In this document: in pieces, positions 1 to 64,000 of the stretch | How the letters are laid out: every line of letters begins with the position of its first letter | Numbering within the stretch: position 1 is the stretch's first letter | Assembly: GCF_014195445.1 (NCBI RefSeq) | Contig: NZ_JACIBT010000001.1 | Span: 248,001 to 312,000 of the forward strand | DNA: 64,000 bases | Direction of reading: 5' to 3' | Origin: Garicola koreensis | GTDB lineage: Bacteria; Actinomycetota; Actinomycetes; Actinomycetales; Micrococcaceae | Translations under genes and position numbers: made by a program | Notes under the pieces: generated by a model | Told to the model about the DNA's origin: nothing | Database searches by the model: none | What the model saw: only the letters and a program-made list of their open reading frames with translations

Positions 1-1
1 A

Positions 2-3000
2 CGGGCTGATGCGCTCGTACGATTGAGACCTCAGGCAGACGCCGAGCCAGCTCCATCGACCGCGAAGGAAGCTTCTTCTGGTGCCGCAAGCACCTTCTCG
101 CCGGGCACACTGGTGCGCCTGACGGCTCGACCGGAACTGACAGGCGTCATCACTCTTGTCGACACCTCTGGGTCTCAGACGCGCCTCACGGTATTTCACG
201 GAAGCATGACCCAGACCTACTACGAGAGCCAGGTCGAGATCGTGGATTCCATGTCGGCAGAACACCTGACGGCAGAGGAGATGAAGGCGCGACTCACTGC
301 TGCCCACGTACTCCACCCGTCCGTGAACCGGCTCTACTCACTCAACAGCGGCCGAATCGACTATGAGCCATACCAGTACCGCCCTGTCATGAAGCTTATC
401 AACGCCGACCGGCCCCGTCTCCTTATCGCCGACGACGTCGGCGTCGGCAAGACTATCGAGGCCGGCCTCATTATCAAAGAGCTGCAAGCACGCCAAAAGC
501 TCGACTCCGTCCTGGTGATCTGCCCCAAACCGCTCGTGGCCGAGAACAAGTGGCGCTCCGAACTCAAGCGGTTCGGCGAAGACTTCGCGCATCTGGACAG
601 CGCGACACTCCGTTATTGCATCGATGAGACCCGCGCCGAGGGCAGATGGCCATCGCGATATAAGAAGGCAATCCTCCCGTACTCGCTCCTCGACGAGAAG
701 CTGCTACTCGGCGAAAGCTCCGGCCGACGGCCTCGTGCTGGCTTGGTCTCGCTTGATCCGCCGGTGAAGTTCGACCTCGTGATCGTTGACGAGGCACACC
801 ACGTTCGCAACAGCGAGACGTGGAGCCATCGAATCGTCAAGCACCTCCTCGACTCGGCGGAAGCTGCAGTCCTTATCTCAGCCACCCCAATCCAAACCGG
901 CAGCGAAGATCTCCGAACCTTGCTTCGACTCCTGCGCCCTGACACGTTCGTTCACAACCAGACGTTCGAACTCATGCGTGAACCAAACGCTCATCTGGCG
1001 AGTGTTGAGAGTTCGGTTCGCGTCGCCGGGGCGGGCTGGCAGGAGGATTCAGTCAAGAAGTTGGACGCTGCACTCGCGACGCCCTGGGGCAGCCGAGTCC
1101 TCCGGTCCAATCCGCGCGCTCAAGAGCTACGCGACCTTCTCGATCAGCCGGAAGTCGCCGATCACGAGCGAGTCAATGCCCTTCGAATCACACAATCCCT
1201 CAACACCTTCTCCGGGCTCGTCAATCGCACTCGACGACGAGACATCGGCTCGTTCACCACGAGGAAGCCCGAGACATTTGAGGTCGACTTCACCCCCGAG
1301 CAACAGGTCGTCCACGACCTCCTGCTCGACCTCGCCGGACGGATCTCTGTATCCAAGGGTCACGGTCAGTCGTTGGACTTCATTCTCTCCACCCTTCAGC
1401 GCCAGGCAGCAAGTTGCCTCAACGGGCTGGCTCCATTCGTAGAGGACGTACTTTCCAGAAAGCTCACTGCCGAAGAGTTAAGCGAGGCCGACGTCGATGC
1501 GGACGAACTCGATGCATCACCACTGGAGGGTTTCATCGACGAGATCCTGGAACTCGCTCGCCAAGCGTCCGACCTCACCGAGGACCCGAAGCTCGACCGA
1601 CTACTTGCCTATGTCGAGGAGAAGCAACAACTCCCCAACAACAAGTTGCTCCTGTTCAGCACCTTCCGCCACACCCTAAGATACATCGCCAATCACTTGA
1701 CGAAGACGGGAGTCCGAGTCGGCTTGGTCCACGGCGGTGTGCCGGACGACGAACGTCGAGAACTTCGCGTTCGCTTTGCCAAGGACCAGAGTGAACCGGA
1801 TGCAATCGATGTGCTCTTGTCGTCGGAAGTGGGCACAGAGGGCCTCGACTACCAGTTCTGTGATGCGTTGGTGAACTACGATCTCCCGTGGAACCCCATG
1901 CGCATCGAGCAACGGATTGGGCGAATCGACCGACGCGGCCAGGCCAGCGAGACCGTGGCAATAAAGAACCTCGTCGTCAGCGGCACAGTCGATGCTGTGA
2001 TCTTCGAGCGTTGCTTGGAGCGGATCGGAGTGTTCACGGGGGCGCTCGGCGGCAGCGAGGCGATCCTCGGCGATCTGACCCGAGAAATTCGCAAGATTGG
2101 CGAGGACCTCACCCTCACTGTGACCGAACGTGACGCGCGCCTACGTCAACTCGCAGACAACAAGATCGGCCGCATCCAAGAGCAGGAGGAGCTCGAAGAG
2201 CGAGAGAGCGCGCTCTTCGGCCTGCCATTGAGGAAGTTCGATGCCGAGGGAGTCGAACAAGCCGCAAGTCCTTGGCTCGCCCCTGACCAGCTCCGGCGCC
2301 TCGTGCAACGCTTCCTCGCCAACCGAGGCTATGAGCGGGCTGATTCATTGTTCGATAAGCCACTCGCGCTGCTGAGACCGACCAAAGACGTCCGCGCCTT
2401 ACTTCTGGAGGATCTGCGAGTCTCCCTTCCTAACAGCACCTCACCGTGGCGTCGCTGGTTAGAGTCTGGTGGCGAACAATCACGCCGACTCACGTTTGAT
2501 CCGGCGATGGCGACGGATGACGACGTCGAATTACTCTCGCCCGTACACGACTTGGTTCGCGTCGCTGCGTCCAACGAGGCGCAGTTCCCCCCTGACAGCA
2601 CAGCGGCACTTCAAGTGCGCTCGGTGGCCCTGGCGCCAGGAACGTACCCGGTGGCCGTCCATTCCTGGACCTACTTGGGCGCTCGGGACGACTTCGAGAT
2701 TGTCGTGACAGCCGCCAACCCGGGTCTTGGCGATGAGTTCGAAGGTCTTCTTGCAGAGGCGACGGACGCCGCTGACAGTCCTACGGATCTCACTACTTCC
2801 CTAGATGACCAGCACTACGAGGACTGGACCGACGCCCGAGCGACGCACATCGACCGCACTCGCGCCCACGTTGAGAGCCAGTTGTCCTCGCTGGCGACGA
2901 CGCATCAGGCCCGCGTGCAGTTGCTTGAGGACCAGATTGTCTCGGCGACCCATGAAAACATCCGACGTATGCGCGAGTCAGAGCTCCATTCGCTTGAGCA

Positions 3001-3103
3001 AGACTTTGAAGCCCGCCGCAAACGACTGGAGGACAGCATCCAGCGGAGTGACATCACAACCTCATTGCTCTACACCGGGACGGTGGAGGTCATAAGTGAC
3101 TGA
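2..3103 (+). CDS. SNF2-family DEAD/DEAH-box helicase (5' end probably outside window)
   Basis: ATP-dependent DNA translocase of the SNF2/superfamily 2 class. Numbering from the TTG at 23: Walker A GVGKT with Lys143, DEAH box at about 256-259, the SATP motif (motif III) near 289, and a helicase C-terminal domain ending in motif VI QRIGRIDRRGQ from residue 630. A helical, charged tail (about 930-1010) follows. The frame stays open upstream of TTG 23 to base 2, and no ribosome-binding site is visible, so the true start probably lies before the window. The stop overlaps the GTG start of the next gene by 8 nt, so the two are likely coupled and work together. Such helicases are common in defence islands. 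The DISARM genes drmA, drmB and drmC are not visible nearby, so I do not call it DrmD. Function in defence is inferred from neighbours. Confidence 0.85.
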   Translation, partial: RADALVRLRPQADAEPAPSTAKEASSGAASTFSPGTLVRLTARPELTGVITLVDTSGSQTRLTVFHGSMTQTYYESQVEIVDSMSAEHLTAEEMKARLTAAHVLHPSVNRLYSLNSGRIDYEPYQYRPVMKLINADRPRLLIADDVGVGKTIEAGLIIKELQARQKLDSVLVICPKPLVAENKWRSELKRFGEDFAHLDSATLRYCIDETRAEGRWPSRYKKAILPYSLLDEKLLLGESSGRRPRAGLVSLDPPVKFDLVIVDEAHHVRNSETWSHRIVKHLLDSAEAAVLISATPIQTGSEDLRTLLRLLRPDTFVHNQTFELMREPNAHLASVESSVRVAGAGWQEDSVKKLDAALATPWGSRVLRSNPRAQELRDLLDQPEVADHERVNALRITQSLNTFSGLVNRTRRRDIGSFTTRKPETFEVDFTPEQQVVHDLLLDLAGRISVSKGHGQSLDFILSTLQRQAASCLNGLAPFVEDVLSRKLTAEELSEADVDADELDASPLEGFIDEILELARQASDLTEDPKLDRLLAYVEEKQQLPNNKLLLFSTFRHTLRYIANHLTKTGVRVGLVHGGVPDDERRELRVRFAKDQSEPDAIDVLLSSEVGTEGLDYQFCDALVNYDLPWNPMRIEQRIGRIDRRGQASETVAIKNLVVSGTVDAVIFERCLERIGVFTGALGGSEAILGDLTREIRKIGEDLTLTVTERDARLRQLADNKIGRIQEQEELEERESALFGLPLRKFDAEGVEQAASPWLAPDQLRRLVQRFLANRGYERADSLFDKPLALLRPTKDVRALLLEDLRVSLPNSTSPWRRWLESGGEQSRRLTFDPAMATDDDVELLSPVHDLVRVAASNEAQFPPDSTAALQVRSVALAPGTYPVAVHSWTYLGARDDFEIVVTAANPGLGDEFEGLLAEATDAADSPTDLTTSLDDQHYEDWTDARATHIDRTRAHVESQLSSLATTHQARVQLLEDQIVSATHENIRRMRESELHSLEQDFEARRKRLEDSIQRSDITTSLLYTGTVEVISD

Positions 3104-6100
3104 GAACCTAGGCTTCGAGGAGCTCCGACAGAAGCGCCTCCGTTACGTCGAGTCCGCTAGGGAGAACAACTTTGAGGAAGGCCTCAACAGCCTCCTTTCC
3201 GAGCTGTACCCCGACAACGCACACTTCATCTACGAGCTGCTCCAGAACGCCGAAGACGCGCTCGCATCGACCATCGAGTTCGTGCTCGCCGAAGACCACC
3301 TCACTGTGACTCACGATGGGAAGAGACCCTTCTCACTCGCCGACATCGAATCGATCACCGGCATCGGAAACTCCACCAAGCGCGACGACCCAACGCAGAT
3401 CGGCAAGTTCGGGGTCGGTTTCAAGGCCGTCTTTGCGTACACCACGCGACCCGAGGTGCGGTCCGGGGAGCACTCCTTCGCCATTGAAGATCTTTTCGTT
3501 CCCATAGTTCTCGGTGACACGCAAAAGCCAGATGCAACCACCTTCGTCTTCCCGTTCGATCGGGCCGACAAGCCTGCGTCCACTGCGGCGGAAGAGGTGG
3601 CCCACGGCCTGTCAGTGCTTGACGAGAAGACGCTTCTGTTCTTGAACCACATCCGGACGATCACATTCGAACTTCCGGATGGACGCGTTGGAATCATCGA
3701 ACGCGAAGCGGTCGACGATCTCGTCATCTCGATCAAGAACTCCGGAGGTGAGGACTTCATCGAGTCGCATTGGCTGAGACTGATTGGGCCGGCAAGCGTG
3801 AGCCACGACGGGATGAACGCGCTCAGCGTCGCTGCCGCGTTCCGTATGGATCAGCCGAAGGAGGGCCGGTCGAAGCGCGGAAAGCAATCCGGCTCCGACG
3901 GCCCGTCGGCTGAATCGCAACGAACGATCGTTCCGCTCGATGAAGGCGATGTCTCGATCTACTTTCCGGCTGTGAAGGAGTCCTCGGGGCTGCGGTTCCA
4001 TATCCACGCGCCCTTCGCGTCCACGGTTGCGCGCGACAGCGTCCGGGACGACCCAGGCAACGTCCGCCTAGTCGAAGACATCGCTGCGTTGATCGTTGAT
4101 GCACTTCCGCGCCTTCGCACCCAAGGACTGTTGAACGACGCGTTTCTTGCGACGCTTCCGAACCACGACGACCCAATCGGCCATCCCTACAGCCTGATCC
4201 GTGCTGCCGTCGCTGAGGCTTTCAACGACCAGGAGCTTACGCCGGTAGGGCGAAGCGAGGGCGGATTCGCACCTGCCCGCACTCTCGTGGCAAGCCCAAT
4301 CGGGTTCAGACGTTGGTTGGAACCGGGTGACCTCGCGACTCTCTTGGATCTCTCTGGAACGGAAACCGACCAACCTCCGCGCTGGGTTCGAGACCCCGTT
4401 GGGCGTGCCGGGAAGTTCCTCGCCAGCTTGGACACCATCGAGTTCGGATGGGAAGAACTCAGCGAGGCGGTCAGCGCAGCAAGCGACGCCGATGAGATTC
4501 TCGCGGACCCTGACAGCTCCAACGACGAAGCCGCCCAGGCCACGCTAAGAGTCTGGTTCTCGTGGCTCAGAGCGAAGAGTGATGATTCCCTTCTCCGCGT
4601 CTATAAACTGCTCGGCTTCGGCTACCGTCAGCACGACCTCTTCGACGGGCTTGAAGCTGTCCCGATCGTCCGACTGCGGAAGCGCAATGTAACTACGCAC
4701 CTCCGAGGTCCTGACACCTATCTCCCCTCGGGACGCAGTGACACCGTCCAGTCGCGAGTTCCGATAGACCTCGCCTATTTCGACGACGACGAAGATCACG
4801 CGCGCCCCAACAATCTCGCCTCCTTTTACCGGGCAGCAGGGGTCAAGCGTTGGAACGAATCCGCTCGGACCGAGCGCCGTCTCGCAGCGTACAGGGAAGC
4901 GGACCGACCCGTTCCCGAGGGAAGCGAGATCGCACAGCACCTCGAAGACGTTCGGTCGTTCATCCGCTACGCCTCCAGGCATGGCAGCGCTCGGTGGGCG
5001 CTTTCCGACGTTGCCTTCCTCCTGGCCGAGCAGTCCCAAGGGAAACCGAGATGGGTCACACCCCGCCAGACTTTCGTTGACCTGCCGTTCGAGAGCACTG
5101 GCCTCAGCGGCCTGTATCCCCGGGTTCCTATGTTCTGGGCCAGCGGTAGTCGAAGAGGCGAGTACGCACACGACAGCGAGCCATACCCACTGGCCAGGGT
5201 CTATCTTGATGTCGACGGGATCGTTGAGTTAATAGCTTCGCTCGGCGCAAAGACGGGGATCGAGATCGCCGAAGTCGACGTCATCGATAACCCGGACTTG
5301 TCGTGGTCCTGGCGTTGGATCAATCGCGAGACCGTGCAAGGCAAACGCGTCGACTGGGGCATCGAGCGCTTGGACGACATCATTGAGACAGCCGATCATG
5401 ACTTGCTCCGCTCCCTCTGGAACGTTGTCGTCCTAGCACCCGCTTCCAAGGCCATCGCCATTTACCAGGCCAATGCGAGCGCACAGCCGCATCAGATCAC
5501 TTCCCAACTGGCTCAGACTCTGACCGCGACACCGTGGGTTCTCAACCGTGATGGTGACCTGAAACTCCCCTGCGAGGTGTCCGTCGACGACCTACCTGAT
5601 GACTGGCAGGCCCCGGCGCGGACGTCCCTCATCTACAAGTTGAGTTTCGGAGCAGACGCCGCTCGACGACGCGAACAAGAAGAAGGCGTGACCGAGTACT
5701 TCCGCCAGGAGGGTTTCGATGAGAACGCGATCGAATTCCTTCGAGAAGCGAAGGAAAGTGGCCTCACCAGCGACGACCTGCGGAGTATGCTTCAAGAACA
5801 CAAAGCGAAGGACCGATTCCCGGTGGGCGCATCCGAAGACCCAGTGCGGCGCGCTGGCGTTGCCGCGCTCGACGCAATCACTGCGCCGCAGCACTCAACA
5901 TCGATCCGGCCACGTAGCGTGGTCAATGGCCGGACCCAAGCATCCGCAGAGTCCAAGGCCTACCTGCGAAGCCAGTACTCCACTTCCATAGGTGAGATGC
6001 ACTGCCAAGCGTGCCGCAAGCCGCTGCCCTTCAAGACGCACGACGGCGCGTGGTACTTCGAGGCTGTTCGTGTCGTGAACGCGCGTACGCAAATTCACAC

Positions 6101-6398
6101 AGCAAACGCCATCGCCCTGTGCCCACTCTGCGCAGCGCTATACAAGTACGCCCGAGGCACAAAGAACGAAGCTCTGCTCGAACAGCTCTACAGCACTGTC
6201 ATTGACGCTGGACAAGGAGCTGTCGAGGTTCCAGTCATCCTCGACGGCAAGCGAATCAAGATCGCGTTCACAGGCAAGCACGCAATCGACCTCAAGACAG
6301 CACTCGGAGTGGCAGGGTCAGGACGGTCCGATGACGATGGCGAGGACGAATTCGACCTGGACTCCGACGACTCTTCAGGGTCTTCTCCGTCATCGTAA
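3096..6398 (+). CDS. Sacsin-type GHKL ATPase with C-terminal zinc-binding module
   Basis: Large (1100 aa) protein with an N-terminal Hsp90-like/GHKL ATPase fold as in sacsin. The N-box ELLQNAEDA has Asn51, a DGKRPF segment follows at about residue 74, and a glycine-rich lid IGKFGVGFKAVF lies near residue 105. The long middle (about 350-950) has no motif I recognise. Near the C-terminus are two CxxC pairs, C970/C973 and C1009/C1012, spaced like a treble-clef HNH domain, but the usual catalytic histidines are absent (YFEAVRV and LCPLCAALY), so it probably only binds zinc. The tail is acidic (Asp/Glu/Ser). The GTG start overlaps the helicase stop by 8 nt, indicating a two-gene operon. Proteins of this architecture occur in bacterial defence islands; the biochemical role is not established here. 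Confidence 0.8.
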   Translation: MTENLGFEELRQKRLRYVESARENNFEEGLNSLLSELYPDNAHFIYELLQNAEDALASTIEFVLAEDHLTVTHDGKRPFSLADIESITGIGNSTKRDDPTQIGKFGVGFKAVFAYTTRPEVRSGEHSFAIEDLFVPIVLGDTQKPDATTFVFPFDRADKPASTAAEEVAHGLSVLDEKTLLFLNHIRTITFELPDGRVGIIEREAVDDLVISIKNSGGEDFIESHWLRLIGPASVSHDGMNALSVAAAFRMDQPKEGRSKRGKQSGSDGPSAESQRTIVPLDEGDVSIYFPAVKESSGLRFHIHAPFASTVARDSVRDDPGNVRLVEDIAALIVDALPRLRTQGLLNDAFLATLPNHDDPIGHPYSLIRAAVAEAFNDQELTPVGRSEGGFAPARTLVASPIGFRRWLEPGDLATLLDLSGTETDQPPRWVRDPVGRAGKFLASLDTIEFGWEELSEAVSAASDADEILADPDSSNDEAAQATLRVWFSWLRAKSDDSLLRVYKLLGFGYRQHDLFDGLEAVPIVRLRKRNVTTHLRGPDTYLPSGRSDTVQSRVPIDLAYFDDDEDHARPNNLASFYRAAGVKRWNESARTERRLAAYREADRPVPEGSEIAQHLEDVRSFIRYASRHGSARWALSDVAFLLAEQSQGKPRWVTPRQTFVDLPFESTGLSGLYPRVPMFWASGSRRGEYAHDSEPYPLARVYLDVDGIVELIASLGAKTGIEIAEVDVIDNPDLSWSWRWINRETVQGKRVDWGIERLDDIIETADHDLLRSLWNVVVLAPASKAIAIYQANASAQPHQITSQLAQTLTATPWVLNRDGDLKLPCEVSVDDLPDDWQAPARTSLIYKLSFGADAARRREQEEGVTEYFRQEGFDENAIEFLREAKESGLTSDDLRSMLQEHKAKDRFPVGASEDPVRRAGVAALDAITAPQHSTSIRPRSVVNGRTQASAESKAYLRSQYSTSIGEMHCQACRKPLPFKTHDGAWYFEAVRVVNARTQIHTANAIALCPLCAALYKYARGTKNEALLEQLYSTVIDAGQGAVEVPVILDGKRIKIAFTGKHAIDLKTALGVAGSGRSDDDGEDEFDLDSDDSSGSSPSS

Positions 6399-6583
6399 TC
6401 CTGTCCTGCAGGCTGCTGCCGTGACCGGTCCGGCCCGGGTTCTCCCCTCCCAGACGGCCAGGTAGTCCTCTTCGTCGCGGTCCTCACGGGGAGCGACGGA
6501 GCCGACGCCGATGCACTTGGTGGTGCCGAGGCAGCTGTAGCGTCGGTGCCCACGTCGCCGTCCGAATGCGCAGCCTCTTGCGG
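6399..6583. other. Gene-free scrap, possible minus-strand protein tail
   Basis: No start-to-stop gene fits between the ATPase stop and the dehydrogenase tail. On the minus strand one open frame reads into a segment with a C-x(5)-C pair (YSCLGTTKCIGVGSVAP) followed by an acidic stretch. It could be the zinc-ribbon end of a lost protein, perhaps a recombinase, but this is a weak impression. Confidence 0.25.
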
Positions 6584-6742
6584 ATGGACCCAGCTCGACT
6601 CAACATCCCGCTTGGGCGAGGCGGCACGGCAGGGGAGGTCGCGGCAACGGTCGCGTTCCTCGCGAGCGAGGCATCGTCGTTCACTACGGGAGCAGAGTTC
6701 GTCGTCGACGGCGGTATGATCGTCGGCATTCCACGTCGCTAG
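6584..6742 (+). pseudogene. Short-chain dehydrogenase/reductase C-terminal fragment
   Basis: The 52 codons read as the last fifth of a classical SDR oxidoreductase: an IPLGRGGTAGEVA segment, then VAFLASEASSFTTG and the family-typical ending EFVVDGGMIVG before the stop. The Rossmann fold and the Ser-Tyr-Lys catalytic residues are missing, so it cannot be an active enzyme. The ATG at 6584 is simply the first one in the fragment. It is an isolated piece at the junction between the helicase/ATPase pair and the next cargo gene. Confidence 0.75.
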
Positions 6743-6800
6743 CGAGATTTGCCGTGCGATGTTGCATCCTTCTGACGTTGGTTCGTTCCGAATACTCATC

Positions 6801-6821
6801 GACTTCAAGTTCAACGTCTAG
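6801..6821 (+). repeat. YchF 3'-end-like scar, site A
   Basis: Seven codons read D-F-K-F-N-V-stop, the characteristic end of the GTPase YchF. The codons upstream are not YchF-like. A similar scar (site B) lies about 1.4 kb downstream in direct orientation, so the two bracket the PD-(D/E)XK gene; 16 of 21 bases agree between A and B. Interpretation as an attachment scar is inference. Confidence 0.45.
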
Positions 6822-6965
6822 CGTTATTTACGCGGCCAATGGCGGAACCGCTTTATCTGGACCGATGCTGGCCACGTGGGGGATACGAGGCTCCTCTATC
6901 TGGTTTAGTCTCGTGGCGAGAAGTCTCAACCGGGCGCTGCGATGTGGGCCGGTAGAGTGGGATGC

Positions 6966-8159
6966 ATGTCAGCTGAGAAGGCGGATATAGGTGGGTTTGT
7001 CACTGACCTGCTTCCGGCACTGTCCCGGAGTTTGGCAGAGGAATTTAATGTCTTCCGGGTCATGCACCACGGTACTCATGAGAAGCAGCTTTCAAATGTA
7101 TTCGCGTGGCTGCTTAGGCCCGAGGCAACCCACGAATTGGGTGACACCTTTCAGCGAATATTCCTTGACAGGGTCAATGCAGGCCTTTCCACGGAGGATA
7201 AGCTCCCTTCCGCCGGCTACCGCGTATTCCAAGAAGTCAACACGACTGGCGAGGATGAGACAGCCGATGGTGATGTTGGCCGGGACATCGCCGACATCCT
7301 CCTGAGCAGTGAAGATGCAGCGGTCGCCATCGAGAATTATGGGACCTCCGACGGGCATGGGCACGACTACCACCGGTACCTCGCTCATGCCGCAGGGTCT
7401 GGTCGGAGGGCCGTCGTCGTCTTGCTGTGCATCCGGCGGGTGGCCCATCTGCAGCGGGATGGATGGGAACAAGCGGCAGTGGTCACCTACGCCGAAGTGC
7501 TGAGGGACTTAAAGGCACACATTGCCACCGATGGGGTGTGGCGCCGACGGCACCCCGAACAGCACTTCTTTCTTGAGCAGATGTTTCACCATTTCGTGGA
7601 AGGTCCAACCGCAGTGAACCTCAACGACCAGCTCACTTTCATCAAGGCCATGTGTGACACAGGGGAGTCGGAGCGCTACGCAATGGCGCACCGTGATCGG
7701 GCGGCTGCAGAGTTCGCCGATATTTTCGCGGAGCATGCGCGGCGCCAGTTTGAGGAGAGCCGAAATGCCCTGACTGAGGTAAAGGCCAGTCTGAGGAGCT
7801 TCGCACTCAGAGCGCTGAGGGACCAGGTGAACGAAAAGCTGGACAGCGGGCTCATTGAAACGGTTTCGGCGAGATATCGGGGCGGGTGGCAATGGTGCGT
7901 TCAGCTGTGGCGCGCCGATGACCACCCGGCCCTTTATTTGGTCTTCGGGCACACGGCTGTCGTCACTGTGCAGAGGGCACCTGAACTGGTGCCGTCGCCC
8001 GACTACTTGCGGGTCTTCGTCACTCATTTGCCGTCGGGTCCGAATCCGCCCGAACGAGTCATCCAGACCGAAGTGAGTCTCGCGGAAGTCATGGCTGGGC
8101 TCGCTTCCGACGACGTCCGCCTCCGCGACGCTGTTCTTGCAGCAGTGGGAACGGATTGA
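6966..8159 (+). CDS. PD-(D/E)XK nuclease-like protein
   Basis: About 397 aa. The N-terminal EKQLSNVFAWLL helix and the segment DIADILL...VAIENYGTSDGHGHDY match the PD-(D/E)XK nuclease superfamily: Asp110 followed 13 residues later by Glu123. The residue two after that Glu is Tyr125 where most members have Lys (usual ENK, here ENY), so activity is uncertain. The C-terminal half is probably helical. I chose ATG 6966; an upstream in-frame ATG at 6942 adds eight residues and cannot be excluded. It stands alone between two YchF-like scars, and its base composition is AT-richer upstream, consistent with acquired cargo. A defence role is plausible but not shown. Confidence 0.65.
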   Translation: MSAEKADIGGFVTDLLPALSRSLAEEFNVFRVMHHGTHEKQLSNVFAWLLRPEATHELGDTFQRIFLDRVNAGLSTEDKLPSAGYRVFQEVNTTGEDETADGDVGRDIADILLSSEDAAVAIENYGTSDGHGHDYHRYLAHAAGSGRRAVVVLLCIRRVAHLQRDGWEQAAVVTYAEVLRDLKAHIATDGVWRRRHPEQHFFLEQMFHHFVEGPTAVNLNDQLTFIKAMCDTGESERYAMAHRDRAAAEFADIFAEHARRQFEESRNALTEVKASLRSFALRALRDQVNEKLDSGLIETVSARYRGGWQWCVQLWRADDHPALYLVFGHTAVVTVQRAPELVPSPDYLRVFVTHLPSGPNPPERVIQTEVSLAEVMAGLASDDVRLRDAVLAAVGTD

Positions 8160-8193
8160 GAACTTAGGGGTTATTCGGCTTCGGAACGCATTG

Positions 8194-8214
8194 GAGTTCC
8201 GCTTCAACGTGTAG
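8194..8214 (+). repeat. YchF 3'-end-like scar, site B
   Basis: Seven codons read E-F-R-F-N-V-stop, the canonical YchF C-terminus, 35 bases after the PD-(D/E)XK stop. It is a partner to site A in direct orientation; both share the core TTCAACGT. Only the extreme end of the gene is present. Confidence 0.5.
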
Positions 8215-8258
8215 CCCGGGCGTCACACGCCTTGACAGTGCTTGTTGCCGCGACTCCC

Positions 8259-9026
8259 TCAGAACAGTGGCCAGGGAACTGCTGGCATCCCACCGGCAGG
8301 GGCCGGAAACTCTCCTCCTGCCCGTAGCGAGCCGCACCTGGCAGCGAGCGCCGCGGTCTCTTCCTCGCTGAGCAAGTCCGCCAGGTCTCGTCCCAGGTCG
8401 CCGTCCAATGCTTCACTGAGACGATCGACGCCGTCGCGTTCCTCGCCGGTCAGCGCGTCTCCCACCCATCCCCAAAGGACCGTGCGCAGCTTATGGTCGC
8501 GGTGGAAGGTGAGCCCATGGTCCACGCCGTAGCGGTGGCCCTGCGTCACCGCAATAATGTGGTGGCCCTTGCGGTCAGCATTGTTGACGAGTAGGTCGAA
8601 GACGGCCATGCGTCGCAGGGCGGCGGAGTCTTCGTGAACGAGGGTGATCAGCCGTCCCTCTTCGTCTTGCCCCTGGAGAACCTGCTTCCACCCCACCTTC
8701 GGCACGTTGTCCGCCGCGACCAGGTCGACGGGGCTGCGATCAGGGTCTCGCTCCTGCCAGAGCTGCACCATTCCTTCGCCCAGGGGGCCATCGCGCAGCC
8801 AGGTGTGCGGCACCACGCCCCAGCCGAGGACCTGCGAGACCAGGTAGGCGGCCACCTCCCGGTGCGCCAGGGTGCCCTCGGAGAAGTCCCACAGCGGAGT
8901 TTCACCGGCTATCGGTTTGTAGACGACGGCCACGTCTGCGATCCGGCCCAGGAACGTCGCGTTGGAAGCCGTTCTGATGCGACCGGTGAGCGTCAGTTCG
9001 CCGGTCACCGGGTCCGTCGCCGTCAT
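8259..9026 (-). CDS. SCO1664 family protein
   Basis: Member of the actinobacterial SCO1664 family (kinase-like fold related to PI3/4-kinase-type proteins; function unknown). Recognisable segments are VAVVYKPIAGETPLWDF near the N-terminus, FDLLVNNADRKGHHI in the middle and YGVDHGLTFH, which resemble the ATP-binding and catalytic parts of such folds. Start chosen at ATG 9026, whose A is shared with the TGA of the upstream DUF3090 gene (TGATG coupling). Last gene of the conserved trio phosphatase, DUF3090, SCO1664, found as a chromosomal cluster across actinobacteria. Length, about 255 aa, is normal. Confidence 0.88.
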   Translation of the reverse strand: MTATDPVTGELTLTGRIRTASNATFLGRIADVAVVYKPIAGETPLWDFSEGTLAHREVAAYLVSQVLGWGVVPHTWLRDGPLGEGMVQLWQERDPDRSPVDLVAADNVPKVGWKQVLQGQDEEGRLITLVHEDSAALRRMAVFDLLVNNADRKGHHIIAVTQGHRYGVDHGLTFHRDHKLRTVLWGWVGDALTGEERDGVDRLSEALDGDLGRDLADLLSEEETAALAARCGSLRAGGEFPAPAGGMPAVPWPLF

Positions 9027-9580
9027 CACTCCTCGGGAAGGGGGCAGGTGTGCCCGTCGGCGTCCATGGGGTAGCCGCAGAGCGGGCAAACCGGGCGCCC
9101 GGCGTCCACGACCTCACGGGTGCGCTTGGTGAATGCGCGAGCGGCCCCTACTGGCATTCGCACTACGAGCATTTCCGTCTGGTGAGGGCCGTCCTCCTCC
9201 GGCGCTTCTTCGTTGCCTTCAGCATCGACGTCTGTGATCGGGTGGGCTTCTACCACCACCTGGGCCGTGGCCGGGTCCCAGCCCAGGCTCATGGTGCCGG
9301 TGCGGAAATGCTCGTGAACGGCCTCGAGCTGGTCATCGTCGACGAGCTCAGGGGGAGTGCTCGTGGGAACGCTGAAGGGATTGCCCTCGACGCTGATGAG
9401 CTGGTCGAGGATCTCATCGATTTTCTCCGCGAGCAGGGCCGACTGCTGCTTCTCGAGGGCCACGCTCACCATCTGCGTCCTGGAGCGCACCTGCAGGTAG
9501 AACGTGCGTGCCCCGGGAGGGCCGATGGTGCCGACCACGACCCGATCCGGCCAGTCAAACTCGTGAACACGTGTAGGCAT
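9026..9580 (-). CDS. DUF3090 family protein
   Basis: 184 aa. The N-terminus MPTRVHEFDWPDRVVVGT and following GPPGARTFYLQVR segment are typical of DUF3090 (YjbH-like repeat family), a conserved actinobacterial protein of unknown function. The C-terminus carries a small zinc-binding motif, CPLCGYPMDADGHTC, with Cys-x2-Cys and a later His/Cys. It sits in the middle of the trio, ending at the SCO1664 start with a one-base overlap, so co-translation is likely. Confidence 0.9.
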   Translation of the reverse strand: MPTRVHEFDWPDRVVVGTIGPPGARTFYLQVRSRTQMVSVALEKQQSALLAEKIDEILDQLISVEGNPFSVPTSTPPELVDDDQLEAVHEHFRTGTMSLGWDPATAQVVVEAHPITDVDAEGNEEAPEEDGPHQTEMLVVRMPVGAARAFTKRTREVVDAGRPVCPLCGYPMDADGHTCPLPEE

Positions 9581-9604
9581 GTCAGCATTCTAGGCGTACG
9601 CGGT

Positions 9605-10297
9605 TCACGGCGCGTTGTGGCCTGCACCGCCACCCACCGGCGCAGCATCAGACCGGACGCCCTTCGCCAGCCATGCAAGATCGCCCGCTTCGGTGTTGGT
9701 CGCGTAGACGCTCGGCCGGCTGGCGCCGTAGTGCACGATCGATACGGATGCGGGGCCCACGTTGATCCGCTGGAACAGGTCAAGATGCATGCCGAACGCG
9801 TCGGCGAGCACTGACTTGATGATGTCACCATGGCTGACCGCAGCCCACACGGCCTCGGGCCCATGCTCGGCTTCGACGGCGGCGTCGTGGCGGCGGATCG
9901 CTGCCACCGACCGCGCCTGCATCCCCGCCATGGCTTCACCGTCGGGAAAGACCACGGCGGATGGCTGCGACTGCACCAGCGGCCACAGCTTCTCGCTCGC
10001 GAGCTCGGTGAGGGCCCGGCCCTGCCACTGGCCGTAGTCACACTCGGTGAGGTCGAGCTCGGTCGGGGCGTGCGGTGTGCCCGCTTGGCGCTCGAGGATG
10101 TGCTGGGCGGTCTGCTGACAACGCTCAAGGGGGCTGGACACCACCGCGACCAGGGGAACGGCCGCGAGTCGGTCTCCGGTCAGAGCCGCTTGTTCGCGCC
10201 CGGTCTGGTCCAGACTGACGCCGTCGGCCCTACCGGCCAACACTCCAGCCGCATTTGCTGTGGTGCGGCCGTGCCGCACCAGAATAACTGTCGCCAT
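9605..10297 (-). CDS. MSMEG_4193 family putative phosphomutase (histidine phosphatase)
   Basis: 230 aa histidine-phosphatase superfamily protein. The catalytic motif VILVRHGRTTAN is at residues 4-15, with the nucleophile His9, and the second-half SHGDIIKSV motif supplies the other catalytic His near residue 160. SSPLERCQQTA supports the fold. Substrate unknown. It is the first gene of the minus-strand trio with DUF3090 and SCO1664; only about 24 bases separate it from DUF3090. This trio is ordinary core chromosome, which makes its position between mobile-looking scraps notable. Confidence 0.9.
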   Translation of the reverse strand: MATVILVRHGRTTANAAGVLAGRADGVSLDQTGREQAALTGDRLAAVPLVAVVSSPLERCQQTAQHILERQAGTPHAPTELDLTECDYGQWQGRALTELASEKLWPLVQSQPSAVVFPDGEAMAGMQARSVAAIRRHDAAVEAEHGPEAVWAAVSHGDIIKSVLADAFGMHLDLFQRINVGPASVSIVHYGASRPSVYATNTEAGDLAWLAKGVRSDAAPVGGGAGHNAP

Positions 10298-10449
10298 CCA
10301 GCTAGCCTAGCCACCCTGTCGGCGGCGGAGTGCATGGACAGGGCGCGTCTCTGGCGATGAATGTCAGCTCAAACTATCCGGCGTCTCCAAGTTCGCCACG
10401 CCAGCAGCCCGTCTCGGGCCGGGTTGGGGGCCCAGGGGTAGTCACAGGG

Positions 10450-10810
10450 TCAGTTGCGTCCACTTCCGGACTGAAGGGAGGCCGATCGGATTGTGGTGGC
10501 TAGGTCGGCGTAGGCGATGGGAGGGCCAGCGCGCCGATCCAAAGTCGGCAGCCCGACCGAGGAGGAGCCCAGCTCTTGCAGGGAGCCTCGCGGCATGACG
10601 TAGAACTTCCATTGGGAAACCGACAGTGCGTCGTATTCCCTATGGTTGGTCGCCGTCTGGACGGCGAACACGTAGACGTCGGCGTTGTAGGTCTGTTCCC
10701 ACCGCGCGAGCCACGAGGAACTCGACGACGTATCCGCGAACGTTGTTCATCTTGAGGTCCGAGAGGGCGAACCGCCAGAAGTCCAGCACGATGGCGCCGG
10801 TGCCCGACAT
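10450..10810 (-). pseudogene. Conserved actinobacterial hypothetical, internally deleted
   Basis: Two matching parts lie in different frames. The N-terminal part (from ATG 10810) reads VLDFWRFALSDLKMNNVRG and VVEFLVARAVG; the C-terminal part reads DVYVFAVQTATNHREYDAL and QWKFYVMPRGSLQELG. I know this pattern from a conserved actinobacterial protein in which both parts are joined by a central segment, here missing along with the frame. It cannot make the full protein. It lies between the intact trio and another broken gene on the opposite strand. Confidence 0.6.
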
Positions 10811-10826
10811 CGGTCGACGAAAGGAA

Positions 10827-11186
10827 ATGACATCTCGTCGAAGGACGAGAAGAACCTGATCCAGGTGCTCGATAAGTTCTCACAGATGGAGGAGCCCCGG
10901 CGGTCGGTCATCCAGCACGTGCATGAGATCATCATGGCCGCAGCACCCACCCTTAAACCGCGGATCTGGTACGGAATGCCCGCCTACGCGAAATCGTCGA
11001 GCACACCGGCGTTCGTGACGCTGCGCAATGACGATCGCCTGCCTCTGGCACTCGCAGAAAAGGTCGACCTCCGACCTCCGGGAGGCACGGACGGAGGCCT
11101 GATGCCGGCCGCGTAGGTACTTCGAGACCGTAGATGATTCCGCTGAGAAGCGCATCGTGGAGATCGTGCACTCGGTGCTTGACTGA
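10827..11186 (+). pseudogene. DUF1801 (YdhG-like) family protein, frameshifted
   Basis: The open part reads LDKFSQMEEPRRSVIQHVHEI, then PRIWYGMPAYAKS, the signature of DUF1801 domain proteins. The ATG at 10827 is one base out of frame with it, and a stop near 11115 breaks the end, after which another frame continues YFETVDDSAEKRIVEIVHSV to a stop at 11186. At least two frameshifts show it is dead. No functional claim beyond family membership. Confidence 0.7.
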
Positions 11187-11261
11187 CTGCGCTCTGGGGG
11201 CGCTCACTCTGCTGGCACGCAGGTTGTGGGCCACCGATAGGGGCTTGTACTTGCGGACGCG

Positions 11262-11468
11262 TCACGCCACGGGTGTGTCGTCGACGAGGTAGGTGCGGAT
11301 GGCTCTGATCTTTGCGGTCTCCGCGTGCCCGGCGAAGATGACGACGTGGCTGAAGGCCTGACGGCGCCCGTCGGCGTAGGAGATGACGCCGTCGGCACCG
11401 CAGTCAGTTCCGTGGGTGATGACTGTGTGGACGGTCAGCTGAGAAGGGGTCTGTGGGTGTGACGGCAT
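11262..11468 (-). CDS. Short NTF2/SnoaL-like protein, possibly truncated
   Basis: 68 aa. The segment VHTVITHGTDCGADGVISY followed by RQAFSHVVIFAG resembles the C-terminal beta strands of NTF2/SnoaL-like proteins, which are normally 100-140 aa. ATG 11468 has an AGGAGG eleven bases upstream on the minus strand, so the short form may be expressed; equally the N-terminal half may have been lost. It follows the reductase gene on the same strand after about 90 bases. Confidence 0.45.
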   Translation of the reverse strand: MPSHPQTPSQLTVHTVITHGTDCGADGVISYADGRRQAFSHVVIFAGHAETAKIRAIRTYLVDDTPVA

Positions 11469-11557
11469 CTTTGAGGGCCCCTCCTGTAGGTAACTTGCCG
11501 TGTGCCCGTAGTCTACGAGAGCTCCTGAGGCCTGTGCAGGGGGAGGCGCCGCCGGTT

Positions 11558-12124
11558 CTAGGTGCTGGAGAGCACCTCGTAGCGCAGCTGGACCATTCCG
11601 TTGTCGAACCGCTGCTCGTGCTCCAGCGCCAGATCGATCCGCTGATCGGGCAGGAACCGCACGCCGCCGCCCACGGCCATCGGACACGCCAGGAGATCGA
11701 GGCGGTCCACAAGACCGTGCCGGATCGCCTCGGCCGCCAACGTGGGGCCAGCCACTGTCACATTGCCCTCTGCCGCGGCCTTGATGCGTGCCACCTCTTC
11801 GGGGTCGAAGTGACTCCGAAGCTCAGTCCGCGAGGTATGTACGGACTCGAGGGTGCGGGAATAGACGATCTTGTCGGCCCGCTGCCAGACCTGGGCGAAC
11901 TGGGTGGACTCTGGTGACTGCTCAATCACCTCTGGATCCGTTTCCCAGACCGACATCATCTGGTACATTCGCTTCCCCAGCAGATAGGTGCTGACAGCCG
12001 AGGTCTCCTTGGTGACCTCGGCCAGAACCTGTTCGTCGGGCTGGGCCCAGGAAGCGAATTCCCCCTCGGGATCCGCCACGTATCCGTCGAGGGAGACGAT
12101 CATCGAGTAGATCAGCTTGCCCAT
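11558..12124 (-). CDS. Dihydrofolate reductase family protein (RibD C-terminal domain)
   Basis: 188 aa RibD_C/DHFR-like reductase. MGKLIYSMIVSLDGYVAD is the usual N-terminus, then YLLGKRMYQMM, and the NADPH-binding GNVTVAGPTLAAEAI. The C-terminal VDRLDLLACPMAVGGG segment is also typical. Start set at ATG 12124, preceded by GGAGAG; a longer reading to 12193 adds an unlikely N-terminus. Probably a pteridine-like or flavin-precursor reductase of unknown substrate. Confidence 0.85.
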   Translation of the reverse strand: MGKLIYSMIVSLDGYVADPEGEFASWAQPDEQVLAEVTKETSAVSTYLLGKRMYQMMSVWETDPEVIEQSPESTQFAQVWQRADKIVYSRTLESVHTSRTELRSHFDPEEVARIKAAAEGNVTVAGPTLAAEAIRHGLVDRLDLLACPMAVGGGVRFLPDQRIDLALEHEQRFDNGMVQLRYEVLSST

Positions 12125-12417
12125 TCGGCTCTCCTTCCAGCGCGATACGATCCTGCCGTGGGGCGGGGGCTGTCGGGCTTCGAAAGGCTCCAACCCATCC
12201 CGGCTAACTTTGTGGGAGCAGACATGAGGCTACGCCATACCGGTTGCAAAGTGCAATAGGAAGTCGATGCTGATCCACAGCTGTGTCAGTGTGTGACGAG
12301 CCCACTCGTCTGCTCCTGAGGAACTGTGTGAGACTTGCTTCAGCCCCCTGGGGCTGGATGAACCCGTCGCAGGATGGGCACATCTGTATCAATCGACGGT
12401 AGAAAGAGGCAGCACAG
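12125..12417. other. Intergenic region between divergent reductase genes
   Basis: About 290 bases separate the minus-strand DHFR-like gene from the plus-strand FMN reductase. I see no gene. It should contain both promoters, but no pair of -35 and -10 boxes stands out. The plus-strand end has an AAAGAGG ribosome-binding site ahead of ATG 12418. Confidence 0.4.
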
Positions 12418-12993
12418 ATGAAGATCGGCATCATCATCGGATCCATTCGTGTCGAACGAGTCACCGAGGCCGTAGCGAAGTACGTCCACAACGTCGCGGG
12501 AAGCCGCTCCGGGGGCTTCACCTACGAGCTCGTTGACATTGCCGAATTCGATGTGCCTCTGCTGACCAGCCCTGTGCACCCGATGGTCGCCAATAAGAAC
12601 TACGACGATCCGAACGTTCAGAACTGGTCCGATGCCATAGACGAATTCGACGGCTTCGTCTTCGTCACCCCCGAGTACAACCACGGAGTACCCGGAGGCT
12701 TCAAGAACGCCGTGGACTCCCTCGGCACAGAATGGGTGGGCAAGCCGGTCGCCTTCGTCGGACAGGGATCAGTCGGTGGGGTGCGCGCCATCGAGCAGTG
12801 GAGGCAGATCGTGTCGAACTTCTCGATGCCGTTCGTTCGCGCTGAACTCAACTTCAACCTGTTCATCGACTGGAAAGACGGTGAGTTCACCCCTGCGGAG
12901 CGCCATGCGAATGAAGTGCACGGCATGTGTGAGCAGCTCGAGGAGCTCGTCACAAAGATTCGTGGAGAGGTCACTGAATCGGTGACATCCTAG
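12418..12993 (+). CDS. NADPH-dependent FMN reductase
   Basis: 191 aa flavodoxin-like NAD(P)H:FMN oxidoreductase. The FMN phosphate-binding loop GSIRVERVTE is at residues 7-16, and FVTPEYNHGVPGGFKNAVD is the strongly conserved isoalloxazine-binding segment. SLGTEWVGKPVAFVGQGS matches the strand that follows. Likely reduces FMN or a quinone/azo substrate in the cytoplasm. Single gene with its own ribosome-binding site, the last intact gene before the scrap region. Confidence 0.9.
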   Translation: MKIGIIIGSIRVERVTEAVAKYVHNVAGSRSGGFTYELVDIAEFDVPLLTSPVHPMVANKNYDDPNVQNWSDAIDEFDGFVFVTPEYNHGVPGGFKNAVDSLGTEWVGKPVAFVGQGSVGGVRAIEQWRQIVSNFSMPFVRAELNFNLFIDWKDGEFTPAERHANEVHGMCEQLEELVTKIRGEVTESVTS

Positions 12994-13102
12994 TTGCCGG
13001 TTGGTTGTCGGACACTCAATCTCAGCAGACAAACTGGTCAGCGCTCCACGCGACGCAGACGGCGCCGGCACGACGAGGACGAGCCTGTGAACAGGGCTTG
13101 TT

Positions 13103-13316
13103 CATGACATCCGGCAACCTACGCAACACCGCCGCGGCGCGCTTAATCCTCAGCGGCCCCGTCATCGCCAGAATCCCCCCGGTTGGGCCGCCGTAGGTGC
13201 AGTCGTCCTCATTGCCGCGGTGATGCTCGGACCCGGCGAAACTGCAACCATCGCGCGGGACTCCGTCGTGGCGGTCAGTATGGTCACCGTCAAAGTGCTC
13301 ATCAGGGCGACGGTCC
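13103..13316 (+). pseudogene. ChaA-type Ca2+/H+ antiporter relic
   Basis: The start reads LILSGPVIARI, close to the start region of the intact antiporter at 47.5 kb. After a frameshift it reads VLIAAVMLGPGETATIARD then VVAVSMV, matching the intact gene's LIMAVMLGPGESATIARD. About 75 residues between these blocks are deleted. By eye DNA identity to the intact copy is well below 90%, so this comes from a different homologue and is not a recent copy. Confidence 0.65.
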
Positions 13317-13431
13317 CCGGCATGATCGCCGTCGTAATGATCGTGTCCGGACTGCGCAGAATGTGCCGCAGCGAACGGCCGGTGAGCGCGGCTGTCTCGC
13401 CCAATGTCAGGTCATGGTGGTCATGACTGCC
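13317..13431 (-). pseudogene. ABC-2 type transporter permease N-terminal fragment
   Basis: On the minus strand, TAALTGRSLRHILRSPDT and IITTAIMP are the usual N-terminus of drug-efflux ABC-2 permeases. The ATG near 13431 is out of frame with this segment. It stops where the ChaA relic begins on the other strand, so two pieces are fused tail to tail. Confidence 0.6.
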
Positions 13432-13568
13432 CCTCGGCCTTCTTGACCGCCTCGGCCAGTCGCGTGCGCTCCCTGCTCAGTCAGCTGCCCTGCGAGTAGT
13501 TCACCGCGCAGGCCTCGGCGAAATCGACGGCGCCCTCGCCCACTATGTTGCGGATCGGCGTGCCTGCC
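13428..13568 (-). pseudogene. DUF1048-like C-terminal fragment
   Basis: The minus strand reads [18 protein letters not shown] then, past an in-frame stop, [17 protein letters not shown], ending in TGA overlapping the ATG of the permease piece (ATGA). The pattern recalls DUF1048 proteins encoded next to ABC-2 transporters. Family assignment is from memory and weak; that it is a broken gene tail is clearer. Confidence 0.35.
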
Positions 13569-13591
13569 GGATGCCCGCAGGTGTTAGCAAC

Positions 13592-14005
13592 ATGTCTGTG
13601 CCGATGCATCACAGCCGCAGCTATATCGAGTTCGGCGTTACGGACCTCGCTGCTGCCCGTGTCTTCTACAAGTCGGCTTTCGGATGGGAATTCAACGATT
13701 ACGGTTCGGTTTGCAGCGGGATCAGGGCGCCCGGTGGAAATGGCGAAGTCGGTGGGTTGAACCCTGGTTCGGCGCCCAGCGACGAAGGACCCATCGTACT
13801 GCTCTTCACCGCATTTGTGGGGACGTTCATTGCGCGCATTTCCCGCGGTCGTACGATCCGCGGCGTCGTCGTCGGGGTGGTGCTGGTGCCGAGCCTGGTC
13901 AGTGTCGTGTGGTTCTCGGTCTTCGGCGACCTCGACGCCGCAGGCACCATGAACGACGCCAAGGCCGCCGGCAAGGTGCGCATGGGGGGGGCGAGGAATA
14001 CGTGA
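13592..14005 (+). pseudogene. Chimeric ORF: VOC protein head, BCCT transporter piece, YchF tail
   Basis: One open frame contains three unrelated pieces. Residues 1 to about 73 are the start of a VOC (glyoxalase/bleomycin-resistance) protein, with [18 protein letters not shown] and FGWEFNDYG. Then 38 residues identical to an internal segment of the BCCT transporter at 39.9 kb, including [16 protein letters not shown]. Then [19 protein letters not shown], the C-terminal region of the GTPase YchF. No known protein has this arrangement, and the YchF part changes frame before its end. I treat it as a recombination product and not a functional fusion. Confidence 0.7.
13814..13928 (+). repeat. 115-bp copy of part of the BCCT transporter gene
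   Basis: Bases 13814-13928 match 40925-41039 inside the intact BCCT gene with two mismatches (about 98%). Both ends are abrupt. The near identity points to a recent copy event within this genome or a very close relative, unlike the more diverged neighbouring scraps. Confidence 0.9.
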
Positions 14006-14047
14006 TGAAGGACGGCGACGTGGTGGAGTTCAAGTTCAAACGTGTGA
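13928..14047 (+). pseudogene. ychF: YchF C-terminal fragment, site C
   Basis: The frames read [19 protein letters not shown] then [15 protein letters not shown] followed by N-V-stop if one extra A near 14038 is removed. This is the TGS-domain end of the redox-regulated GTPase/ATPase YchF (OLA1 family). About 38 residues remain, with frameshifts at about 13988 and 14038. The piece is directly joined upstream to the BCCT copy and downstream to a HxlR regulator lacking its start. Confidence 0.8.
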
Positions 14048-14056
14048 GCAGGCACC

Positions 14057-14497
14057 CTTGACTCCTCCTATGGCCAGTACTGTGGCCCGGCCCGGGCGGC
14101 TGAGTTTCCAAGCGAGCGGTGGACCCTAGTGATCCTGCGCGGTCTGACCGTCGGCCCGAAACGCTTCAACGAACTCCGGAAGGGCATCCCGTCCATCCCC
14201 TCGAACATCTTGACCAATCGCCTCGGCGACCTTGAGCGGGCCGAGGTGGTCGAGCGGGCTGTCGAGGGCCGCAACGTCGTCTATCGACTCAGTGACTACC
14301 GGCAGGACCTCGAGCCGTTCGTTGTCGAGGCGGGCCGTTATCGGTCTGCCAGCGACGCCGTCCGCGCCGGTCTGCGGCTGTTGGAGGAGCAGGAGCTCCA
14401 GCTGTCCGCGCTGCGTGCCGCGCTCGTGGCCGGTGAGACCAGTGGCGAAGCGGAGCCCTTCGACTTCGACGCTTTCGTCGCCTCGAAGACCGCGTGA
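14057..14497 (+). pseudogene. HxlR regulator head fused in frame to ParD antitoxin tail
   Basis: The frame reads SYGQYCGPARAAEFPSERW then GPKRFNELRKGIPSIPSNI and TNRLGDLERAEVVER, a HxlR-family winged helix with its signature Cys near the start. At about residue 92 it switches to RSASDAVRAGLRLLEEQE, the ParD antitoxin C-terminal region. The HxlR start codon is missing, and the ParD DNA-binding N-terminus is missing. An internal start at GTG 14120 or ATG 14129 could still give a protein. It overlaps the ParE-like frame by GTGA, the ParD/ParE arrangement. Confidence 0.65.
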
Positions 14498-14739
14498 GCG
14501 AGTACCGACTTACTCCGGCCGCGCAGCGGGATCTCTCCTCGATCTGGGACTTCACCGAGGATCGCTGGGGCGTGGGACAGGCGGAGAAGTACGTCCGTGA
14601 GTTCCAATCCGCGATCGAACGCGTCGCCGAGGACCCGGGTCTTCTGAGGATCCTGACGAACCGAGATCTGGTGAGGCCGCGCAGATCCATCGCAACGCCA
14701 AGGGATTCCTCTCCAAGCACATCACCGTCGGGCAGATGA
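14494..14739 (+). pseudogene. ParE-family toxin, 3' half lost
   Basis: Begins with GTG overlapping the antitoxin stop. MSEYRLTPAAQRDLSSIWDF, then GQAEKYVREFQSAIERVAEDP, is the N-terminal half of a RelE/ParE toxin. After about residue 50 the frame runs into unrelated sequence (the GmrSD tail in another frame), so the conserved C-terminal beta strands that bind gyrase are absent. Not expected to be toxic. Confidence 0.7.
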
Positions 14740-15098
14740 TGGACGACGGTGGCGACATCCACCACCTGGTGCCCAAGAACTACTTGGTGAAATCCGGGGT
14801 GCGTGATCAGTCGTTGTACAACCAGATCGCCAACTACGCGCTGACGGAGACTCCGGTGAACATCGGGATCAAGGACACTGCTCCCGCCGCGTACCTGGCC
14901 CGAGTGGATGAGCAGATCGCCAGCGGCGAGTCGATCCTCGTAGAGATCTCCAGCACCGAGGAGCTTGAGGCCTCCTTCGCCGAGAACGCGGTCCCGCAGT
15001 CGCTGCGCACGACGACGGCGGAGACCTACACGGAGTTCCTCCAGCAGCGCCGGGCGTTGATGGCCGAATACATCCGCGACTATTACCAGAGCCTCTGA
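14646..15098 (+). pseudogene. GmrSD-type restriction enzyme C-terminal fragment (DUF1524)
   Basis: About 150 codons read AAQIHRNAKGFLSKHITVGQ, then DIHHLVPKNYL, and ALTETPVNIGIKDTAP. The double-His motif HHLVPK matches the HNH-like catalytic motif of DUF1524, the nuclease half of GmrSD-type (DUF262/DUF1524) type IV restriction enzymes. The DUF262 N-terminal half, which holds the NTPase, is gone. The longest methionine-started reading begins at ATG 14736, inside the family domain, so I treat it as a relic. Confidence 0.7.
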
Positions 15099-15718
15099 CG
15101 CATCCGGCCGATGTCGTGAACCCTGTCACCGGGTTCCCTCTAACTTGGTCCTCGACGAACAACAGTACCGTACGCCGGCACAGGGGGAGACGATGACCGT
15201 CCAGGAGCAGGTCGCCGAGATCCAACAGGAGCAGCAGTAGTTCGACGGCGCCGGCGATGGTCGGTTCGCAGTTCAGTCTGGGCTCGACGACGGCCTCCGC
15301 CCCTGCCGCTGCGGAGCGCCAGCCCGAGACGGGCCGCGAGTTCTCCGCCGTCGAACGGGAGCTAGTCGTCAAGAACGGCGAGTATCTGGCCTCGATCCTG
15401 ACGTCGGTCTATGCCCCGGAAATGCGGCAGGCCATCCTGGACGAGGCGCGGAAGCACATGTGAAGCAGTCGAAGGCCGATTCACCCGAGAAATGATGCGG
15501 CCCCCTTTTTAAAGTCGGACCGTCTCGCTGAGTAGAATGTGCAGGTCAAGTCCTACACAGCTTGCGCCGGAGCCCTTGATTCCACGAGTCGCCTCGACAA
15601 CTGGCCGTGAGTCGGGCATCCGCACATCGTGATGAGAGGTCGTTCCCAGCTCGACGGTTCGACGTGGAAGGATTGGCCATGCACGAACGTTGAACGACGA
15701 GGGGAGGTGTAGCCGTCC
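15099..15718. other. Upstream region of BREX with a short broken gene
   Basis: A small frame at 15193-15240 (MTVQEQVAEIQQEQQ) has a good purine-rich site before it but ends after 15 codons. A second frame at 15257-15463 ends VKNGEYLASILTS and APEMRQAILDEARKHM. They may be one gene split by a stop and a frameshift; I do not recognise the family. The last 250 bases before pglW should hold the BREX promoter. A TAGAAT at 15531 could be a -10 box but has no clear -35 partner. Confidence 0.35.
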
Positions 15719-18700
15719 ATGCGCCAGAACAGTGAGCGCTGGCACGTCGTCTCCGAGTCGGAGTTCGTGCACGAACGCGAGGGGCTTGGCCACGTCCGTG
15801 ATCTCCTACCTGACCGGGGCCCGTTCCACGCCTGGAGCAATTTCGAGTTTCGGGATCACCAGGGGCGCTGGGCCGAAGTCGACTTGCTCGTGCTGGGCGA
15901 GGGTCGGTTGCACCTCGTCGAGCTGAAGCACTATCAAGGTCCGATATCCGGCAACGCGTACCGCTGGCAGCGTGGTCAGCGGTCCGAGGACTCCCCACTG
16001 CTCGTCGCGCGGCGAAAGGCCCAGCGGCTCGCGAGCGTCCTCAAGGACGCGGCTCGCAGGATCGGCATGGACCCCAGCGCAGTGCCGTTCGTGCAGGAGT
16101 CGATCTTCCTCCACGCGGACAACACTCAGTGCTTGCTGACGGAGAGCGATAAGACTGATCTGTTCGGGCTCGATGGTTATGAGGACGCCAGCAACCTCCC
16201 GAGCATCGCTGATCGGCTTCTCGAGCCTGATCGGCGGCGCCACGATCGGCCGGGGTTGACTGAGGACGCATTTCTTGAGGTCGTCGAGGCTGCTGGTTTC
16301 GCCGTCCGTCGGGAGCGCGAGGTCGGCTCGTGGCGGATCATCGGAGCCCCACTGAACGAGGGCGATGGCTGGCAGGACTGGCCCGCCGAGCACCGAGTTG
16401 CTCGAGAGCAGCGCGCCAGGATTCGGTTCTTCCTGGTCGCGGACGGTTCCTCCGCGGCCCAGGTGGAGGCGCGGCGGCAGCTGGTCTCCCGGGAGTTCTC
16501 CCTCACGTCCCGGCTCCGTCACGACGGAGTCTTGAGTCCTCGTGACCTGGTCGATCACGAGCTCGGTGCCGGGCTCGTGTTCCCCTACGACCCCGATGGT
16601 CAGCGACTCGATCTCTGGCTCGCCGATAGGGCCCCTGACCTGTCCCATGCGGACCAGGTCGATCTGGTCCGGCAGCTCGCTGAAGCTTTGCAGTACGCGC
16701 ACTCCAACGGCATCGTCCATCGGGGCCTGAACCCCATGGCGATCACTGTGCACGGTTCTCAGCGGGACGGTTCTCAGCTGAAGGTGGGCAACTGGCAGGT
16801 GGCAGGTGCTGTCGACGACGCCACGAACAGCATTCTGGAGACTCAGGGGACGGCGACGCGTGTCTTCGGCCTGCTCGACCGTGATCGGTCGGACCGAGGG
16901 GAGCGGTTCGCCGACTCCTTTGTCGCGCCGGAAGGCCAGTGGTCACCTCACGCGCACCGGGTCAAGCTCGACGTCTTCGCCCTCGGAGCTGTCGCGTATC
17001 TTCTGGTGTCGAACCAGGTTCCCGCGACGAGCGCAGTTGACCTCAAAGAGCGGTTGGCTCGTGATGGGGGCCTTGATCTGGCCGCCGACCTACCTGAGGC
17101 TCCTGCACCGCTCCGAGAGCTCATCCGCGATGCGACCCGCCCCCAGGTGTCCCAGCGTCTGCGTGACGTCCCGGCGTTCCTCGAAGGCCTCAGCCACGTC
17201 GAACGAGCACTCTCGGCTGGTGAGACGAACGTCGATGTGGATCCATTGGATGCCGCGCCGGGCACGTTCCTGGGCGATCGGTTCGAACTGGTGCGACGGC
17301 TCGGTTCTGGCTCGACTGCCGTGGGACTGCTCGTCATCGACCACCAGGCGAACGAGGCCCAACGCGTGCTCAAGGTTGCTGTCGACGACGCTGCAGGTCA
17401 GCGCATCTATGACGAGGCCGAAGTGTTGTCTGCTCTGCGGGGGAAGAAACACCCACGCCTCGTGCGGTTGGTGGAGAAGTCTCCCCTCGAGGTGGGCGGA
17501 CGGACCGCGCTGCTCTTGGCGTCTGCCGGGGAGAAGACGCTCGGAGATGAACTGCGGGATCGGCGCCGGCTCTCATTGGACCTGCTCGACCGGTGGGGAA
17601 CTGACCTCCTGGAAGCTCTTGTCGGGCTCGATGAAGCCGGAGTCGACCACCGAGACATCAAACCGGCCAACCTCGGAGTCCGCGAGCAGCGCAGCGACCG
17701 GGCTAAGCATCTTGTATTGTTCGACTTCTCCCTGGCACGTGCCAGTGCGGCCACGGTGAAGGCCGGTACACCGCCCTACCTCGACCCGTTTTTGGGCACC
17801 GGCTCTCGGAGCCACTGGGATTCGGCTGCTGAACGGTATGCCGTCGCCGTGACCCTGTTCGAGATGGCGACTGGCAATACTCCGGTGTACGGCGATGGAC
17901 AGTCGGATCCTGGCTCGATCCGAGAGCCGGCCACCATCGAAGCAGCGGCCTTCGACCCCACGGCGGCTGACGGGCTCGTCGCGTTCTTCACCCGCGCGCT
18001 CGACAGGGACGCCAAGCAGCGCTTCGGCACGGCCGCAGAGATGCTCGCGGCGTGGCGCAGTGCGCTGTCGGCCACGACCACCACGACGCCTGACGACGCC
18101 GATGAACTCGCTCAGCAGGCCACGCCGGGGACCTCACTGTCGCAGTCCGGGCTGACCCCCCGGGCTCTCTCGGCTCTTGAGCCGTTCCGCCTGGAGACGG
18201 TGGGCGACCTGGCGGCGCTCGACACCGGCAAACTCAGCCGATTCTCAGGGATCGTCGATGCAACGAAACGCGAGATCCGCACGCGGGCGAAGCAATGGCG
18301 CGAGCGCTTCGGCGACAGTCTGCCGGTGGCCGGTGCGGACGAGGACCAAGAGACAGTTCGCCCGGATGACCCGCTCGTCGCCCCGGTCGCGACGGCGAAG
18401 CTCTTGGTCGAGTCTGCCGGGAGCGAGCGGGCAGCTGCGCGGCGAACCGGCGCAGAGGTCCTCCTCGGACTGTCCGGACGTGCCCCGGCTTTCGGCACCC
18501 TGGGCGAACTGGCCGGGCCACTCGAACTGGGCGGTTCGCCGCAGGTCTCCCAGTTGCTCGCCGCGATCCGGGACGGGTGGACTGCCAACGCGACCGCCAC
18601 GTCCATCCTTGATGACATCGCTGATCAAGTGCTCGTGACCTTAGACGGTTTGGACGGAGCCGCTTGGGCCGAGACCGTCGTCAACTCGATGGCACCGGCA

Positions 18701-19924
18701 GAGGCAGTTGAGCGTGACCGCCGAGTCATTGCTGGCCTGGTTCGTGCCGCCTTGGACAGGACGGACGACAAGGCGAAGGGCGCTGACGAGGAGTCTCCGA
18801 TCGCACGGCGGCGTCGGCGGTCAGATTCCCGCCTGATCCTTGCCGTGAGACCGTCATTGGCTGCGGTGGCAGGTCCCCTTGGTGAGGTGGCCGACCAGTT
18901 GGTGACTGAGGCGCGCGACGTGGGTGACGCGGTCCTATCTCGTGGTCGGGCAGCTGCTGTGCTTCGAGCACATTGGACTGGCGATCTGCTGAACCTCGAC
19001 GATGTACGTCTCGTCAGGTTGGCTGCACGGATGTCGGACAGCGCGGCCGCTTCGACATCGGGTGAGCTGTACTCACGCGAGATGCCATCTGCCGACGCCG
19101 TCAGGTTGGCGCTGGGCGCCACCATCCCCTCTCAGGAGTTCACCGTCGCGGATGTACACAAGATTGTGCAGGTGCGATTCCCCGGTGTCGCCGATCTGCC
19201 ACGACGCCCGGACCTTGATGACGTCCTGCGTCAGGCGGGCACCGGACTCGAGTGGACGGGCAACGGTTATGCGGTTCCCTCCAGCCACTCGGACACCACA
19301 TTCGTGACGAAAACCCATCACACCACGATTCCTGTGGGACGGGCCGACGGAAAACAGCCAGAACGTCTTGTTCGAGAATTGCGAGAGAGCGTCGGCGCAC
19401 GCTCGTTCCTGGCGATCGGTATCCCAGCGCGGCAGGTCGAACGGACAACATCAGATCTGCTGTCGACGTACGGCGGTGTCCAGGTCAACGTCACCGACCT
19501 CCTTTTGGGAGGATTGCGGTCCCAAGCTGAAGAGAAATCAGTCCCGTGGGACGCCGTGTTGGCAGCAGACGCCGCTGAGTCAGGCACGCGTGCCGCTGAC
19601 GGACTCGCTGCATTGGTGCGTCAGTCGATCTCGACGATCGAGACTGCAATCGCCGAAGCGATGGAGTCTGCCTCCGAGGCCACGCAGCCGGTGGTGGTGA
19701 CCGACGCGGCGCCCCTGGCGCGCTACGGGCACCTCAGGGTGATCGCCCGGCTCGCGGACGTCGCTCAGCACCGGTCGAACGCCGTGTGGCTGATCGTGCC
19801 CCAGGGGCCGGAACCTGGGGCCCATCTTGACGGCACCCCCATCCCTCTGTCCTATTCCTCCCAGTTCCTGAACCTCGACAATCGCGTCGCCGTTCCGGCG
19901 GCCGCCGAAGGAGAAACGCAGTGA
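15719..19924 (+). CDS. pglW: BREX type 2 serine/threonine kinase PglW
   Basis: 1401 aa, the usual size for PglW. The N-terminal NERD nuclease-related domain has Asp55, Glu68 and Lys70 (ELK). Two kinase-like domains follow. The first, about 200-480, has HRGLNP at 334-339 in place of HRDLKP, so it lacks the catalytic Asp and is probably a pseudokinase. The second has a glycine loop RLGSGSTAVG near 527, Lys552, HRDIKPAN from His644, and DFS at 669-671 instead of DFG. A helical region near residue 810 (GLTPRALSALEPF) resembles helix-hairpin-helix. ATG 15719 follows a GGAGG. Pgl kinases are thought to control the phage-growth-limitation response in Streptomyces; here it heads the operon and its stop overlaps pglX by GTGA. 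Confidence 0.92.
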   Translation: MRQNSERWHVVSESEFVHEREGLGHVRDLLPDRGPFHAWSNFEFRDHQGRWAEVDLLVLGEGRLHLVELKHYQGPISGNAYRWQRGQRSEDSPLLVARRKAQRLASVLKDAARRIGMDPSAVPFVQESIFLHADNTQCLLTESDKTDLFGLDGYEDASNLPSIADRLLEPDRRRHDRPGLTEDAFLEVVEAAGFAVRREREVGSWRIIGAPLNEGDGWQDWPAEHRVAREQRARIRFFLVADGSSAAQVEARRQLVSREFSLTSRLRHDGVLSPRDLVDHELGAGLVFPYDPDGQRLDLWLADRAPDLSHADQVDLVRQLAEALQYAHSNGIVHRGLNPMAITVHGSQRDGSQLKVGNWQVAGAVDDATNSILETQGTATRVFGLLDRDRSDRGERFADSFVAPEGQWSPHAHRVKLDVFALGAVAYLLVSNQVPATSAVDLKERLARDGGLDLAADLPEAPAPLRELIRDATRPQVSQRLRDVPAFLEGLSHVERALSAGETNVDVDPLDAAPGTFLGDRFELVRRLGSGSTAVGLLVIDHQANEAQRVLKVAVDDAAGQRIYDEAEVLSALRGKKHPRLVRLVEKSPLEVGGRTALLLASAGEKTLGDELRDRRRLSLDLLDRWGTDLLEALVGLDEAGVDHRDIKPANLGVREQRSDRAKHLVLFDFSLARASAATVKAGTPPYLDPFLGTGSRSHWDSAAERYAVAVTLFEMATGNTPVYGDGQSDPGSIREPATIEAAAFDPTAADGLVAFFTRALDRDAKQRFGTAAEMLAAWRSALSATTTTTPDDADELAQQATPGTSLSQSGLTPRALSALEPFRLETVGDLAALDTGKLSRFSGIVDATKREIRTRAKQWRERFGDSLPVAGADEDQETVRPDDPLVAPVATAKLLVESAGSERAAARRTGAEVLLGLSGRAPAFGTLGELAGPLELGGSPQVSQLLAAIRDGWTANATATSILDDIADQVLVTLDGLDGAAWAETVVNSMAPAEAVERDRRVIAGLVRAALDRTDDKAKGADEESPIARRRRRSDSRLILAVRPSLAAVAGPLGEVADQLVTEARDVGDAVLSRGRAAAVLRAHWTGDLLNLDDVRLVRLAARMSDSAAASTSGELYSREMPSADAVRLALGATIPSQEFTVADVHKIVQVRFPGVADLPRRPDLDDVLRQAGTGLEWTGNGYAVPSSHSDTTFVTKTHHTTIPVGRADGKQPERLVRELRESVGARSFLAIGIPARQVERTTSDLLSTYGGVQVNVTDLLLGGLRSQAEEKSVPWDAVLAADAAESGTRAADGLAALVRQSISTIETAIAEAMESASEATQPVVVTDAAPLARYGHLRVIARLADVAQHRSNAVWLIVPQGPEPGAHLDGTPIPLSYSSQFLNLDNRVAVPAAAEGETQ

Positions 19925-22900
19925 GCGCACGCGACACGTTGACCGCTGAGCTGCGAGCCGAAGTGCTCCACCTCGAAGATGACCTGCGCGCGCGGGTCAC
20001 TTCCCAGCCTGAGGTGGAGGCGGCCTGGCGCGACGAGTACGAGGCCTCTCGTGCCTCTGAACGGACATCGGCGACGTGGGAAGCCTGGGTCGATGAACGG
20101 GTGACTCTCGCCGCTGTGGCGTGGGCCCTCACCACAGTCTTCGTTCGGTTCTGTGAGGACAACGACCTCGTCAAACCGGTGTGGATCACTCATTCGGGAG
20201 CGCGACACGCAGAGGCTCTCGATGCCCAGCAGCACTTCCTTCGTGAAGCCGCGCGGACGAACCCGGATATCACCGACCGGGAGTGGCTTCTCGAGGCAGT
20301 GGGGTACCTGCGTCAGTTGCAGGCGACAGCTGGTCTGGTGGATGGGAACTCACCTATGTGGCTGGTGCAACCCTCCGGCGATGCGGCAACCAGACTCCTC
20401 AACTTCTGGCGGGAGCGCGACGACGACGGCGTTCTGCTCCGGGATATGACGGATGCTGACCTGGACACCCGGTTCCTCGGGGACCTATATCAGGAGATCT
20501 CTGAGGATGCTCAGAAGCGGTTTGCGCTGCTTCAGACCCCAGTCTTCGTTGAAGAGTTCATCCTCGATCGCGCTCTTGAACCTGCGCTCAACGAGCGTCC
20601 GCTCGAGGGCTTCAGAGCGATCGATCCGACGTGTGGCTCCGGACATTTTCTGCTCGGCATTTTCCATCGTTTGTTGGACCGGTGGCACCGCAAGGCCCCC
20701 AATATGGACGAACGTGAACGTGTACAGACGGCGCTCGACGCGGTGCATGGTGTCGATATCAATCCGTTCGCTGTGTCGATTGCTCGGTTCCGGCTGACGG
20801 TGGCCGCGCTCCAAGCCTGCGGCATGATGAGTCTCGAAGAAGCGCCAGCGTTCAAGTACCACTTGGCAGCAGGCGACTCGCTCCTGCACGGTCTTGCTCA
20901 GGAGGAGCTCGACTTCGGGGCTGAGATGGCATCCGACCGGGTGGCCGCCAACTTCGCCTACGCCACCGAGAACTTGACTGAACTCAAACGGATCCTTCGT
21001 AACGGGCAGTATGACTGTGTGGTCGGCAACCCTCCGTACATCGCGGTTAAGGATGCCTCGCTGAATGCTCTATACCGACGTCGCTACCCTGTGGCCTGTA
21101 AGGGGCAATACCATCTCTCTTCTCCATTTACGGTCAGATTCTTCGAGCTCGGCCATCCCTCTGGCCGGACTGGTCTGATCAGTGATGACGCTTTTATGAA
21201 GCGAGAGTTTGGTGTACCTCTCATTGAGAAGTTCCTTGCGTCCAAGGACTTGGAGCTAGTTGCAAACACATCGGGTGCATATTTGCCCGGCCATGGGACC
21301 CCAACGGTGATTCTGGTAGGACGAAATAGAGCTCCCAGGGCAGGTAGCGTTCGTGCTGTACTTGGGGTGCGGGGCGAACCCGGTGTGCCAGATGATCCGT
21401 CACGCGGACTCGTATGGACGGAGATGTTGCAGAATGTCGACGACCCCACATGGGAAGGCGAGTTTGTTGCGGTTCGAGACGTTGCCCGCTCGACTCTAGC
21501 TGTGCATCCCTGGCAGTTGAAGGGCGGCAGTGCAGCTGAGGCAAAAATGGCGCTCGAGGCAAGTTCGCAGCCCCTTTCAAGCCTTCTTGTTTTTCCGCCG
21601 GGCCTGGCCATCCGAGCTGGATCTGATGATGCCTATACCGACCCTGGCCCGTTGGTGCGGCGGGAGGTTGGCTCATACCTTCGCCCGTTTGTGGTGGGGG
21701 CAGGGGTGCGAGATTGGGGGGTTTTCGTCGGGCAAAGGGTGTTGTATCCGTACGCCTCGGAAGGGCCTGCAGATGCCAAGCTTGAGGGCGCCCTCTGGCC
21801 TCTGCGGACAACCCTGGCGGCACGCAAGACCTTCCAGGGTTCTATGGCGGATAGCGCACTACATTGGACCGAATACCAACAGCACACAAAATCGGCATAT
21901 GACACTCCAGAATCATTGGTGATTGCGAATATATCTACGCATTTGGAGTGTGCATTTCACGAACAGCCGGGGGTGTTCAAGGAAACGGTTATTGTCTTGA
22001 AGTTGAGGGAGGGTAGTCCTGACGCTGGCGTTCAAGCTGTACTGAACTCAGCGGCCGCAAATTTCTGGCTGAAGCAGGTCTGCTACCCCAAGGGAGGGGA
22101 CAAAAAGGGTGGAAAGGGGGCTCGCGTGACAGGGGAGGCATGGGAGGAACGCTACTCGTTCAATGGCACTAACATCGCGGAGATTCCCATGCCAGTGTAC
22201 TTGCCGTCAGTCTCCGGCGAACGCCTTCGATCGCTTGCATCAGAAGCTGCGGCGACTACACCGCAGTCGATCGTCGAAGGCGAGACAGCGCCTACCGCCG
22301 ACGAACTTTCTGATGCCTCAGTCAAATACGCTGGACTGCGAGCCGAGATGATCTCCCGGCAGGAGGAGCTGGACTGGGAAGTTTATCGTCTGTACGGGAT
22401 CGTTGATGAGGATTTGACCTACTCCGGCGATGATTTGCCTGGCCTTGGGAAGGGGCAACGAGCATTCGAGATGGTTTTGGCGCGAAGAATGCGAGATGGC
22501 GCAGAGACTTCTTGGTTTAGTCGCCACGGTTCGACGCCAATCACTGAAATTCCAGAACATTGGCCAAAAGCTTACCGTGAACTAGTCCAGAAGCGGATAA
22601 GCCTTATTGAGTCAAGCAAGTTCATTAATCTGTTGGAACGGCCAGAGTACAAACGTAGGTGGGTGACCGATCCATGGGAGCAAAAGGAGCGCTCACTGCG
22701 GGATTGGTTGCTTGATCGGCTGGAGCACCGGGCGTTTTGGTTCGACTCCCATGGCCGACCGGCTCCGCAGAGCGTCGCCACGCTGGCCGATGAGGTGTCT
22801 CGTGACGCGGACATGGTGGCAGTTCTCGCTCTGTGGGAGGGCCGGCCTGACGTGCCCGTCGTGAAGAGTCTGGAGTCTCTGCTCGCTAACGAGGCTGTGC

Positions 22901-23478
22901 CGTACCTGGCGGCCTACCGCTACAAGGAGCCCGGACTGCGGAAGCACGCCGATTGGGAGTCCACGTGGGAACTCCAGCGCCGCGAGGATGCCGGTACGTA
23001 CAAACCAGCGCGCAAGGAGCTGGGTGGCGACGGGCCGATCCCGGTGCCGCCGAAGTACAAGAGCAGTGACTTCCGCAAGCCTGAGTACTGGGCGCATCGC
23101 GGCAAGCTCGACGTGCCCAAGGAGCGTTTCATCCTCTATCCCGACGCTGGTCGCGAGACCGATCCGACCCCGATGCTGGGCTGGGCGGGTTGGGACCACG
23201 CTGAGCGAGCCCTGGCGATCGCAATGTTGATCCAGCAGCGGGAGTCCGACGGTTGGGAAGACGAGCGTCTGGTGCCCCTCGTCGCTGGGCTGGCCGAGGT
23301 GTTGCCGTGGGTGCAGCAGTGGCACGACGAGCCGGATGATCGGTTCGGCGGCGCTAATCTGGCCGAGTTCATGGCCGAGCAGCTCGAGGAGCGGATGACG
23401 CAGGTAGAGGCGACAGCCGACCAGTTGAAAGCATGGCGACCGGCACCGGCGAAGAAGGGACGGAAGGCGAAGGCATGA
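19921..23478 (+). CDS. pglX: BREX adenine-specific DNA methyltransferase PglX
   Basis: 1185 aa N6-adenine methyltransferase that in BREX systems marks self DNA at a non-palindromic site. AdoMet-binding motif DPTCGSGHFLLG starts at Asp235; catalytic NPPY starts at Asn370. The region about 400-900 (DNA 21.1-22.6 kb) corresponds to target recognition and is visibly poorer in G+C-ending codons than both flanks, suggesting exchange of the specificity part. GTG 19921 overlaps the pglW stop by four bases, with AAGGAG upstream. The stop overlaps pglY by ATGA. The sequence is intact, so the host DNA should be modified. Confidence 0.95.
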   Translation: MSARDTLTAELRAEVLHLEDDLRARVTSQPEVEAAWRDEYEASRASERTSATWEAWVDERVTLAAVAWALTTVFVRFCEDNDLVKPVWITHSGARHAEALDAQQHFLREAARTNPDITDREWLLEAVGYLRQLQATAGLVDGNSPMWLVQPSGDAATRLLNFWRERDDDGVLLRDMTDADLDTRFLGDLYQEISEDAQKRFALLQTPVFVEEFILDRALEPALNERPLEGFRAIDPTCGSGHFLLGIFHRLLDRWHRKAPNMDERERVQTALDAVHGVDINPFAVSIARFRLTVAALQACGMMSLEEAPAFKYHLAAGDSLLHGLAQEELDFGAEMASDRVAANFAYATENLTELKRILRNGQYDCVVGNPPYIAVKDASLNALYRRRYPVACKGQYHLSSPFTVRFFELGHPSGRTGLISDDAFMKREFGVPLIEKFLASKDLELVANTSGAYLPGHGTPTVILVGRNRAPRAGSVRAVLGVRGEPGVPDDPSRGLVWTEMLQNVDDPTWEGEFVAVRDVARSTLAVHPWQLKGGSAAEAKMALEASSQPLSSLLVFPPGLAIRAGSDDAYTDPGPLVRREVGSYLRPFVVGAGVRDWGVFVGQRVLYPYASEGPADAKLEGALWPLRTTLAARKTFQGSMADSALHWTEYQQHTKSAYDTPESLVIANISTHLECAFHEQPGVFKETVIVLKLREGSPDAGVQAVLNSAAANFWLKQVCYPKGGDKKGGKGARVTGEAWEERYSFNGTNIAEIPMPVYLPSVSGERLRSLASEAAATTPQSIVEGETAPTADELSDASVKYAGLRAEMISRQEELDWEVYRLYGIVDEDLTYSGDDLPGLGKGQRAFEMVLARRMRDGAETSWFSRHGSTPITEIPEHWPKAYRELVQKRISLIESSKFINLLERPEYKRRWVTDPWEQKERSLRDWLLDRLEHRAFWFDSHGRPAPQSVATLADEVSRDADMVAVLALWEGRPDVPVVKSLESLLANEAVPYLAAYRYKEPGLRKHADWESTWELQRREDAGTYKPARKELGGDGPIPVPPKYKSSDFRKPEYWAHRGKLDVPKERFILYPDAGRETDPTPMLGWAGWDHAERALAIAMLIQQRESDGWEDERLVPLVAGLAEVLPWVQQWHDEPDDRFGGANLAEFMAEQLEERMTQVEATADQLKAWRPAPAKKGRKAKA

Positions 23479-26400
23479 GCAATTCCTCGAAGAAGACGCT
23501 GCTCCGAGATGTCATCAGCATCCCTGAGCGTGCCGGGGCCGACGACTACGTCCTCCGACTCACTGAGGGCGTCGGGGAAGGGCGTCTCGACACCACCATT
23601 GAGGACTACGTCGTCACGGATGCGCTCACTGAGGCATTCGACCAAGCACTGGATCTGGTGGCCACCTCGCTGAAAGATGGCACCAGTCGGGCGTCGTTCC
23701 TCTCCGGGTCATTTGGCTCCGGTAAGTCGCACTTCATGGCGGTGCTCTACGCACTCCTGGGTCACAATCCCACTGCTCGTGCCAAGCCCGAGCTCGCTCC
23801 AGTCGTCCAGCGGTACGATGGCGAGCTTCAAGGCAAGAAGGTCCTGCGACTGGCATTCCACTTCCTCGACTCCGACAGCATCGAACAGGCCATCTTCTCT
23901 GGATACGTGAACCAGGTCGCCGAGCTGCACCCGGAAGCGCCCCTCCCTGCAGTGCACCAGAGCGACCAACTTCTTGATGATGCTGATGGTTGGCGAGCGA
24001 AGATGGGAGACGACGCCTTCCTTGCGGGACTCAACAAGTCCGACGTCGCCGGTGGTGAAGATGACGTCTGGGGCAAGGTGCTGCAAGAGGGCACCTGGAC
24101 GTCCGAGTCCTACGATCGCGCCCGTACCGCGGCCCCGGACTCTGAGGATCGGCAGCGACTGGTCTCGGCCCTGGTCAACACCTATTTCAAGGCCTTCACC
24201 CGCGGCGCGGAGTTCGTCAGCCTGGACGAGGGGCTGGCCGTCATCAGCAATCATGCAAAGTCGCTCGGCTACGACGCGATCGTGATGTTCCTCGACGAGC
24301 TCGTGCTGTGGCTGGCGTTCCGGGTTCGGGACGCCGAGTTCTTCGGGCGTGAAGCGCAGAAGCTCACCAAGTTCGTCGAGTCCGGTGCTGGCCAGCTGGA
24401 CATTCCTCTCATCACCTTCGTCGCTCGCCAGCTGGACCTGCGCAAGTACTTCGTCGAATCGGGTGGAGGTACAGGCTCCCATCAGGAGGCGCTCGATTCG
24501 GCGTTCCAGCACCAGGAAGGTCGCTTCCGCACCATCGTGCTTGGGGACGACAACCTGCCGTATGTCGCTGAGAAGCGCCTGCTGAAGCCGGTCTCCGGGG
24601 AGGCTCGCCGAACCATCGATGATGCGTTCAACGGGCTCGACCGTCGTGAATACCTGTGGGATGTGCTGCTGGACGGCATCAACAACGATGAGGGGACCAA
24701 GGGCGCCGACCGGCAGGCGTTCCGGCGGACGTACCCATTCTCCCCGGCTTTGGTCTCGACTCTCCGGACGCTCGCCTCGGCGATGCAGCGTGACCGCACG
24801 GCCCTGAAGGTGATGCAGCAACTGCTGGTCGATCAGCGCGACCACCTCACCGTCGATGACGTGATCCCCGTCGGTGACGTATTCGACCTGGTCGTCAACG
24901 GCAATCAGGCCATCACTGAAGACATGCGAGGGCGCTTCCGCAATGCCCTGAAGCTGTACGAGGAGAAGCTCCGCCCCCTGCTGCTGCGCGAGCACCGGTT
25001 CGACGACGCGGACGTCGAGGGCCTCGCTCCCGACCACGTCTTCCACGCTGATGACCGCCTGGTGAAGACTCTGGTGCTGTCCGCGATCGCACCTGAGGTG
25101 CCGGCACTGCGGGAGCTCACACCAGGACGGCTGGCTTCGCTGAACCATGGTTCGATCGTCAGCCCCCTGCCGGGCCAAGAAGCGACCACGGTGCTGTCCA
25201 AACTGAAGAAGTGGAACGGCGAGGTCCCGGAGATCCATATCTCCGGTGACAGTCGGAACCCGACGGTCCGACTCCGGATCTCCGAGGTCGACTACGAGTC
25301 CGTGGTCGAGAAGGCCAAAGGCGAAGATAACGAGGGGCGTCGTCGTGAAGTTCTCAAGAACATCGTCTGGGAGGAGTTCGGGCTCGAACAGATCGACGGT
25401 GATGTCACCGGTATCAGCAGGCAGAACCGGATCTGGCGAGGCTCTCGGCGTGAAGTGGAGGTGATATTCGCGAATATCCGCGATCGCACATGGCTGGCCG
25501 ATGAGATGTTCGAAGCTGGGTCCGACACGTGGCGGTTTATCATCGACTACCCCTTCGACGAACACGGGCACGGCGTCCGGGAGGACGACCAGCGGCTTGA
25601 CGACCTGCGGAACAAGGGACTCGACACGCGCACCGTGGCCTGGGTGCCGCACTTCTTGTCGGACAAGCGCCAGCGCGAGCTCGGTCGACTGGCTGTCCTC
25701 GACTGGTTGCTCGGTGGGTCAGGGGATCGTTGGACCTCCATGTCCAGCGACCTCGCACCGGCAGACCGAAGTCAAGCGAAGATCATTCTTGAGAACCAGC
25801 GTGATGCACTCCGAGAGAGGATGCGCGGCGCCGTCCAGGAAGCATACGGCGCCGCTCGTGCGACGACCGGCAATCTGGACGTCGACGAGGCCCATGAGCG
25901 CGTGTTGATCTCGCTTACCCACGAGTTCACCCCGCAGGCCCCGGTCGGGCACGACTTGGAGGCAGCATTCACGAACCTGGTCGACCAGGTCTTCTCCGCG
26001 GCATTTCCCGGGCACCCCAAGTTCGAACCCGAGGATGCCGAAGTCAAACCCCGCGAGCTCAACGCTGTACTGGACGCGGTCAATGAGGCGCAGCAGGACC
26101 CCGACGGTCGTGTCTTTGTGGAGTCGGCGCGGCGAGACTCCGTACGTCGTATCGCCAACGAGCTCGGTGTCGGGCATATGGGGGAGACGCACTTCCTCTT
26201 CGGCGCCGACCGGTTCCCGTGGCAGATGACGTTCGCCAAGGCGATGGGAGCTGCTGAGCTGGAGCAGACTGACGTGATCGACGTCGCCACTCTCCGTCGT
26301 TGGATCCGCGAGACCACACCTGCCCCCGGGCTCCGTACTGAGGTCGCCGATCTGGTCATCTGCGCGTGGGCGATCCTCCAGGGGCGTGCCTGGTATCGCT

Positions 26401-27233
26401 ACGGCTCGGCGCTTGAGGCGGCCCCGAAGCCCGGCAGTCTCACCAAGGAGATGGAGCTTCGGCCCGAAGCCCTGCCGGACGCGGCGGCTTGGCGGTCGGC
26501 GGTCGATCGCGCAGGGGCCATGTTCGGCATCAACGCGAACACCTACCTGACGGGCAGCGCGGTGTCCGAGCTCGCCACGCAGATCCGGAAACGTATTGCC
26601 GAGCTGTCCGCAGATTCCCGAGGACTGGTCGATGCGCTGTCGGAGGCTTATCAGCGACTCGGCCTGCCGTTGGACGGCACGGCGGGTGGTCGTCTGGCGA
26701 CTGCGCGATCGACTGCTGAGCTGTTCGCAGACTTGCAGGCGAAGACCGACAACGTCAGCTTGATCGAAACGCTGGGTCGTGCCGAGCTGACGGCGACGGA
26801 TCAGGCTGCGGGGCGTTCCGCGTCGAAGTCGGGGACTGTGGCCCGCCAGCTGCACGATTTCGGGTGGTCACGTCTGTCGCCCTTGCTCGATGCTGAGGGA
26901 TATCACAGCGACCGGGGCCGGTCGGCGAAAGAGGCGCTGGATCGACTGCGGAACTCTCTGACGGCGGACGAGCTGGCGCAGCCGCTCACCAATGCGCTGA
27001 AGCGTGCCGAAGACGATGCGTTCGCATGGCTCGAAGAGGGCCAGAAGGCCGTGGAACAGGAGCCCGCCACCCCGTCTGGACCGGCTTCGTCGGAGGCTGC
27101 GGGGGCCGCAACGAACGGACGGCGCACTGTGACCTCAGCGGATGATCTCCACCGTGTTCGAGAAGAGCTCGACAATTTCCTGGAAGAACATGGCGGTGCT
27201 CGCGTGGTCGTCGAATGGAGGGTCGAACCGTGA
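23475..27233 (+). CDS. pglY: BREX P-loop ATPase PglY (BrxC-like)
   Basis: About 1252 aa. P-loop SGSFGSGKSHFM has Lys84, and a Walker B-like strand IVMFLDELVLWL lies near residue 280. This is the large AAA-type ATPase of type 2 BREX, counterpart of BrxC, needed for defence. I chose ATG 23475, which overlaps the pglX stop as ATGA; an in-frame start 42 bases earlier lies inside pglX and seems less likely. The C-terminal part is rich in Ala and Glu and probably helical. It ends with GTGA shared with pglZ. Confidence 0.92.
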   Translation: MSNSSKKTLLRDVISIPERAGADDYVLRLTEGVGEGRLDTTIEDYVVTDALTEAFDQALDLVATSLKDGTSRASFLSGSFGSGKSHFMAVLYALLGHNPTARAKPELAPVVQRYDGELQGKKVLRLAFHFLDSDSIEQAIFSGYVNQVAELHPEAPLPAVHQSDQLLDDADGWRAKMGDDAFLAGLNKSDVAGGEDDVWGKVLQEGTWTSESYDRARTAAPDSEDRQRLVSALVNTYFKAFTRGAEFVSLDEGLAVISNHAKSLGYDAIVMFLDELVLWLAFRVRDAEFFGREAQKLTKFVESGAGQLDIPLITFVARQLDLRKYFVESGGGTGSHQEALDSAFQHQEGRFRTIVLGDDNLPYVAEKRLLKPVSGEARRTIDDAFNGLDRREYLWDVLLDGINNDEGTKGADRQAFRRTYPFSPALVSTLRTLASAMQRDRTALKVMQQLLVDQRDHLTVDDVIPVGDVFDLVVNGNQAITEDMRGRFRNALKLYEEKLRPLLLREHRFDDADVEGLAPDHVFHADDRLVKTLVLSAIAPEVPALRELTPGRLASLNHGSIVSPLPGQEATTVLSKLKKWNGEVPEIHISGDSRNPTVRLRISEVDYESVVEKAKGEDNEGRRREVLKNIVWEEFGLEQIDGDVTGISRQNRIWRGSRREVEVIFANIRDRTWLADEMFEAGSDTWRFIIDYPFDEHGHGVREDDQRLDDLRNKGLDTRTVAWVPHFLSDKRQRELGRLAVLDWLLGGSGDRWTSMSSDLAPADRSQAKIILENQRDALRERMRGAVQEAYGAARATTGNLDVDEAHERVLISLTHEFTPQAPVGHDLEAAFTNLVDQVFSAAFPGHPKFEPEDAEVKPRELNAVLDAVNEAQQDPDGRVFVESARRDSVRRIANELGVGHMGETHFLFGADRFPWQMTFAKAMGAAELEQTDVIDVATLRRWIRETTPAPGLRTEVADLVICAWAILQGRAWYRYGSALEAAPKPGSLTKEMELRPEALPDAAAWRSAVDRAGAMFGINANTYLTGSAVSELATQIRKRIAELSADSRGLVDALSEAYQRLGLPLDGTAGGRLATARSTAELFADLQAKTDNVSLIETLGRAELTATDQAAGRSASKSGTVARQLHDFGWSRLSPLLDAEGYHSDRGRSAKEALDRLRNSLTADELAQPLTNALKRAEDDAFAWLEEGQKAVEQEPATPSGPASSEAAGAATNGRRTVTSADDLHRVREELDNFLEEHGGARVVVEWRVEP

Positions 27234-30001
27234 CTGTCGACGCGTCAGTGCGCCTCCCGGAAGCCACGCTGCCCATCGTTCGTCAGCTCCTCGAATCGGC
27301 CTCGAAGAAGGGGCGCCGCGAGGGAGTTCTTGGCATCCGCGCGTCCACGATGTGGTCCGGCGCGACTGAGTTCTCCCACCATGGGTCCGATGTCATCGTC
27401 GCGCCCTGCCGCTCGGCGTTGGCAGTGCGGGAAGCACTCCAGGACCGACGCAGCGGATTATGGTTGGTCATCCTTACCGACCGGGACGAGGCGGATCTCG
27501 GCACCGGGATTCTCACCCATTTCCAAGGCCAAACGTTGCGCAACCCGGACCCATGGGCGGCCGTTCGCGAGCAGTTCGCAGCCTCAGTCGGCGTAGACAG
27601 GCAGTTGAGCTCGCATCCGCGGGCTCGCGAGCTGGCGACAGGATTTCTGGCAGCTCGTGGGGACAAACCATGGTACCCGGCTCGCGCCGGCTTCCTCACG
27701 TACGATCACGCGTTCGCCTCTGTGGCGATGCGCTGGTTTGACCTCGGTCGAGAGCTGCCGAACCCCGGCATCGACGATGTCCTGAGATGGGCGATTCGTG
27801 CTGACCGGAGCAGTCGCATTCGGGAATTGCGGAAGCAGGTCGGCGACGCGCTTGCCGACGCGGCCCTCGATTGGTTGGCCCGGCGCTGCGGACGTGCACA
27901 ACCGCTCGTCTCCACGCTGCTTGCCAGCGACCGGCTGGCTGATCTCGTCCCGCTCGGGCTCGCGAGTCGCGCGGTGCTGGCGTGCCCGGGAGGATCGGAA
28001 CCGTGGGTTCTGCTGCGGGTCCAGCAGCTGCAGGTCGAGGAGGTCACGCCGGCACAGGTAAACACCCTCGTCGATGCCGCCGAGCAGGTCACTCGCGAAC
28101 TCCTGATGAGCAGCAACGATGAGTCTCAGCGTGATGTGGGCCGGGTGCTCACACGTGCGGATGCTCTCATCGCAGAGCTCCGAGCAGATGCTGGCGTTCA
28201 GGATTCCTCGGTTCTGCGTCGGAGCCTTACAGCACGCCTGGGGACGCTCGGAGACGCCCTGCACCAGGCGACGCAGTTCTCCACGCAGAATGTCGCACAG
28301 GTAGATGCTCCCTTGGCCGACCGGTCCCAACTAGACAATGTGGAGCGTGCATTGGCCGACGTTGAGTCTCATGTTCTCGCCCACCACCGAGACGAGCGTC
28401 GCGTCTCACGGGCCAAAGACGGTGTGCGTCTCACTCGTTGGCTCGCGGCCGACCTCACGTCTGGCGAGGACACTCGGAGCGGCTCCTTCGCTGATCACAT
28501 GCGGAGGCATCGGGATGACGATGCGTGGGTCGATCGAGCGTACGGCGACGCGTGGCGGGGCGTCGGCGATGAAGCTCTGTCAAAGGGGCTCGAGACCGTC
28601 CTGGCGGCCGTGCGCCTGCGACGGGACGCTCATGATCGCTGTTTCGCAAAGGAACTCGCTGTCGCTGCGCAGTCTCGGGATGCCTTGCCCGACGATGTCA
28701 TTCCTCTCGAGGACGTGATCGCTCGGACAGTCGTTCCGCTGGCTCGAGAGCCTCGTCCGGTGCTGATGATCGTTGCCGATGGGATGAGTGCGGCGGTGGG
28801 TTCCGAGATCCTGGATGACATCGAGCACCGCCACGACTCCTGGTTAGAATGTGTTCCGTCGGGAGCCGAGAGGCGAAGCGTCGGCGTCTCCGCCCTGCCG
28901 TCGTTGACTGAAGTGTCCCGCTGCAGCTTGCTGTCCGGCACGCTGGCGACGGGACAGCAGAATGCTGAGCGCAAGGGCTTCTCCGCCCTCATGAAAGCTC
29001 ACGGCCTTACCGGGGGTCTCTTCCATAAACTGAGCCTAGAGACGTCCGGTGCTGGGACGGAGCTTGCGCCGGACGTTCAGACTGCCATCGATGACACTGA
29101 GGACACTCAGGTCGTGGCCTGCGTGCTCAACACCATCGATGATGCGCTGGATCGTTCCGATCCAGGGATGGACTGGACGGCCGATGCTGTGTCACACCTG
29201 CGCCCGTTGCTGGACCGCGCTCGACGAGCAGGGCGGACCGTCGTCATGACGTCCGATCACGGGCACGTCATCGAGCGTCGTGACGGCCACCAGAAGTCTG
29301 TCTCAGCGACATCCAGCAACCGGTCGCGGCCTGCCTCGGATGGCGGAGGGGTCACGGACGACGAGATTCGGGTGGTCGGCCCGCGGGTGCTGCTGCACGA
29401 TGGTGACGCTGTGCTCGCCGTCGACGAGCGTCTGCGGTACGGGTCGTTGAAGGCTGGCTATCATGGCGGTGCCGCACCGGCTGAAGTGGTCGTGCCGATC
29501 CATGTGCTAGTCACAGGGGAACCGCCGAAGGGCTGGGATCTCGCGACGCCACAGGAACCGGACTGGTGGCGCAATCCGCTTGCCTCGGAAACGACAGGAC
29601 CGGCGACACTGAGACGACTGGTCCTTCCGCCCTCCGAGAGCCCCACGCTGTTTGACGAAGTCGAGCCGGAACCCAATCCCAGGGTTCAGGATATGGCCGC
29701 TGACGTGGTTCGTTCACCGACGTACGCAGCTCAACGTGAACGAGCATCCCGTATCAGTCTGTCGGACGAGAAGATCACTGCGCTCCTGCGTTCGCTCATT
29801 GCGGCTCCTGGCCATCGTGCCGATCCCGCCTCCGCGGCATCGGCCCTCGGAGTTGCTAAGGTTCAGCTCGCTGGGGCCCTGCCGATGGTCCAACGTCTGC
29901 TGAATGTCGAGCAGTACCCGGTTCTGGACCGCGCTCCTGATGGGGAGACTGTGGTCCTGGATCTCGAACTATTGAAGGAGCAGTTCGGAGTGGGCCGATG
30001 A
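27230..30001 (+). CDS. pglZ: BREX alkaline-phosphatase-like protein PglZ
   Basis: 923 aa. The phosphatase-fold core shows VLMIVADGMSAAVGSE with Asp517 and VVMTSDHGHVIERR with Asp676, His677 and His679, expected metal-binding positions of the PglZ domain. The last 100 residues form a separate predicted winged-helix-like domain (SLSDEKITALLRSL ... RLLNVEQYPVLD ... LLKEQFGV). GTG 27230 has GGAGGG six bases upstream and overlaps the pglY stop as GTGA; the ATG at 27215 is an alternative. PglZ is the defining BREX component. Its C-terminal domain recurs, diverged, in the membrane protein that follows. Its stop overlaps a dead brxD start as ATGA. Confidence 0.95.
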   Translation: MTVDASVRLPEATLPIVRQLLESASKKGRREGVLGIRASTMWSGATEFSHHGSDVIVAPCRSALAVREALQDRRSGLWLVILTDRDEADLGTGILTHFQGQTLRNPDPWAAVREQFAASVGVDRQLSSHPRARELATGFLAARGDKPWYPARAGFLTYDHAFASVAMRWFDLGRELPNPGIDDVLRWAIRADRSSRIRELRKQVGDALADAALDWLARRCGRAQPLVSTLLASDRLADLVPLGLASRAVLACPGGSEPWVLLRVQQLQVEEVTPAQVNTLVDAAEQVTRELLMSSNDESQRDVGRVLTRADALIAELRADAGVQDSSVLRRSLTARLGTLGDALHQATQFSTQNVAQVDAPLADRSQLDNVERALADVESHVLAHHRDERRVSRAKDGVRLTRWLAADLTSGEDTRSGSFADHMRRHRDDDAWVDRAYGDAWRGVGDEALSKGLETVLAAVRLRRDAHDRCFAKELAVAAQSRDALPDDVIPLEDVIARTVVPLAREPRPVLMIVADGMSAAVGSEILDDIEHRHDSWLECVPSGAERRSVGVSALPSLTEVSRCSLLSGTLATGQQNAERKGFSALMKAHGLTGGLFHKLSLETSGAGTELAPDVQTAIDDTEDTQVVACVLNTIDDALDRSDPGMDWTADAVSHLRPLLDRARRAGRTVVMTSDHGHVIERRDGHQKSVSATSSNRSRPASDGGGVTDDEIRVVGPRVLLHDGDAVLAVDERLRYGSLKAGYHGGAAPAEVVVPIHVLVTGEPPKGWDLATPQEPDWWRNPLASETTGPATLRRLVLPPSESPTLFDEVEPEPNPRVQDMAADVVRSPTYAAQRERASRISLSDEKITALLRSLIAAPGHRADPASAASALGVAKVQLAGALPMVQRLLNVEQYPVLDRAPDGETVVLDLELLKEQFGVGR

Positions 30002-30090
30002 ACAGAGTGACGCACTCCGTCAGCGCCCGACGACGCCGCAAAGTCATTGATGCGTTGCGCTGGGATCCGTGCCGCATAACGGTCTGGCGA
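29998..30090 (+). pseudogene. brxD: Relic of the brxD 5' end
   Basis: ATG 29998 overlaps the pglZ stop as ATGA, the expected pglZ/brxD junction. The frame reads MNRVTHSVSARRRRKVIDAL, then a single-base deletion near 30061 shifts it; the next frame gives VPHNGLA. The intact brxD at 31481 starts IRRRREVIDALRRGTVPHNG. Only about 30 codons remain before homology stops and YchF sequence begins. It marks where the original brxD was cut away. Confidence 0.8.
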
Positions 30091-30257
30091 TCCACGCCGA
30101 CTTCCAGCGCGGCATCGTCGATGCCCGGATGGTCTCTCACGAGGCTCTGATGGCCGCCGGCTCGATGGCGGAGGCCAAGGTCAACGGGAAGGCGCTCGTA
30201 GGGCGAGGACTCCGTCGTGAAGGATGGCGACGTGGTCAGCTTGAAAAATGACGTGCG
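30090..30257 (+). pseudogene. ychF: YchF C-terminal fragment, site D
   Basis: Reads IHADFQRGIVDARMVSHEAL then MAAGSMAEAKVNGKAL, and after a frameshift near 30200 GEDSVVKDGDVVSLK. This is the last 55 or so residues of YchF (family pattern: IHTDFxxGFIKAEVVS ... KDYVxxDGDVVxFxFNV). The final residues are degenerate. It is the longest of the four YchF scars and is joined directly to the brxD relic. Confidence 0.8.
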
Positions 30258-30386
30258 AGTGGGCTCTGAAGTAGTTGAACACCTCTCGTCTATATCAATC
30301 TTTCATGCAGTATTTGTGGCGAAGTGTTCGCTCGCCGGAGATGGACCTGTTTAACTTTTGGTGAATAGCTGTTTAGGGGGCATTTA
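30258..30386 (+). promoter_or_regulatory. AT-rich leader of the inserted membrane gene
   Basis: About 130 bases, clearly AT-richer than surroundings, precede ATG 30387. A TTGAAC at 30275 could be a -35 box but no convincing -10 lies at the right distance. AGGGGG at 30374-30379 is the ribosome-binding site. As the adjoining BREX genes overlap, this is the only sizeable gap in the operon, so a separate promoter for the inserted gene plus brxD and brxHI is likely. Confidence 0.4.
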
Positions 30387-31484
30387 ATGAGTGAGTCTGA
30401 TTCTACGAAAAATCACGATGACTCACCCGCTTGGGAGTCGTGTGTGGGCTTATGCGTAATTCCTCCCCTGGGTGCGGTTGGTGGTACGTTCGTTGCCAGT
30501 AGCCTGTTCAGCGACTCCGGCGGCGTGTTGACTTGGGTGCTAGGGATCGGCGGCGCCCTTGTCGCATTGGTGACTGGCGCGCTCGTGCTTCCAAAGTTGA
30601 GAGCTGCTGGAAAGAGCGATGATGAGGCTCCAGCAGGTGGAGCTACAGGGCATGACAGCTCGACCCCGGGTCGAGTTCCCAGCGGGGCCGAACCGGTAAA
30701 CTCTGCGTCCCCGGAAAGCAGTGAGAGGGTCTCACGAGATGGAACTGAGGAAACGCGTGGGCCATCCACTCTGGAGGAGCGTGTCCCTGGTGCTGCAAGC
30801 GAGGCGGAGCAGGTAGGCAAGAGTAGCACTCCTCTTAGGTTCTTCCTGGACGAGGAAAGTTCGCCGATGTCTCTCAGCGTCATGTATGACACCAATGGGC
30901 CCGACGAGCTGGGGGTAGCGCTCGGCACTTTTGAGTCCCGCGACGACGCGATGTCCGCAGTGGAGCAGGTGCGTCAGTCGCTGGAAGGTGAGACATGGCG
31001 CGGGGAGAGCGTTGCTCATGCGATGCTGACGGTTCAACCATTCGCGCTAGGATTGCCGGGAAATCACGGCCTACCCGGGTCGAGTTCTGGAACGGCGCAG
31101 CCGCATTCCGCCGATCCTATGCAACCCACTCAGGCGGAACCTAAGGAGAATGCTGGTCGCGAACCGGAAGACGGTGTCGTAGCCCAGGTCCTGGACTCGG
31201 CGATGTTCACGGAGCAACGTCGGCGTGCCCGACGGGCGTCCCTTTCGGACCAGCAGATTGGTTCTTTGTTGCGCCGACTGATGTCTGCACCTGGACACCG
31301 GATCTACCAGTCCGACGCAGCAGAGGCACTAGAAGTGCCCGTGTTCCAGCTGTCAGGTGCACTTCCTGTGGCGCAGCGGCTCCTGAACGTGGACCAGTAT
31401 CCCGTGCTGTACCGTGATCCGGACAGCATCGAGATTGTTCTTGACCTCGATTTGCTCCAGGAGCAGTTCGGAGTGACCACGTGA
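30387..31484 (+). CDS. Membrane-anchored protein with PglZ C-terminal-type domain
   Basis: 365 aa; no family recognised as a whole. Residues about 19-40 and 46-68 are hydrophobic and form two predicted membrane helices (CVIPPLGAVGGTFVASSLF and LTWVLGIGGALVALVTGALV). A low-complexity Ser/Glu/Pro linker follows to about 145. A small domain of about 75 residues (LRFFLDEESSPMSLSVMYDT onward) comes next, then a second linker. Residues about 271-365 align with the PglZ tail: SLSDQQIGSLLRRLMSAPGH, GALPVAQRLLNVDQYPVL, and LLQEQFGV before the stop. No phosphatase core is present. The stop overlaps brxD as GTGA. It may tether or regulate BREX proteins at the membrane, or be a by-product of fusing a second pglZ 3' end; sequence alone does not decide. 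Confidence 0.7.
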   Translation: MSESDSTKNHDDSPAWESCVGLCVIPPLGAVGGTFVASSLFSDSGGVLTWVLGIGGALVALVTGALVLPKLRAAGKSDDEAPAGGATGHDSSTPGRVPSGAEPVNSASPESSERVSRDGTEETRGPSTLEERVPGAASEAEQVGKSSTPLRFFLDEESSPMSLSVMYDTNGPDELGVALGTFESRDDAMSAVEQVRQSLEGETWRGESVAHAMLTVQPFALGLPGNHGLPGSSSGTAQPHSADPMQPTQAEPKENAGREPEDGVVAQVLDSAMFTEQRRRARRASLSDQQIGSLLRRLMSAPGHRIYQSDAAEALEVPVFQLSGALPVAQRLLNVDQYPVLYRDPDSIEIVLDLDLLQEQFGVTT

Positions 31485-32752
31485 GTGGAGTTGTTAGCAT
31501 TCGCCGGCGGCGCGAAGTAATTGATGCACTGCGCCGTGGGACGGTGCCGCATAATGGTCTGGATTTGCTGGCTGTCGGCCTGTCGCGGTTCGAGGCAGCG
31601 CTGGATGCCGAGTTGGGGACTGCTCGAAGCGGTGGAGCATCCTTCAAAGCTGTTCGAGGTGAGTACGGGTCCGGGAAGACCTTCTTCTCTCGGTGGTTGG
31701 GTGAGCGAGCAAAAAAGTCCGGGATGGCAGTTGCTGAAGTACAGATCTCCGAAACCGAGACGCCTCTTCATAAGCTGGAGACGGTATATCGCCGCGTTTG
31801 CGAGTCGATGGAAACTGCTGAGTTTCCACCTTCTGCGTTCCGACCTATTCTCGATGCGTGGCTCTTTGCGCTTGAGTCGGAGGGCGAATCCGTCGACGCC
31901 GTCGTCGAGAAGCGGTTGGCTGAAGTTTCCAGGACGACTCCCGCGTTCTCTACTGCTCTCCGGGGATATCGCGATGCCCTGCTGAGAGGAGATGAGGCGA
32001 CTGCAGAAGGGTTGGTCGCGTGGCTGGGCGGGCAGCCGCACGTTGCTGCCGCTATCCGTCGTGAAGCTGGTGTGCGTGGCGACCTCGACCATTTCGGCGC
32101 CTTCGGGTTTCTGCAGGGACTCCTGACCGTCCTCCGCGACTCCGACCATCCTGGTCTCGTGCTGATTCTGGATGAAGTGGAGACGCTCCAGCGGGTTCGA
32201 ACCGATGTCCGAGAGAAGGCACTCAACGCTCTGCGGCAGCTTATCGATGAGATTGACAGTGGGCGTTTCCCTGGCCTTTACCTATTGATCACTGGCACGC
32301 CAGCGTTTTTCGACGGCGCCCAGGGCCTGCAGCGTCTTCCTCCGCTCGCGCAGCGCCTTGCCACGGACTTCACCACGGAAGAACGGTTCGACAATCCCCG
32401 TGCCGTTCAGCTCCGCCTACCGGGGTTTTCTCAGTCGCTCCTGCAAGACGTCGGCCAGGCCGTGCGGGATTTGTACGCCTCAGGAACTGAGTCAGCGGAG
32501 CGGATCCGGACGACGGTGGACGATGCGTATATCGCCGATCTGGCCGCCGCCGTCGCCGGATCGCTCGGCGGGAAAGTCGGGGTCGCCCCGCGGCTGTTTC
32601 TGAAGAAGCTCGTCGGAGACATCCTCGATCGTGTGGACCAGTTCGAAGAATTCGACCCGCGCCGGCACTACAAGCTCACGGTCGGCAACTCGGAGCTCAA
32701 CGACGTCGAGCAGAATGCTGCCGCGACGAGTGTGGATGACATCGAACTGTGA
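31481..32752 (+). CDS. brxD: BREX ATP-binding protein BrxD
   Basis: 423 aa P-loop ATPase of the BrxD family. IRRRREVIDALRRGTVPHNG is the family N-terminus, VRGEYGSGKTFFSRW the Walker A (Lys66), and LVLILDEVETLQ the Walker B (Asp231, Glu232). The C-terminal part (GGKVGVAPRLFLKKLVGDIL) is usual. GTG 31481 overlaps the preceding stop as GTGA. BrxD occurs with BrxHI in type 2 and related BREX loci. This copy has full length, in contrast to the dead start left behind pglZ. Confidence 0.93.
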   Translation: MSGVVSIRRRREVIDALRRGTVPHNGLDLLAVGLSRFEAALDAELGTARSGGASFKAVRGEYGSGKTFFSRWLGERAKKSGMAVAEVQISETETPLHKLETVYRRVCESMETAEFPPSAFRPILDAWLFALESEGESVDAVVEKRLAEVSRTTPAFSTALRGYRDALLRGDEATAEGLVAWLGGQPHVAAAIRREAGVRGDLDHFGAFGFLQGLLTVLRDSDHPGLVLILDEVETLQRVRTDVREKALNALRQLIDEIDSGRFPGLYLLITGTPAFFDGAQGLQRLPPLAQRLATDFTTEERFDNPRAVQLRLPGFSQSLLQDVGQAVRDLYASGTESAERIRTTVDDAYIADLAAAVAGSLGGKVGVAPRLFLKKLVGDILDRVDQFEEFDPRRHYKLTVGNSELNDVEQNAAATSVDDIEL

Positions 32753-34848
32753 GCGCTGCTGACCTTCACCCCGTTCTGCTCCACCACGTGGTCAACACGT
32801 TGGAGTGGCCAGGGTTGCGCCCGCTACAGGAGGAGGCCGTCACTCCAATTCTTCGGGGCGACGATGCACTCCTGCTTGCGCCGACGGCAGGAGGCAAGAC
32901 CGAAGCAGCGAGTTTCCCCCTGCTGACACGGGCCGCGAATGAACGGTGGCAGGGGATGTCGGTGCTGTATGTGTGCCCGTTGCGGGCGCTGCTGAATGAT
33001 CTGGAGCCACGTCTGGACAAGTACTCCGGTTGGTTGGGGCGTCGAGCTCAGCTCTGGCACGGCGATACGACCCAGGGCCAGCGTAGGAAGATGCTGATAG
33101 ACCCGCCGGAGATGCTCCTGACCACTCCCGAATCACTCGAGGCGATGTTGGTCTCGACCAAGGTCGATCCTCGGGAGCACTTTGCGAATGTGCGTGCGAT
33201 CGTCGTCGACGAAGTTCACTCGTTCGCCGGCGATGATCGAGGATGGCATCTGTTGGCCGTTCTCGAACGCTTGGAGAAACTGGCGGGTCACCCGATCCAG
33301 CGCATCGGGCTGTCGGCGACTGTCGGAAACCCCGACGAGCTGTTGACCTGGCTTCAAGGCTCAGAAGCTGACTCTCGGCCGGCTTCTGTGGTCTCGCCCG
33401 ACGTGGCTCCGGCAGGTGGCAGTTCTGCCGGGGACGTGACGTTGGACCACGTCGGGTCTCTCAGCAATGCTGCGAAGGTCATCTCGTTGTTGCACGTTGG
33501 GGAGAAGCGACTGGTCTTCTGTGAGTCGCGTCGCGAAGTTGAGGAACTCGCGAGGAATCTGCGAGAGCGCGATGTCACTATTTTCGTCTCCCACTCGTCG
33601 TTGTCGTTCGATGAACGTCGACGGACCGAGCAAGCTTTCGCGGAGGCACGTGACTGTGTGATCGTCTCCACCTCGACGCTTGAACTCGGCGTCGATGTCG
33701 GTGATTTGGACCGGGTAATTCAAATCAATGCCCCAGGAGCTGTCGCTTCTTTCCTGCAGCGCATGGGACGGACCGGCCGCCGGTCCGGCACAGCGCGCAA
33801 TGCTCTCTTCCTGACCACTACGGATGATGGGTTGCTGCAGGCCGCCGGACTGCTGCGTCTGTGGTCGCGAGGATACGTCGAGCCGATCTCCGCCCCGCCG
33901 AGTCCTCGGCACATTGCGGCGCAGCAGGTGCTGGCGCTTTGTCTTCAGGAGGGGCGCGTCGGAAAGCACGTCTGGTCGGACTGGTGGAGGGGCCTGTCGA
34001 TCTTCGGAGACCAGGCCCCAGAGATCGTCGACTCACTTGTGGAGTCGTTGTACCTGGAGTCCGACGGTCAGATGCTCTTCATCGGTCCGGAAACGGAGGA
34101 GCGCTTCGGCCGCCGCAACTTCATGGACCTGGTATCAGTCTTCACCGCGAACCCCGAGTTCACCGTCATCGAGGGGCGTCAGGAGCTTGGTGCTGTCGAT
34201 CCACTGGTACTGACGCGCAAGGTTGAGGGACCCCGGTTCATCGTCCTCGCTGCGCGTTCGTGGGAGGTGACTCACATCGATTGGAAGCGACGGAGGTGCT
34301 TCGTCGAGCCGTCCGACGTTCCCGTCAAGATGCGATGGGTCGGTGAAGCGGCCCCACTGAGCTATTCACTGACACGCGCCGAGCGTGAGATCCTGCTCGG
34401 TGAAGACCCGGACGTCACGATTTCCAAGCGTGCGGATTCGAAGCTTGCGGAGATCCGTGACGTACACGCAGCCGAAGTCGCGGCACACGGGTCGGTGATA
34501 CTGCGTGCTGGGGGAGAGACACACTGGTACACATGGGCTGGTGCTCGTGCCAACGCCACTTTGATAGCCGGACTCCCGGGCATCGCCGATGAGACTCAAC
34601 GGCCGGAAAACTCCCGCATCCGGCTCCTCGGTCCCGAGGTGGTTAAGAAGCTCTCTGATGCACTCGACTCGTCCGATTGGTCCGCAGTCCTTCCCGCTGT
34701 ATCGCCGGGGGCACTGGATGGTCTGAAGTTCTCCGAGGTGCTGCCCCGGGACCTGGCGACTTCGACGGTAGCAGACAGGCTCGCCGATCGCCCCGGCGCA
34801 AGGGCCGTGGCTTCTGAACCACGAGTCCAGGTGATCGGGCACGAGTAG
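32749..34848 (+). CDS. brxHI: BREX helicase BrxHI
   Basis: 699 aa Lhr-like superfamily 2 helicase. Walker A APTAGGKTEA (Lys50), DEVH box from Asp154, GLSATVGNPDELL motif III, and a C-terminal helicase domain with STSTLELGVDVGDLDRVI and QRMGRTGRRSGTARN motif VI. GTG 32749 overlaps the brxD stop as GTGA. It completes the six-gene type 2 BREX set pglW, pglX, pglY, pglZ, brxD, brxHI. Full length, no lesions. Confidence 0.93.
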   Translation: MSAADLHPVLLHHVVNTLEWPGLRPLQEEAVTPILRGDDALLLAPTAGGKTEAASFPLLTRAANERWQGMSVLYVCPLRALLNDLEPRLDKYSGWLGRRAQLWHGDTTQGQRRKMLIDPPEMLLTTPESLEAMLVSTKVDPREHFANVRAIVVDEVHSFAGDDRGWHLLAVLERLEKLAGHPIQRIGLSATVGNPDELLTWLQGSEADSRPASVVSPDVAPAGGSSAGDVTLDHVGSLSNAAKVISLLHVGEKRLVFCESRREVEELARNLRERDVTIFVSHSSLSFDERRRTEQAFAEARDCVIVSTSTLELGVDVGDLDRVIQINAPGAVASFLQRMGRTGRRSGTARNALFLTTTDDGLLQAAGLLRLWSRGYVEPISAPPSPRHIAAQQVLALCLQEGRVGKHVWSDWWRGLSIFGDQAPEIVDSLVESLYLESDGQMLFIGPETEERFGRRNFMDLVSVFTANPEFTVIEGRQELGAVDPLVLTRKVEGPRFIVLAARSWEVTHIDWKRRRCFVEPSDVPVKMRWVGEAAPLSYSLTRAEREILLGEDPDVTISKRADSKLAEIRDVHAAEVAAHGSVILRAGGETHWYTWAGARANATLIAGLPGIADETQRPENSRIRLLGPEVVKKLSDALDSSDWSAVLPAVSPGALDGLKFSEVLPRDLATSTVADRLADRPGARAVASEPRVQVIGHE

Positions 34849-34855
34849 GCAGTAT

Positions 34856-35212
34856 GTGATGGGTCGAACTTCCCATGCTGATAGCGTGAATCAGGTGAAT
34901 GACGTCACGCACGAACTCAGAGACTTCGTCTCCGAACGCGACTGGAGCCAATTCCATTCTCCGGAGAACTTGGCGAAGAGCATCTCCATCGAATCTGGCG
35001 AGCTGCTCGAGTGCTTCCAATGGTCGGGCCCCGACTACTCATCTGCCGAAGTCCGAGACGAGCTTGCTGATGTGCTGACCTATTGCCTGCTGCTCGCCGA
35101 CCGTCTCGGCCTGGATCCGAAAGAGATCGTGCGGCAGAAGCTGCAGCGGACCAGAGAGAAGTATCCGACCGAAAAGGCACGTGGGCGGAGCACCAAATAT
35201 GACCGCCTTTGA
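34856..35212 (+). CDS. MazG-like nucleotide pyrophosphohydrolase
   Basis: 118 aa all-alpha NTP pyrophosphatase. LAKSISIESGELLECFQW with the later DELADVLTYCLLLADRLG gives the metal-binding Glu/Asp pattern (E-x2-E and E-x2-D) of MazG-like proteins. Starts possible at GTG 34856, ATG 34859, or GTG 34886; the last gives the most typical N-terminus. It begins 7 bases after brxHI and overlaps the next gene by 14 bases, so it may be read from the BREX operon. It could lower nucleotide pools or clean modified NTPs during infection; that is inference. Confidence 0.85.
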   Translation: MMGRTSHADSVNQVNDVTHELRDFVSERDWSQFHSPENLAKSISIESGELLECFQWSGPDYSSAEVRDELADVLTYCLLLADRLGLDPKEIVRQKLQRTREKYPTEKARGRSTKYDRL

Positions 35213-37040
35213 GATTCGCAAGTTCTCCATGCGGGAACAGCTCCCGGAGAACGACGACGCCCGACTCAAGAACTGGCCAGTCGTCTACGCGCTGAACGGT
35301 GGAAAGAAGATCTACGTCGGTGAGACTCTCAGCGCGACGAGCCGCATCCGCCAGCATCAAGCATCTGAGAGCAAGCGCGACATGCAACTGGTGCGGCTCC
35401 TGCTGCACGAGCACTTCAACAAGTCGGCGGCTCTCGACCTCGAGTCTCATCTGATCCGATGGCTAGCCGGCGACGGCAAGTATGAGGTCATCAACCGGAA
35501 CCATGGCATCGTCGATGCGGACTATCACGACCGCGAGACGTATCGAGACGCGTTCCCCGAGATCTTCGAAGCACTCCGCGAGGCGGAGATCTTCGAGCGA
35601 AGCATCCCGGAGATCGAGAACTCGGACCTCTTCAAGCTGTCTCCTTTCAAGACGCTGACGCCCGAGCAGGCGCTCGCTGTCGAGGACCTGCTACGGGCCT
35701 TGCGCTCGTCTTTGGAGTCAGGCGCTGAGCCACGTTCATTGGTCATCCAAGGAGACCCTGGCACTGGCAAGACGGTGGTCGCTGTCTACCTGATGAAGCT
35801 GTTGAGCGACATTGCGACCGTCACCGATGAGGAGATCGCGGAAGACCTCGAAGGGGACAGCCGGTTCTCCGAGTTCTTCACCCCGGAGTTCCGGGAGGCG
35901 CTGCAAGACTTCACCATCGGTCTGGTTGTGCCGCAGCAGGCCCTCCGGAAGTCCATCCAAGCTGTCTTCACGAGAACGCCTCAGCTGTCGAAGGACATGG
36001 TTCTCGCACCCTTCTCCTTGGGTAAGAGCGACCAGCATTACTCCCTCCTCATCGTCGACGAGACGCATCGGCTCAATCAGCGCGCCAACCAGTCGTCAGG
36101 CCTCCGGAACCGCGACTTCGGAGAAATCAACGAGAAGCTCTTCGGGAACGACTCGCCTCTCTACACGCAGCTCGACTGGGTTCGGCAGAAAAGTGACCAC
36201 CAGGTCCTTCTCCTGGATGCGGAACAGACTGTGCGCCCCGCTGACCTCTCCCGCGAGACGATCGATGGGCTCGTGAACGAGGCGACGACAGGCGGGAAGC
36301 ACGTCACGCTGGCATCCCAGCTTCGGCTCAACGCCGGCGACGAGTACATGCCCCATATCCGTCGACTGCTTCGAGGGGAAGAAAGAGCACCAGCCCCTGT
36401 CGGCGACTACGAGTTCTGCATGTATTCCGATGCTTCCCAGATGTACGCCCGGATCCGCCAGCTTGACGCTGAATACGGGCTGGCTCGCATGGCTGCCGGC
36501 TACGCCTGGGATTGGGCGACGAAGAGCGAGGGCGCCGCCTACGATTTCGAACTCGACGGGGTGAAGTTCTCTTGGAACAGCACCGACGTCGACTGGGTCA
36601 ACTCACCGAACGCGTTGGAGGAAGTCGGATCGATCCACACGCTCCAGGGTTACGACCTCAACTACGCCGGCGTGATCATCGGGCCGGACCTGCGCTACGA
36701 CCCCGAGGCGGGGCAGGTCTACTTCGACCGCTCGAACTACTTCGACACCAAAGGCAAAGAGAACAACAAGAAGCTCGGCATCCAGTACACCGACGACGAC
36801 ATTCTTGACTACGTGCAGAACATCTACCGAGTTCTGTTGACGAGAGGGATCAAGGGCACCCTCATCTACGTATGCGATCCTCACCTGCGTGATTTCATGG
36901 CGCGATACATTCCTCAAACGGAACGGGCCCGAAGATTGCCTGACAGGCGAGACTCTTCTCCGATTGAAGTTGAGTACGATGTGCCCGCCCACGACGGTTC
37001 GGATGGCCTGACCAGGTCTCCCGAAAGTGCGCGTCGATAG
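35199..37040 (+). CDS. GIY-YIG nuclease and DUF2075 helicase-like fusion protein
   Basis: About 613 aa. Residues about 25-105 form a GIY-YIG nuclease-like domain: VVYALNGGKKIYVGET carries the two tyrosines Tyr30 and Tyr39, followed by SATSRIRQHQ and ALDLESHLIRWL with the metal-binding Glu. Residues about 150-590 are a DUF2075 domain: Walker A IQGDPGTGKTVVAV (Lys191), LLIVDETHRLNQR Walker B, and VGSIHTLQGYDLNYAGVIIG near the end. DUF2075 is related to the helicase part of Schlafen-like proteins. ATG 35199 overlaps the MazG gene by 14 bases. The pairing with MazG next to BREX suggests a second defence module. Confidence 0.88.
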   Translation: MTAFEIRKFSMREQLPENDDARLKNWPVVYALNGGKKIYVGETLSATSRIRQHQASESKRDMQLVRLLLHEHFNKSAALDLESHLIRWLAGDGKYEVINRNHGIVDADYHDRETYRDAFPEIFEALREAEIFERSIPEIENSDLFKLSPFKTLTPEQALAVEDLLRALRSSLESGAEPRSLVIQGDPGTGKTVVAVYLMKLLSDIATVTDEEIAEDLEGDSRFSEFFTPEFREALQDFTIGLVVPQQALRKSIQAVFTRTPQLSKDMVLAPFSLGKSDQHYSLLIVDETHRLNQRANQSSGLRNRDFGEINEKLFGNDSPLYTQLDWVRQKSDHQVLLLDAEQTVRPADLSRETIDGLVNEATTGGKHVTLASQLRLNAGDEYMPHIRRLLRGEERAPAPVGDYEFCMYSDASQMYARIRQLDAEYGLARMAAGYAWDWATKSEGAAYDFELDGVKFSWNSTDVDWVNSPNALEEVGSIHTLQGYDLNYAGVIIGPDLRYDPEAGQVYFDRSNYFDTKGKENNKKLGIQYTDDDILDYVQNIYRVLLTRGIKGTLIYVCDPHLRDFMARYIPQTERARRLPDRRDSSPIEVEYDVPAHDGSDGLTRSPESARR

Positions 37041-37157
37041 TCGTTTCTTGACCGCTATCGGGCGAGCGCAGCGAGCTGCTGGCGGCATGATGCAGACTGC
37101 ACAGCGTCGTGTCGGTGGCCGTCTGTAGAGTGGCAGCATAAGGCGTAGCGGAAGGGG

Positions 37158-37193
37158 GCGGCCGAGAGGGACCGGTATCACCGGTGCGGCCGC
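37158..37193. other. Inverted repeat ahead of the lipoprotein gene
   Basis: Outer arms GCGGCC and GGCCGC enclose two copies of ACCGGT separated by three bases, giving a strong potential hairpin. No T-run follows, so it is not a classic intrinsic terminator. It could still end transcription from the DUF2075 gene or act as an operator. Confidence 0.4.
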
Positions 37194-37245
37194 TCCTCAC
37201 CGTCTTCAGCGCCTTGCCTATCACTCGTTCACCAGGAGGTTGCCC

Positions 37246-38091
37246 ATGCGTGCCGCACCCTTGTCCGCTGTTTCCCTGGCCATGCTCGTCGCTGTATCCG
37301 GTTGTTCCGGCTCACAGTCGTCACCGACAGAGGACGGAGAGGGCGAGGTCCAGCAGATGCGTTCGGAGACCTCGAGCGCCGCATCGGCTGAGGCTTCTGA
37401 CAGCTCGAGGGAGACTGCTGAGAGCGAGGATCTCCCGACAGATGACGACTTGCACGTCTACGTCGAGGCGCTTGCTTCCAATGACGTTGCGGCGGCGGAA
37501 GACGCCCGGAGCCTGACGGTGGAGGGATCCGTGGCTGACGCCTACCTGACATATCAGGCCCACGTCGCCCAAGCTCTGATTGATGCCGGAATGGCGAATA
37601 TGGCGTCCGAGACGGTTGAATCCACTGACGAGGGATTCGAGATCTGCCTTGAGAGTGAACCTGCAGACTGCTCGATCTTCGCCGACTTCGTCGGGTCTGA
37701 CGGAAAGATCCAGAACTTTACAGTGGATGGGAAGTCTCTGGACGATCGCCTCATTGTCAGCGATGGTTCCCCAGTGCCCGGTGACCAAGGAGCCGAACTC
37801 ACTCCCGTCGTCGCGTATAAAGCCGCGTCCAATGAGACGCTAACCGTCGGGTTCGACCTCGCTGCCGGGGAGGCTCCCATCATGTACCACAATGTGAAGT
37901 ACCGGGGTCCAGATGGACGTCAATCTGACAGCTCCAACTCGGTGGGGGCGTTCGACCTCGGAGCCGATTCGATGGCATCACAGGTGGAAGCGTTCCCCGG
38001 CGCCGAAATCGGCGGTGAACTGATCATTGAAATCGGGTACGAGAGCACGATGGCCCCAGTCGAGATCACAGTCCCGATAGAGGCGGAGTAA
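37246..38091 (+). CDS. Secreted lipoprotein, function unknown
   Basis: 281 aa. The N-terminus AAPLSAVSLAMLVAVSGC is a lipoprotein signal peptide with lipobox V-S-G-C, followed by a Ser/Glu-rich linker to about residue 65. The rest is probably a beta-rich globular domain; I recognise no family. ATG 37246 has AGGAGG six bases upstream, which decides the start. Its neighbours are the DUF2075 gene upstream and a helicase relic on the opposite strand. Confidence 0.8.
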   Translation: MRAAPLSAVSLAMLVAVSGCSGSQSSPTEDGEGEVQQMRSETSSAASAEASDSSRETAESEDLPTDDDLHVYVEALASNDVAAAEDARSLTVEGSVADAYLTYQAHVAQALIDAGMANMASETVESTDEGFEICLESEPADCSIFADFVGSDGKIQNFTVDGKSLDDRLIVSDGSPVPGDQGAELTPVVAYKAASNETLTVGFDLAAGEAPIMYHNVKYRGPDGRQSDSSNSVGAFDLGADSMASQVEAFPGAEIGGELIIEIGYESTMAPVEITVPIEAE

Positions 38092-38102
38092 CCGTACGGG
38101 GT

Positions 38103-38147
38103 GGCTGAGCGGGGACAAGCAGCCGGGTAGCCTGGCTCTGCTCAGCC
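38103..38147. terminator. Candidate bidirectional terminator hairpin
   Basis: GGCTGAGC at 38103-38110 pairs with GCTCAGCC at 38140-38147, eleven bases after the lipoprotein stop and overlapping the stop of the converging helicase relic. There is no long T-run, so the call is moderate. Confidence 0.45.
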
Positions 38148-38405
38148 GAGCCCCATCCGGCCCATGACCTCCTGCTCCTCGACCTGCTCCGGCACCATGA
38201 CGGCGTCCTTCAGCACGGTCTTCTCAGTGAGCAGGTGGTTGAGGTTCTCGTCGAAGGACGTGATCGACGGATCGGGATGCAGGGCCATGGGCAAGTACAC
38301 ATGTACCGGGCGGTGCTGGCCGATGCGATACCACGGTCGGTGGCCTGGGCCTCCTTTGCCGGATTCCAATGGCGCTCCAGATGGATCGCATGGTTCGCCT
38401 ACGGC
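38142..38405 (-). pseudogene. SNF2/DEAD helicase C-terminal relic
   Basis: The minus strand reads ANHAIHLERHWNPAKEAQAT then, after a frameshift near 38330, YRIGQHRPVHVYLPMALHP and SFDENLNHLLTEKTVLKDAV to a stop at 38142. These are motif V/VI and the tail of a SNF2-type helicase of the kind found with defence genes. Everything upstream is gone; a stop precedes the homologous segment, so the break was there before or besides the adjacent IS insertion. It differs from the helicase at the window start. Confidence 0.75.
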
Positions 38406-38515
38406 GTCTGCTGAGTACGTGCAGTGCGAGTGAGCGTCCCTGTAGGGGCGGTCCGGCGCGCCTGTCTTCGTCCCCTGGCCACGCCCGGTCCTCACTGGTG
38501 GGTCGACGACCATAC

Positions 38516-39668
38516 TAGTGGTGTGTCTCGCAAATAATTAGGCCGTCTAGAGGTAGACTGGAGTATGTCTGCTCCAGCGCCACCTCTTGTGATGTCCGAG
38601 ACTGACCGTGAGGTCCTGCAGAAGGTCGCCCGCTCTACTGCGGCAGCTCATCGGGAGGTCGTCCGCGCCCGGGTGCTGTTGGCTGCCGCTGAGGGGGCCG
38701 GTAACCGCACCATCGCCGCAGATCATGGGGTCTCGGCGATGACAGTACGGGCCTGGCGTTCCGCGTTCGCCACCGAGGGGCTGAAGCATTGGGGCAAGGT
38801 CAAGAAAGGCCGGGGCCGCAAGCCCTCCATCCCGGCAGAGACGGTCGCTGAGATCGTACGGATAACCACCAAAGAGACTCCCAAGGGCGAGACTCACTGG
38901 TCCAGCCGCTCACTGGCCAAGGAGCTGGGTGTCTCGCATTCGACGGTGCACCGGGTCTGGACCGAGTTGGGGTTGAAGCCCCACCGGGTGGATACGTTCA
39001 AGGTCTCCAATGATTCGGCCTTCGATGAGAAGGTCATCGATATCGTCGGGCTCTACCTCAACCCGCCGGAGCAGGCAGTAGTGCTGGCCATGGATGAGAA
39101 ATCCTCCGTCCAGGCGCTGGACCGCACCCAGGCCTCGCTGCCGATGGTCCCTGGAAGGGCTGGGACGATGACTCATGACTACAAGCGCAACGGCACCACC
39201 ACGTTATTCGCCGCCGTGGACGTGCTCACCGGCAAGGTGATCGGCCAGTGCCTGCCCAAGCACCGTCACGAGGAGTTTTTGAAGTTCCTCAAGACCATCG
39301 ACCGCAAGGTCCCCGATGATCTGGATGTCCATCTGATCATGGATAACTACGCCACCCACAAACACGCCAACGTCAAAGCGTGGTTGGAGAAGCATCCCCG
39401 GTTCCATTTCCATTTCACCCCGACGTCTTCGTCGTGGTTGAACCAGGTCGAGCGCTGGTTCCGCGATCTGACCGAGAAGAACCTACGCCGCGGGATCTTC
39501 CGATCCGTGCCCGAGCTCATCGACAGCATCGAAGAATACATCGAAGCCAATAACGAGAACCCCAAGCCCTATGTATGGACAGCCACCGCTGAGTCAATCC
39601 TGGACAAAGTCGCCCGAGCACGAACCAGCCTCAACGAACAGGCAAACCAAAACTGAGACAGACCACTA
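38516..39668 (+). mobile_element. IS630-family insertion sequence with TA duplication
   Basis: The element spans 38518-39666 (1149 bp) with imperfect terminal inverted repeats: GTGGTGTGTCTC on the left and the complement of GTGGTCTGTCTC on the right (11 of 12 match). TA at 38516-38517 and 39667-39668 is the target duplication expected for IS630. It encodes one intact transposase, so it may be active. Confidence 0.88.
38565..39656 (+). CDS. IS630-family transposase
   Basis: 363 aa. N-terminal helix-turn-helix (NRTIAADHGVSAMTVRAWRS and SLAKELGVSHSTVHRVWTEL), then a DDE endonuclease domain: VLAMDEKSSVQAL carries the first Asp, LHLIMDNYATHKH-type segment DVHLIMDNYATHKHANV the second, and TPTSSSWLNQVERWF the Glu of the triad. 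Typical single-frame IS630 transposase, undamaged. It moves the element that brackets it. Confidence 0.93.
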   Translation: MSAPAPPLVMSETDREVLQKVARSTAAAHREVVRARVLLAAAEGAGNRTIAADHGVSAMTVRAWRSAFATEGLKHWGKVKKGRGRKPSIPAETVAEIVRITTKETPKGETHWSSRSLAKELGVSHSTVHRVWTELGLKPHRVDTFKVSNDSAFDEKVIDIVGLYLNPPEQAVVLAMDEKSSVQALDRTQASLPMVPGRAGTMTHDYKRNGTTTLFAAVDVLTGKVIGQCLPKHRHEEFLKFLKTIDRKVPDDLDVHLIMDNYATHKHANVKAWLEKHPRFHFHFTPTSSSWLNQVERWFRDLTEKNLRRGIFRSVPELIDSIEEYIEANNENPKPYVWTATAESILDKVARARTSLNEQANQN

Positions 39669-39925
39669 GAGGCACGGGGCCGTCCCTATGCATGGTCAAT
39701 GACGGACGCCGCGGCCCATCGCTGCCCCAGGGGCCACTCACCGGTCGACTCACTCACGGTGGAGCCCGGCACGTGCGCAGTCTTCCACTCGAGTGGCCCG
39801 TTCCCGGAGGCACTGCAGCAGACGTGAGCCGCCACGGCCGCGGAGTGGTTCCCCTTCCAACCCGTGGAAGCTGCGAGTCGGTTGGTGCATGCGCGGGACG
39901 GCGTCGGTCTCTAGACTGAGGAAGA
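39669..39925. other. Region between IS element and BCCT gene
   Basis: One short plus-strand frame near 39699-39830 (MTDAAAHRCPRGHSPVDSL...) has no recognised family and no good ribosome-binding site. I do not call a gene. The end of the region should hold the BCCT promoter; TAGACT at 39912 is a possible -10 box. Confidence 0.3.
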
Positions 39926-41464
39926 ATGAGGGCGCACGAACAGGAATCGGAGGCGCGGGGACGCATAGGACCGGTGTTCTATGCCTCGCTGGTGCTGTCT
40001 GTCGCATTCGTCCTGTTCGGCCTCATCTTCCCCCAGGCGCTGACTGAGTCCCTGGTCGCGATCCGCGAGGTGGTGGTCCGGACCTTCGGGCCCGTGTACC
40101 CGGTGACGGTGTCGCTGCTGCTGGTGTTCGTCGTCGTGCTCGGACTGGCTCCGGTGGGCAGACGGCGGCTCGGCGGCCACGACGCGAAGCCTGAGTTCGG
40201 CGCCGTCTCCTGGGTTGCCATGCTCCTGTGCGCCGGGGTGGGGCTGAGCTTCCTGTTCTGGGGAGCGGCCGAGCCGCTCATTCACCTCGCGGATCCGCCG
40301 TATGACGCCACTGAACCCGGCTCTGTGGAGGCAGCTCGGGCGGGAATGCGGTACTCCTACCTCTTCTGGGGCCCGCACGCATGGGGGATCTATGCCGTGG
40401 TCGCGATCGCGATCGGGTACACGGCCCACAACCGGCATGGTGGGATGCTGGTGAGCGGGGCACTGCGTCCGCTGCTGGGACGTCTCGTGGACGGATGGGT
40501 GGGCAGCGCCATCGACACGCTCGCTGTTCTTGCGATCCTGTTCGGCATTGCCACCTCGCTCGGGCTCGGCACCGGTGAGCTCAATGCCGGACTCGCCGAA
40601 CAGTTCGGCATCGCCGATTCCTACGGGGTGAAGATCGCGATCGTCGCGGGGCTGATGACGTTCGCGACGATCTCCTCAATGACGGGGCTGGGGCGCGGAA
40701 TCCGCATTCTCAGCCTCGTCAACATCGTGCTCTGCGGTGTGCTTCTCCTCTTCGTGTTCGTCGCCGGCCCCACCGGCTCGATAGTCTCCACGCTCGGCAC
40801 GGGCCTGGTGGACTACGTGGGGACCCTCGTGCCGATGAGTCTGGCGACCGAAGGTGCCCCGGGCGACACGTGGACCAGGGAGTGGATCGCCTTCTTCTGG
40901 GCGTGGTGGATCGCGTGGGCGCCGTTCGTGGGGACGTTCATTGCGCGCATTTCCCGCGGTCGCACGATCCGCGGCGTCGTCGTCGGGGTGGTGCTGGTGC
41001 CGAGCCTGGTCAGTGTCGTGTGGTTCTCGGTCTTCGGCGGCACCTCGCTGGAGCGTGAGCTCAGCGGCGCTGTGTCGGTGGCCGACCGCGCCGAGGAGGC
41101 GAAATCCAGTGCCACCCTGGCTGTGTTCGACACCCTGCCGCTGACCGGAGTCATGTTGGTGCTGCTGCTTCCGGTGCTGGCTCTGCTGTTCATCACCTCC
41201 GCCGACTCGGCGTCGTTCATGCTGGGCAGCACGACGACGGGCGGGAGCATGAAGCCACCGCGTCCGATGCGGCTGATGTGGTCGTTCGCCGCGGCCTTTG
41301 CCGCCGTGCTGCTCATCAGCGGGGGAGCCGAGAGTCTGCGCGGCGCTGCGGTCGTCGCGGCGGCCCCGTTCACCGTCATCCTGGTGGGCCTTGGCACCTC
41401 GCTGGTCATCATGCTGTGGCGTGACCGCACGGGGACCGCCCGGCCGGAGCCTGCCGACACGTAG
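39926..41464 (+). CDS. BCCT family betaine/choline transporter
   Basis: 512 aa with about 12 hydrophobic segments; secondary transporter of quaternary ammonium compounds. WVAMLLCAGVGLSFLFWGAA, EPLIHLADPP and YSYLFWGPHAWGIYAV contain the G-x-G and aromatic substrate-box features of the family, and WIAFFWAWWIAWAPFVGTFI is the classic Trp-rich helix 8. Compared with osmosensing members the C-terminal tail is short. Beside it are choline-sulfatase remains, suggesting it once served choline or choline-sulfate uptake. A 115-bp internal stretch is copied at 13.8 kb. Confidence 0.92.
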   Translation: MRAHEQESEARGRIGPVFYASLVLSVAFVLFGLIFPQALTESLVAIREVVVRTFGPVYPVTVSLLLVFVVVLGLAPVGRRRLGGHDAKPEFGAVSWVAMLLCAGVGLSFLFWGAAEPLIHLADPPYDATEPGSVEAARAGMRYSYLFWGPHAWGIYAVVAIAIGYTAHNRHGGMLVSGALRPLLGRLVDGWVGSAIDTLAVLAILFGIATSLGLGTGELNAGLAEQFGIADSYGVKIAIVAGLMTFATISSMTGLGRGIRILSLVNIVLCGVLLLFVFVAGPTGSIVSTLGTGLVDYVGTLVPMSLATEGAPGDTWTREWIAFFWAWWIAWAPFVGTFIARISRGRTIRGVVVGVVLVPSLVSVVWFSVFGGTSLERELSGAVSVADRAEEAKSSATLAVFDTLPLTGVMLVLLLPVLALLFITSADSASFMLGSTTTGGSMKPPRPMRLMWSFAAAFAAVLLISGGAESLRGAAVVAAAPFTVILVGLGTSLVIMLWRDRTGTARPEPADT

Positions 41465-41497
41465 ACTTTGAGCACCCACATTGAGTAGGAGGTCAGC

Positions 41498-41629
41498 ATG
41501 CTGAACTGGTTGCTTCGGCTGAGACGAATGCGCGGCGATGCACGTGCGGTGCGGCGCGGCCCGCAGGCGATGGGAAAGCGTGCCGGCCGGCGCGGTCTGC
41601 ACCGCCTGGTTCGTCGACTGTTCCGATAG
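41498..41629 (+). CDS. Small basic protein, 43 aa
   Basis: ATG 41498 is preceded by TAGGAGG at a good distance. The product is 43 residues with about 14 Arg/Lys (ends HRLVRRLFR). Such a protein might bind nucleic acid or membrane; no family is recognised. It lies 33 bases after the BCCT stop. Confidence 0.45.
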   Translation: MLNWLLRLRRMRGDARAVRRGPQAMGKRAGRRGLHRLVRRLFR

Positions 41630-41694
41630 TGCTGGAGACTGCGGACGATCTGGGGCGAAGGATGGACCACGTCACGGTTGAGTATCCAGGCTCC

Positions 41695-42482
41695 ATGACG
41701 TTCGTCGGCATCGACCTGGCCGCTGATCCGAAGAACACCGGCATTGCGATTCTGCGTGAGGACAGTGGGTGCGTCGTCGATCATGTCCGCGTCGGGGTCG
41801 AGGACGACGACATCGTTGAGGCGATCCGGACTGCTGGGCTGGCCGGTGTCGACGTCCCGCTGGGCTGGCCGGTGTCGACGTCCCGCTGGGCTGGCCGAAG
41901 CGGTTCGTCGAGCTCATCACCGCCCATGCTGCCGGAACCGTGCCTGCCCCGGCCTCCACCGGTCCCCAGTGGAGGCGAAGCCATGCGATGCGTGCCACCG
42001 ATGCAGAAGTTCATCGCCGTACGGGACTGACCCCGCTGAGCGTCTCAACCGACCGGATCGCCCACCCTGCTCTGCGCTGGGCGGGGATTGAAGCCAGGCT
42101 GCGGGAGCTGGGGGTGAACGTGGCCCGTGACGGCTCGGGCGTCGTCTGTGAGGTGTACCCGGCAGCGGCTCTGCACGGCTGGTCGCTGGGGCATCGTGGT
42201 TACAAAGGGCGTCACAATGCTGAGCAGCGTGCCGAGCTGGTGGCCGCGTTGGCGCTGAAGGCACCGTGGTTGGCGTGGAACGGGCATCGGGACCTGTGTT
42301 CCGCCGACGATGATGCCCTTGATGCCGTGCTCGCTGCGCTCATCTGCCGAGAAGTGGCGCTGGGCCGAGGCGAGCCTCCACCTGAGGCACTGCTCGCAGC
42401 AGCTCGCCAAGAGGGTTGGATCTGGCTGACGCGACAAGAAAGTCCCACTGCCCCCGCAGCGGCGCGAGATCAGATACAGTGA
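41695..42482 (+). pseudogene. DUF429 family protein, frameshifted by a tandem duplication
   Basis: The first part reads MTFVGIDLAADPKNTGIAIL and then VGVEDDDIVEAIRTAGLAGV, the RNase H-like start of DUF429. A 26-base unit is present twice at 41833-41884, shifting the frame by two. The other frame continues GWPKRFVELITAHAAGTVPA, RSHAMRATDAEVHRRTGL, and the C-terminal DALDAVLAALICREVALGRG. Removing one unit restores a single gene of about 250 aa, so this looks like a recent, potentially reversible lesion. Confidence 0.85.
41833..41896 (+). repeat. 26-bp tandem duplication
   Basis: Unit GCTGGGCTGGCCGGTGTCGA-CGTCCC occurs at 41833-41858 and exactly again at 41859-41884; the first 12 bases recur at 41885. 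The 12-base overlap explains the duplication by slippage or recombination. Confidence 0.95.
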
Positions 42483-42703
42483 GCCCGGTTCTCCCCGCGT
42501 GACAACCGGCCCCCGGTTTAGGTGCGCGCTTGAGACAGCTGGCCCACAGGCCGCCTCGATGAGAGCGGACCCGGGCCGCTCTGGTTGAGGGAGAGCCACC
42601 GTATTTCATGGTGATCTGCGCGGGAAGAGCTGCGCGCACGCATGACGCCGCTGACTCGACAGGTCATGGCCGAAGGCGATGCGACCCTGAAGGGAGCTTC
42701 ATA
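42483..42703. other. Intergenic region before the sulfatase relic
   Basis: I see no supported gene. A minus-strand frame (MKYGGSPSTRAARVRSHRGG) lacks a ribosome-binding site and a family I know. Confidence 0.3.
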
Positions 42704-43113
42704 GTGACGAACGAGGACGAGCCGACTGACCGCCCCAGGAGGGCACCCAGCGGCCCCAGCTGACACTGGTGCGCGGGCAGTACAAGTTTGTGCTCTGCCC
42801 CGGAGATCCGGACCAGCTTTTCGACCTCGTCGCCGATCCGTTCGAACTGCACAATGCGGCCGATGACCCAGGGCACGCCGACGTGGCTGCCCGGCTGCGG
42901 ACCGACCTGGAAGCACAGTATGACCTCACCGCACTGGAGGAGGAGGTGCTGACCAGCCAGGCACGACGTCGGCTGGTGGCCCAGGCGCTGCAGTACGGCA
43001 CCGCCCGGCCCTGGGACTTCGAGCCGGACCCGGAGCAGCGCTACGTGCGCGGGGACTTCTGGACGGCCCTGAAATTCGGCCAGATCCGCGAGGTCGCTCC
43101 GAAGCAGCAGTGA
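42704..43113 (+). pseudogene. Choline-sulfatase relic (start and C-terminus only)
   Basis: A GTG at 42704 with AAGGGA upstream starts a short frame (MTNEDEPTDRPRR) that stops soon. The other frame carries VRGQYKFVLCPGDPDQLFDL, ADPFELHNAADDPGHADVAA and EEEVLTSQARRRLVAQAL, the C-terminal part of choline-sulfatase (BetC type). The catalytic Cys region and most of the sulfatase fold are deleted. The start may belong to the same gene. Located 1.2 kb from the BCCT transporter. Confidence 0.7.
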
Positions 43114-43170
43114 CCTGATCTCGGACTGGTGACAGCCGGTGTGTCCTACCCCACATTTAGGCTGGTGGGT

Positions 43171-44538
43171 ATGGATCAGCTGCCAGTTCTTGACCCGCCG
43201 ATGCCCCAGGCTGTGGAGCACCTGGGCTTTGAGCCGGAGCTGGCTGCCGCGTGGGAGCACCAGGCCGCCGCCCGCAAGGCGGAAGCGGCCAAGCTGACCG
43301 CCCTGCTGGACTACACGAGTCGGGTGGTGGCCGAGTGCCACGCGGAGGGTGGCATCCCGCACCAGGAAGCGGTGCGGGATGCCCACCTTGAGGCGGCGAT
43401 GCTGCTGGGGGTCAGTGACATGACCGCCGGGGTCATCCTGGACGCCGCGGGCTTCGCCCGCAACCACCTGCCCGCCACCTGGCAGGCCTTCCACACCGGG
43501 CTGATCGACCTGGTCCGGCTGCGTAAGATCGTTGACGCCGGCTGTGAGCTCGAGGACCACGTGTTGGCCATCGTCGACGCCGCCGCAGCCGAGCAGGCCG
43601 CGGCCCGCAGCACCAGCGACTTCGCCCACTGGTTGGCCCGCTACATCGCCAAGACCGACTTCGAAGCCTATGAGCGCCTGACCCGGACCACCCGCACCCG
43701 GCGGCATGTGCAATTCGCCCACCTGCCCAACGGGATGAGCATCGTCTCCGCCTTCCTGCCCACTATCGAAGCCGCCGCCATCGAGAAGCGGCTAAAAATC
43801 ATCACCCGCCGCCACCACAGTGCTGCCAAAGACACTGCAGCCCAAGACACTGCCGCCACAGACACCGCGGCCACAGACGCCCAGCAGGGGTCGGCGGGCT
43901 CCTGGTCCCGCGAGCATGGCGCTGGGGCAGGTGAGTGTGGCCGCCCGGGTCAGGCCGGTGAGTCTCCGACGCTGGCCCAGCGGGAAGCCGACCTGTTCTC
44001 TGCGTGGCTGCGCACTAACCCCACTGGCGAGCCAGCACCGGTGGAGGCGAAAATCATGATCATGATCCCCGAAGCCACCCTCACCAGCGAATCGAATGAC
44101 CCGGCGATCTCCGCCGACCGGTCTTGGGCGCTGGACGCAGACCAGGCACGCGCACTGGCAACTGATACCGACGCTGAACACCACTGGTATCAGGGCATCA
44201 CCCGCCCCCGGGCCGGCGACGCCGACGTCGATGTCCTCACCGTCACCTACTCCGGCCGGTACCCACCGCAGCGGCTGCGGGAAGCGATCATCTTCCGCGA
44301 CGGGCGTTGCCAAATCCAGGGATGCACCGTCGCCGCAGAACGCTGCGACCTCGACCACCAGACACCATGGGACTCAGGCGGGCAGACCAACGCAGCTAAC
44401 CTGTGGAGTCTGTGTCGACGCCATCACCGACTCAAATCCCACGGGCACCTGCACCCACCACCCCGCGGCGACACCGAACCCACTGCCAGCAGACCACCAG
44501 TAATAGACCTCTGGCTGCCCACCCACACCTACCCCTGA
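43171..44538 (+). CDS. DUF222-HNH endonuclease (13E12 repeat family)
   Basis: 455 aa. The N-terminal 300 residues are the helical DUF222 domain, including VRLRKIVDAGCELEDHVLAI and a segment of Asp/Thr/Ala repeats near 220-250. The C-terminus has the HNH motif: GRCQIQGCTVAAERCDLDHQ then AANLWSLCRRHHRLKSHG, with catalytic His in LDHQ and the final HH. This family is multicopy in actinobacterial chromosomes. ATG 43171 lies 8 bases after GGCTGG, a weak site. Confidence 0.92.
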   Translation: MDQLPVLDPPMPQAVEHLGFEPELAAAWEHQAAARKAEAAKLTALLDYTSRVVAECHAEGGIPHQEAVRDAHLEAAMLLGVSDMTAGVILDAAGFARNHLPATWQAFHTGLIDLVRLRKIVDAGCELEDHVLAIVDAAAAEQAAARSTSDFAHWLARYIAKTDFEAYERLTRTTRTRRHVQFAHLPNGMSIVSAFLPTIEAAAIEKRLKIITRRHHSAAKDTAAQDTAATDTAATDAQQGSAGSWSREHGAGAGECGRPGQAGESPTLAQREADLFSAWLRTNPTGEPAPVEAKIMIMIPEATLTSESNDPAISADRSWALDADQARALATDTDAEHHWYQGITRPRAGDADVDVLTVTYSGRYPPQRLREAIIFRDGRCQIQGCTVAAERCDLDHQTPWDSGGQTNAANLWSLCRRHHRLKSHGHLHPPPRGDTEPTASRPPVIDLWLPTHTYP

Positions 44539-44613
44539 TCACCTGAACGCAGGGCGCCTACGTGCTCTACCGCGGGATGGTTGCTGCCCGCAGCGCTGTT
44601 CTCGGGAGACGGC

Positions 44614-45039
44614 TCAGCTGTCTGAGAGTGCGCTGCGCACCAGCTCTGCCGATTGCGCCAGGGTTTCCTTGGGGCCGCCGTCTCCGGCCTTGACGATGAA
44701 CCCGTCGTCCTCATAGCGGGGGAGGACGTGCAGGTGTGAGTGGAAGATCACCTGATTGGCCACCGCGCCCTCTGACATGAGGAGGTTGATGCCTTGGCAG
44801 TTCAGCTCGGAGTCCATCATTCCCTGAGCAATGCGCTGGCCGACGCGCATCACGTGGGCGGCCGTCTCCGGCGGAAGATCCGTCAGGGCCGTGTGGTGTT
44901 CGCGGGGAACCACCAGCACGTGTCCGGCATTGGTGGGGTTGATGTCCATGAAGGCGAGGGTCACCTCGTCCTCCCACACCACCTCGGACTGGGAGGGGTC
45001 GTTCACAATTCCGCAGAAAATGCAGTCGCTAGTCTCCAT
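44614..45039 (-). CDS. HIT family nucleotide hydrolase/transferase
   Basis: 141 aa histidine-triad protein. CIFCGIVNDPSQSEVVWEDE is the usual N-terminus with a Cys-x2-Cys, and QVIFHSHLHVLPRYEDDGF carries the H-x-H-x-H triad with catalytic His in the middle. Hydrolyses nucleoside phosphoramidates or dinucleotides; exact substrate unknown. Convergent with the HNH gene. Confidence 0.93.
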   Translation of the reverse strand: METSDCIFCGIVNDPSQSEVVWEDEVTLAFMDINPTNAGHVLVVPREHHTALTDLPPETAAHVMRVGQRIAQGMMDSELNCQGINLLMSEGAVANQVIFHSHLHVLPRYEDDGFIVKAGDGGPKETLAQSAELVRSALSDS

Positions 45040-45098
45040 CGCGCCAGTCTACGCTGGGAGACTCGGGAGGGGTAAGCAGCTTTTCGACGTCCCCGGCC

Positions 45099-46535
45099 TC
45101 AGGCCTCGGAGTCGGCCGCAGGCTCCTTCGGTCCGTGGGAGTGTTTGATGAAGAAGGAGCCGACGAGGCCCAGCAGACTGATGACACCGGCGACGAAGAA
45201 CGACACGTTCGCCCCATGGATCGCGCCGGCGGCCCCGTACACCTCTGGGTCGCGGGCGGCCCCCACCATGACGGTGACCAGCACTGCGGTGCCGACGGAG
45301 GCGGCGATCTGGCGCATCGTGTTGTTCAACGCTGTGCCGTGGGGGATGAGCCGCTGCGGCAGCTGATTCAGAGCCGCCGTCGTGACCGGCATGATGACCA
45401 TAGCCGTTCCCAGCATGCGCACGGCGTTGACGACGGCGAGGTAGGTGAAGGTGGTGTCGACGGAGAGGGTGGTGAGCATGAACGTTCCGCCGGTCAGCAG
45501 CGCGAAGCCTATGGCTGAAAGCCACTTCGCTCCGACGCGGTCGAAGATCCGACCGGTGACCGGAGACATCAGTCCCATGATTGCCGCACCCGGAAGCAGC
45601 GCCAGCCCGGATTCCATGGCGCTAAAGTTGCTCATGTTCTGCATGAACACCGGGATGATGAGCATTCCGCCGATCATGGCGATGAAGACGCACATGCCAA
45701 GAACGGTATTGAGGGTGAACATGGTGAAGCGCAGCACCCGAAGCTCCAGGAGGGGCTGTTCCAGCTTCAGCTGGCGCCAGATGAAGAGGGCCAGTGTCAC
45801 CGCACCGATAGCCAACGGGGCAATCACCTCAGGGCTGAGCCATCCTGCGTCCCCGGCCCCGCCGAACCCGAACAGCAGACCGCCGAATCCGAACGAGGAC
45901 AGGATGATCGAGAGGACGTCCACGGGTGGGAACGTGCGCTCGGTGACATTTCTGAGGATGAAGTATGCGACCACCATGGCGGTCAGCGCGATCGGCAGCA
46001 TCATGTAGAACAGCGTCTGCCAGGGCAGGTTGTCCACAATCCAGCCGGAAAGGGTCGGGCCGATCGCCGGAGCGAAGGAGATCACCAGCCCGAAGGTCCC
46101 CATGGCCGCACCACGTTTATGCACCGGGAAGATCGCGAAGAGGATGGTCTGCATCAGCGGGATGATCAGCCCGCCGGCGGCGGCCTGCACCACGCGCCCC
46201 GCCAACAGCACCGGGTACACCGGTGCTAGCGCACAGATGATCGTCCCGACGCTGAAGAGGCCCATGGCAGTGAGGAAGAGTCCACGTGTGGTGAACTTCT
46301 GGATGAGGAGCGCGGTGACCGGAATCATGATCCCATTCACCAACATAAAGATGGTCGTCACCCACTGTGCGGCATTGGCCGTAATGCCGAAGTCTTCCAT
46401 GAATGCCGGCAGGGCCGTATTCAGCAGGGTCTGATTGAGGATGATGACGAACGCGCCGGAGACCAGCACTGCCAGCACCACGTTGCGGTTGACCGGCACG
46501 GAATTGGACGCATCGGTCCGGTCGGAGTCATTCAT
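45099..46535 (-). CDS. MFS drug efflux transporter, DHA2 (EmrB/QacA) type
   Basis: 478 aa with about 14 hydrophobic segments. VVLAVLVSGAFVIILNQTLL then NTALPAFMEDFG is the DHA2 N-terminus, and the motif C-like stretch LVISFAPAIGPTLSGWIVD lies in helix 5, typical of antiporters. Proton-driven export of hydrophobic drugs is likely. It follows the TetR gene by 77 bases on the same strand, so it is probably controlled by it. Confidence 0.92.
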   Translation of the reverse strand: MNDSDRTDASNSVPVNRNVVLAVLVSGAFVIILNQTLLNTALPAFMEDFGITANAAQWVTTIFMLVNGIMIPVTALLIQKFTTRGLFLTAMGLFSVGTIICALAPVYPVLLAGRVVQAAAGGLIIPLMQTILFAIFPVHKRGAAMGTFGLVISFAPAIGPTLSGWIVDNLPWQTLFYMMLPIALTAMVVAYFILRNVTERTFPPVDVLSIILSSFGFGGLLFGFGGAGDAGWLSPEVIAPLAIGAVTLALFIWRQLKLEQPLLELRVLRFTMFTLNTVLGMCVFIAMIGGMLIIPVFMQNMSNFSAMESGLALLPGAAIMGLMSPVTGRIFDRVGAKWLSAIGFALLTGGTFMLTTLSVDTTFTYLAVVNAVRMLGTAMVIMPVTTAALNQLPQRLIPHGTALNNTMRQIAASVGTAVLVTVMVGAARDPEVYGAAGAIHGANVSFFVAGVISLLGLVGSFFIKHSHGPKEPAADSEA

Positions 46536-46612
46536 CGCAGAAGTCCCTCTCTGCTGGGTCAGTGGTCCTGGCAGCGGGGCGCGCCAGCGCTGGTCGTAGG
46601 TGGTTGCCGCCG

Positions 46613-47242
46613 TCAGCCGGTGTCGGTGCCTGCAACGAGCAGACCCCCTTCCAACTCGTCGAAGCAGGCGACGAGCAGCTCAGTCAGCTGAACCGAATCA
46701 TCAGCCGTCCACCGTGTCACAGCGACGCGCATGGCTGCGGCGGCCACACTGGCCACCAGTGCCGGGCGAAGGTCTGCCTCCGGGTCGACGTCGAGCCGCT
46801 CCGCGACTGCCTGGGCAAACTCCGCCTCCAGAATCGCGTAGGCCCCCAGCTGACGCGCCAACAGGCGCGGATTCTCCTGAACCAGTTTCTGCCGGGCCAG
46901 GGCACGCTTTCGGTCCGCGTTCACCAAGGAGAACGGGTCATACTCTGTGATGACGGCTCTCACCGCGTGCAAGGGCGACTCATGGGGCGGCCGGGCCACG
47001 ATGTGCGGCCGCAGCGCGACAGCTGCCGCGGCGGCGTCGGTCACCAGTGCATCCTCTTTGTGGGCGAAGTAGTTGAAGAATGTCCGCGGCGAGATGTTGG
47101 CGGCATCGGCGATGGCCTCGACCGTGAGATTCTCCAGACCAAGCTCAATCGCCAGATCCAGAGCCGCACCCCGAATGGTTCGACGGGTCTGCATCTTCTT
47201 CCGCTCTCGCAAACCCATAGTGGGAATCTCACTCTCCGTCAC
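46613..47242 (-). CDS. TetR-family transcriptional regulator
   Basis: 209 aa. The N-terminal DNA-binding domain reads LRERKKMQTRRTIRGAALDL and FTVEAIADAANIS-like VEAIADAANISPRTFFNYFA, the TetR helix-turn-helix with the typical F-x-Y-F end. The C-terminal ligand domain is divergent. Probably represses itself and the downstream MFS exporter. Confidence 0.93.
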   Translation of the reverse strand: MTESEIPTMGLRERKKMQTRRTIRGAALDLAIELGLENLTVEAIADAANISPRTFFNYFAHKEDALVTDAAAAAVALRPHIVARPPHESPLHAVRAVITEYDPFSLVNADRKRALARQKLVQENPRLLARQLGAYAILEAEFAQAVAERLDVDPEADLRPALVASVAAAAMRVAVTRWTADDSVQLTELLVACFDELEGGLLVAGTDTG

Positions 47243-47451
47243 TACCCGTACACTACCTGCATAATTGCACAGCCTGCAAAATATCCTTGGTGTTCGGGTC
47301 GCGCGTTGCGCAGTGCGGGTTCAGCGCGGAGGTGCGGCTTGGCTGTTGAGTTAGACTTGCAGGGGTCTCACGCGGTGCGTTCTGCACCGCCACGGCTGGG
47401 ACGACCTGGGCCGTGATTCTCTGAACGGGGACGACCCCGTGAGAATGGTTA
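47243..47451. other. Divergent promoter region of TetR and antiporter genes
   Basis: About 210 bases between the minus-strand TetR gene and the plus-strand antiporter gene. It must contain the TetR operon promoter and probably its operator; the palindrome-like TGTACGGGTAGTGACGGAGA is not convincing. CGGGGACGACCCCG just before the antiporter can form a small hairpin. I see no gene. Confidence 0.35.
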
Positions 47452-48615
47452 TTGGTGGACTCTCAGCAGCCGTGCGACAGCCTCAGCGTGCGTTCGATCC
47501 TCAGCGGCAGTGTGGCTCTGAGGCTCCTGATCGGGTGGGGTTCGGTTGTCTCAGCAGCCGTTGCAGCACCTGCAGGTGCGCAGCTGCCTCATCTTTTGCT
47601 CGGTGTGGTGCTCACCGCGCTGGTCGTGATCATCGCCTACTGCGCCTTCGGTGTGGTGCAGCAGGCCGAGCATCTGGCACAACGATTGGGCGACCCCTAT
47701 GGTTCGCTGGTTCTCACCCTTTCCATCGTCATCATCGAGGTGATCCTGATTATGGCGGTGATGCTGGGACCGGGGGAGTCCGCCACCATCGCCCGGGACT
47801 CGGTCATGGCGGTGAGCATGGTGATCCTCAACCTGGTGGTGGGCCTCTCGCTTCTGCTCGGTGCGCTGCGCCATGGGTCTCTCCGATTGAACAGCGCCGG
47901 CACCTCCACGTACCTGGCCATGCTGATCGTGCTGATCACCTTCGGTCTCATCATGCCGGGGGCCATCGGAGAAGAGGGGGCCTACACGGCGTGGCAGCAG
48001 GTAGTCGTGGTGGCCATCACCCTGGCCGTCTACGGGTTCTTTCTGCTGCGTCAGACCACCGCCGAAGCCAGCGACTACAGGGAGCCTGTGCCGCTGACCG
48101 TGGCCGGAGATCACCACGACCGAGCGACCTCCAGCGGCCTGGCACAGGTGCTGCGCGACCATAGACGTGAGGTACTGACCCGCGCGGCGGTGCTGGTGGG
48201 GACGGTGCTTCCGATTGTGCTGCTTTCACACGACATGGCTGCACTGCTTGATGACGGACTGGCGCGCATGAACGCCCCCATTGCCCTGGCCGGGCTGCTG
48301 ATCGCGATGATTGTGTTCCTCCCCGAGGGGATCACGGCCGTGCGCGCGGGACTCAGCGGTGAGGCGCAGCGGGTGATCAACCTGTGCCACGGTGCGCTGG
48401 TGTCCACCGTGGGACTGACGATTCCAGCCGTGCTGATCATCGGTGCCGCCACGGGCCAGACCGTGATCCTCGCGGAGTCGCTGCCCCACGTTGTCCTGCT
48501 GGCTGTCAGTCTGCTGCTGGGGATGAACACTGTGCTGGCCAAGCGCATCAGTGCCGGTCATGGTGCGGTCCACCTGGCGGTGTTCGTGGCATACGCGATG
48601 ACGCTGTTCAGCTGA
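47452..48615 (+). CDS. chaA: Ca2+/H+ antiporter, ChaA/y4hA family
   Basis: 387 aa with about 11 membrane segments; exchanges cytoplasmic Ca2+ (or Na+/K+) for H+. Two related halves of the CaCA superfamily are visible: YGSLVLTLSIVIIEVILIMA with a membrane Glu, and LIAMIVFLPEGITAVRAGLS in the second half, containing the conserved acidic residue of the alpha repeats. Start TTG 47452 or GTG 47455; ribosome-binding site not clear. A diverged relic of a similar gene lies at 13.1 kb. Confidence 0.88.
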   Translation: MVDSQQPCDSLSVRSILSGSVALRLLIGWGSVVSAAVAAPAGAQLPHLLLGVVLTALVVIIAYCAFGVVQQAEHLAQRLGDPYGSLVLTLSIVIIEVILIMAVMLGPGESATIARDSVMAVSMVILNLVVGLSLLLGALRHGSLRLNSAGTSTYLAMLIVLITFGLIMPGAIGEEGAYTAWQQVVVVAITLAVYGFFLLRQTTAEASDYREPVPLTVAGDHHDRATSSGLAQVLRDHRREVLTRAAVLVGTVLPIVLLSHDMAALLDDGLARMNAPIALAGLLIAMIVFLPEGITAVRAGLSGEAQRVINLCHGALVSTVGLTIPAVLIIGAATGQTVILAESLPHVVLLAVSLLLGMNTVLAKRISAGHGAVHLAVFVAYAMTLFS

Positions 48616-48629
48616 CATAGACTCCCTCC

Positions 48630-49112
48630 ATGGAGATTCATCCCAGCCTGGAGCCGGTGGCGAGCCTGATCGGAACGTGGCGGGGGAGCGGTCGCGGGGA
48701 GTACCCCACGATCGCACCCTTCGAATACACCGAGGAGATCACGTTTACCGACCTCGGCAAGCCCTTTCTGCACTATGCTCAGCGCACGTGGTCGCCTGTC
48801 GGTGCCCCGATGCACGTAGAGACCGGCTATCTGCGGCTGCCCGGTGAGGGTCGACTTGAACTCGTCCTGGCCCAGCCCACTGGTCAGACCGAGCTGGCAG
48901 AGGGTGCTCTGGTGCTCGAGGCTGAGGGCTTCTCTGCGGAGCTGCACTCTCGGGTCGTGAACGCCGCCAGTGCCAAGACAGTCGACGCGACCACTCGCTG
49001 GTACCGCCTGGTGGGCGATGAGCTGACCACCAGGTTCTCCATGGCCGCCGTCGGGCACCCCATGACCCACCACCTCAGCTCAGTGCTTCAGCCCCACCAC
49101 ACCCCGCATTGA
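48630..49112 (+). CDS. FABP/nitrobindin-like protein (DUF1794)
   Basis: 160 aa beta-barrel protein. LIGTWRGSGRGEYPTIAPF is the signature G-x-W-x-G-x-G-x-G-x-Y-P-T of the nitrobindin/THAP4-like family, which binds ferric heme through a C-terminal His; VGHPMTHHLSSVLQ has candidate His residues. Expected to bind heme and react with nitric oxide or peroxynitrite. It begins 14 bases after chaA, possibly co-transcribed. Confidence 0.9.
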   Translation: MEIHPSLEPVASLIGTWRGSGRGEYPTIAPFEYTEEITFTDLGKPFLHYAQRTWSPVGAPMHVETGYLRLPGEGRLELVLAQPTGQTELAEGALVLEAEGFSAELHSRVVNAASAKTVDATTRWYRLVGDELTTRFSMAAVGHPMTHHLSSVLQPHHTPH

Positions 49113-49255
49113 CATCGCAGCGCGTCCGCTGCTGGCCCTGATCTCCGTGAAACCTGGCAAGCACTTCCGGTTGTGGACTGCATGGAGGTTATCAACCAAA
49201 GACGACCCAGTGGAGGAACTAGCCTGAGGTGTGATCAGCCAAAACCGGAGGTGAC

Positions 49256-49987
49256 GTGGAGATGACCGAGAAGAACCCGCTCGAGGCGGGCACAGAAGTG
49301 TCGGTCGTCATCCCGGTCAAAGATGACAGTGCTGCGCTGGCTGTGTGTCTGGCAGCGCTGCGCGCCCAATCCCGGCCAGCCGACGAGATCATCGTGGTGG
49401 ACAACGCTTCCACGGACAATTCCGCGGCGATAGCCGCAGCCGGCGGGGCAAAGGTGCTCGACTGTCCTGAACCGGGGATACCCGCGGCCAGTTCGCGAGG
49501 CTACGATGCGGCGGCGGGCGATCTCATCCTCCGGCTCGACGCCGACTGTACACCTGCGCCGTCTTGGATTGACCACGTCGTGACGGCCTTCCACGAGCAG
49601 CCCAGGATCTCCGCACTGACCGGATCTGGGCGATTCACCGATGGCCCGGTCCTTCTTCGAACCCCGTTGGCGCTCACCTACCTGTGCGCCTACACGGTGG
49701 TATCGACAGCGGCGTTGGGCCACCGGCCCCTGTTCGGGTCAAACTTTGCCATGCGGCGGGAGGCCTGGCAGGCGATCCGGGCCACCGTGCACCGAGCAGA
49801 CCCCGAGCTGCATGACGATCTCGACCTGTCCTTCCACATCGGAGAACACTATCGCGTGGGGCACATGAGATCGCCGGCCATGGGAATCTCGATGCGCCCA
49901 TTCCGCAGCGTGGGCTCCTTCCGACACCGCATCCGCCGGGTTTTCGCACTGTTGTTACCCACTGGCCCGGTGACTTTCCCCCACTGA
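49256..49987 (+). CDS. Family 2 glycosyltransferase
   Basis: 243 aa GT-A fold enzyme. VSVVIPVKDDSAALAVCLAA is the N-terminal nucleotide-binding strand, DEIIVVDNASTDNSAAI follows, and LILRLDADCTPAP contains the D-x-D metal site. FHEQPRISALTGSGRF and GSNFAMRREAW are typical acceptor-side motifs. GTG 49256 sits five bases after GGAGG. Acceptor sugar or lipid unknown; a C-terminal hydrophobic stretch is short. Confidence 0.88.
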   Translation: MEMTEKNPLEAGTEVSVVIPVKDDSAALAVCLAALRAQSRPADEIIVVDNASTDNSAAIAAAGGAKVLDCPEPGIPAASSRGYDAAAGDLILRLDADCTPAPSWIDHVVTAFHEQPRISALTGSGRFTDGPVLLRTPLALTYLCAYTVVSTAALGHRPLFGSNFAMRREAWQAIRATVHRADPELHDDLDLSFHIGEHYRVGHMRSPAMGISMRPFRSVGSFRHRIRRVFALLLPTGPVTFPH

Positions 49988-50060
49988 GGTGGGCCCGGAT
50001 GCTGGGGATCCCAGGGTTCAACGCAGTGTTCAACCCAACAGTCCGCTCCAGGGAGGCCCG

Positions 50061-50906
50061 ATGAACATCGATGACTCGGCGCTCTTCGGGGCTGCTGCGG
50101 CACCGGCTCTGCAGGTCATGAGCTGGAACGTTCGACGGCGGCGGACGCTGCCGTCTGCGCGTGGGGCAGACCGCTGGGACACTCGTGCCCCGCGGGCCCG
50201 GTCCCTGCTGAGCGCCGAGCGGCCGACGCTGCTCGGCGCTCAGGAGGCACGAACCGACCAGGCCGAATTCCTCCGCAGCTCTTTGGGAATGCGCTACGGG
50301 ATTGTCGGCCGCGGCAGGGGGACCGGAGGCAGCGGAGAAGGATGCCCGATCCTCTACGACGCCGAAAGACTTGAACTGCTCGACTGGAACCAGGCCGCGC
50401 TCTCTGACCGACCGGACCGGCCGGGCTCCGTCTCGTGGGGGAACATCATTCCCCGGATCCTGGTGACTGCCTCCTTCCGCGATCGGGCAACCGGACAGAC
50501 GTTTCTGGCGCTCAACACACACTTCGACCACCTCTCAGGGCGATCGCGACGACGTTCGGCACAAGCGGTACGAGGCGCTGCGGCAGACAGCGGACTGCCC
50601 GCGGTCGTCACCGGTGACCTCAACGCAGGTCCGCGGAGTGCACCACTGCGTGAGCTGCTCGGCGGCGACACACTGACAGACTCCTGGGCCGTGGCGCAGA
50701 AACACGAGAGTCAGGAGTGGGACACCTTCGCCAACTACCGAGCGCCGCGCCAGCACCGCGGCCGCGTCGACTGGATCCTGGTGTCACCGGCCATTCGGGT
50801 GCTCCGTGCGGCGATCAACGCCCACCAGCATGACGACGGATGGGCATCTGATCATCTGCCGGTACAGGCGCTGATATCGCTGTCCGGGGGCGAGACGAGC
50901 CCATGA
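50061..50906 (+). CDS. Endonuclease/exonuclease/phosphatase family protein
   Basis: 281 aa EEP-fold hydrolase. LQVMSWNVRRR (Asn), LLGAQEART (Glu, metal), LNTHFDH (His), VVTGDLNAGP (Asp, Asn) and WASDHLPVQ (Asp, His) are the conserved catalytic motifs in order. ATG 50061 has GGGAGG six bases upstream. No signal peptide. Substrate could be nucleic acid or phospholipid-type phosphodiester. Its stop overlaps the next start as ATGA. Confidence 0.92.
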   Translation: MNIDDSALFGAAAAPALQVMSWNVRRRRTLPSARGADRWDTRAPRARSLLSAERPTLLGAQEARTDQAEFLRSSLGMRYGIVGRGRGTGGSGEGCPILYDAERLELLDWNQAALSDRPDRPGSVSWGNIIPRILVTASFRDRATGQTFLALNTHFDHLSGRSRRRSAQAVRGAAADSGLPAVVTGDLNAGPRSAPLRELLGGDTLTDSWAVAQKHESQEWDTFANYRAPRQHRGRVDWILVSPAIRVLRAAINAHQHDDGWASDHLPVQALISLSGGETSP

Positions 50907-51514
50907 TTGGAAACTTTCTGCGCCCCCCACAGACCCTGCTTGAGGTGACGGCCGAGGTCCTGCGGATCCTCGGCGCACTCAGCGTCGTGATCGCGGCAGT
51001 GCTGTTCGACCTGACCGATGCTGGCATTGTGGCGTTCACGCTGCCTGGGTTGGTCGCTCCGCGGTTCCTCGGCTTGCGAGCCGGGGCGGACAGCGTGCTG
51101 GTCGGCACGCTGCTGGTGGCTGCGTGGAGCAATGTCTTGGATCTGTACACCACGATCTCCTGGTGGGATCTGCTCATTCATCTCATCGGCGGCGGGGTGC
51201 TGGCTGCGGGACTGTATCTGCTTTTCGCGCAGCTGCGGATCGTGGCGGCGCCAGGTTCTGCCGGGTTCACCAGCACTGCTGCACTGGTGCTCACCACCAT
51301 GTTCGGTCTGGGCTTGAGCGCGCTCTGGGAGATGGTCGAGTGGTTCGGCTACACCTACATCACCGCAGAGATTCATATCACCTACGCAGACACCATCTCC
51401 GATATGGCGGCTGGCGGTTTGGGGGCGCTGTGCGGGGGTTTCGCCGTCGCGTTTCTTCGGCTGATGCGACCCGCGGCCCACATGAGCCCCGCGCTTTCCC
51501 GCGACGACCGGTAG
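50903..51514 (+). CDS. Polytopic membrane protein, DUF2238-like
   Basis: 203 aa with about six membrane helices. IHLIGGGVLAAGLYLLFA and LWEMVEWFGYTYI with a following D-x(3)-D-x(2)-A region resemble the YjdF/DUF2238 family, where Glu and His residues lie in the membrane. Function unknown. Translationally coupled to the phosphodiesterase-type gene before it. Confidence 0.7.
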   Translation: MIGNFLRPPQTLLEVTAEVLRILGALSVVIAAVLFDLTDAGIVAFTLPGLVAPRFLGLRAGADSVLVGTLLVAAWSNVLDLYTTISWWDLLIHLIGGGVLAAGLYLLFAQLRIVAAPGSAGFTSTAALVLTTMFGLGLSALWEMVEWFGYTYITAEIHITYADTISDMAAGGLGALCGGFAVAFLRLMRPAAHMSPALSRDDR

Positions 51515-51557
51515 TTCGGCCAGCTGCTCAGCAGAGGCTGCGATCCGGCGCAGCGCA

Positions 51558-52739
51558 TCAGTGCACTCTTCTGCGCAGTGCCAGCGGCACCGTCAGCAGG
51601 GAGATCGCGCCGCCGATGACCATGGCGGTGCTGAAGGAAGCCCCTGCGGCGATCGCGCCGATCAGTACCGCACCCAGGCCGGTGCCGGTGTCGAATCCGA
51701 TGTTCCACACCGCACTGGCCGATCCGTAGTGCGGACGCTCCACCACCTGGAACGCCATCACCAGAGTGAGGTTCTGCAGCCCTCCGTAGCTGATGCCCAC
51801 CAAGGAGGCACCGATCATCAGCGGGAGCACGAGTGTGGACTCCGAGTCGCGCACCGCCCAGGCGATGGTGGCCATGCCCAGGGCAGTGACGATGACCAGC
51901 GGCCACACGAACGTTCGCGGTCCGAACCGGTCCGAGAGGGTGCCCACCAACCAGCGGGTCAGGGCCGCAGCCACCGTCATGGCCAGCAGGGCCAGCATGC
52001 TGAGAATCGCACTGTGGCTCATCTGCGCCATGAAGGTGATCAGCGCGCCACCGGCGAGGGTGACAGCCAGCAGCAGCACCATGGGGCGCACCAGGCTGCC
52101 GTAGGGGGCCCGCTCCTTGGCCTGGGGAACCCGCTCCACCCGCCGGCCCAACATGATCGCCGGCACCACCGCCGCGGCAGGGAGCAGGCCGATGGCAAAG
52201 GTCAGTTCGAAGCCCAGCTGATCGACGATCCAGGGCCCGGTGGAGACAAAGAGCACCTGCGGTCCGGCAACTGCCAGCCCGTAGACCCCGATCGCTTTGC
52301 CCCGGCGGGCCGGATTGACCAGCTCGGCGACCAGGGCGCTGCCGGTGACCGTCAGCACCCCGAACCCGAGGCCGCGCAGCGCGGAGACGGCGAGCACCGG
52401 CGCCAGTTCGTCGCTGAGAATGAACCCCGCAGAGGGAACTCCCAGCAGCAGCATTCCGGCTACCAGCACCGGTGTCCATCCGAAGCGGCGCAGCGAGACT
52501 GGAACCACCAGCTGGGCCAGCACGGTGAACAGCATGAGCACCCCGTTGACCAGCCCGGCCCCGGCCGCACCGGCACCGCCGCCGGCGGCCCACATCGGGG
52601 CGACCGGAAGCAGGGCGGAGTAGCCGGAGAAGCCCAGGCCGGTCATCGCAATGAGCAGCGGCATGCCCGGGGCTCGCAGGACAGATGGGGCGCGCATCAC
52701 GGAGCTGTTCATTGCGTGCCGCTGAGCAGGTGGAGTCAC
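51558..52739 (-). CDS. MFS transporter
   Basis: 393 aa, 12 hydrophobic segments. PLLIAMTGLGFSGYSALLPV forms helix 1; ALRGLGFGVLTVTGSALVAE and NPARRGKAIGVYGLAVAGPQ match the MFS motif A/B region. Substrate unknown. GTG 52739 overlaps the HD-domain stop as GTGA, so it is the second gene of a two-gene operon; ATG 52712 is an alternative start. Confidence 0.88.
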   Translation of the reverse strand: MTPPAQRHAMNSSVMRAPSVLRAPGMPLLIAMTGLGFSGYSALLPVAPMWAAGGGAGAAGAGLVNGVLMLFTVLAQLVVPVSLRRFGWTPVLVAGMLLLGVPSAGFILSDELAPVLAVSALRGLGFGVLTVTGSALVAELVNPARRGKAIGVYGLAVAGPQVLFVSTGPWIVDQLGFELTFAIGLLPAAAVVPAIMLGRRVERVPQAKERAPYGSLVRPMVLLLAVTLAGGALITFMAQMSHSAILSMLALLAMTVAAALTRWLVGTLSDRFGPRTFVWPLVIVTALGMATIAWAVRDSESTLVLPLMIGASLVGISYGGLQNLTLVMAFQVVERPHYGSASAVWNIGFDTGTGLGAVLIGAIAAGASFSTAMVIGGAISLLTVPLALRRRVH

Positions 52740-53374
52740 TCAGGCCACGGGCTGCTCTTGATGACCTCCACGAAGTCTCCGCGTTGGAATCCGGGGAGGA
52801 AATGCTCCAGCACGTCGGCCTTCACGTTGCCGAACGTGGTTTCAGGCCGGTCCCTGAGCCCCTCGGTGAATGCGGCGAGGATCTGGTTCTTAAAGTCCGG
52901 CCGGGGATGGGCTGACACCACGGCACTGCGCTGTTCCTCAGTGATGGCGTCATAGCCGATGCCCAGCACATCAAGCTCCACGCCCCGGGTCACCAGGGCG
53001 ACCTCCGCTGGCATATGCAGCGGGATTTCAGGGGTGGTGTGCAGAGCGATCGCCTGCCAGACACGATCGGCGGCCTCGCCGTCGATGCCGTGGGAGACCA
53101 GGAAGCGGCGCGCCTCGTCGGCGGCGTCGATCTCGAAGCGCTGATCATTGCGGCGGTAGGTATCCGTCAGGCCCAGGTCGTGGAACATCGCCCCCACGTA
53201 GAGCAGCTCGGGGTCGTAGTCCAGCTGGTGCTCAGCCCCGCGCAGCGCACCGAAGATGTAGACCCGACGCGAGTGGTCGAAGATCAGCGGTGTGGCCGCT
53301 TCACGCACCAGCTCGGTGGCCTCCTGGGCAAGTCTGCTGTCAGGGATCGTCACGCCGGCGATGGTCTCAGTCAT
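52736..53374 (-). CDS. HD-domain phosphohydrolase
   Basis: 212 aa. FDHSRRVYIFGAL gives the first His, and VGAMFHDLGLTDTY contains the HD doublet of the metal-dependent phosphohydrolase family; AIALHTTPEIPLHM follows. Similar to cyanamide-hydratase-like HD proteins. ATG 53374 has AAAGGAC upstream. It precedes the MFS gene with a 4-base overlap. Confidence 0.9.
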   Translation of the reverse strand: MTETIAGVTIPDSRLAQEATELVREAATPLIFDHSRRVYIFGALRGAEHQLDYDPELLYVGAMFHDLGLTDTYRRNDQRFEIDAADEARRFLVSHGIDGEAADRVWQAIALHTTPEIPLHMPAEVALVTRGVELDVLGIGYDAITEEQRSAVVSAHPRPDFKNQILAAFTEGLRDRPETTFGNVKADVLEHFLPGFQRGDFVEVIKSSPWPE

Positions 53375-53502
53375 GGTGTCCTTTCACATCGAAGCTCTAT
53401 ACAACCTCTGTCTCCAGATTACGCCGTGCGACCCATCCTGTGGCGAACAGCCCGGGTTCTGCCTAGCGTGGAGGGTGAGTGCCGTCCACAGGAGGAGTGC
53501 CC

Positions 53503-54330
53503 TTGCCGCAGTATGAGGATGAACGCGTAGCGCAAGCCGCCTATGACAATCCCGACGCCGACTGGTTCTACTCCCAGATCTGGGGCGGGGAGGATATCCA
53601 CCTGGGTCTGTATCAGGAGGATGGCGAATCGATCGCGGTCGCCAGCCGCCGCACAATGGACCAGATGGCCGCCAGGTTGGGGCAGCGGAGCATCGACGAC
53701 GTCGTCGACCTGGGTTCTGGATACTGCGGGGCGTCCCGGTTCCTCAGCCGCCGGTTCGGCGCCGCAGTGCTCTCGGTCAATGTCAGTCCCGAGCAGAATC
53801 GGCGGGCGCGTGCGCTCAACTCCGACGCGGGCCTGGGGGAGGCCGTCGCTCTGGTCGACGGCAGCTACACCAACGTCCCGGCCGAGGACCGCTCGTTCGA
53901 CCTGGCGTGGTCCCAGGACGCGTTCCTGCACTCGGACCGTCGGGGTGCGGCGATCGCAGAGGCGGCGCGCGTGCTGCGGCCCGGCGGCGAGCTGCTGTTC
54001 ACTGACCCGATGAGCGCTGATGACACCTCCCAGGAGCTGCTGGGGCCCGTGCTGGACCGGCTGCACCTGCCCTCGCTGGGTTCGCCGGCGCAGTACCGTG
54101 CCCACGCGGCTGACGCCGGGCTGGTGGAGGTCGGGTTCGAAGACCACACCGAACAGCTGGCCACCCACTACGGCCGGGTGCTTCAGGAGAGTCAGAAGCG
54201 GATCGATGAGCTGCGGCGCTCCGCCAGCGAGGAGTATCTGGAGCACATGATGCGCGGGCTGCAGAACTGGGTCGACGCCGGCTCACGTGGGCTGCTGGCC
54301 TGGGGAATCTTCCATTTCCGCAAACCCTGA
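53503..54330 (+). CDS. SAM-dependent methyltransferase, dimethylglycine N-methyltransferase-like
   Basis: 275 aa class I methyltransferase. VVDLGSGYCGASRFLSRRFG is the AdoMet-binding motif I; LAWSQDAFLHSDRR and LFTDPMSADD resemble sarcosine/dimethylglycine N-methyltransferases, the last steps of betaine synthesis from glycine. TTG 53503 has an AGGAGG seven bases upstream and is preferred to the upstream GTG 53479. Substrate assignment is tentative. A betaine role would fit the BCCT transporter in the window. Confidence 0.75.
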   Translation: MPQYEDERVAQAAYDNPDADWFYSQIWGGEDIHLGLYQEDGESIAVASRRTMDQMAARLGQRSIDDVVDLGSGYCGASRFLSRRFGAAVLSVNVSPEQNRRARALNSDAGLGEAVALVDGSYTNVPAEDRSFDLAWSQDAFLHSDRRGAAIAEAARVLRPGGELLFTDPMSADDTSQELLGPVLDRLHLPSLGSPAQYRAHAADAGLVEVGFEDHTEQLATHYGRVLQESQKRIDELRRSASEEYLEHMMRGLQNWVDAGSRGLLAWGIFHFRKP

Positions 54331-54386
54331 GTCCGCGCGTTCGCGCCCCGGCGTAGAGTGAGGACTGCGAGCCGAAGGAGATTCTT

Positions 54387-55154
54387 ATGCCCACGATCAC
54401 TGAACGTGCCCACCAGCTGGCAGACGCCCACGAGTCCGGTCACACGGTGGTGCTGCCCACCGTGTGGGACGCCTGGAGCGCGCGCGTCGCAGCGGATGCG
54501 GGATTCGCCGGCCTCACCGTCGGCAGCCATCCCGTGGCAGATGCCATCGGCAGCGCCGACGGGGAGAACATGGACTTCGCAGACTACCTCGCGGTGGTCC
54601 GGCGGATCGTCGATTCTGTGGAGGTGCCCGTCAGCGTCGACGTGGAGTCCGGCTACGGGCTGGAGCCGGCGGAGCTGATTCACCGACTGTTGGAGGTGGG
54701 CGCGGTCGGGGCCAACATTGAAGACGTCGTCCACGCCCAGGGCAAGCGTGTCCGCGAGCCGCAGGAGCACGCGGACTACATCGGTGCCGCCCGCGCCGCC
54801 GCCGACGAAGCCGGGGTGGCGTTCGTAATCAATGGGCGCACCGATGCGGTCAAGCTCGGTGCGGGCGTCTTCGCAGACCCGGTGCAGGAAGCAGCTGACC
54901 GTATGCAGCTGATGGAGCAGGCAGGTGCCCGCGCCGTCTACCCGGTGGGGTTGAAGACTGCCGATCAGGTGGCACGCCTGGTCGGCGCCGTCACCATCGC
55001 CGTCAACGTGACGGCCCACCCGGTGGACGGCCACGGAGCCGGTGACCTCAACGCGCTCAAGGACCTGGGGGTGCGTCGAGTCACCTTCGGTCCCCTGTGG
55101 CAGAAGTGGCTCGCCGACTCCTCAGCCGATCAGCTGTCGAAGTGGGCACCCTGA
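54387..55154 (+). CDS. Isocitrate lyase/PEP mutase family protein
   Basis: 255 aa TIM-barrel protein of the isocitrate lyase/phosphoenolpyruvate mutase superfamily. VLPTVWDAWSARVAADAGF is the N-terminus, SVDVESGYGLEPAELI supplies a metal-binding Asp, GANIEDVVHAQGKR the next metal residues, and INGRTDAVKLG the conserved R-T-D. The isocitrate lyase KKCGH-type motif is absent, so it is probably a carboxyphosphonoenolpyruvate- or methylisocitrate-lyase-like enzyme. ATG 54387 follows GGAGA. Confidence 0.87.
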   Translation: MPTITERAHQLADAHESGHTVVLPTVWDAWSARVAADAGFAGLTVGSHPVADAIGSADGENMDFADYLAVVRRIVDSVEVPVSVDVESGYGLEPAELIHRLLEVGAVGANIEDVVHAQGKRVREPQEHADYIGAARAAADEAGVAFVINGRTDAVKLGAGVFADPVQEAADRMQLMEQAGARAVYPVGLKTADQVARLVGAVTIAVNVTAHPVDGHGAGDLNALKDLGVRRVTFGPLWQKWLADSSADQLSKWAP

Positions 55155-55166
55155 GCCAGCACGAGA

Positions 55167-55376
55167 TCAGCCCTCGTGGCGGAAACCGATCTTCACTGTG
55201 ACCTGCCAATGGGCGATGCTGTTCTCCTCCACATGGCCGCGGACTGACTGCACTTCGAACCATGCCAGGTTCCGCAGCGTCCTGGAGGCCTCCTGAACGG
55301 CATTGGAGACAGCATCGTCGGAGCTCTCGGTGGATGTGCCGACAATTTCGGTGATGTTGTACACGTTGCTCGTCAT
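55167..55376 (-). CDS. Dodecin family flavin-binding protein
   Basis: 69 aa, the normal length of dodecin. VYNITEIVGTSTESSDDAVS and RTLRNLAWFEVQSVRGHVE match the single-helix, three-strand fold that assembles as a dodecamer storing flavin; the Trp stacks on the isoalloxazine ring. ATG 55376 is preceded by AGGAGG on the minus strand. Located next to an FMN-dependent oxidase gene on the same strand. Confidence 0.93.
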   Translation of the reverse strand: MTSNVYNITEIVGTSTESSDDAVSNAVQEASRTLRNLAWFEVQSVRGHVEENSIAHWQVTVKIGFRHEG

Positions 55377-55429
55377 GGTTCCTCCTGAAGGTAATTTCCC
55401 GCGTGAACAGCTGCGGGACGTGGTACACG

Positions 55430-56746
55430 TCACCGTACGGGAGCAGAGCCGACCGGTCTACCCGCGTGCAGATGCTCTGCGCCAAGCTGGTCGACGTCGG
55501 TCACACCCATCAGCCCGAGGCTGATGTCCAGCTCCGCGGCGAAGTAGTCCAGCACACTCTGCACTCCAGCGCTGCCGTCAAGAGCCAGCCCATAGAGGTA
55601 GGGCCGTCCGATGCCCACGACAGAGGCGCCCAGTGCCAGTGCCTTGATCGCGTCCGAGGCGGTGCGTACTCCGCTGTCGAAGATCAGTGGCAGCTCGTCG
55701 CCGACAGCCTCTCGGACATCCACCAACGAGTTCAGCGAGGCAGCGGCGCCGTCGAGCTGGCGTCCGCCGTGATTGGAGACCCACAGGGCATCGACTCCCA
55801 GACGCTGGGCCTCTCGGGCATCCTCAGGGTGCTGGATCCCTTTCACGACGATGGGCAAGTCGGTGATCTCCCGCAGTCGGGCCACCTCTGACCACCCCAG
55901 GTCAGTGCGGGAGAAGGTCTCCAGGAAAGTCTCCACCGCCGCCCGCGGATAGGGCGAGCGCAGGTTCTCGCGCAGTCTGCCCGGGTAGCGCCTGGACATG
56001 CCGAGCAGCGCACGCACTGCAGCCGCGGTGGGACGCTGAGCATCAGCGGTGTCGGTCTGCCCAGCGTCGGCGCGCACCCGAGCCTCGACGAGCTTGGAGA
56101 ACTCCGGATCTGAGGTGTACTGACCGATCCCCATCCCATGGGCGAAGGGCAGAAAGCCGTTGTCCAGATCTCGGGTGCGCCAGCCCAACATGAATGTGTC
56201 CAACGTGAGAACGATGGCCGAGGCCCCAGCTGCCTCAGCGCGACGCACCATACTGAACGCCACCTCATCACTGCTGCCCCAATACAGCTGATAGAACCAG
56301 GGCGCAGCGGACATTTCAGCGGCAATCTCCTCCATCGGCACAGAGGCCTGGGTGGAGACCGTCATCGGGGTGCCTGTTCGCGCAGCGGCTTCGGCAGTGG
56401 CCAGATCCGCCCGGGGGTGGACCATTTCAGCCACGCCGATCGGTGCCAGCAGAAAGGGCGAGGGCAGCTGCAGGCCCAACAGCTCCACACCGATGCGGCG
56501 GGTGGTGACTGGGGTGGCCATACGCGGCACCAGCTGCCACCGGTCGAAGGCGCTGCGGTTGGCTTCTGCCGTGGTCTCCCTGCCGGCTGAACCATCGATG
56601 TAGCCCCGCGCCCGGGAAGACATTGCTGCAGCGGCGGCCGTGTGCAGCGCATCAGCGTTCACCGGCACCCGCGGACGGCGTCCATAGAGCCCAGCCCGGT
56701 AGATGAGGTTCTGCATTCGCCGGCCGGGCTGCAGCTGATCAGACAT
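55430..56746 (-). CDS. FMN-dependent alpha-hydroxy acid oxidase (lactate 2-monooxygenase-like)
   Basis: 438 aa TIM-barrel flavoprotein. LQLPSPFLLAPIGVAEMVHP, PIVVKGIQHPEDAREAQRLG with the active-site Lys, WVSNHGGRQLDGA with catalytic His/Arg, and LIFDSGVRTASDAIKALALG with VGIGRPYLYGLA are the family motifs. Compared with glycolate oxidase it is longer in loop 4, as in lactate monooxygenases. Oxidises L-lactate or a related hydroxy acid using FMN. Start at ATG 56746 with AGAGGAGA upstream. The adjacent dodecin could buffer flavin. Confidence 0.9.
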   Translation of the reverse strand: MSDQLQPGRRMQNLIYRAGLYGRRPRVPVNADALHTAAAAAMSSRARGYIDGSAGRETTAEANRSAFDRWQLVPRMATPVTTRRIGVELLGLQLPSPFLLAPIGVAEMVHPRADLATAEAAARTGTPMTVSTQASVPMEEIAAEMSAAPWFYQLYWGSSDEVAFSMVRRAEAAGASAIVLTLDTFMLGWRTRDLDNGFLPFAHGMGIGQYTSDPEFSKLVEARVRADAGQTDTADAQRPTAAAVRALLGMSRRYPGRLRENLRSPYPRAAVETFLETFSRTDLGWSEVARLREITDLPIVVKGIQHPEDAREAQRLGVDALWVSNHGGRQLDGAAASLNSLVDVREAVGDELPLIFDSGVRTASDAIKALALGASVVGIGRPYLYGLALDGSAGVQSVLDYFAAELDISLGLMGVTDVDQLGAEHLHAGRPVGSAPVR

Positions 56747-56805
56747 GTGTCTCCTCTGGGATATCTCTGCCAGTCCTATCACGAATCCACTGCGCTCGCC
56801 GCAGG

Positions 56806-56826
56806 CTGTGGAGAAGTTATCCACAG
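56806..56826. promoter_or_regulatory. Inverted pair of DnaA-box-like sites
   Basis: TTATCCACA at 56817-56825 is the consensus DnaA box; an inverted TGTGGAGAA begins at about 56807, one mismatch from consensus. Together they form CTGTGGA-N7-TCCACAG between divergent genes. Two boxes are too few for an origin. Confidence 0.4.
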
Positions 56827-56876
56827 ATTGCGATCAGGGGTAGCGGCGGCAGTCAGCCGCGCACGATGATCAGGAC

Positions 56877-57284
56877 ATGACATTCGAAGACCTTCCACCA
56901 AACTGGACCGAACTGCCCCTCTCAACCCCCAACCTCGCCGGCGATGTCGTCGACCTCGTCCTCAGTGAATCCCTGCGTGCGGACAACACCATGCTGATGC
57001 TGCCCTGCGACGATCAGGACATTGGACTTCCCACCCCGATCGCTCTGGAGGACACCGACTGGTTCGCTGATGCTTCGCAACGCCGGGAGATGGTGCAGGC
57101 GCTCGCCGAAATCGGGGCGCCCTCTGCGGTGATCGCTGTCTCCTCCTCACGTCGGCTGCCGGCGGAGGTGGTCACCACGTGGCACGACGAGGCACACACA
57201 GCCTTCGCAGCCACCAGCACTCGTCTGATCGGGTTCTTCTGCGCCTGGTCTGGCCACGTGAATCAGCTGCCCGCCCCTCGCTGA
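56877..57284 (+). CDS. Hypothetical protein, 135 aa
   Basis: No known family seen. The protein begins MTFEDLPPNWTELPLSTPN and contains LADDVVDLVLSE-type helix LAGDVVDLVLSESLRADNTM and IAVSSSRRLPAEVVTTWHDE. Acidic and soluble with no membrane segment. ATG 56877 lies between divergent genes; coding bias matches the neighbours, which supports a real gene. Confidence 0.75.
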   Translation: MTFEDLPPNWTELPLSTPNLAGDVVDLVLSESLRADNTMLMLPCDDQDIGLPTPIALEDTDWFADASQRREMVQALAEIGAPSAVIAVSSSRRLPAEVVTTWHDEAHTAFAATSTRLIGFFCAWSGHVNQLPAPR

Positions 57285-57312
57285 TAGTCCGGGCCTGTCC
57301 TACATTGGACCT

Positions 57313-58527
57313 ATGATTGGTCGCCGGCGTTGGCATCTGCGCGTGGCAGTTCTGGTCCTGCTCTGGGCCGCTGCCGCAGTGGTCGTGGCGATCATCCACC
57401 CGTTCATCCCGGCTGCGCGATGGCTGATGGTCCATGTGCTGGTGCTGGGGGTCGCCGCCAACGCGATCGTCATCTGGAGCTCCTACTTCGCTGACGCGCT
57501 GCTGCGCACTCGCCGAATCGGCCACCGCAGGGAAGCCCTGACCCTGCTCATCCTCAACCCCGGGATTGTGGCTGTGGGAGCCGGGGTCGTGACCGGATGG
57601 TATCCGGTGCTGATGATCGGTGCGGCGCTGATCGCTGCCGCTGCCCTCCTCCACGGCGTCGGACTATGGTTGCAGAGCCGTGGGACGTTGGCCTCCCGCT
57701 TCTCCGTCACCGTTCGCTACTACATCACCGCGGCCCTCTGCCTGCCGGTGGGCGGGTGGCTCGGTGTGGAGATGGTCCGTGGCAGCCAAGAGATGTTCGC
57801 CCAGCTGCTCTTCGCCCACATCGGACTCAACGTGCTGGGCTTTGTGGGGCTGACAGTCGCCGGCACCCTGCTCACCTTCTGGCCGACCATGCTGCGGACC
57901 CAGATCGAAGCCGGGGCAGAGCGGGCGGTCGCCCGCGCCTGGTGGCTGCTGGTGCTCGGACTGCTGATCATCACCGGCAGCTCGGCCCTCGACTCCCCGT
58001 GGGCGGTCGCCGTCGGTGTGCTGGTCTATATTGCTGGTCTGGCCGTCATCGGCGTCTCCCTGGTCCGTGCGGCCGCCGCCCGTGCGCCCTCCCACTTTGG
58101 GCCATGGTCGGTGGCCTTCAGCCTGGGCTGGTGGGTCGGCAGCCTCGTGATCCTGACGCTGATGCTCATCTCAGCTGAGTCCATGAGTGATGCAGTGGGC
58201 TCGGTACGCAGTCTCACCGCGCCCTTTGCTCTCGGGTTCCTCGCCCAGCTGATCGCCGGTGCGCTGTCCTATCTGCTGCCCGTGGTGCTGGGCGGAGGCC
58301 CCGGCGTGACGCGGCGGACGACTGCGCTTCTGGACCGCGGCCGGTGGGTCCGGCTGGTGGTGCTCAACGGTGCAGCTCTGCTGGCACTGATCCCGGCACC
58401 CCCACCAATGCAGCTGAGCCTTTCCTTCCTGGCAGCTTCGGCTCTGGTGATGTTCCTGGTGCTCGCGGTGCGTGCCATCATCGCCGCAGTGCGGAAGGAG
58501 ACCGCCCCTCGTCCGGTGGATGCCTGA
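57313..58527 (+). CDS. Polytopic membrane protein resembling NnrS/heme-copper-type domains
   Basis: 404 aa with about 12 membrane segments. MVHVLVLGVAANAIVIWSSY and FAHIGLNVLGFVGLTVAGTL with TFWPTMLRTQI contain membrane histidines. This pattern occurs as the membrane part beside copper nitrite reductases and in NnrS-like proteins; here no cupredoxin domain follows. Starts at ATG 57313, 28 bases after the previous stop. Function unknown. Confidence 0.7.
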   Translation: MIGRRRWHLRVAVLVLLWAAAAVVVAIIHPFIPAARWLMVHVLVLGVAANAIVIWSSYFADALLRTRRIGHRREALTLLILNPGIVAVGAGVVTGWYPVLMIGAALIAAAALLHGVGLWLQSRGTLASRFSVTVRYYITAALCLPVGGWLGVEMVRGSQEMFAQLLFAHIGLNVLGFVGLTVAGTLLTFWPTMLRTQIEAGAERAVARAWWLLVLGLLIITGSSALDSPWAVAVGVLVYIAGLAVIGVSLVRAAAARAPSHFGPWSVAFSLGWWVGSLVILTLMLISAESMSDAVGSVRSLTAPFALGFLAQLIAGALSYLLPVVLGGGPGVTRRTTALLDRGRWVRLVVLNGAALLALIPAPPPMQLSLSFLAASALVMFLVLAVRAIIAAVRKETAPRPVDA

Positions 58528-58635
58528 CACTGTGCCGACCGCCGACCGCCGACCGCCGAAGGGTGTCCGGTAGTCTGGATAGGCTGTACCTGCAGCCGCT
58601 TGGGCTGACTGATCTGCTGAGCCGACCGAGAGGAC

Positions 58636-59670
58636 ATGATGGCCATGGCACCTGCAGTGATCGACAGCGACCTGCCGCTGGTGGCGGCCCCGATGGCCGG
58701 TGGGCCCAGCAGCCTGCAGCTGGCCGAAGCCGTGGGCCGAGCCGGCGGTTTTCCCTTCCTGGCCGCCGCCAACGCCGACCCCGCAACGATGACCGCCCAG
58801 ATCGAGCAGGCCCGCACCTGGGGCGTCTCCTTCGGGGTGAACCTCTTCATCGTCGGGGAGGCGCCCAACGAGGCCGAACCGGTGGAACAGTATCGCAGAG
58901 CTTTGGCCCCACAGGCGGCGAAGTACGGCATGGACCTGCATATCCCGCAGTTGGACGACGACGACCAGTGGCCGCAGAAGGTGGAGCTGCTGTGTCAGAA
59001 CCCGGTGCCTGTGGTCTCCTTCACCTTCGGTCTGCCGCCTGCCCAGCAGATCAGTCGGCTGCGCCGGGCCGGCAGCGCAGTCTGGGCAACGGTCACCACC
59101 GCGGCAGAGGCCCAAGCCGCCCAGGAGGCCGGCGTCGATGCCCTGGTCGTGCAGGGCCCAGCAGCCGGAGGTCACAGCGGCACCTGGGACCCTGCGCGGG
59201 TGATTGACGACAGGCCGACCGCAGAGGTGGTGCGCGACGTCGACGCCGTGACCAAATTGCCGCTGATTGCCGCTGGAGGCGTCGACGGACCGAGCGCGGT
59301 GCGCACACTGCTTCAGGCTGGGGCCGCGGCGGTGCAGGTCGGCACGCTTCTGCTGCGCACCGAAGAGTCCGGTGCTTCGCAGCTGCACAAAGATGCCCTC
59401 GCCTCCGAGCATTTTGCCGAAACCGTGGTGACCCGGGCCTTCACCGGCCGCCCGGCCCGCGGGCTGCGCAACGGCTTCGTCGACGCCTACGAGCCCCACG
59501 CAGTCACCGGCTACCCGGCCGTGCACCACATGACCCGGGAACTGCGCCGCCGTGCCGCTGCTGCCGGCGACGTCGATGGTGCCCACTTCTGGGCGGGAAC
59601 CGGCTACCGGTCAGCCGCTGAGGGCCCGGTGGCGCGCACGATTCGCCACCTCGCCGCCGCAGTGCGGTGA
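58636..59670 (+). CDS. Nitronate monooxygenase (2-nitropropane dioxygenase family)
   Basis: 344 aa FMN-dependent TIM-barrel enzyme. LPLVAAPMAGGPSSLQLAEA is the N-terminus, QGPAAGGHSGTWDPAR contains the catalytic-region A-x-G-H-x-G motif, and LIAAGGVDGPSAVRTLLQAG with VQVGTLLLRTEES binds FMN phosphate. Oxidises toxic nitronates such as propionate-3-nitronate. ATG 58636 follows GAGAGGAC. Confidence 0.92.
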   Translation: MMAMAPAVIDSDLPLVAAPMAGGPSSLQLAEAVGRAGGFPFLAAANADPATMTAQIEQARTWGVSFGVNLFIVGEAPNEAEPVEQYRRALAPQAAKYGMDLHIPQLDDDDQWPQKVELLCQNPVPVVSFTFGLPPAQQISRLRRAGSAVWATVTTAAEAQAAQEAGVDALVVQGPAAGGHSGTWDPARVIDDRPTAEVVRDVDAVTKLPLIAAGGVDGPSAVRTLLQAGAAAVQVGTLLLRTEESGASQLHKDALASEHFAETVVTRAFTGRPARGLRNGFVDAYEPHAVTGYPAVHHMTRELRRRAAAAGDVDGAHFWAGTGYRSAAEGPVARTIRHLAAAVR

Positions 59671-59731
59671 GGCCCGCGGTGAGGCGAGGGACATTGACTC
59701 CGCGTTGAGCTGGGGGGTGCACTATAGCTGT

Positions 59732-60307
59732 ATGAGAAGAGACGACGTTGACGATCCCGTCGCAGCAGCCTTCGCCGCTGTGGCCAGGGAAGATTTTCTC
59801 CCCGATGAGGTTCGCGGGCTGGCCGCTGAAGATCAGCCGGTACCGCTGGGCCACGGGCAGACCAACTCGCAGCCGCGCACTGTGGCGAATATGCTGCGGC
59901 TGCTCGGCGCGCAACCGGGCCACAGAGTGCTCGACGTCGGTGCCGGATCCGGGTGGAGCACCGCACTTCTGGGGCACATAGTCGGTGAGACCGGTGCGGT
60001 CCTCGGCACCGAACTGGTCCCGGAGCTCACCCAGGATGCTGCCGGCGCGCTAGGGAAGTACCCGATGAGCTGGGTGCGAGTCCGCCAAGCAGACCCAGAG
60101 GTGCTCGGAGCCCCCGACGAGGCGCCGTTCGACCGGATACTCGTCTCCGCCGAGGCTGCGGAGCTGCCGGACCAGCTGGTGGCACAACTGGCCGAGGGCG
60201 GGACGATGGTGATCCCGGTGCGCAGTCAGATGCTGCACGTGGAGAAGCGGGGCGAGGACATCGTCACCACCCGACACGGCCCCTACAGCTTCGTACCGCT
60301 GCGCTGA
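59732..60307 (+). CDS. pcm: Protein-L-isoaspartate O-methyltransferase family
   Basis: 191 aa. DFLPDEVRGLAAEDQPVPLG and GQTNSQPRTVANMLRLL are the PCMT substrate-side motifs (usual PIGHGQTISQP), followed by AdoMet motif VLDVGAGSGWSTALLG. ATG 59732 is chosen because the upstream extension lies in the preceding gene. It repairs isoaspartyl damage if the family activity is kept. Confidence 0.88.
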   Translation: MRRDDVDDPVAAAFAAVAREDFLPDEVRGLAAEDQPVPLGHGQTNSQPRTVANMLRLLGAQPGHRVLDVGAGSGWSTALLGHIVGETGAVLGTELVPELTQDAAGALGKYPMSWVRVRQADPEVLGAPDEAPFDRILVSAEAAELPDQLVAQLAEGGTMVIPVRSQMLHVEKRGEDIVTTRHGPYSFVPLR

Positions 60308-60313
60308 GCTGTC

Positions 60314-60946
60314 TCACCGCCTGGCTGCCAGGGCGGCGCTCCAACTGCCGTAGGCGTTGCGAATCGCAGCCCCCGAGGGCCGGTCGCTGCGGCCCCGCAG
60401 CTTCTGCTCACCCTGCCACTTCACATACCCCTGGTAGGTGGCGGCGGACCCGTCATCGTCGGCGGCTGCTGCGAAATCAGCGACCGCAGACTGAAAGTCT
60501 TCGGCGGTGAACCGGGCCTTGCCGAACGTCGAGTTCTTCGGCGTGGACGAGGTCGCCAGCCCGGCCTGCTCCAGGGCTGCGTTCCACGAGCCGCCGGCAC
60601 GCTTTAAGGCGGTGGTGCTTCCCACCGGCCACAGCGTCCGGCCCTTGCCGCCATGAATCTGATGGGCGGTGAGGAACGCTGTGCGCAGCTGGTCATAGCG
60701 GGCCGTCGAGAGGGTCAGCGATGCGTCTGTCTCCAGGCGTTCGCGGCCGGCTTGGATAGTATCGAGCACAGTGGCCGCCAGCGGTGCGGATCCCTGGTCG
60801 TTCAGCATGGTAGTCACCGCTTGGACCAGCTGAGGGTCAAGCGCCTGCCTCCCCGGCGTCGCTGGGGTGTCAGCTGTGAGGCTGCGCCCCAGTATGAACC
60901 ACAGACTGGCGTCGACAGCGCTGCGCGGCACCTGTGCTCTGCTCAT
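60314..60946 (-). CDS. Hypothetical protein with homing-endonuclease-associated-type repeats
   Basis: 210 aa. Two copies of a short motif appear, KRAGGSWNAALEQAGL and RNAYGSWSAALAARR, of the kind seen in homing-endonuclease-associated repeats that bind DNA. No nuclease motif is present. The gene is convergent with pcm and 12 bases upstream of the aldo/keto reductase, probably co-transcribed. Confidence 0.7.
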   Translation of the reverse strand: MSRAQVPRSAVDASLWFILGRSLTADTPATPGRQALDPQLVQAVTTMLNDQGSAPLAATVLDTIQAGRERLETDASLTLSTARYDQLRTAFLTAHQIHGGKGRTLWPVGSTTALKRAGGSWNAALEQAGLATSSTPKNSTFGKARFTAEDFQSAVADFAAAADDDGSAATYQGYVKWQGEQKLRGRSDRPSGAAIRNAYGSWSAALAARR

Positions 60947-60958
60947 CGTCGCTCGGCC

Positions 60959-61783
60959 CTACTTGCCCAGCACGTTCGGGTGGGCGCTGCGTCGGCCGTC
61001 CTCGCCCCTGTCCAACGCCGCGATTGCCGCCATATCGGTGTCAGTGAGTTCAAAGCTGAAGACATCGGCGTTCTGCCGCATCCGCTCTTCACGATCAGAT
61101 TTGGGGATGACGACGTCTCCGCGCTGAATGTGCCAGCGCAGCACCACCTGAGCCGGGCTGCGGCCCAGCCGCTCGGCGATGCCGCTGATCACCGGATCGG
61201 TGAGCTCATCGCCCTTGCCCAATGGGCTCCACGCCTCGATGGCGATCCCGTGGGACTTCGCGAACTCGCGCACCTCGTTGTTGGCGAAGTAGGGGTGAAC
61301 TTCGATCTGGTTGACCGCGGGCACGACGCCGGTGGCCCCGATGATCCGGTCCAGGTGATCGGGCTGAAAGTTGGAGACGCCGATGGAGGCGGCCCGGCCG
61401 GAATCGCGCAGCTCGATCAGCGTTTCCCAGGTGTGGAGGTAGTCGATCTGCAGAAACGGCATTGGCCAGTGAATGAGGAACAGATCTACGTAGTCCAGCC
61501 CCATGCGCCGAAGCGACTCAGTGAAGGTGCGTCGCGCATCGGCGGGATCATGATTGGGATTGTGCAGCTTGGTGGTGACAAAGATGTCCTCGCGCGCCAC
61601 TCCGGAGGCCCGGATGCCCTCACCGACCTCAGCCTCGTTGCCATACATTTGGGCGGTGTCCACATGCCGGTAGCCGATTTGCAGGGCTGCGGCGACGGAG
61701 GCCGCCGGGGTGGCCGCCTGGGACGTCCCGAAGCCGAGCTGCGGCAGCTGTGCTCCGGAGTTGAGCTCAATCGTCGTCGTCAT
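60959..61783 (-). CDS. Aldo/keto reductase
   Basis: 274 aa (beta/alpha)8 NADPH-dependent reductase. QLPQLGFGTSQAATPAASVA, GYRHVDTAQMYGNEAEVGEG with catalytic Asp and Tyr, VDLFLIHWPMP with His, and IGVSNFQPDHLDRI are the standard motifs; PKSDREERMRQNADVF binds NADPH. Similar to 2,5-diketo-gluconate reductases. ATG 61783 follows GGTAGGAG. Confidence 0.95.
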   Translation of the reverse strand: MTTTIELNSGAQLPQLGFGTSQAATPAASVAAALQIGYRHVDTAQMYGNEAEVGEGIRASGVAREDIFVTTKLHNPNHDPADARRTFTESLRRMGLDYVDLFLIHWPMPFLQIDYLHTWETLIELRDSGRAASIGVSNFQPDHLDRIIGATGVVPAVNQIEVHPYFANNEVREFAKSHGIAIEAWSPLGKGDELTDPVISGIAERLGRSPAQVVLRWHIQRGDVVIPKSDREERMRQNADVFSFELTDTDMAAIAALDRGEDGRRSAHPNVLGK

Positions 61784-61787
61784 GCTC

Positions 61788-62348
61788 CTACCCTACGGCG
61801 AGACGGATGGTGCCGTCGTGGTCGACCCGGGGGAGCAGCGGCGTCTGCGGCGCCGGGTCGGTGGCCAGCCGACCATAGGTGAGCACGTCCACGCGCTGGC
61901 CCTGGTGGATGAACTTCTTGCGCTCCAGCCCCTCGGGCACGAAACCGGCGGCCACAGCGACCCGGCCCGACGCCGGATTGTTCGCCCGGTGCCCCAGCTC
62001 CAGGCGTTGGAACCCACCGGTGCTCAGCGCCCAGGCAGCCACTGTGGCGGCGGCCCGCGAGGTGATGCCCTGCCCGCGGAAGTCCGGGTGCATCCAGTAG
62101 AAGAACCAACCCAACTTGTGCGCGTCAGCGCCGTTGATGCCGACAACGCCTGCGCACCGGGCGCCGACCTGCACCCCGAACCCGGCGTTGCCCTGCTCAG
62201 CCGAGGTGAGGAACTCGATGTACGCGGTGGCCGAGTCACGGTCTCTGACATCACCCTGGTGCTGCATCTGTGGGTCCGCCAGGAAACCGGCGAGCACCTC
62301 ATCGGCGTCCTGGGTGCTCAGGGGCCTCAGGGTCACAGCACGCTGCAT
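61788..62348 (-). CDS. GNAT family N-acetyltransferase
   Basis: 186 aa. MQRAVTLRPLSTQDADEVLA begins the fold, WFFYWMHPDFRGQGITSRAA is the acetyl-CoA loop (Q/R-x2-G-x-G/A), and LGHRANNPASGRVAVAAGFV is typical of ribosomal-protein-type (RimJ-like) acetyltransferases. Start at ATG 62348; the longer frame has no family support. Four bases separate it from the aldo/keto reductase start. Confidence 0.9.
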   Translation of the reverse strand: MQRAVTLRPLSTQDADEVLAGFLADPQMQHQGDVRDRDSATAYIEFLTSAEQGNAGFGVQVGARCAGVVGINGADAHKLGWFFYWMHPDFRGQGITSRAAATVAAWALSTGGFQRLELGHRANNPASGRVAVAAGFVPEGLERKKFIHQGQRVDVLTYGRLATDPAPQTPLLPRVDHDGTIRLAVG

Positions 62349-62401
62349 GCTCTCAGCGTATCGGGTGGAATGTGCGCCGGGGGCTGCGTGTTGTGGCCGG
62401 T

Positions 62402-63322
62402 ATGCGTGCAATGGCTTACCGCGAATACGGACAACCGCAGGACCTGGAGCTGATGGACCTGCCGACACCGAAGGTCGCACCCGGCACGGTGCTGATCAGG
62501 GTCGAGCATGCCTCGGTGAACCCAGTCGATTGGAAGGTCCTCTCCGGAGGGTTGGATGAGATGCTCGACGTCGTCTTCCCGGTGGTCCCCGGGTGGGACG
62601 TTGCTGGAACGGTCGAAGCCGTGGGCCCCGACGCCCCCGAGTTCGCCGTCGGCGACCGGGTGGCCGCCTATGCCCGCAAAGATTTCGTCCACGGGGGCAC
62701 CTACGCAGAGTTCGTCTCAGCACCGGCCACCTCTGTGGCGCACATCCCCGACGACGTGGAGACCAGCACCGCTGCCGGGCTGCCGCTGGTGGGACTGACT
62801 GCCCTGCGCACTTTAGAAGCGCTGAACGTCACCGCCGATGACACGCTGCTCATCCATGCCGCCTCCGGGGGAGTGGGGCACATTGCGGCGCAGCTGGCCG
62901 CCGAACTCGGCGCCACGGTGATCGGCACCGCCGCTGAGTCCAACCACGCAAAGCTCAGCGAGCTCGGGGTGACCCCGGTTTCCTATGGCGAGGGTCTCAC
63001 GGAGCGTCTTGGGCACCTGGCCCCGGACGGGGTGACCGCCGTGGCGGATTTCGTCGGAGGGGTGCTGGACCAGAGTGTCGCGGTCCTCAAGGAGCCCGGG
63101 CGCATCGCGTCGGTGGCTGATCCCGGGGTCCTGGAGCACGGCGGCCGGTTCATCTGGGTCCGTCCCGACGGCCCACGCCTGCAGACTCTGCTCCACAAGA
63201 TCAGCGAAGGGCGGCTGAGAGTCAGCATCGACTCCGTCTACCCGCTGGAGCAGGCGGCCGAGGCGATGGAGCACAGTCAGCGTGGGGCCAGCGGCAAAAT
63301 CCTCATCGACGTCGCCGGCTGA
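62402..63322 (+). CDS. NADP-dependent quinone-oxidoreductase-like protein
   Basis: 306 aa medium-chain dehydrogenase/reductase without the structural zinc. MAYREYGQPQDLELMDLPTP, VNPVDWKVLSGGLDEML and GWDVAGTVEAVGPDAPEF are the N-terminal motifs; LIHAASGGVGHIAAQLAAEL is the NADPH-binding loop. ATG 62402 or 62411 are both possible. Likely reduces quinones or enones. Confidence 0.92.
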   Translation: MRAMAYREYGQPQDLELMDLPTPKVAPGTVLIRVEHASVNPVDWKVLSGGLDEMLDVVFPVVPGWDVAGTVEAVGPDAPEFAVGDRVAAYARKDFVHGGTYAEFVSAPATSVAHIPDDVETSTAAGLPLVGLTALRTLEALNVTADDTLLIHAASGGVGHIAAQLAAELGATVIGTAAESNHAKLSELGVTPVSYGEGLTERLGHLAPDGVTAVADFVGGVLDQSVAVLKEPGRIASVADPGVLEHGGRFIWVRPDGPRLQTLLHKISEGRLRVSIDSVYPLEQAAEAMEHSQRGASGKILIDVAG

Positions 63323-64000
63323 TCAGCATTCGACCACGTTGACGGCCAGACCGCCCAGGGCGGTCTCCTTGTACTTATGCGACATGTCTTTGCCGGTCTC
63401 GGCCATGGTGGTGATGACCTCATCGAGGCTCACCCGGTGCTCGCCGTCGCCCATCAGTGACATGCGCGCGGCGTTGACAGCTTTGGTGGCGGCGATCGCG
63501 TCGCGCTCGATGCAGGGGACCTGCACCAGTCCGCTGATGGGGTCGCAGGTCAGGCCCAGGTTGTGTTCCATGGCGATCTCTGCGGCGTTCTCCACCTGGG
63601 CCGGTGTCCCGCCCAGCACCTCGCACAGTCCGGCGGCAGCCATGGAGGAGGCCGAGCCGACCTCACCCTGACAGCCGACTTCGGCCCCGGAGATGGAGGC
63701 CTGCTCCTTGTACAGCACGCCGATGGCGGCGGCGGTGAGCAGATAGGTGGTCACGATGTGGCGCAGATTCGCCTGATCCGCAAAGCTGGCGCCGGCTCCG
63801 TAGTGGGTGGCATAGAAGCCCACCGCCGGTATAATCCCTGCCGCGCCGTTGGTGGGGGCGGTGACCACCCGGCCGCCGGAGGCGTTCTCCTCGTTGACAG
63901 CCAGTGCCACCAGGTTCACCCACTCCTGCCAGTAGGCGTGCGAGCGATCCGGGTCCTGCTGCCAGAGTTTGGCGTGCCAGCCTGGTGCGCGGTGCTTCAC
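63323..64000 (-). CDS. sdaA: L-serine ammonia-lyase, C-terminal part (runs off the window)
   Basis: The last 225 residues of an iron-sulfur L-serine dehydratase, which converts serine to pyruvate and ammonia. [40 protein letters not shown] and [20 protein letters not shown] carry the three Cys of the [4Fe-4S] cluster. The N-terminal domain lies beyond base 64000. Convergent with the oxidoreductase, with stops adjoining. Confidence 0.95.

Follow-up and report, generated by a model that had tools for sequence, protein, structure and literature searches.

Why does a type 2 BREX locus that has a full-length pglZ of its own carry a second PglZ-type C-terminal domain, this one on a protein with two predicted transmembrane helices, and is that protein a working part of the system or a by-product of the recombination that made its gene? 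The answer to which we lean, at somewhat less than an even chance, is that the gene was born at a recombination hotspot at the 3' end of ychF and that its product would tether a winged helix to the membrane, docking the BrxD-BrxHI motor or DNA and thereby placing or gating that motor.

The fusion gene in its BREX locus

The window, by which we mean the whole stretch of 64,000 nucleotides analysed here (genome G000, contig C1, positions 248001-312000), holds all six usual genes of a type 2 BREX system in one locus on the forward strand. These are pglW (15719-19924; matched by Pfam, PADLOC and NCBIfam), pglX (19921-23478; PADLOC and NCBIfam), pglY, which encodes a BrxC-type ATPase (23433-27233; 1497 bits to PADLOC PDLC02488, and 1044 to the NCBIfam PglY model, for which the cut-off is 1700), pglZ, a full-length gene for the BREX-2 phosphatase with its own tail at the 3' end (27215-30001; all three collections), brxD, with a GTG start (31481-32752; all three), and the helicase gene brxHI (32749-34848; Pfam and PADLOC). 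Upstream of BREX, at 23-8159, genes for an SNF2 helicase, a sacsin-domain protein and a PDDEXK nuclease stand in a row that extends up to a piece of a ychF end and looks like a separate defence unit; 3' of brxHI, 35181-37040 encodes a protein that combines GIY-YIG with a Schlafen group 3 helicase.

Between pglZ and brxD lies the gene under study (30387-31484, forward strand), and the coordinates, length and gene order given in the original prediction are all borne out. Its 365-residue protein consists of two predicted transmembrane helices (residues 19-37 and 50-68), a low-complexity linker, a small middle domain (about 150-200), a second linker and a type 2 PglZ-type winged-helix tail (about 259-364; 31161-31481 on the forward strand) that is supported by PglZ profile matches, local alignment and pLDDT. 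A Shine-Dalgarno-like AGGGGG (30375-30380) stands six bases 5' of the ATG. The frame has been kept, as predicted, across 1,098 bp, whereas both of the gene remnants that adjoin it, of brxD and of ychF, have lost theirs, which counts for function. When 20,000 sequences matched in composition were drawn from a first-order Markov model, the 246 codons 5' of the tail stayed open in 8. Each of the five remaining frames over this region contains 5 to 14 stops. A search for a sigma-70-type promoter found none, which counts against a functional reading.

The E-value of the tail's profile match means that its homology to PglZ is not due to chance: PADLOC PDLC02565 matches residues 246-364 along positions 791-908 of 910 (8.4e-27). 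PDLC02543, also PglZ, matches at 0.002, NCBIfam NF033446 (BREX_PglZ_2) at 6.1e-26 with 90.9 bits, below its cut-off of 200, and every PADLOC and NCBIfam match to the tail is to PglZ. No Pfam family matches the fusion protein at E <= 1, from which we infer that the alkaline-phosphatase-like core of PglZ (PF08665) is absent. The tail is 51% identical to that of the local PglZ over 125 residues. In DNA the identity of the two tails is 64% (213 of 334 columns), close to the 65% or so previously estimated by eye, and the alignment continues past the pglZ stop into the brxD 5' remnant. With the PglZ of another genome, G873, the homology begins in the linker near residue 247, and identity amounts to 60% over 118 residues. 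Residues conserved among PglZ tails in a 22-row profile (A1) are retained.

A published survey, PMC12839542, describes the type 2 PglZ C-terminal domain as a three-stranded wHTH. AlphaFold2, run on the fusion protein together with four further tail sequences, models residues 261-365 as a winged helix, with its helices and strands, at high confidence (block means 79-95). The best Foldseek matches in the PDB are mostly MarR-family winged helices, the best at an E-value of 0.044 and none at or below 0.001. Of the features of PglZ, then, the protein has the type 2 C-terminal winged helix and, as was originally claimed, not the phosphatase core.

The N-terminal part is less easily placed. The two hydrophobic helices that had been noticed there reappear as candidate transmembrane helices by hydropathy, from which insertion in the membrane is predicted; the structure model is helical in this region only at 57-64, with pLDDT below 50. 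Both ends of the protein would be cytoplasmic, to judge from positively charged residues that follow the second helix. At about 151-200 the model also has a stretch of beta-beta-beta-alpha (block means 66-85), and the remainder outside the tail is mostly of low confidence. Against the PDB, residues 144-228 gave three chance-level matches (E 0.49-0.70); a resemblance to YegP/DUF1508 is unsupported.

Searched apart from the tail, residues 1-262 had no confirmed relative among 28 pattern stretches in viral_contigs or 144 in genome_contigs. The whole protein had no relative in sets of 295 and 396 genomes beyond the tail or weak hydrophobic matches; of the latter, L012 and L015 were read and L013, L034, L035 and L036 left out, and the two that were read, a short GlsB/YeaQ-like ORF and a multi-transmembrane protein respectively, we take to be chance. 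Phages and PHROGs gave no match to the whole protein, and plasmids gave two records, both annotated as pglZ. Genes that follow ychF in relatives were considered as the source of the N-terminus, and the 23 loci from other genomes (24 of the 29 matching genomes were compared, the window's own included) yielded only chance-level rows, the best at E 0.20. The N-terminus thus appears to be without detectable relatives, and this counts against a functional reading.

Probable recombination at the 3' end of ychF

The 385 bp that separate pglZ from the fusion gene escaped the original prediction. They hold a brxD 5' remnant joined directly to a ychF 3' remnant. The former (29998-30088, forward strand) begins with an ATG that overlaps the pglZ stop and is 81% identical to the intact brxD over about 60 bp; the latter (approximately 30086-30250, forward strand) matches PF06071 at 8.6e-5, under its cut-off, and is 66% identical over 172 columns. 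A second decayed ychF 3' end lies at 13921-14045 (86% identical to the intact gene), and a third copy, short and with bases after the stop, at 8192-8242 (77% over 53 columns, E 2e-4), both on the forward strand. The intact ychF is at C1:245441-246526, 1.5 kb before the window.

ychF is present in 29 of the 30 genomes of the genus. In the best 24 of 29 loci, the window's own included, the bases after its stop vary widely by eye, with a few alike, and several of the genes that come next look like defence genes. On account of these varied flanks, the defence-like neighbours and the repeated ychF ends, the 3' end of ychF looks like an island integration hotspot with a hypervariable flank in the genus. 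The two remnants at the scar and the further ychF-end pieces in the window indicate that the fusion gene probably arose by recombination at this hotspot. The suggestion that a foreign pglZ 3' end had been fused to a membrane gene is therefore supported as regards fusion, by the remnants and by the start of the homology within the linker of PglZ; as regards foreignness, it is favoured by trees.

In a tree of 83 tails, in which matches in long frames were labelled PglZ by frame length, the fusion tail and the PglZ tail of G873 form a pair (100/98) and the local PglZ comes next (99/81); the pair returns in a tree of 13 rows (97/96). The AU test does not reject a clade that unites the fusion tail and the local pglZ (p 0.63 with 83 rows, 0.18 with 13), and in the 83-row set the tree forced to contain it scored 3.9 log units above the free search. 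A foreign pglZ is favoured on these trees as the source of the tail. The earlier view that the two tails are old paralogues is uncertain, given the pairing with G873 on one side and the local clade kept by the AU test on the other. Among 188 genomes of G873's family only one has the tail, G873 itself, and 23 pattern stretches in viral_contigs matched by the tail were not confirmed. We also considered a hybrid operon, with brxD-brxHI derived from another BREX than pglY-pglZ; the BrxD/PglZ distance ratios give no sign of this (0.352 from the window to G873; 0.28-0.43 among 21 pairs).

The number of substitutions specific to the fusion tail is 13/11/20 by codon position, with 14 synonymous and 7 non-synonymous changes. 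The local PglZ tail gives 16/10/25 (13 and 5), and the G873 tail has a stronger third-position bias with 7/1/18 (7 and 2). The pattern in the fusion tail is close to that of the local PglZ, which would speak for function, and weaker than that of G873, and it could predate the fusion; codon patterns of this kind cannot, it seems, date the fusion.

The hotspot itself provides the basis for a plainer explanation. At the ychF piece at 13921-14045 there is a mosaic ORF (13571-14005) that joins glyoxalase-like, BCCT and YchF pieces in one frame. Over its 123 bp, the BCCT piece matches the BCCT gene at 40925-41047 with 97% identity; the YchF piece is 91% identical over 23 residues, and the glyoxalase-like piece is weak and under Pfam cut-offs. 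Hence the hotspot yields open chimeric frames that are unlikely to be functional, which counts against a functional fusion gene. Directly after the same ychF remnant, at 14129-14497, an HxlR-like HTH is joined to a ParD-type antitoxin, in what is possibly another chimera.

The fusion gene may accordingly be a relic, in which island debris was joined in frame to a displaced pglZ 3' end, the protein is inert and the frame is kept at most to feed the brxD start. The TGA stop of the fusion gene overlaps the GTG start of brxD, as such feeding would have it. Because this overlap is inherited from the pglZ-brxD arrangement, in which the pglZ stop likewise overlaps the ATG of what is now the brxD remnant, it is not independent evidence for function. 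With the remnants directly upstream, with decayed tail pieces elsewhere (genomes G724 and G779, no brxD nearby in either) that further count against a functional reading, and above all with an orphan gene on a scar and a plain mosaic ORF at the same hotspot, we regard the relic as nearly as likely as the membrane tether. Translational coupling alone, however, leaves the synonymous bias of the tail and its conserved winged-helix residues unexplained. The relic also sits uneasily with two further genera that have this architecture, in which the gene follows brxHI and so cannot feed brxD.

Other carriers of the tail beside brxD and brxHI

These two genera are Agilicoccus (A. flavus; L038/L087) and Mobilicoccus (a metagenome-assembled genome; L082/L088), in both of which a gene with membrane helices, linker and PglZ tail stands directly after brxHI. 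The Agilicoccus protein has 353 residues and the Mobilicoccus copy is frameshifted. The Mobilicoccus tail is 54% identical to the Agilicoccus tail and 51% to two PglZ tails, and since it is about as near to the latter, common descent of the two genes rests mainly on their N-termini. They resemble the fusion gene in the order of transmembrane region, linker and tail, in size, and in their place in a BREX-2 locus with its own full-length PglZ. They differ in position, theirs being after brxHI and the window's before brxD, and in their N-termini, which are not homologous: residues 1-246 compared with L038, L082, L087, L088 and L089 (tblastn, E <= 10) gave nothing better than chance-level rows, and no row fell in the membrane gene.

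In the 83-tail tree the other membrane tail (G608) groups on a long branch with PglZ of two other genomes (98/85). AU tests reject neither its union with its own and G1088 PglZ (p 0.42) nor a clade of the two membrane tails (p 0.34). Since no alternative is rejected, the case for separate origins of the two membrane fusions depends on the dissimilarity of their N-termini.

The second kind of carrier comes from nine loci of one other actinomycete family (L083, L084, L147-L151, L153, L154), in which a kinase-like protein ending in a PglZ-type tail lies directly upstream of brxD-brxHI in all nine. A homologous protein with two transmembrane helices is encoded upstream in eight of the nine, a vWA protein in six and a PP2C protein in six. 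The eight kinase tails in the 83-tail tree form one group (100/95). The full operon runs from a two-transmembrane, coiled-coil-like protein through vWA, PP2C and the kinase-like protein with its winged helix to brxD and brxHI, and is found in L084 (4323-13198), L147 (2159-10946), L148 (4873-13639), L149 (5030-13495), L150 (4195-12963) and L153 (2489-11015); L083 and L154 have the operon without vWA and PP2C. In the stretches fetched we recognised no pglW, pglX, pglY or pglZ other than a weak PglX match in L148, and the operon is possibly an undescribed defence system. These proteins share with the fusion protein the role of a non-PglZ carrier of the tail directly before brxD-brxHI; theirs has a kinase-like N-terminus and no transmembrane helix by hydropathy, the membrane protein being separate. 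That separate protein hints at the same membrane link.

Among tail matches in short or broken frames, inspection removed several from the count of non-PglZ tails: G1187 (a frame break in pglZ), G1205 (pglZ cut by a contig end), G663 (pglZ and brxD on a 3.1-kb contig), the decayed pieces in G724 and G779, and G964 (a weak match, no brxD). The inspection was made without G1219, G1247 and G1210 (TGA inside long frames).

The idea that the fusion protein is a real membrane component of BREX thus gains from the recurrence of its architecture in two genera and from kinase-tail loci with a membrane protein upstream; it loses from the full-length sequence, which so far has no homologue in the sets searched.

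The motor, too, has changing company. In five plasmid loci the BrxD-like gene follows PglZ (three), a TerB protein (one) or a hypothetical protein (one), and we therefore conclude that the BrxD-BrxHI motor is paired with different upstream partners. A helicase gene follows in four of the five; the Rhodococcus record, with an incomplete table, shows none. On a Deinococcus plasmid (L162, 2972-15242) there are two BrxD-like ATPase genes, with a helicase after each and a different hypothetical protein before each. SngA and the Deinococcus and Pseudanabaena partners were examined as tail carriers, and even with filters off none matched the tail profile significantly; the best, Dein_5593, had a whole-sequence E-value of 0.039 over a stretch other than its C-terminus. 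The C-terminus of SngA, from one E. coli plasmid copy, did not match either.

A proposed membrane tether for the BrxD-BrxHI motor

We propose the following course for the membrane tether. At the 3' end of ychF, a pglZ 3' end and the brxD that follows it would have come to lie behind a short gene for a membrane protein, with the reading frame continuous across the join. Translation of the fusion protein would start from a ribosome-binding site of its own, its gene being the first in a unit with brxD and brxHI, and the two helices would anchor the protein in the membrane so that both termini face the cytoplasm. From there the winged helix may dock to the BrxD-BrxHI ATPase-helicase pair, a partnership suggested by gene adjacency, or to DNA beside it, and the motor would be placed or gated at the membrane, where phage DNA enters. 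In a wider form of this hypothesis, which we hold more tentatively and think rather unlikely as a whole, the winged helix of PglZ would be a portable domain that couples its carrier to the motor, the carriers being PglZ, a kinase-like operon protein and membrane tethers, of which the one in the window was made independently.

The tail could alternatively act as a decoy or brake: free and membrane-held, it would compete with PglZ for a partner and leave BREX inactive or sequestered until infection. It does keep the residues conserved in PglZ while lacking the catalytic core, and a full-length PglZ is encoded in the same locus; we nevertheless consider this reading improbable. That an assembler joined two unrelated pieces is very improbable even in a genome that is incomplete (79.9%), as the join lies inside a 1.14-Mb contig, the two tails are too different in DNA for a misjoin and further pieces of the ychF end occur on that same contig.

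Should the winged helix of PglZ be what couples other proteins to the BrxD-BrxHI motor, a single small domain would be open to binding tests, BREX would gain a membrane link that we have not seen described, and the kinase-tail operons would become a natural experiment with the same motor and no PglZ. In PMC12839542, "membrane" occurs only in a reference title, and PP2C, Shango and transmembrane do not occur. Titles and abstract openings, in a literature that leaves most subscription journals outside, describe no membrane part of BREX, and those among the matches listed describe no system of BrxD, PP2C, vWA and kinase; in the literature searched we found neither the membrane-tail gene nor the kinase-tail operon.

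Among known systems, Shango (the TerB protein SngA, the ATPase SngB and the helicase SngC), on which PMC10250203 has passages, is comparable in its motor, the profiles of SngB and SngC being matched by BrxD and BrxHI, and in that a protein other than PglZ is the upstream partner. The partner itself differs: SngA has TerB domains, whereas the fusion protein matches no Pfam or Sng profile. Also close is the PglZ of type 2 BREX (NF033446, PDLC02565), with which the fusion protein shares a homologous C-terminal domain and whose gene, too, stands immediately before brxD with its stop overlapping the brxD start, and from which it differs in having two predicted transmembrane helices in place of the N-terminal domains and phosphatase core.
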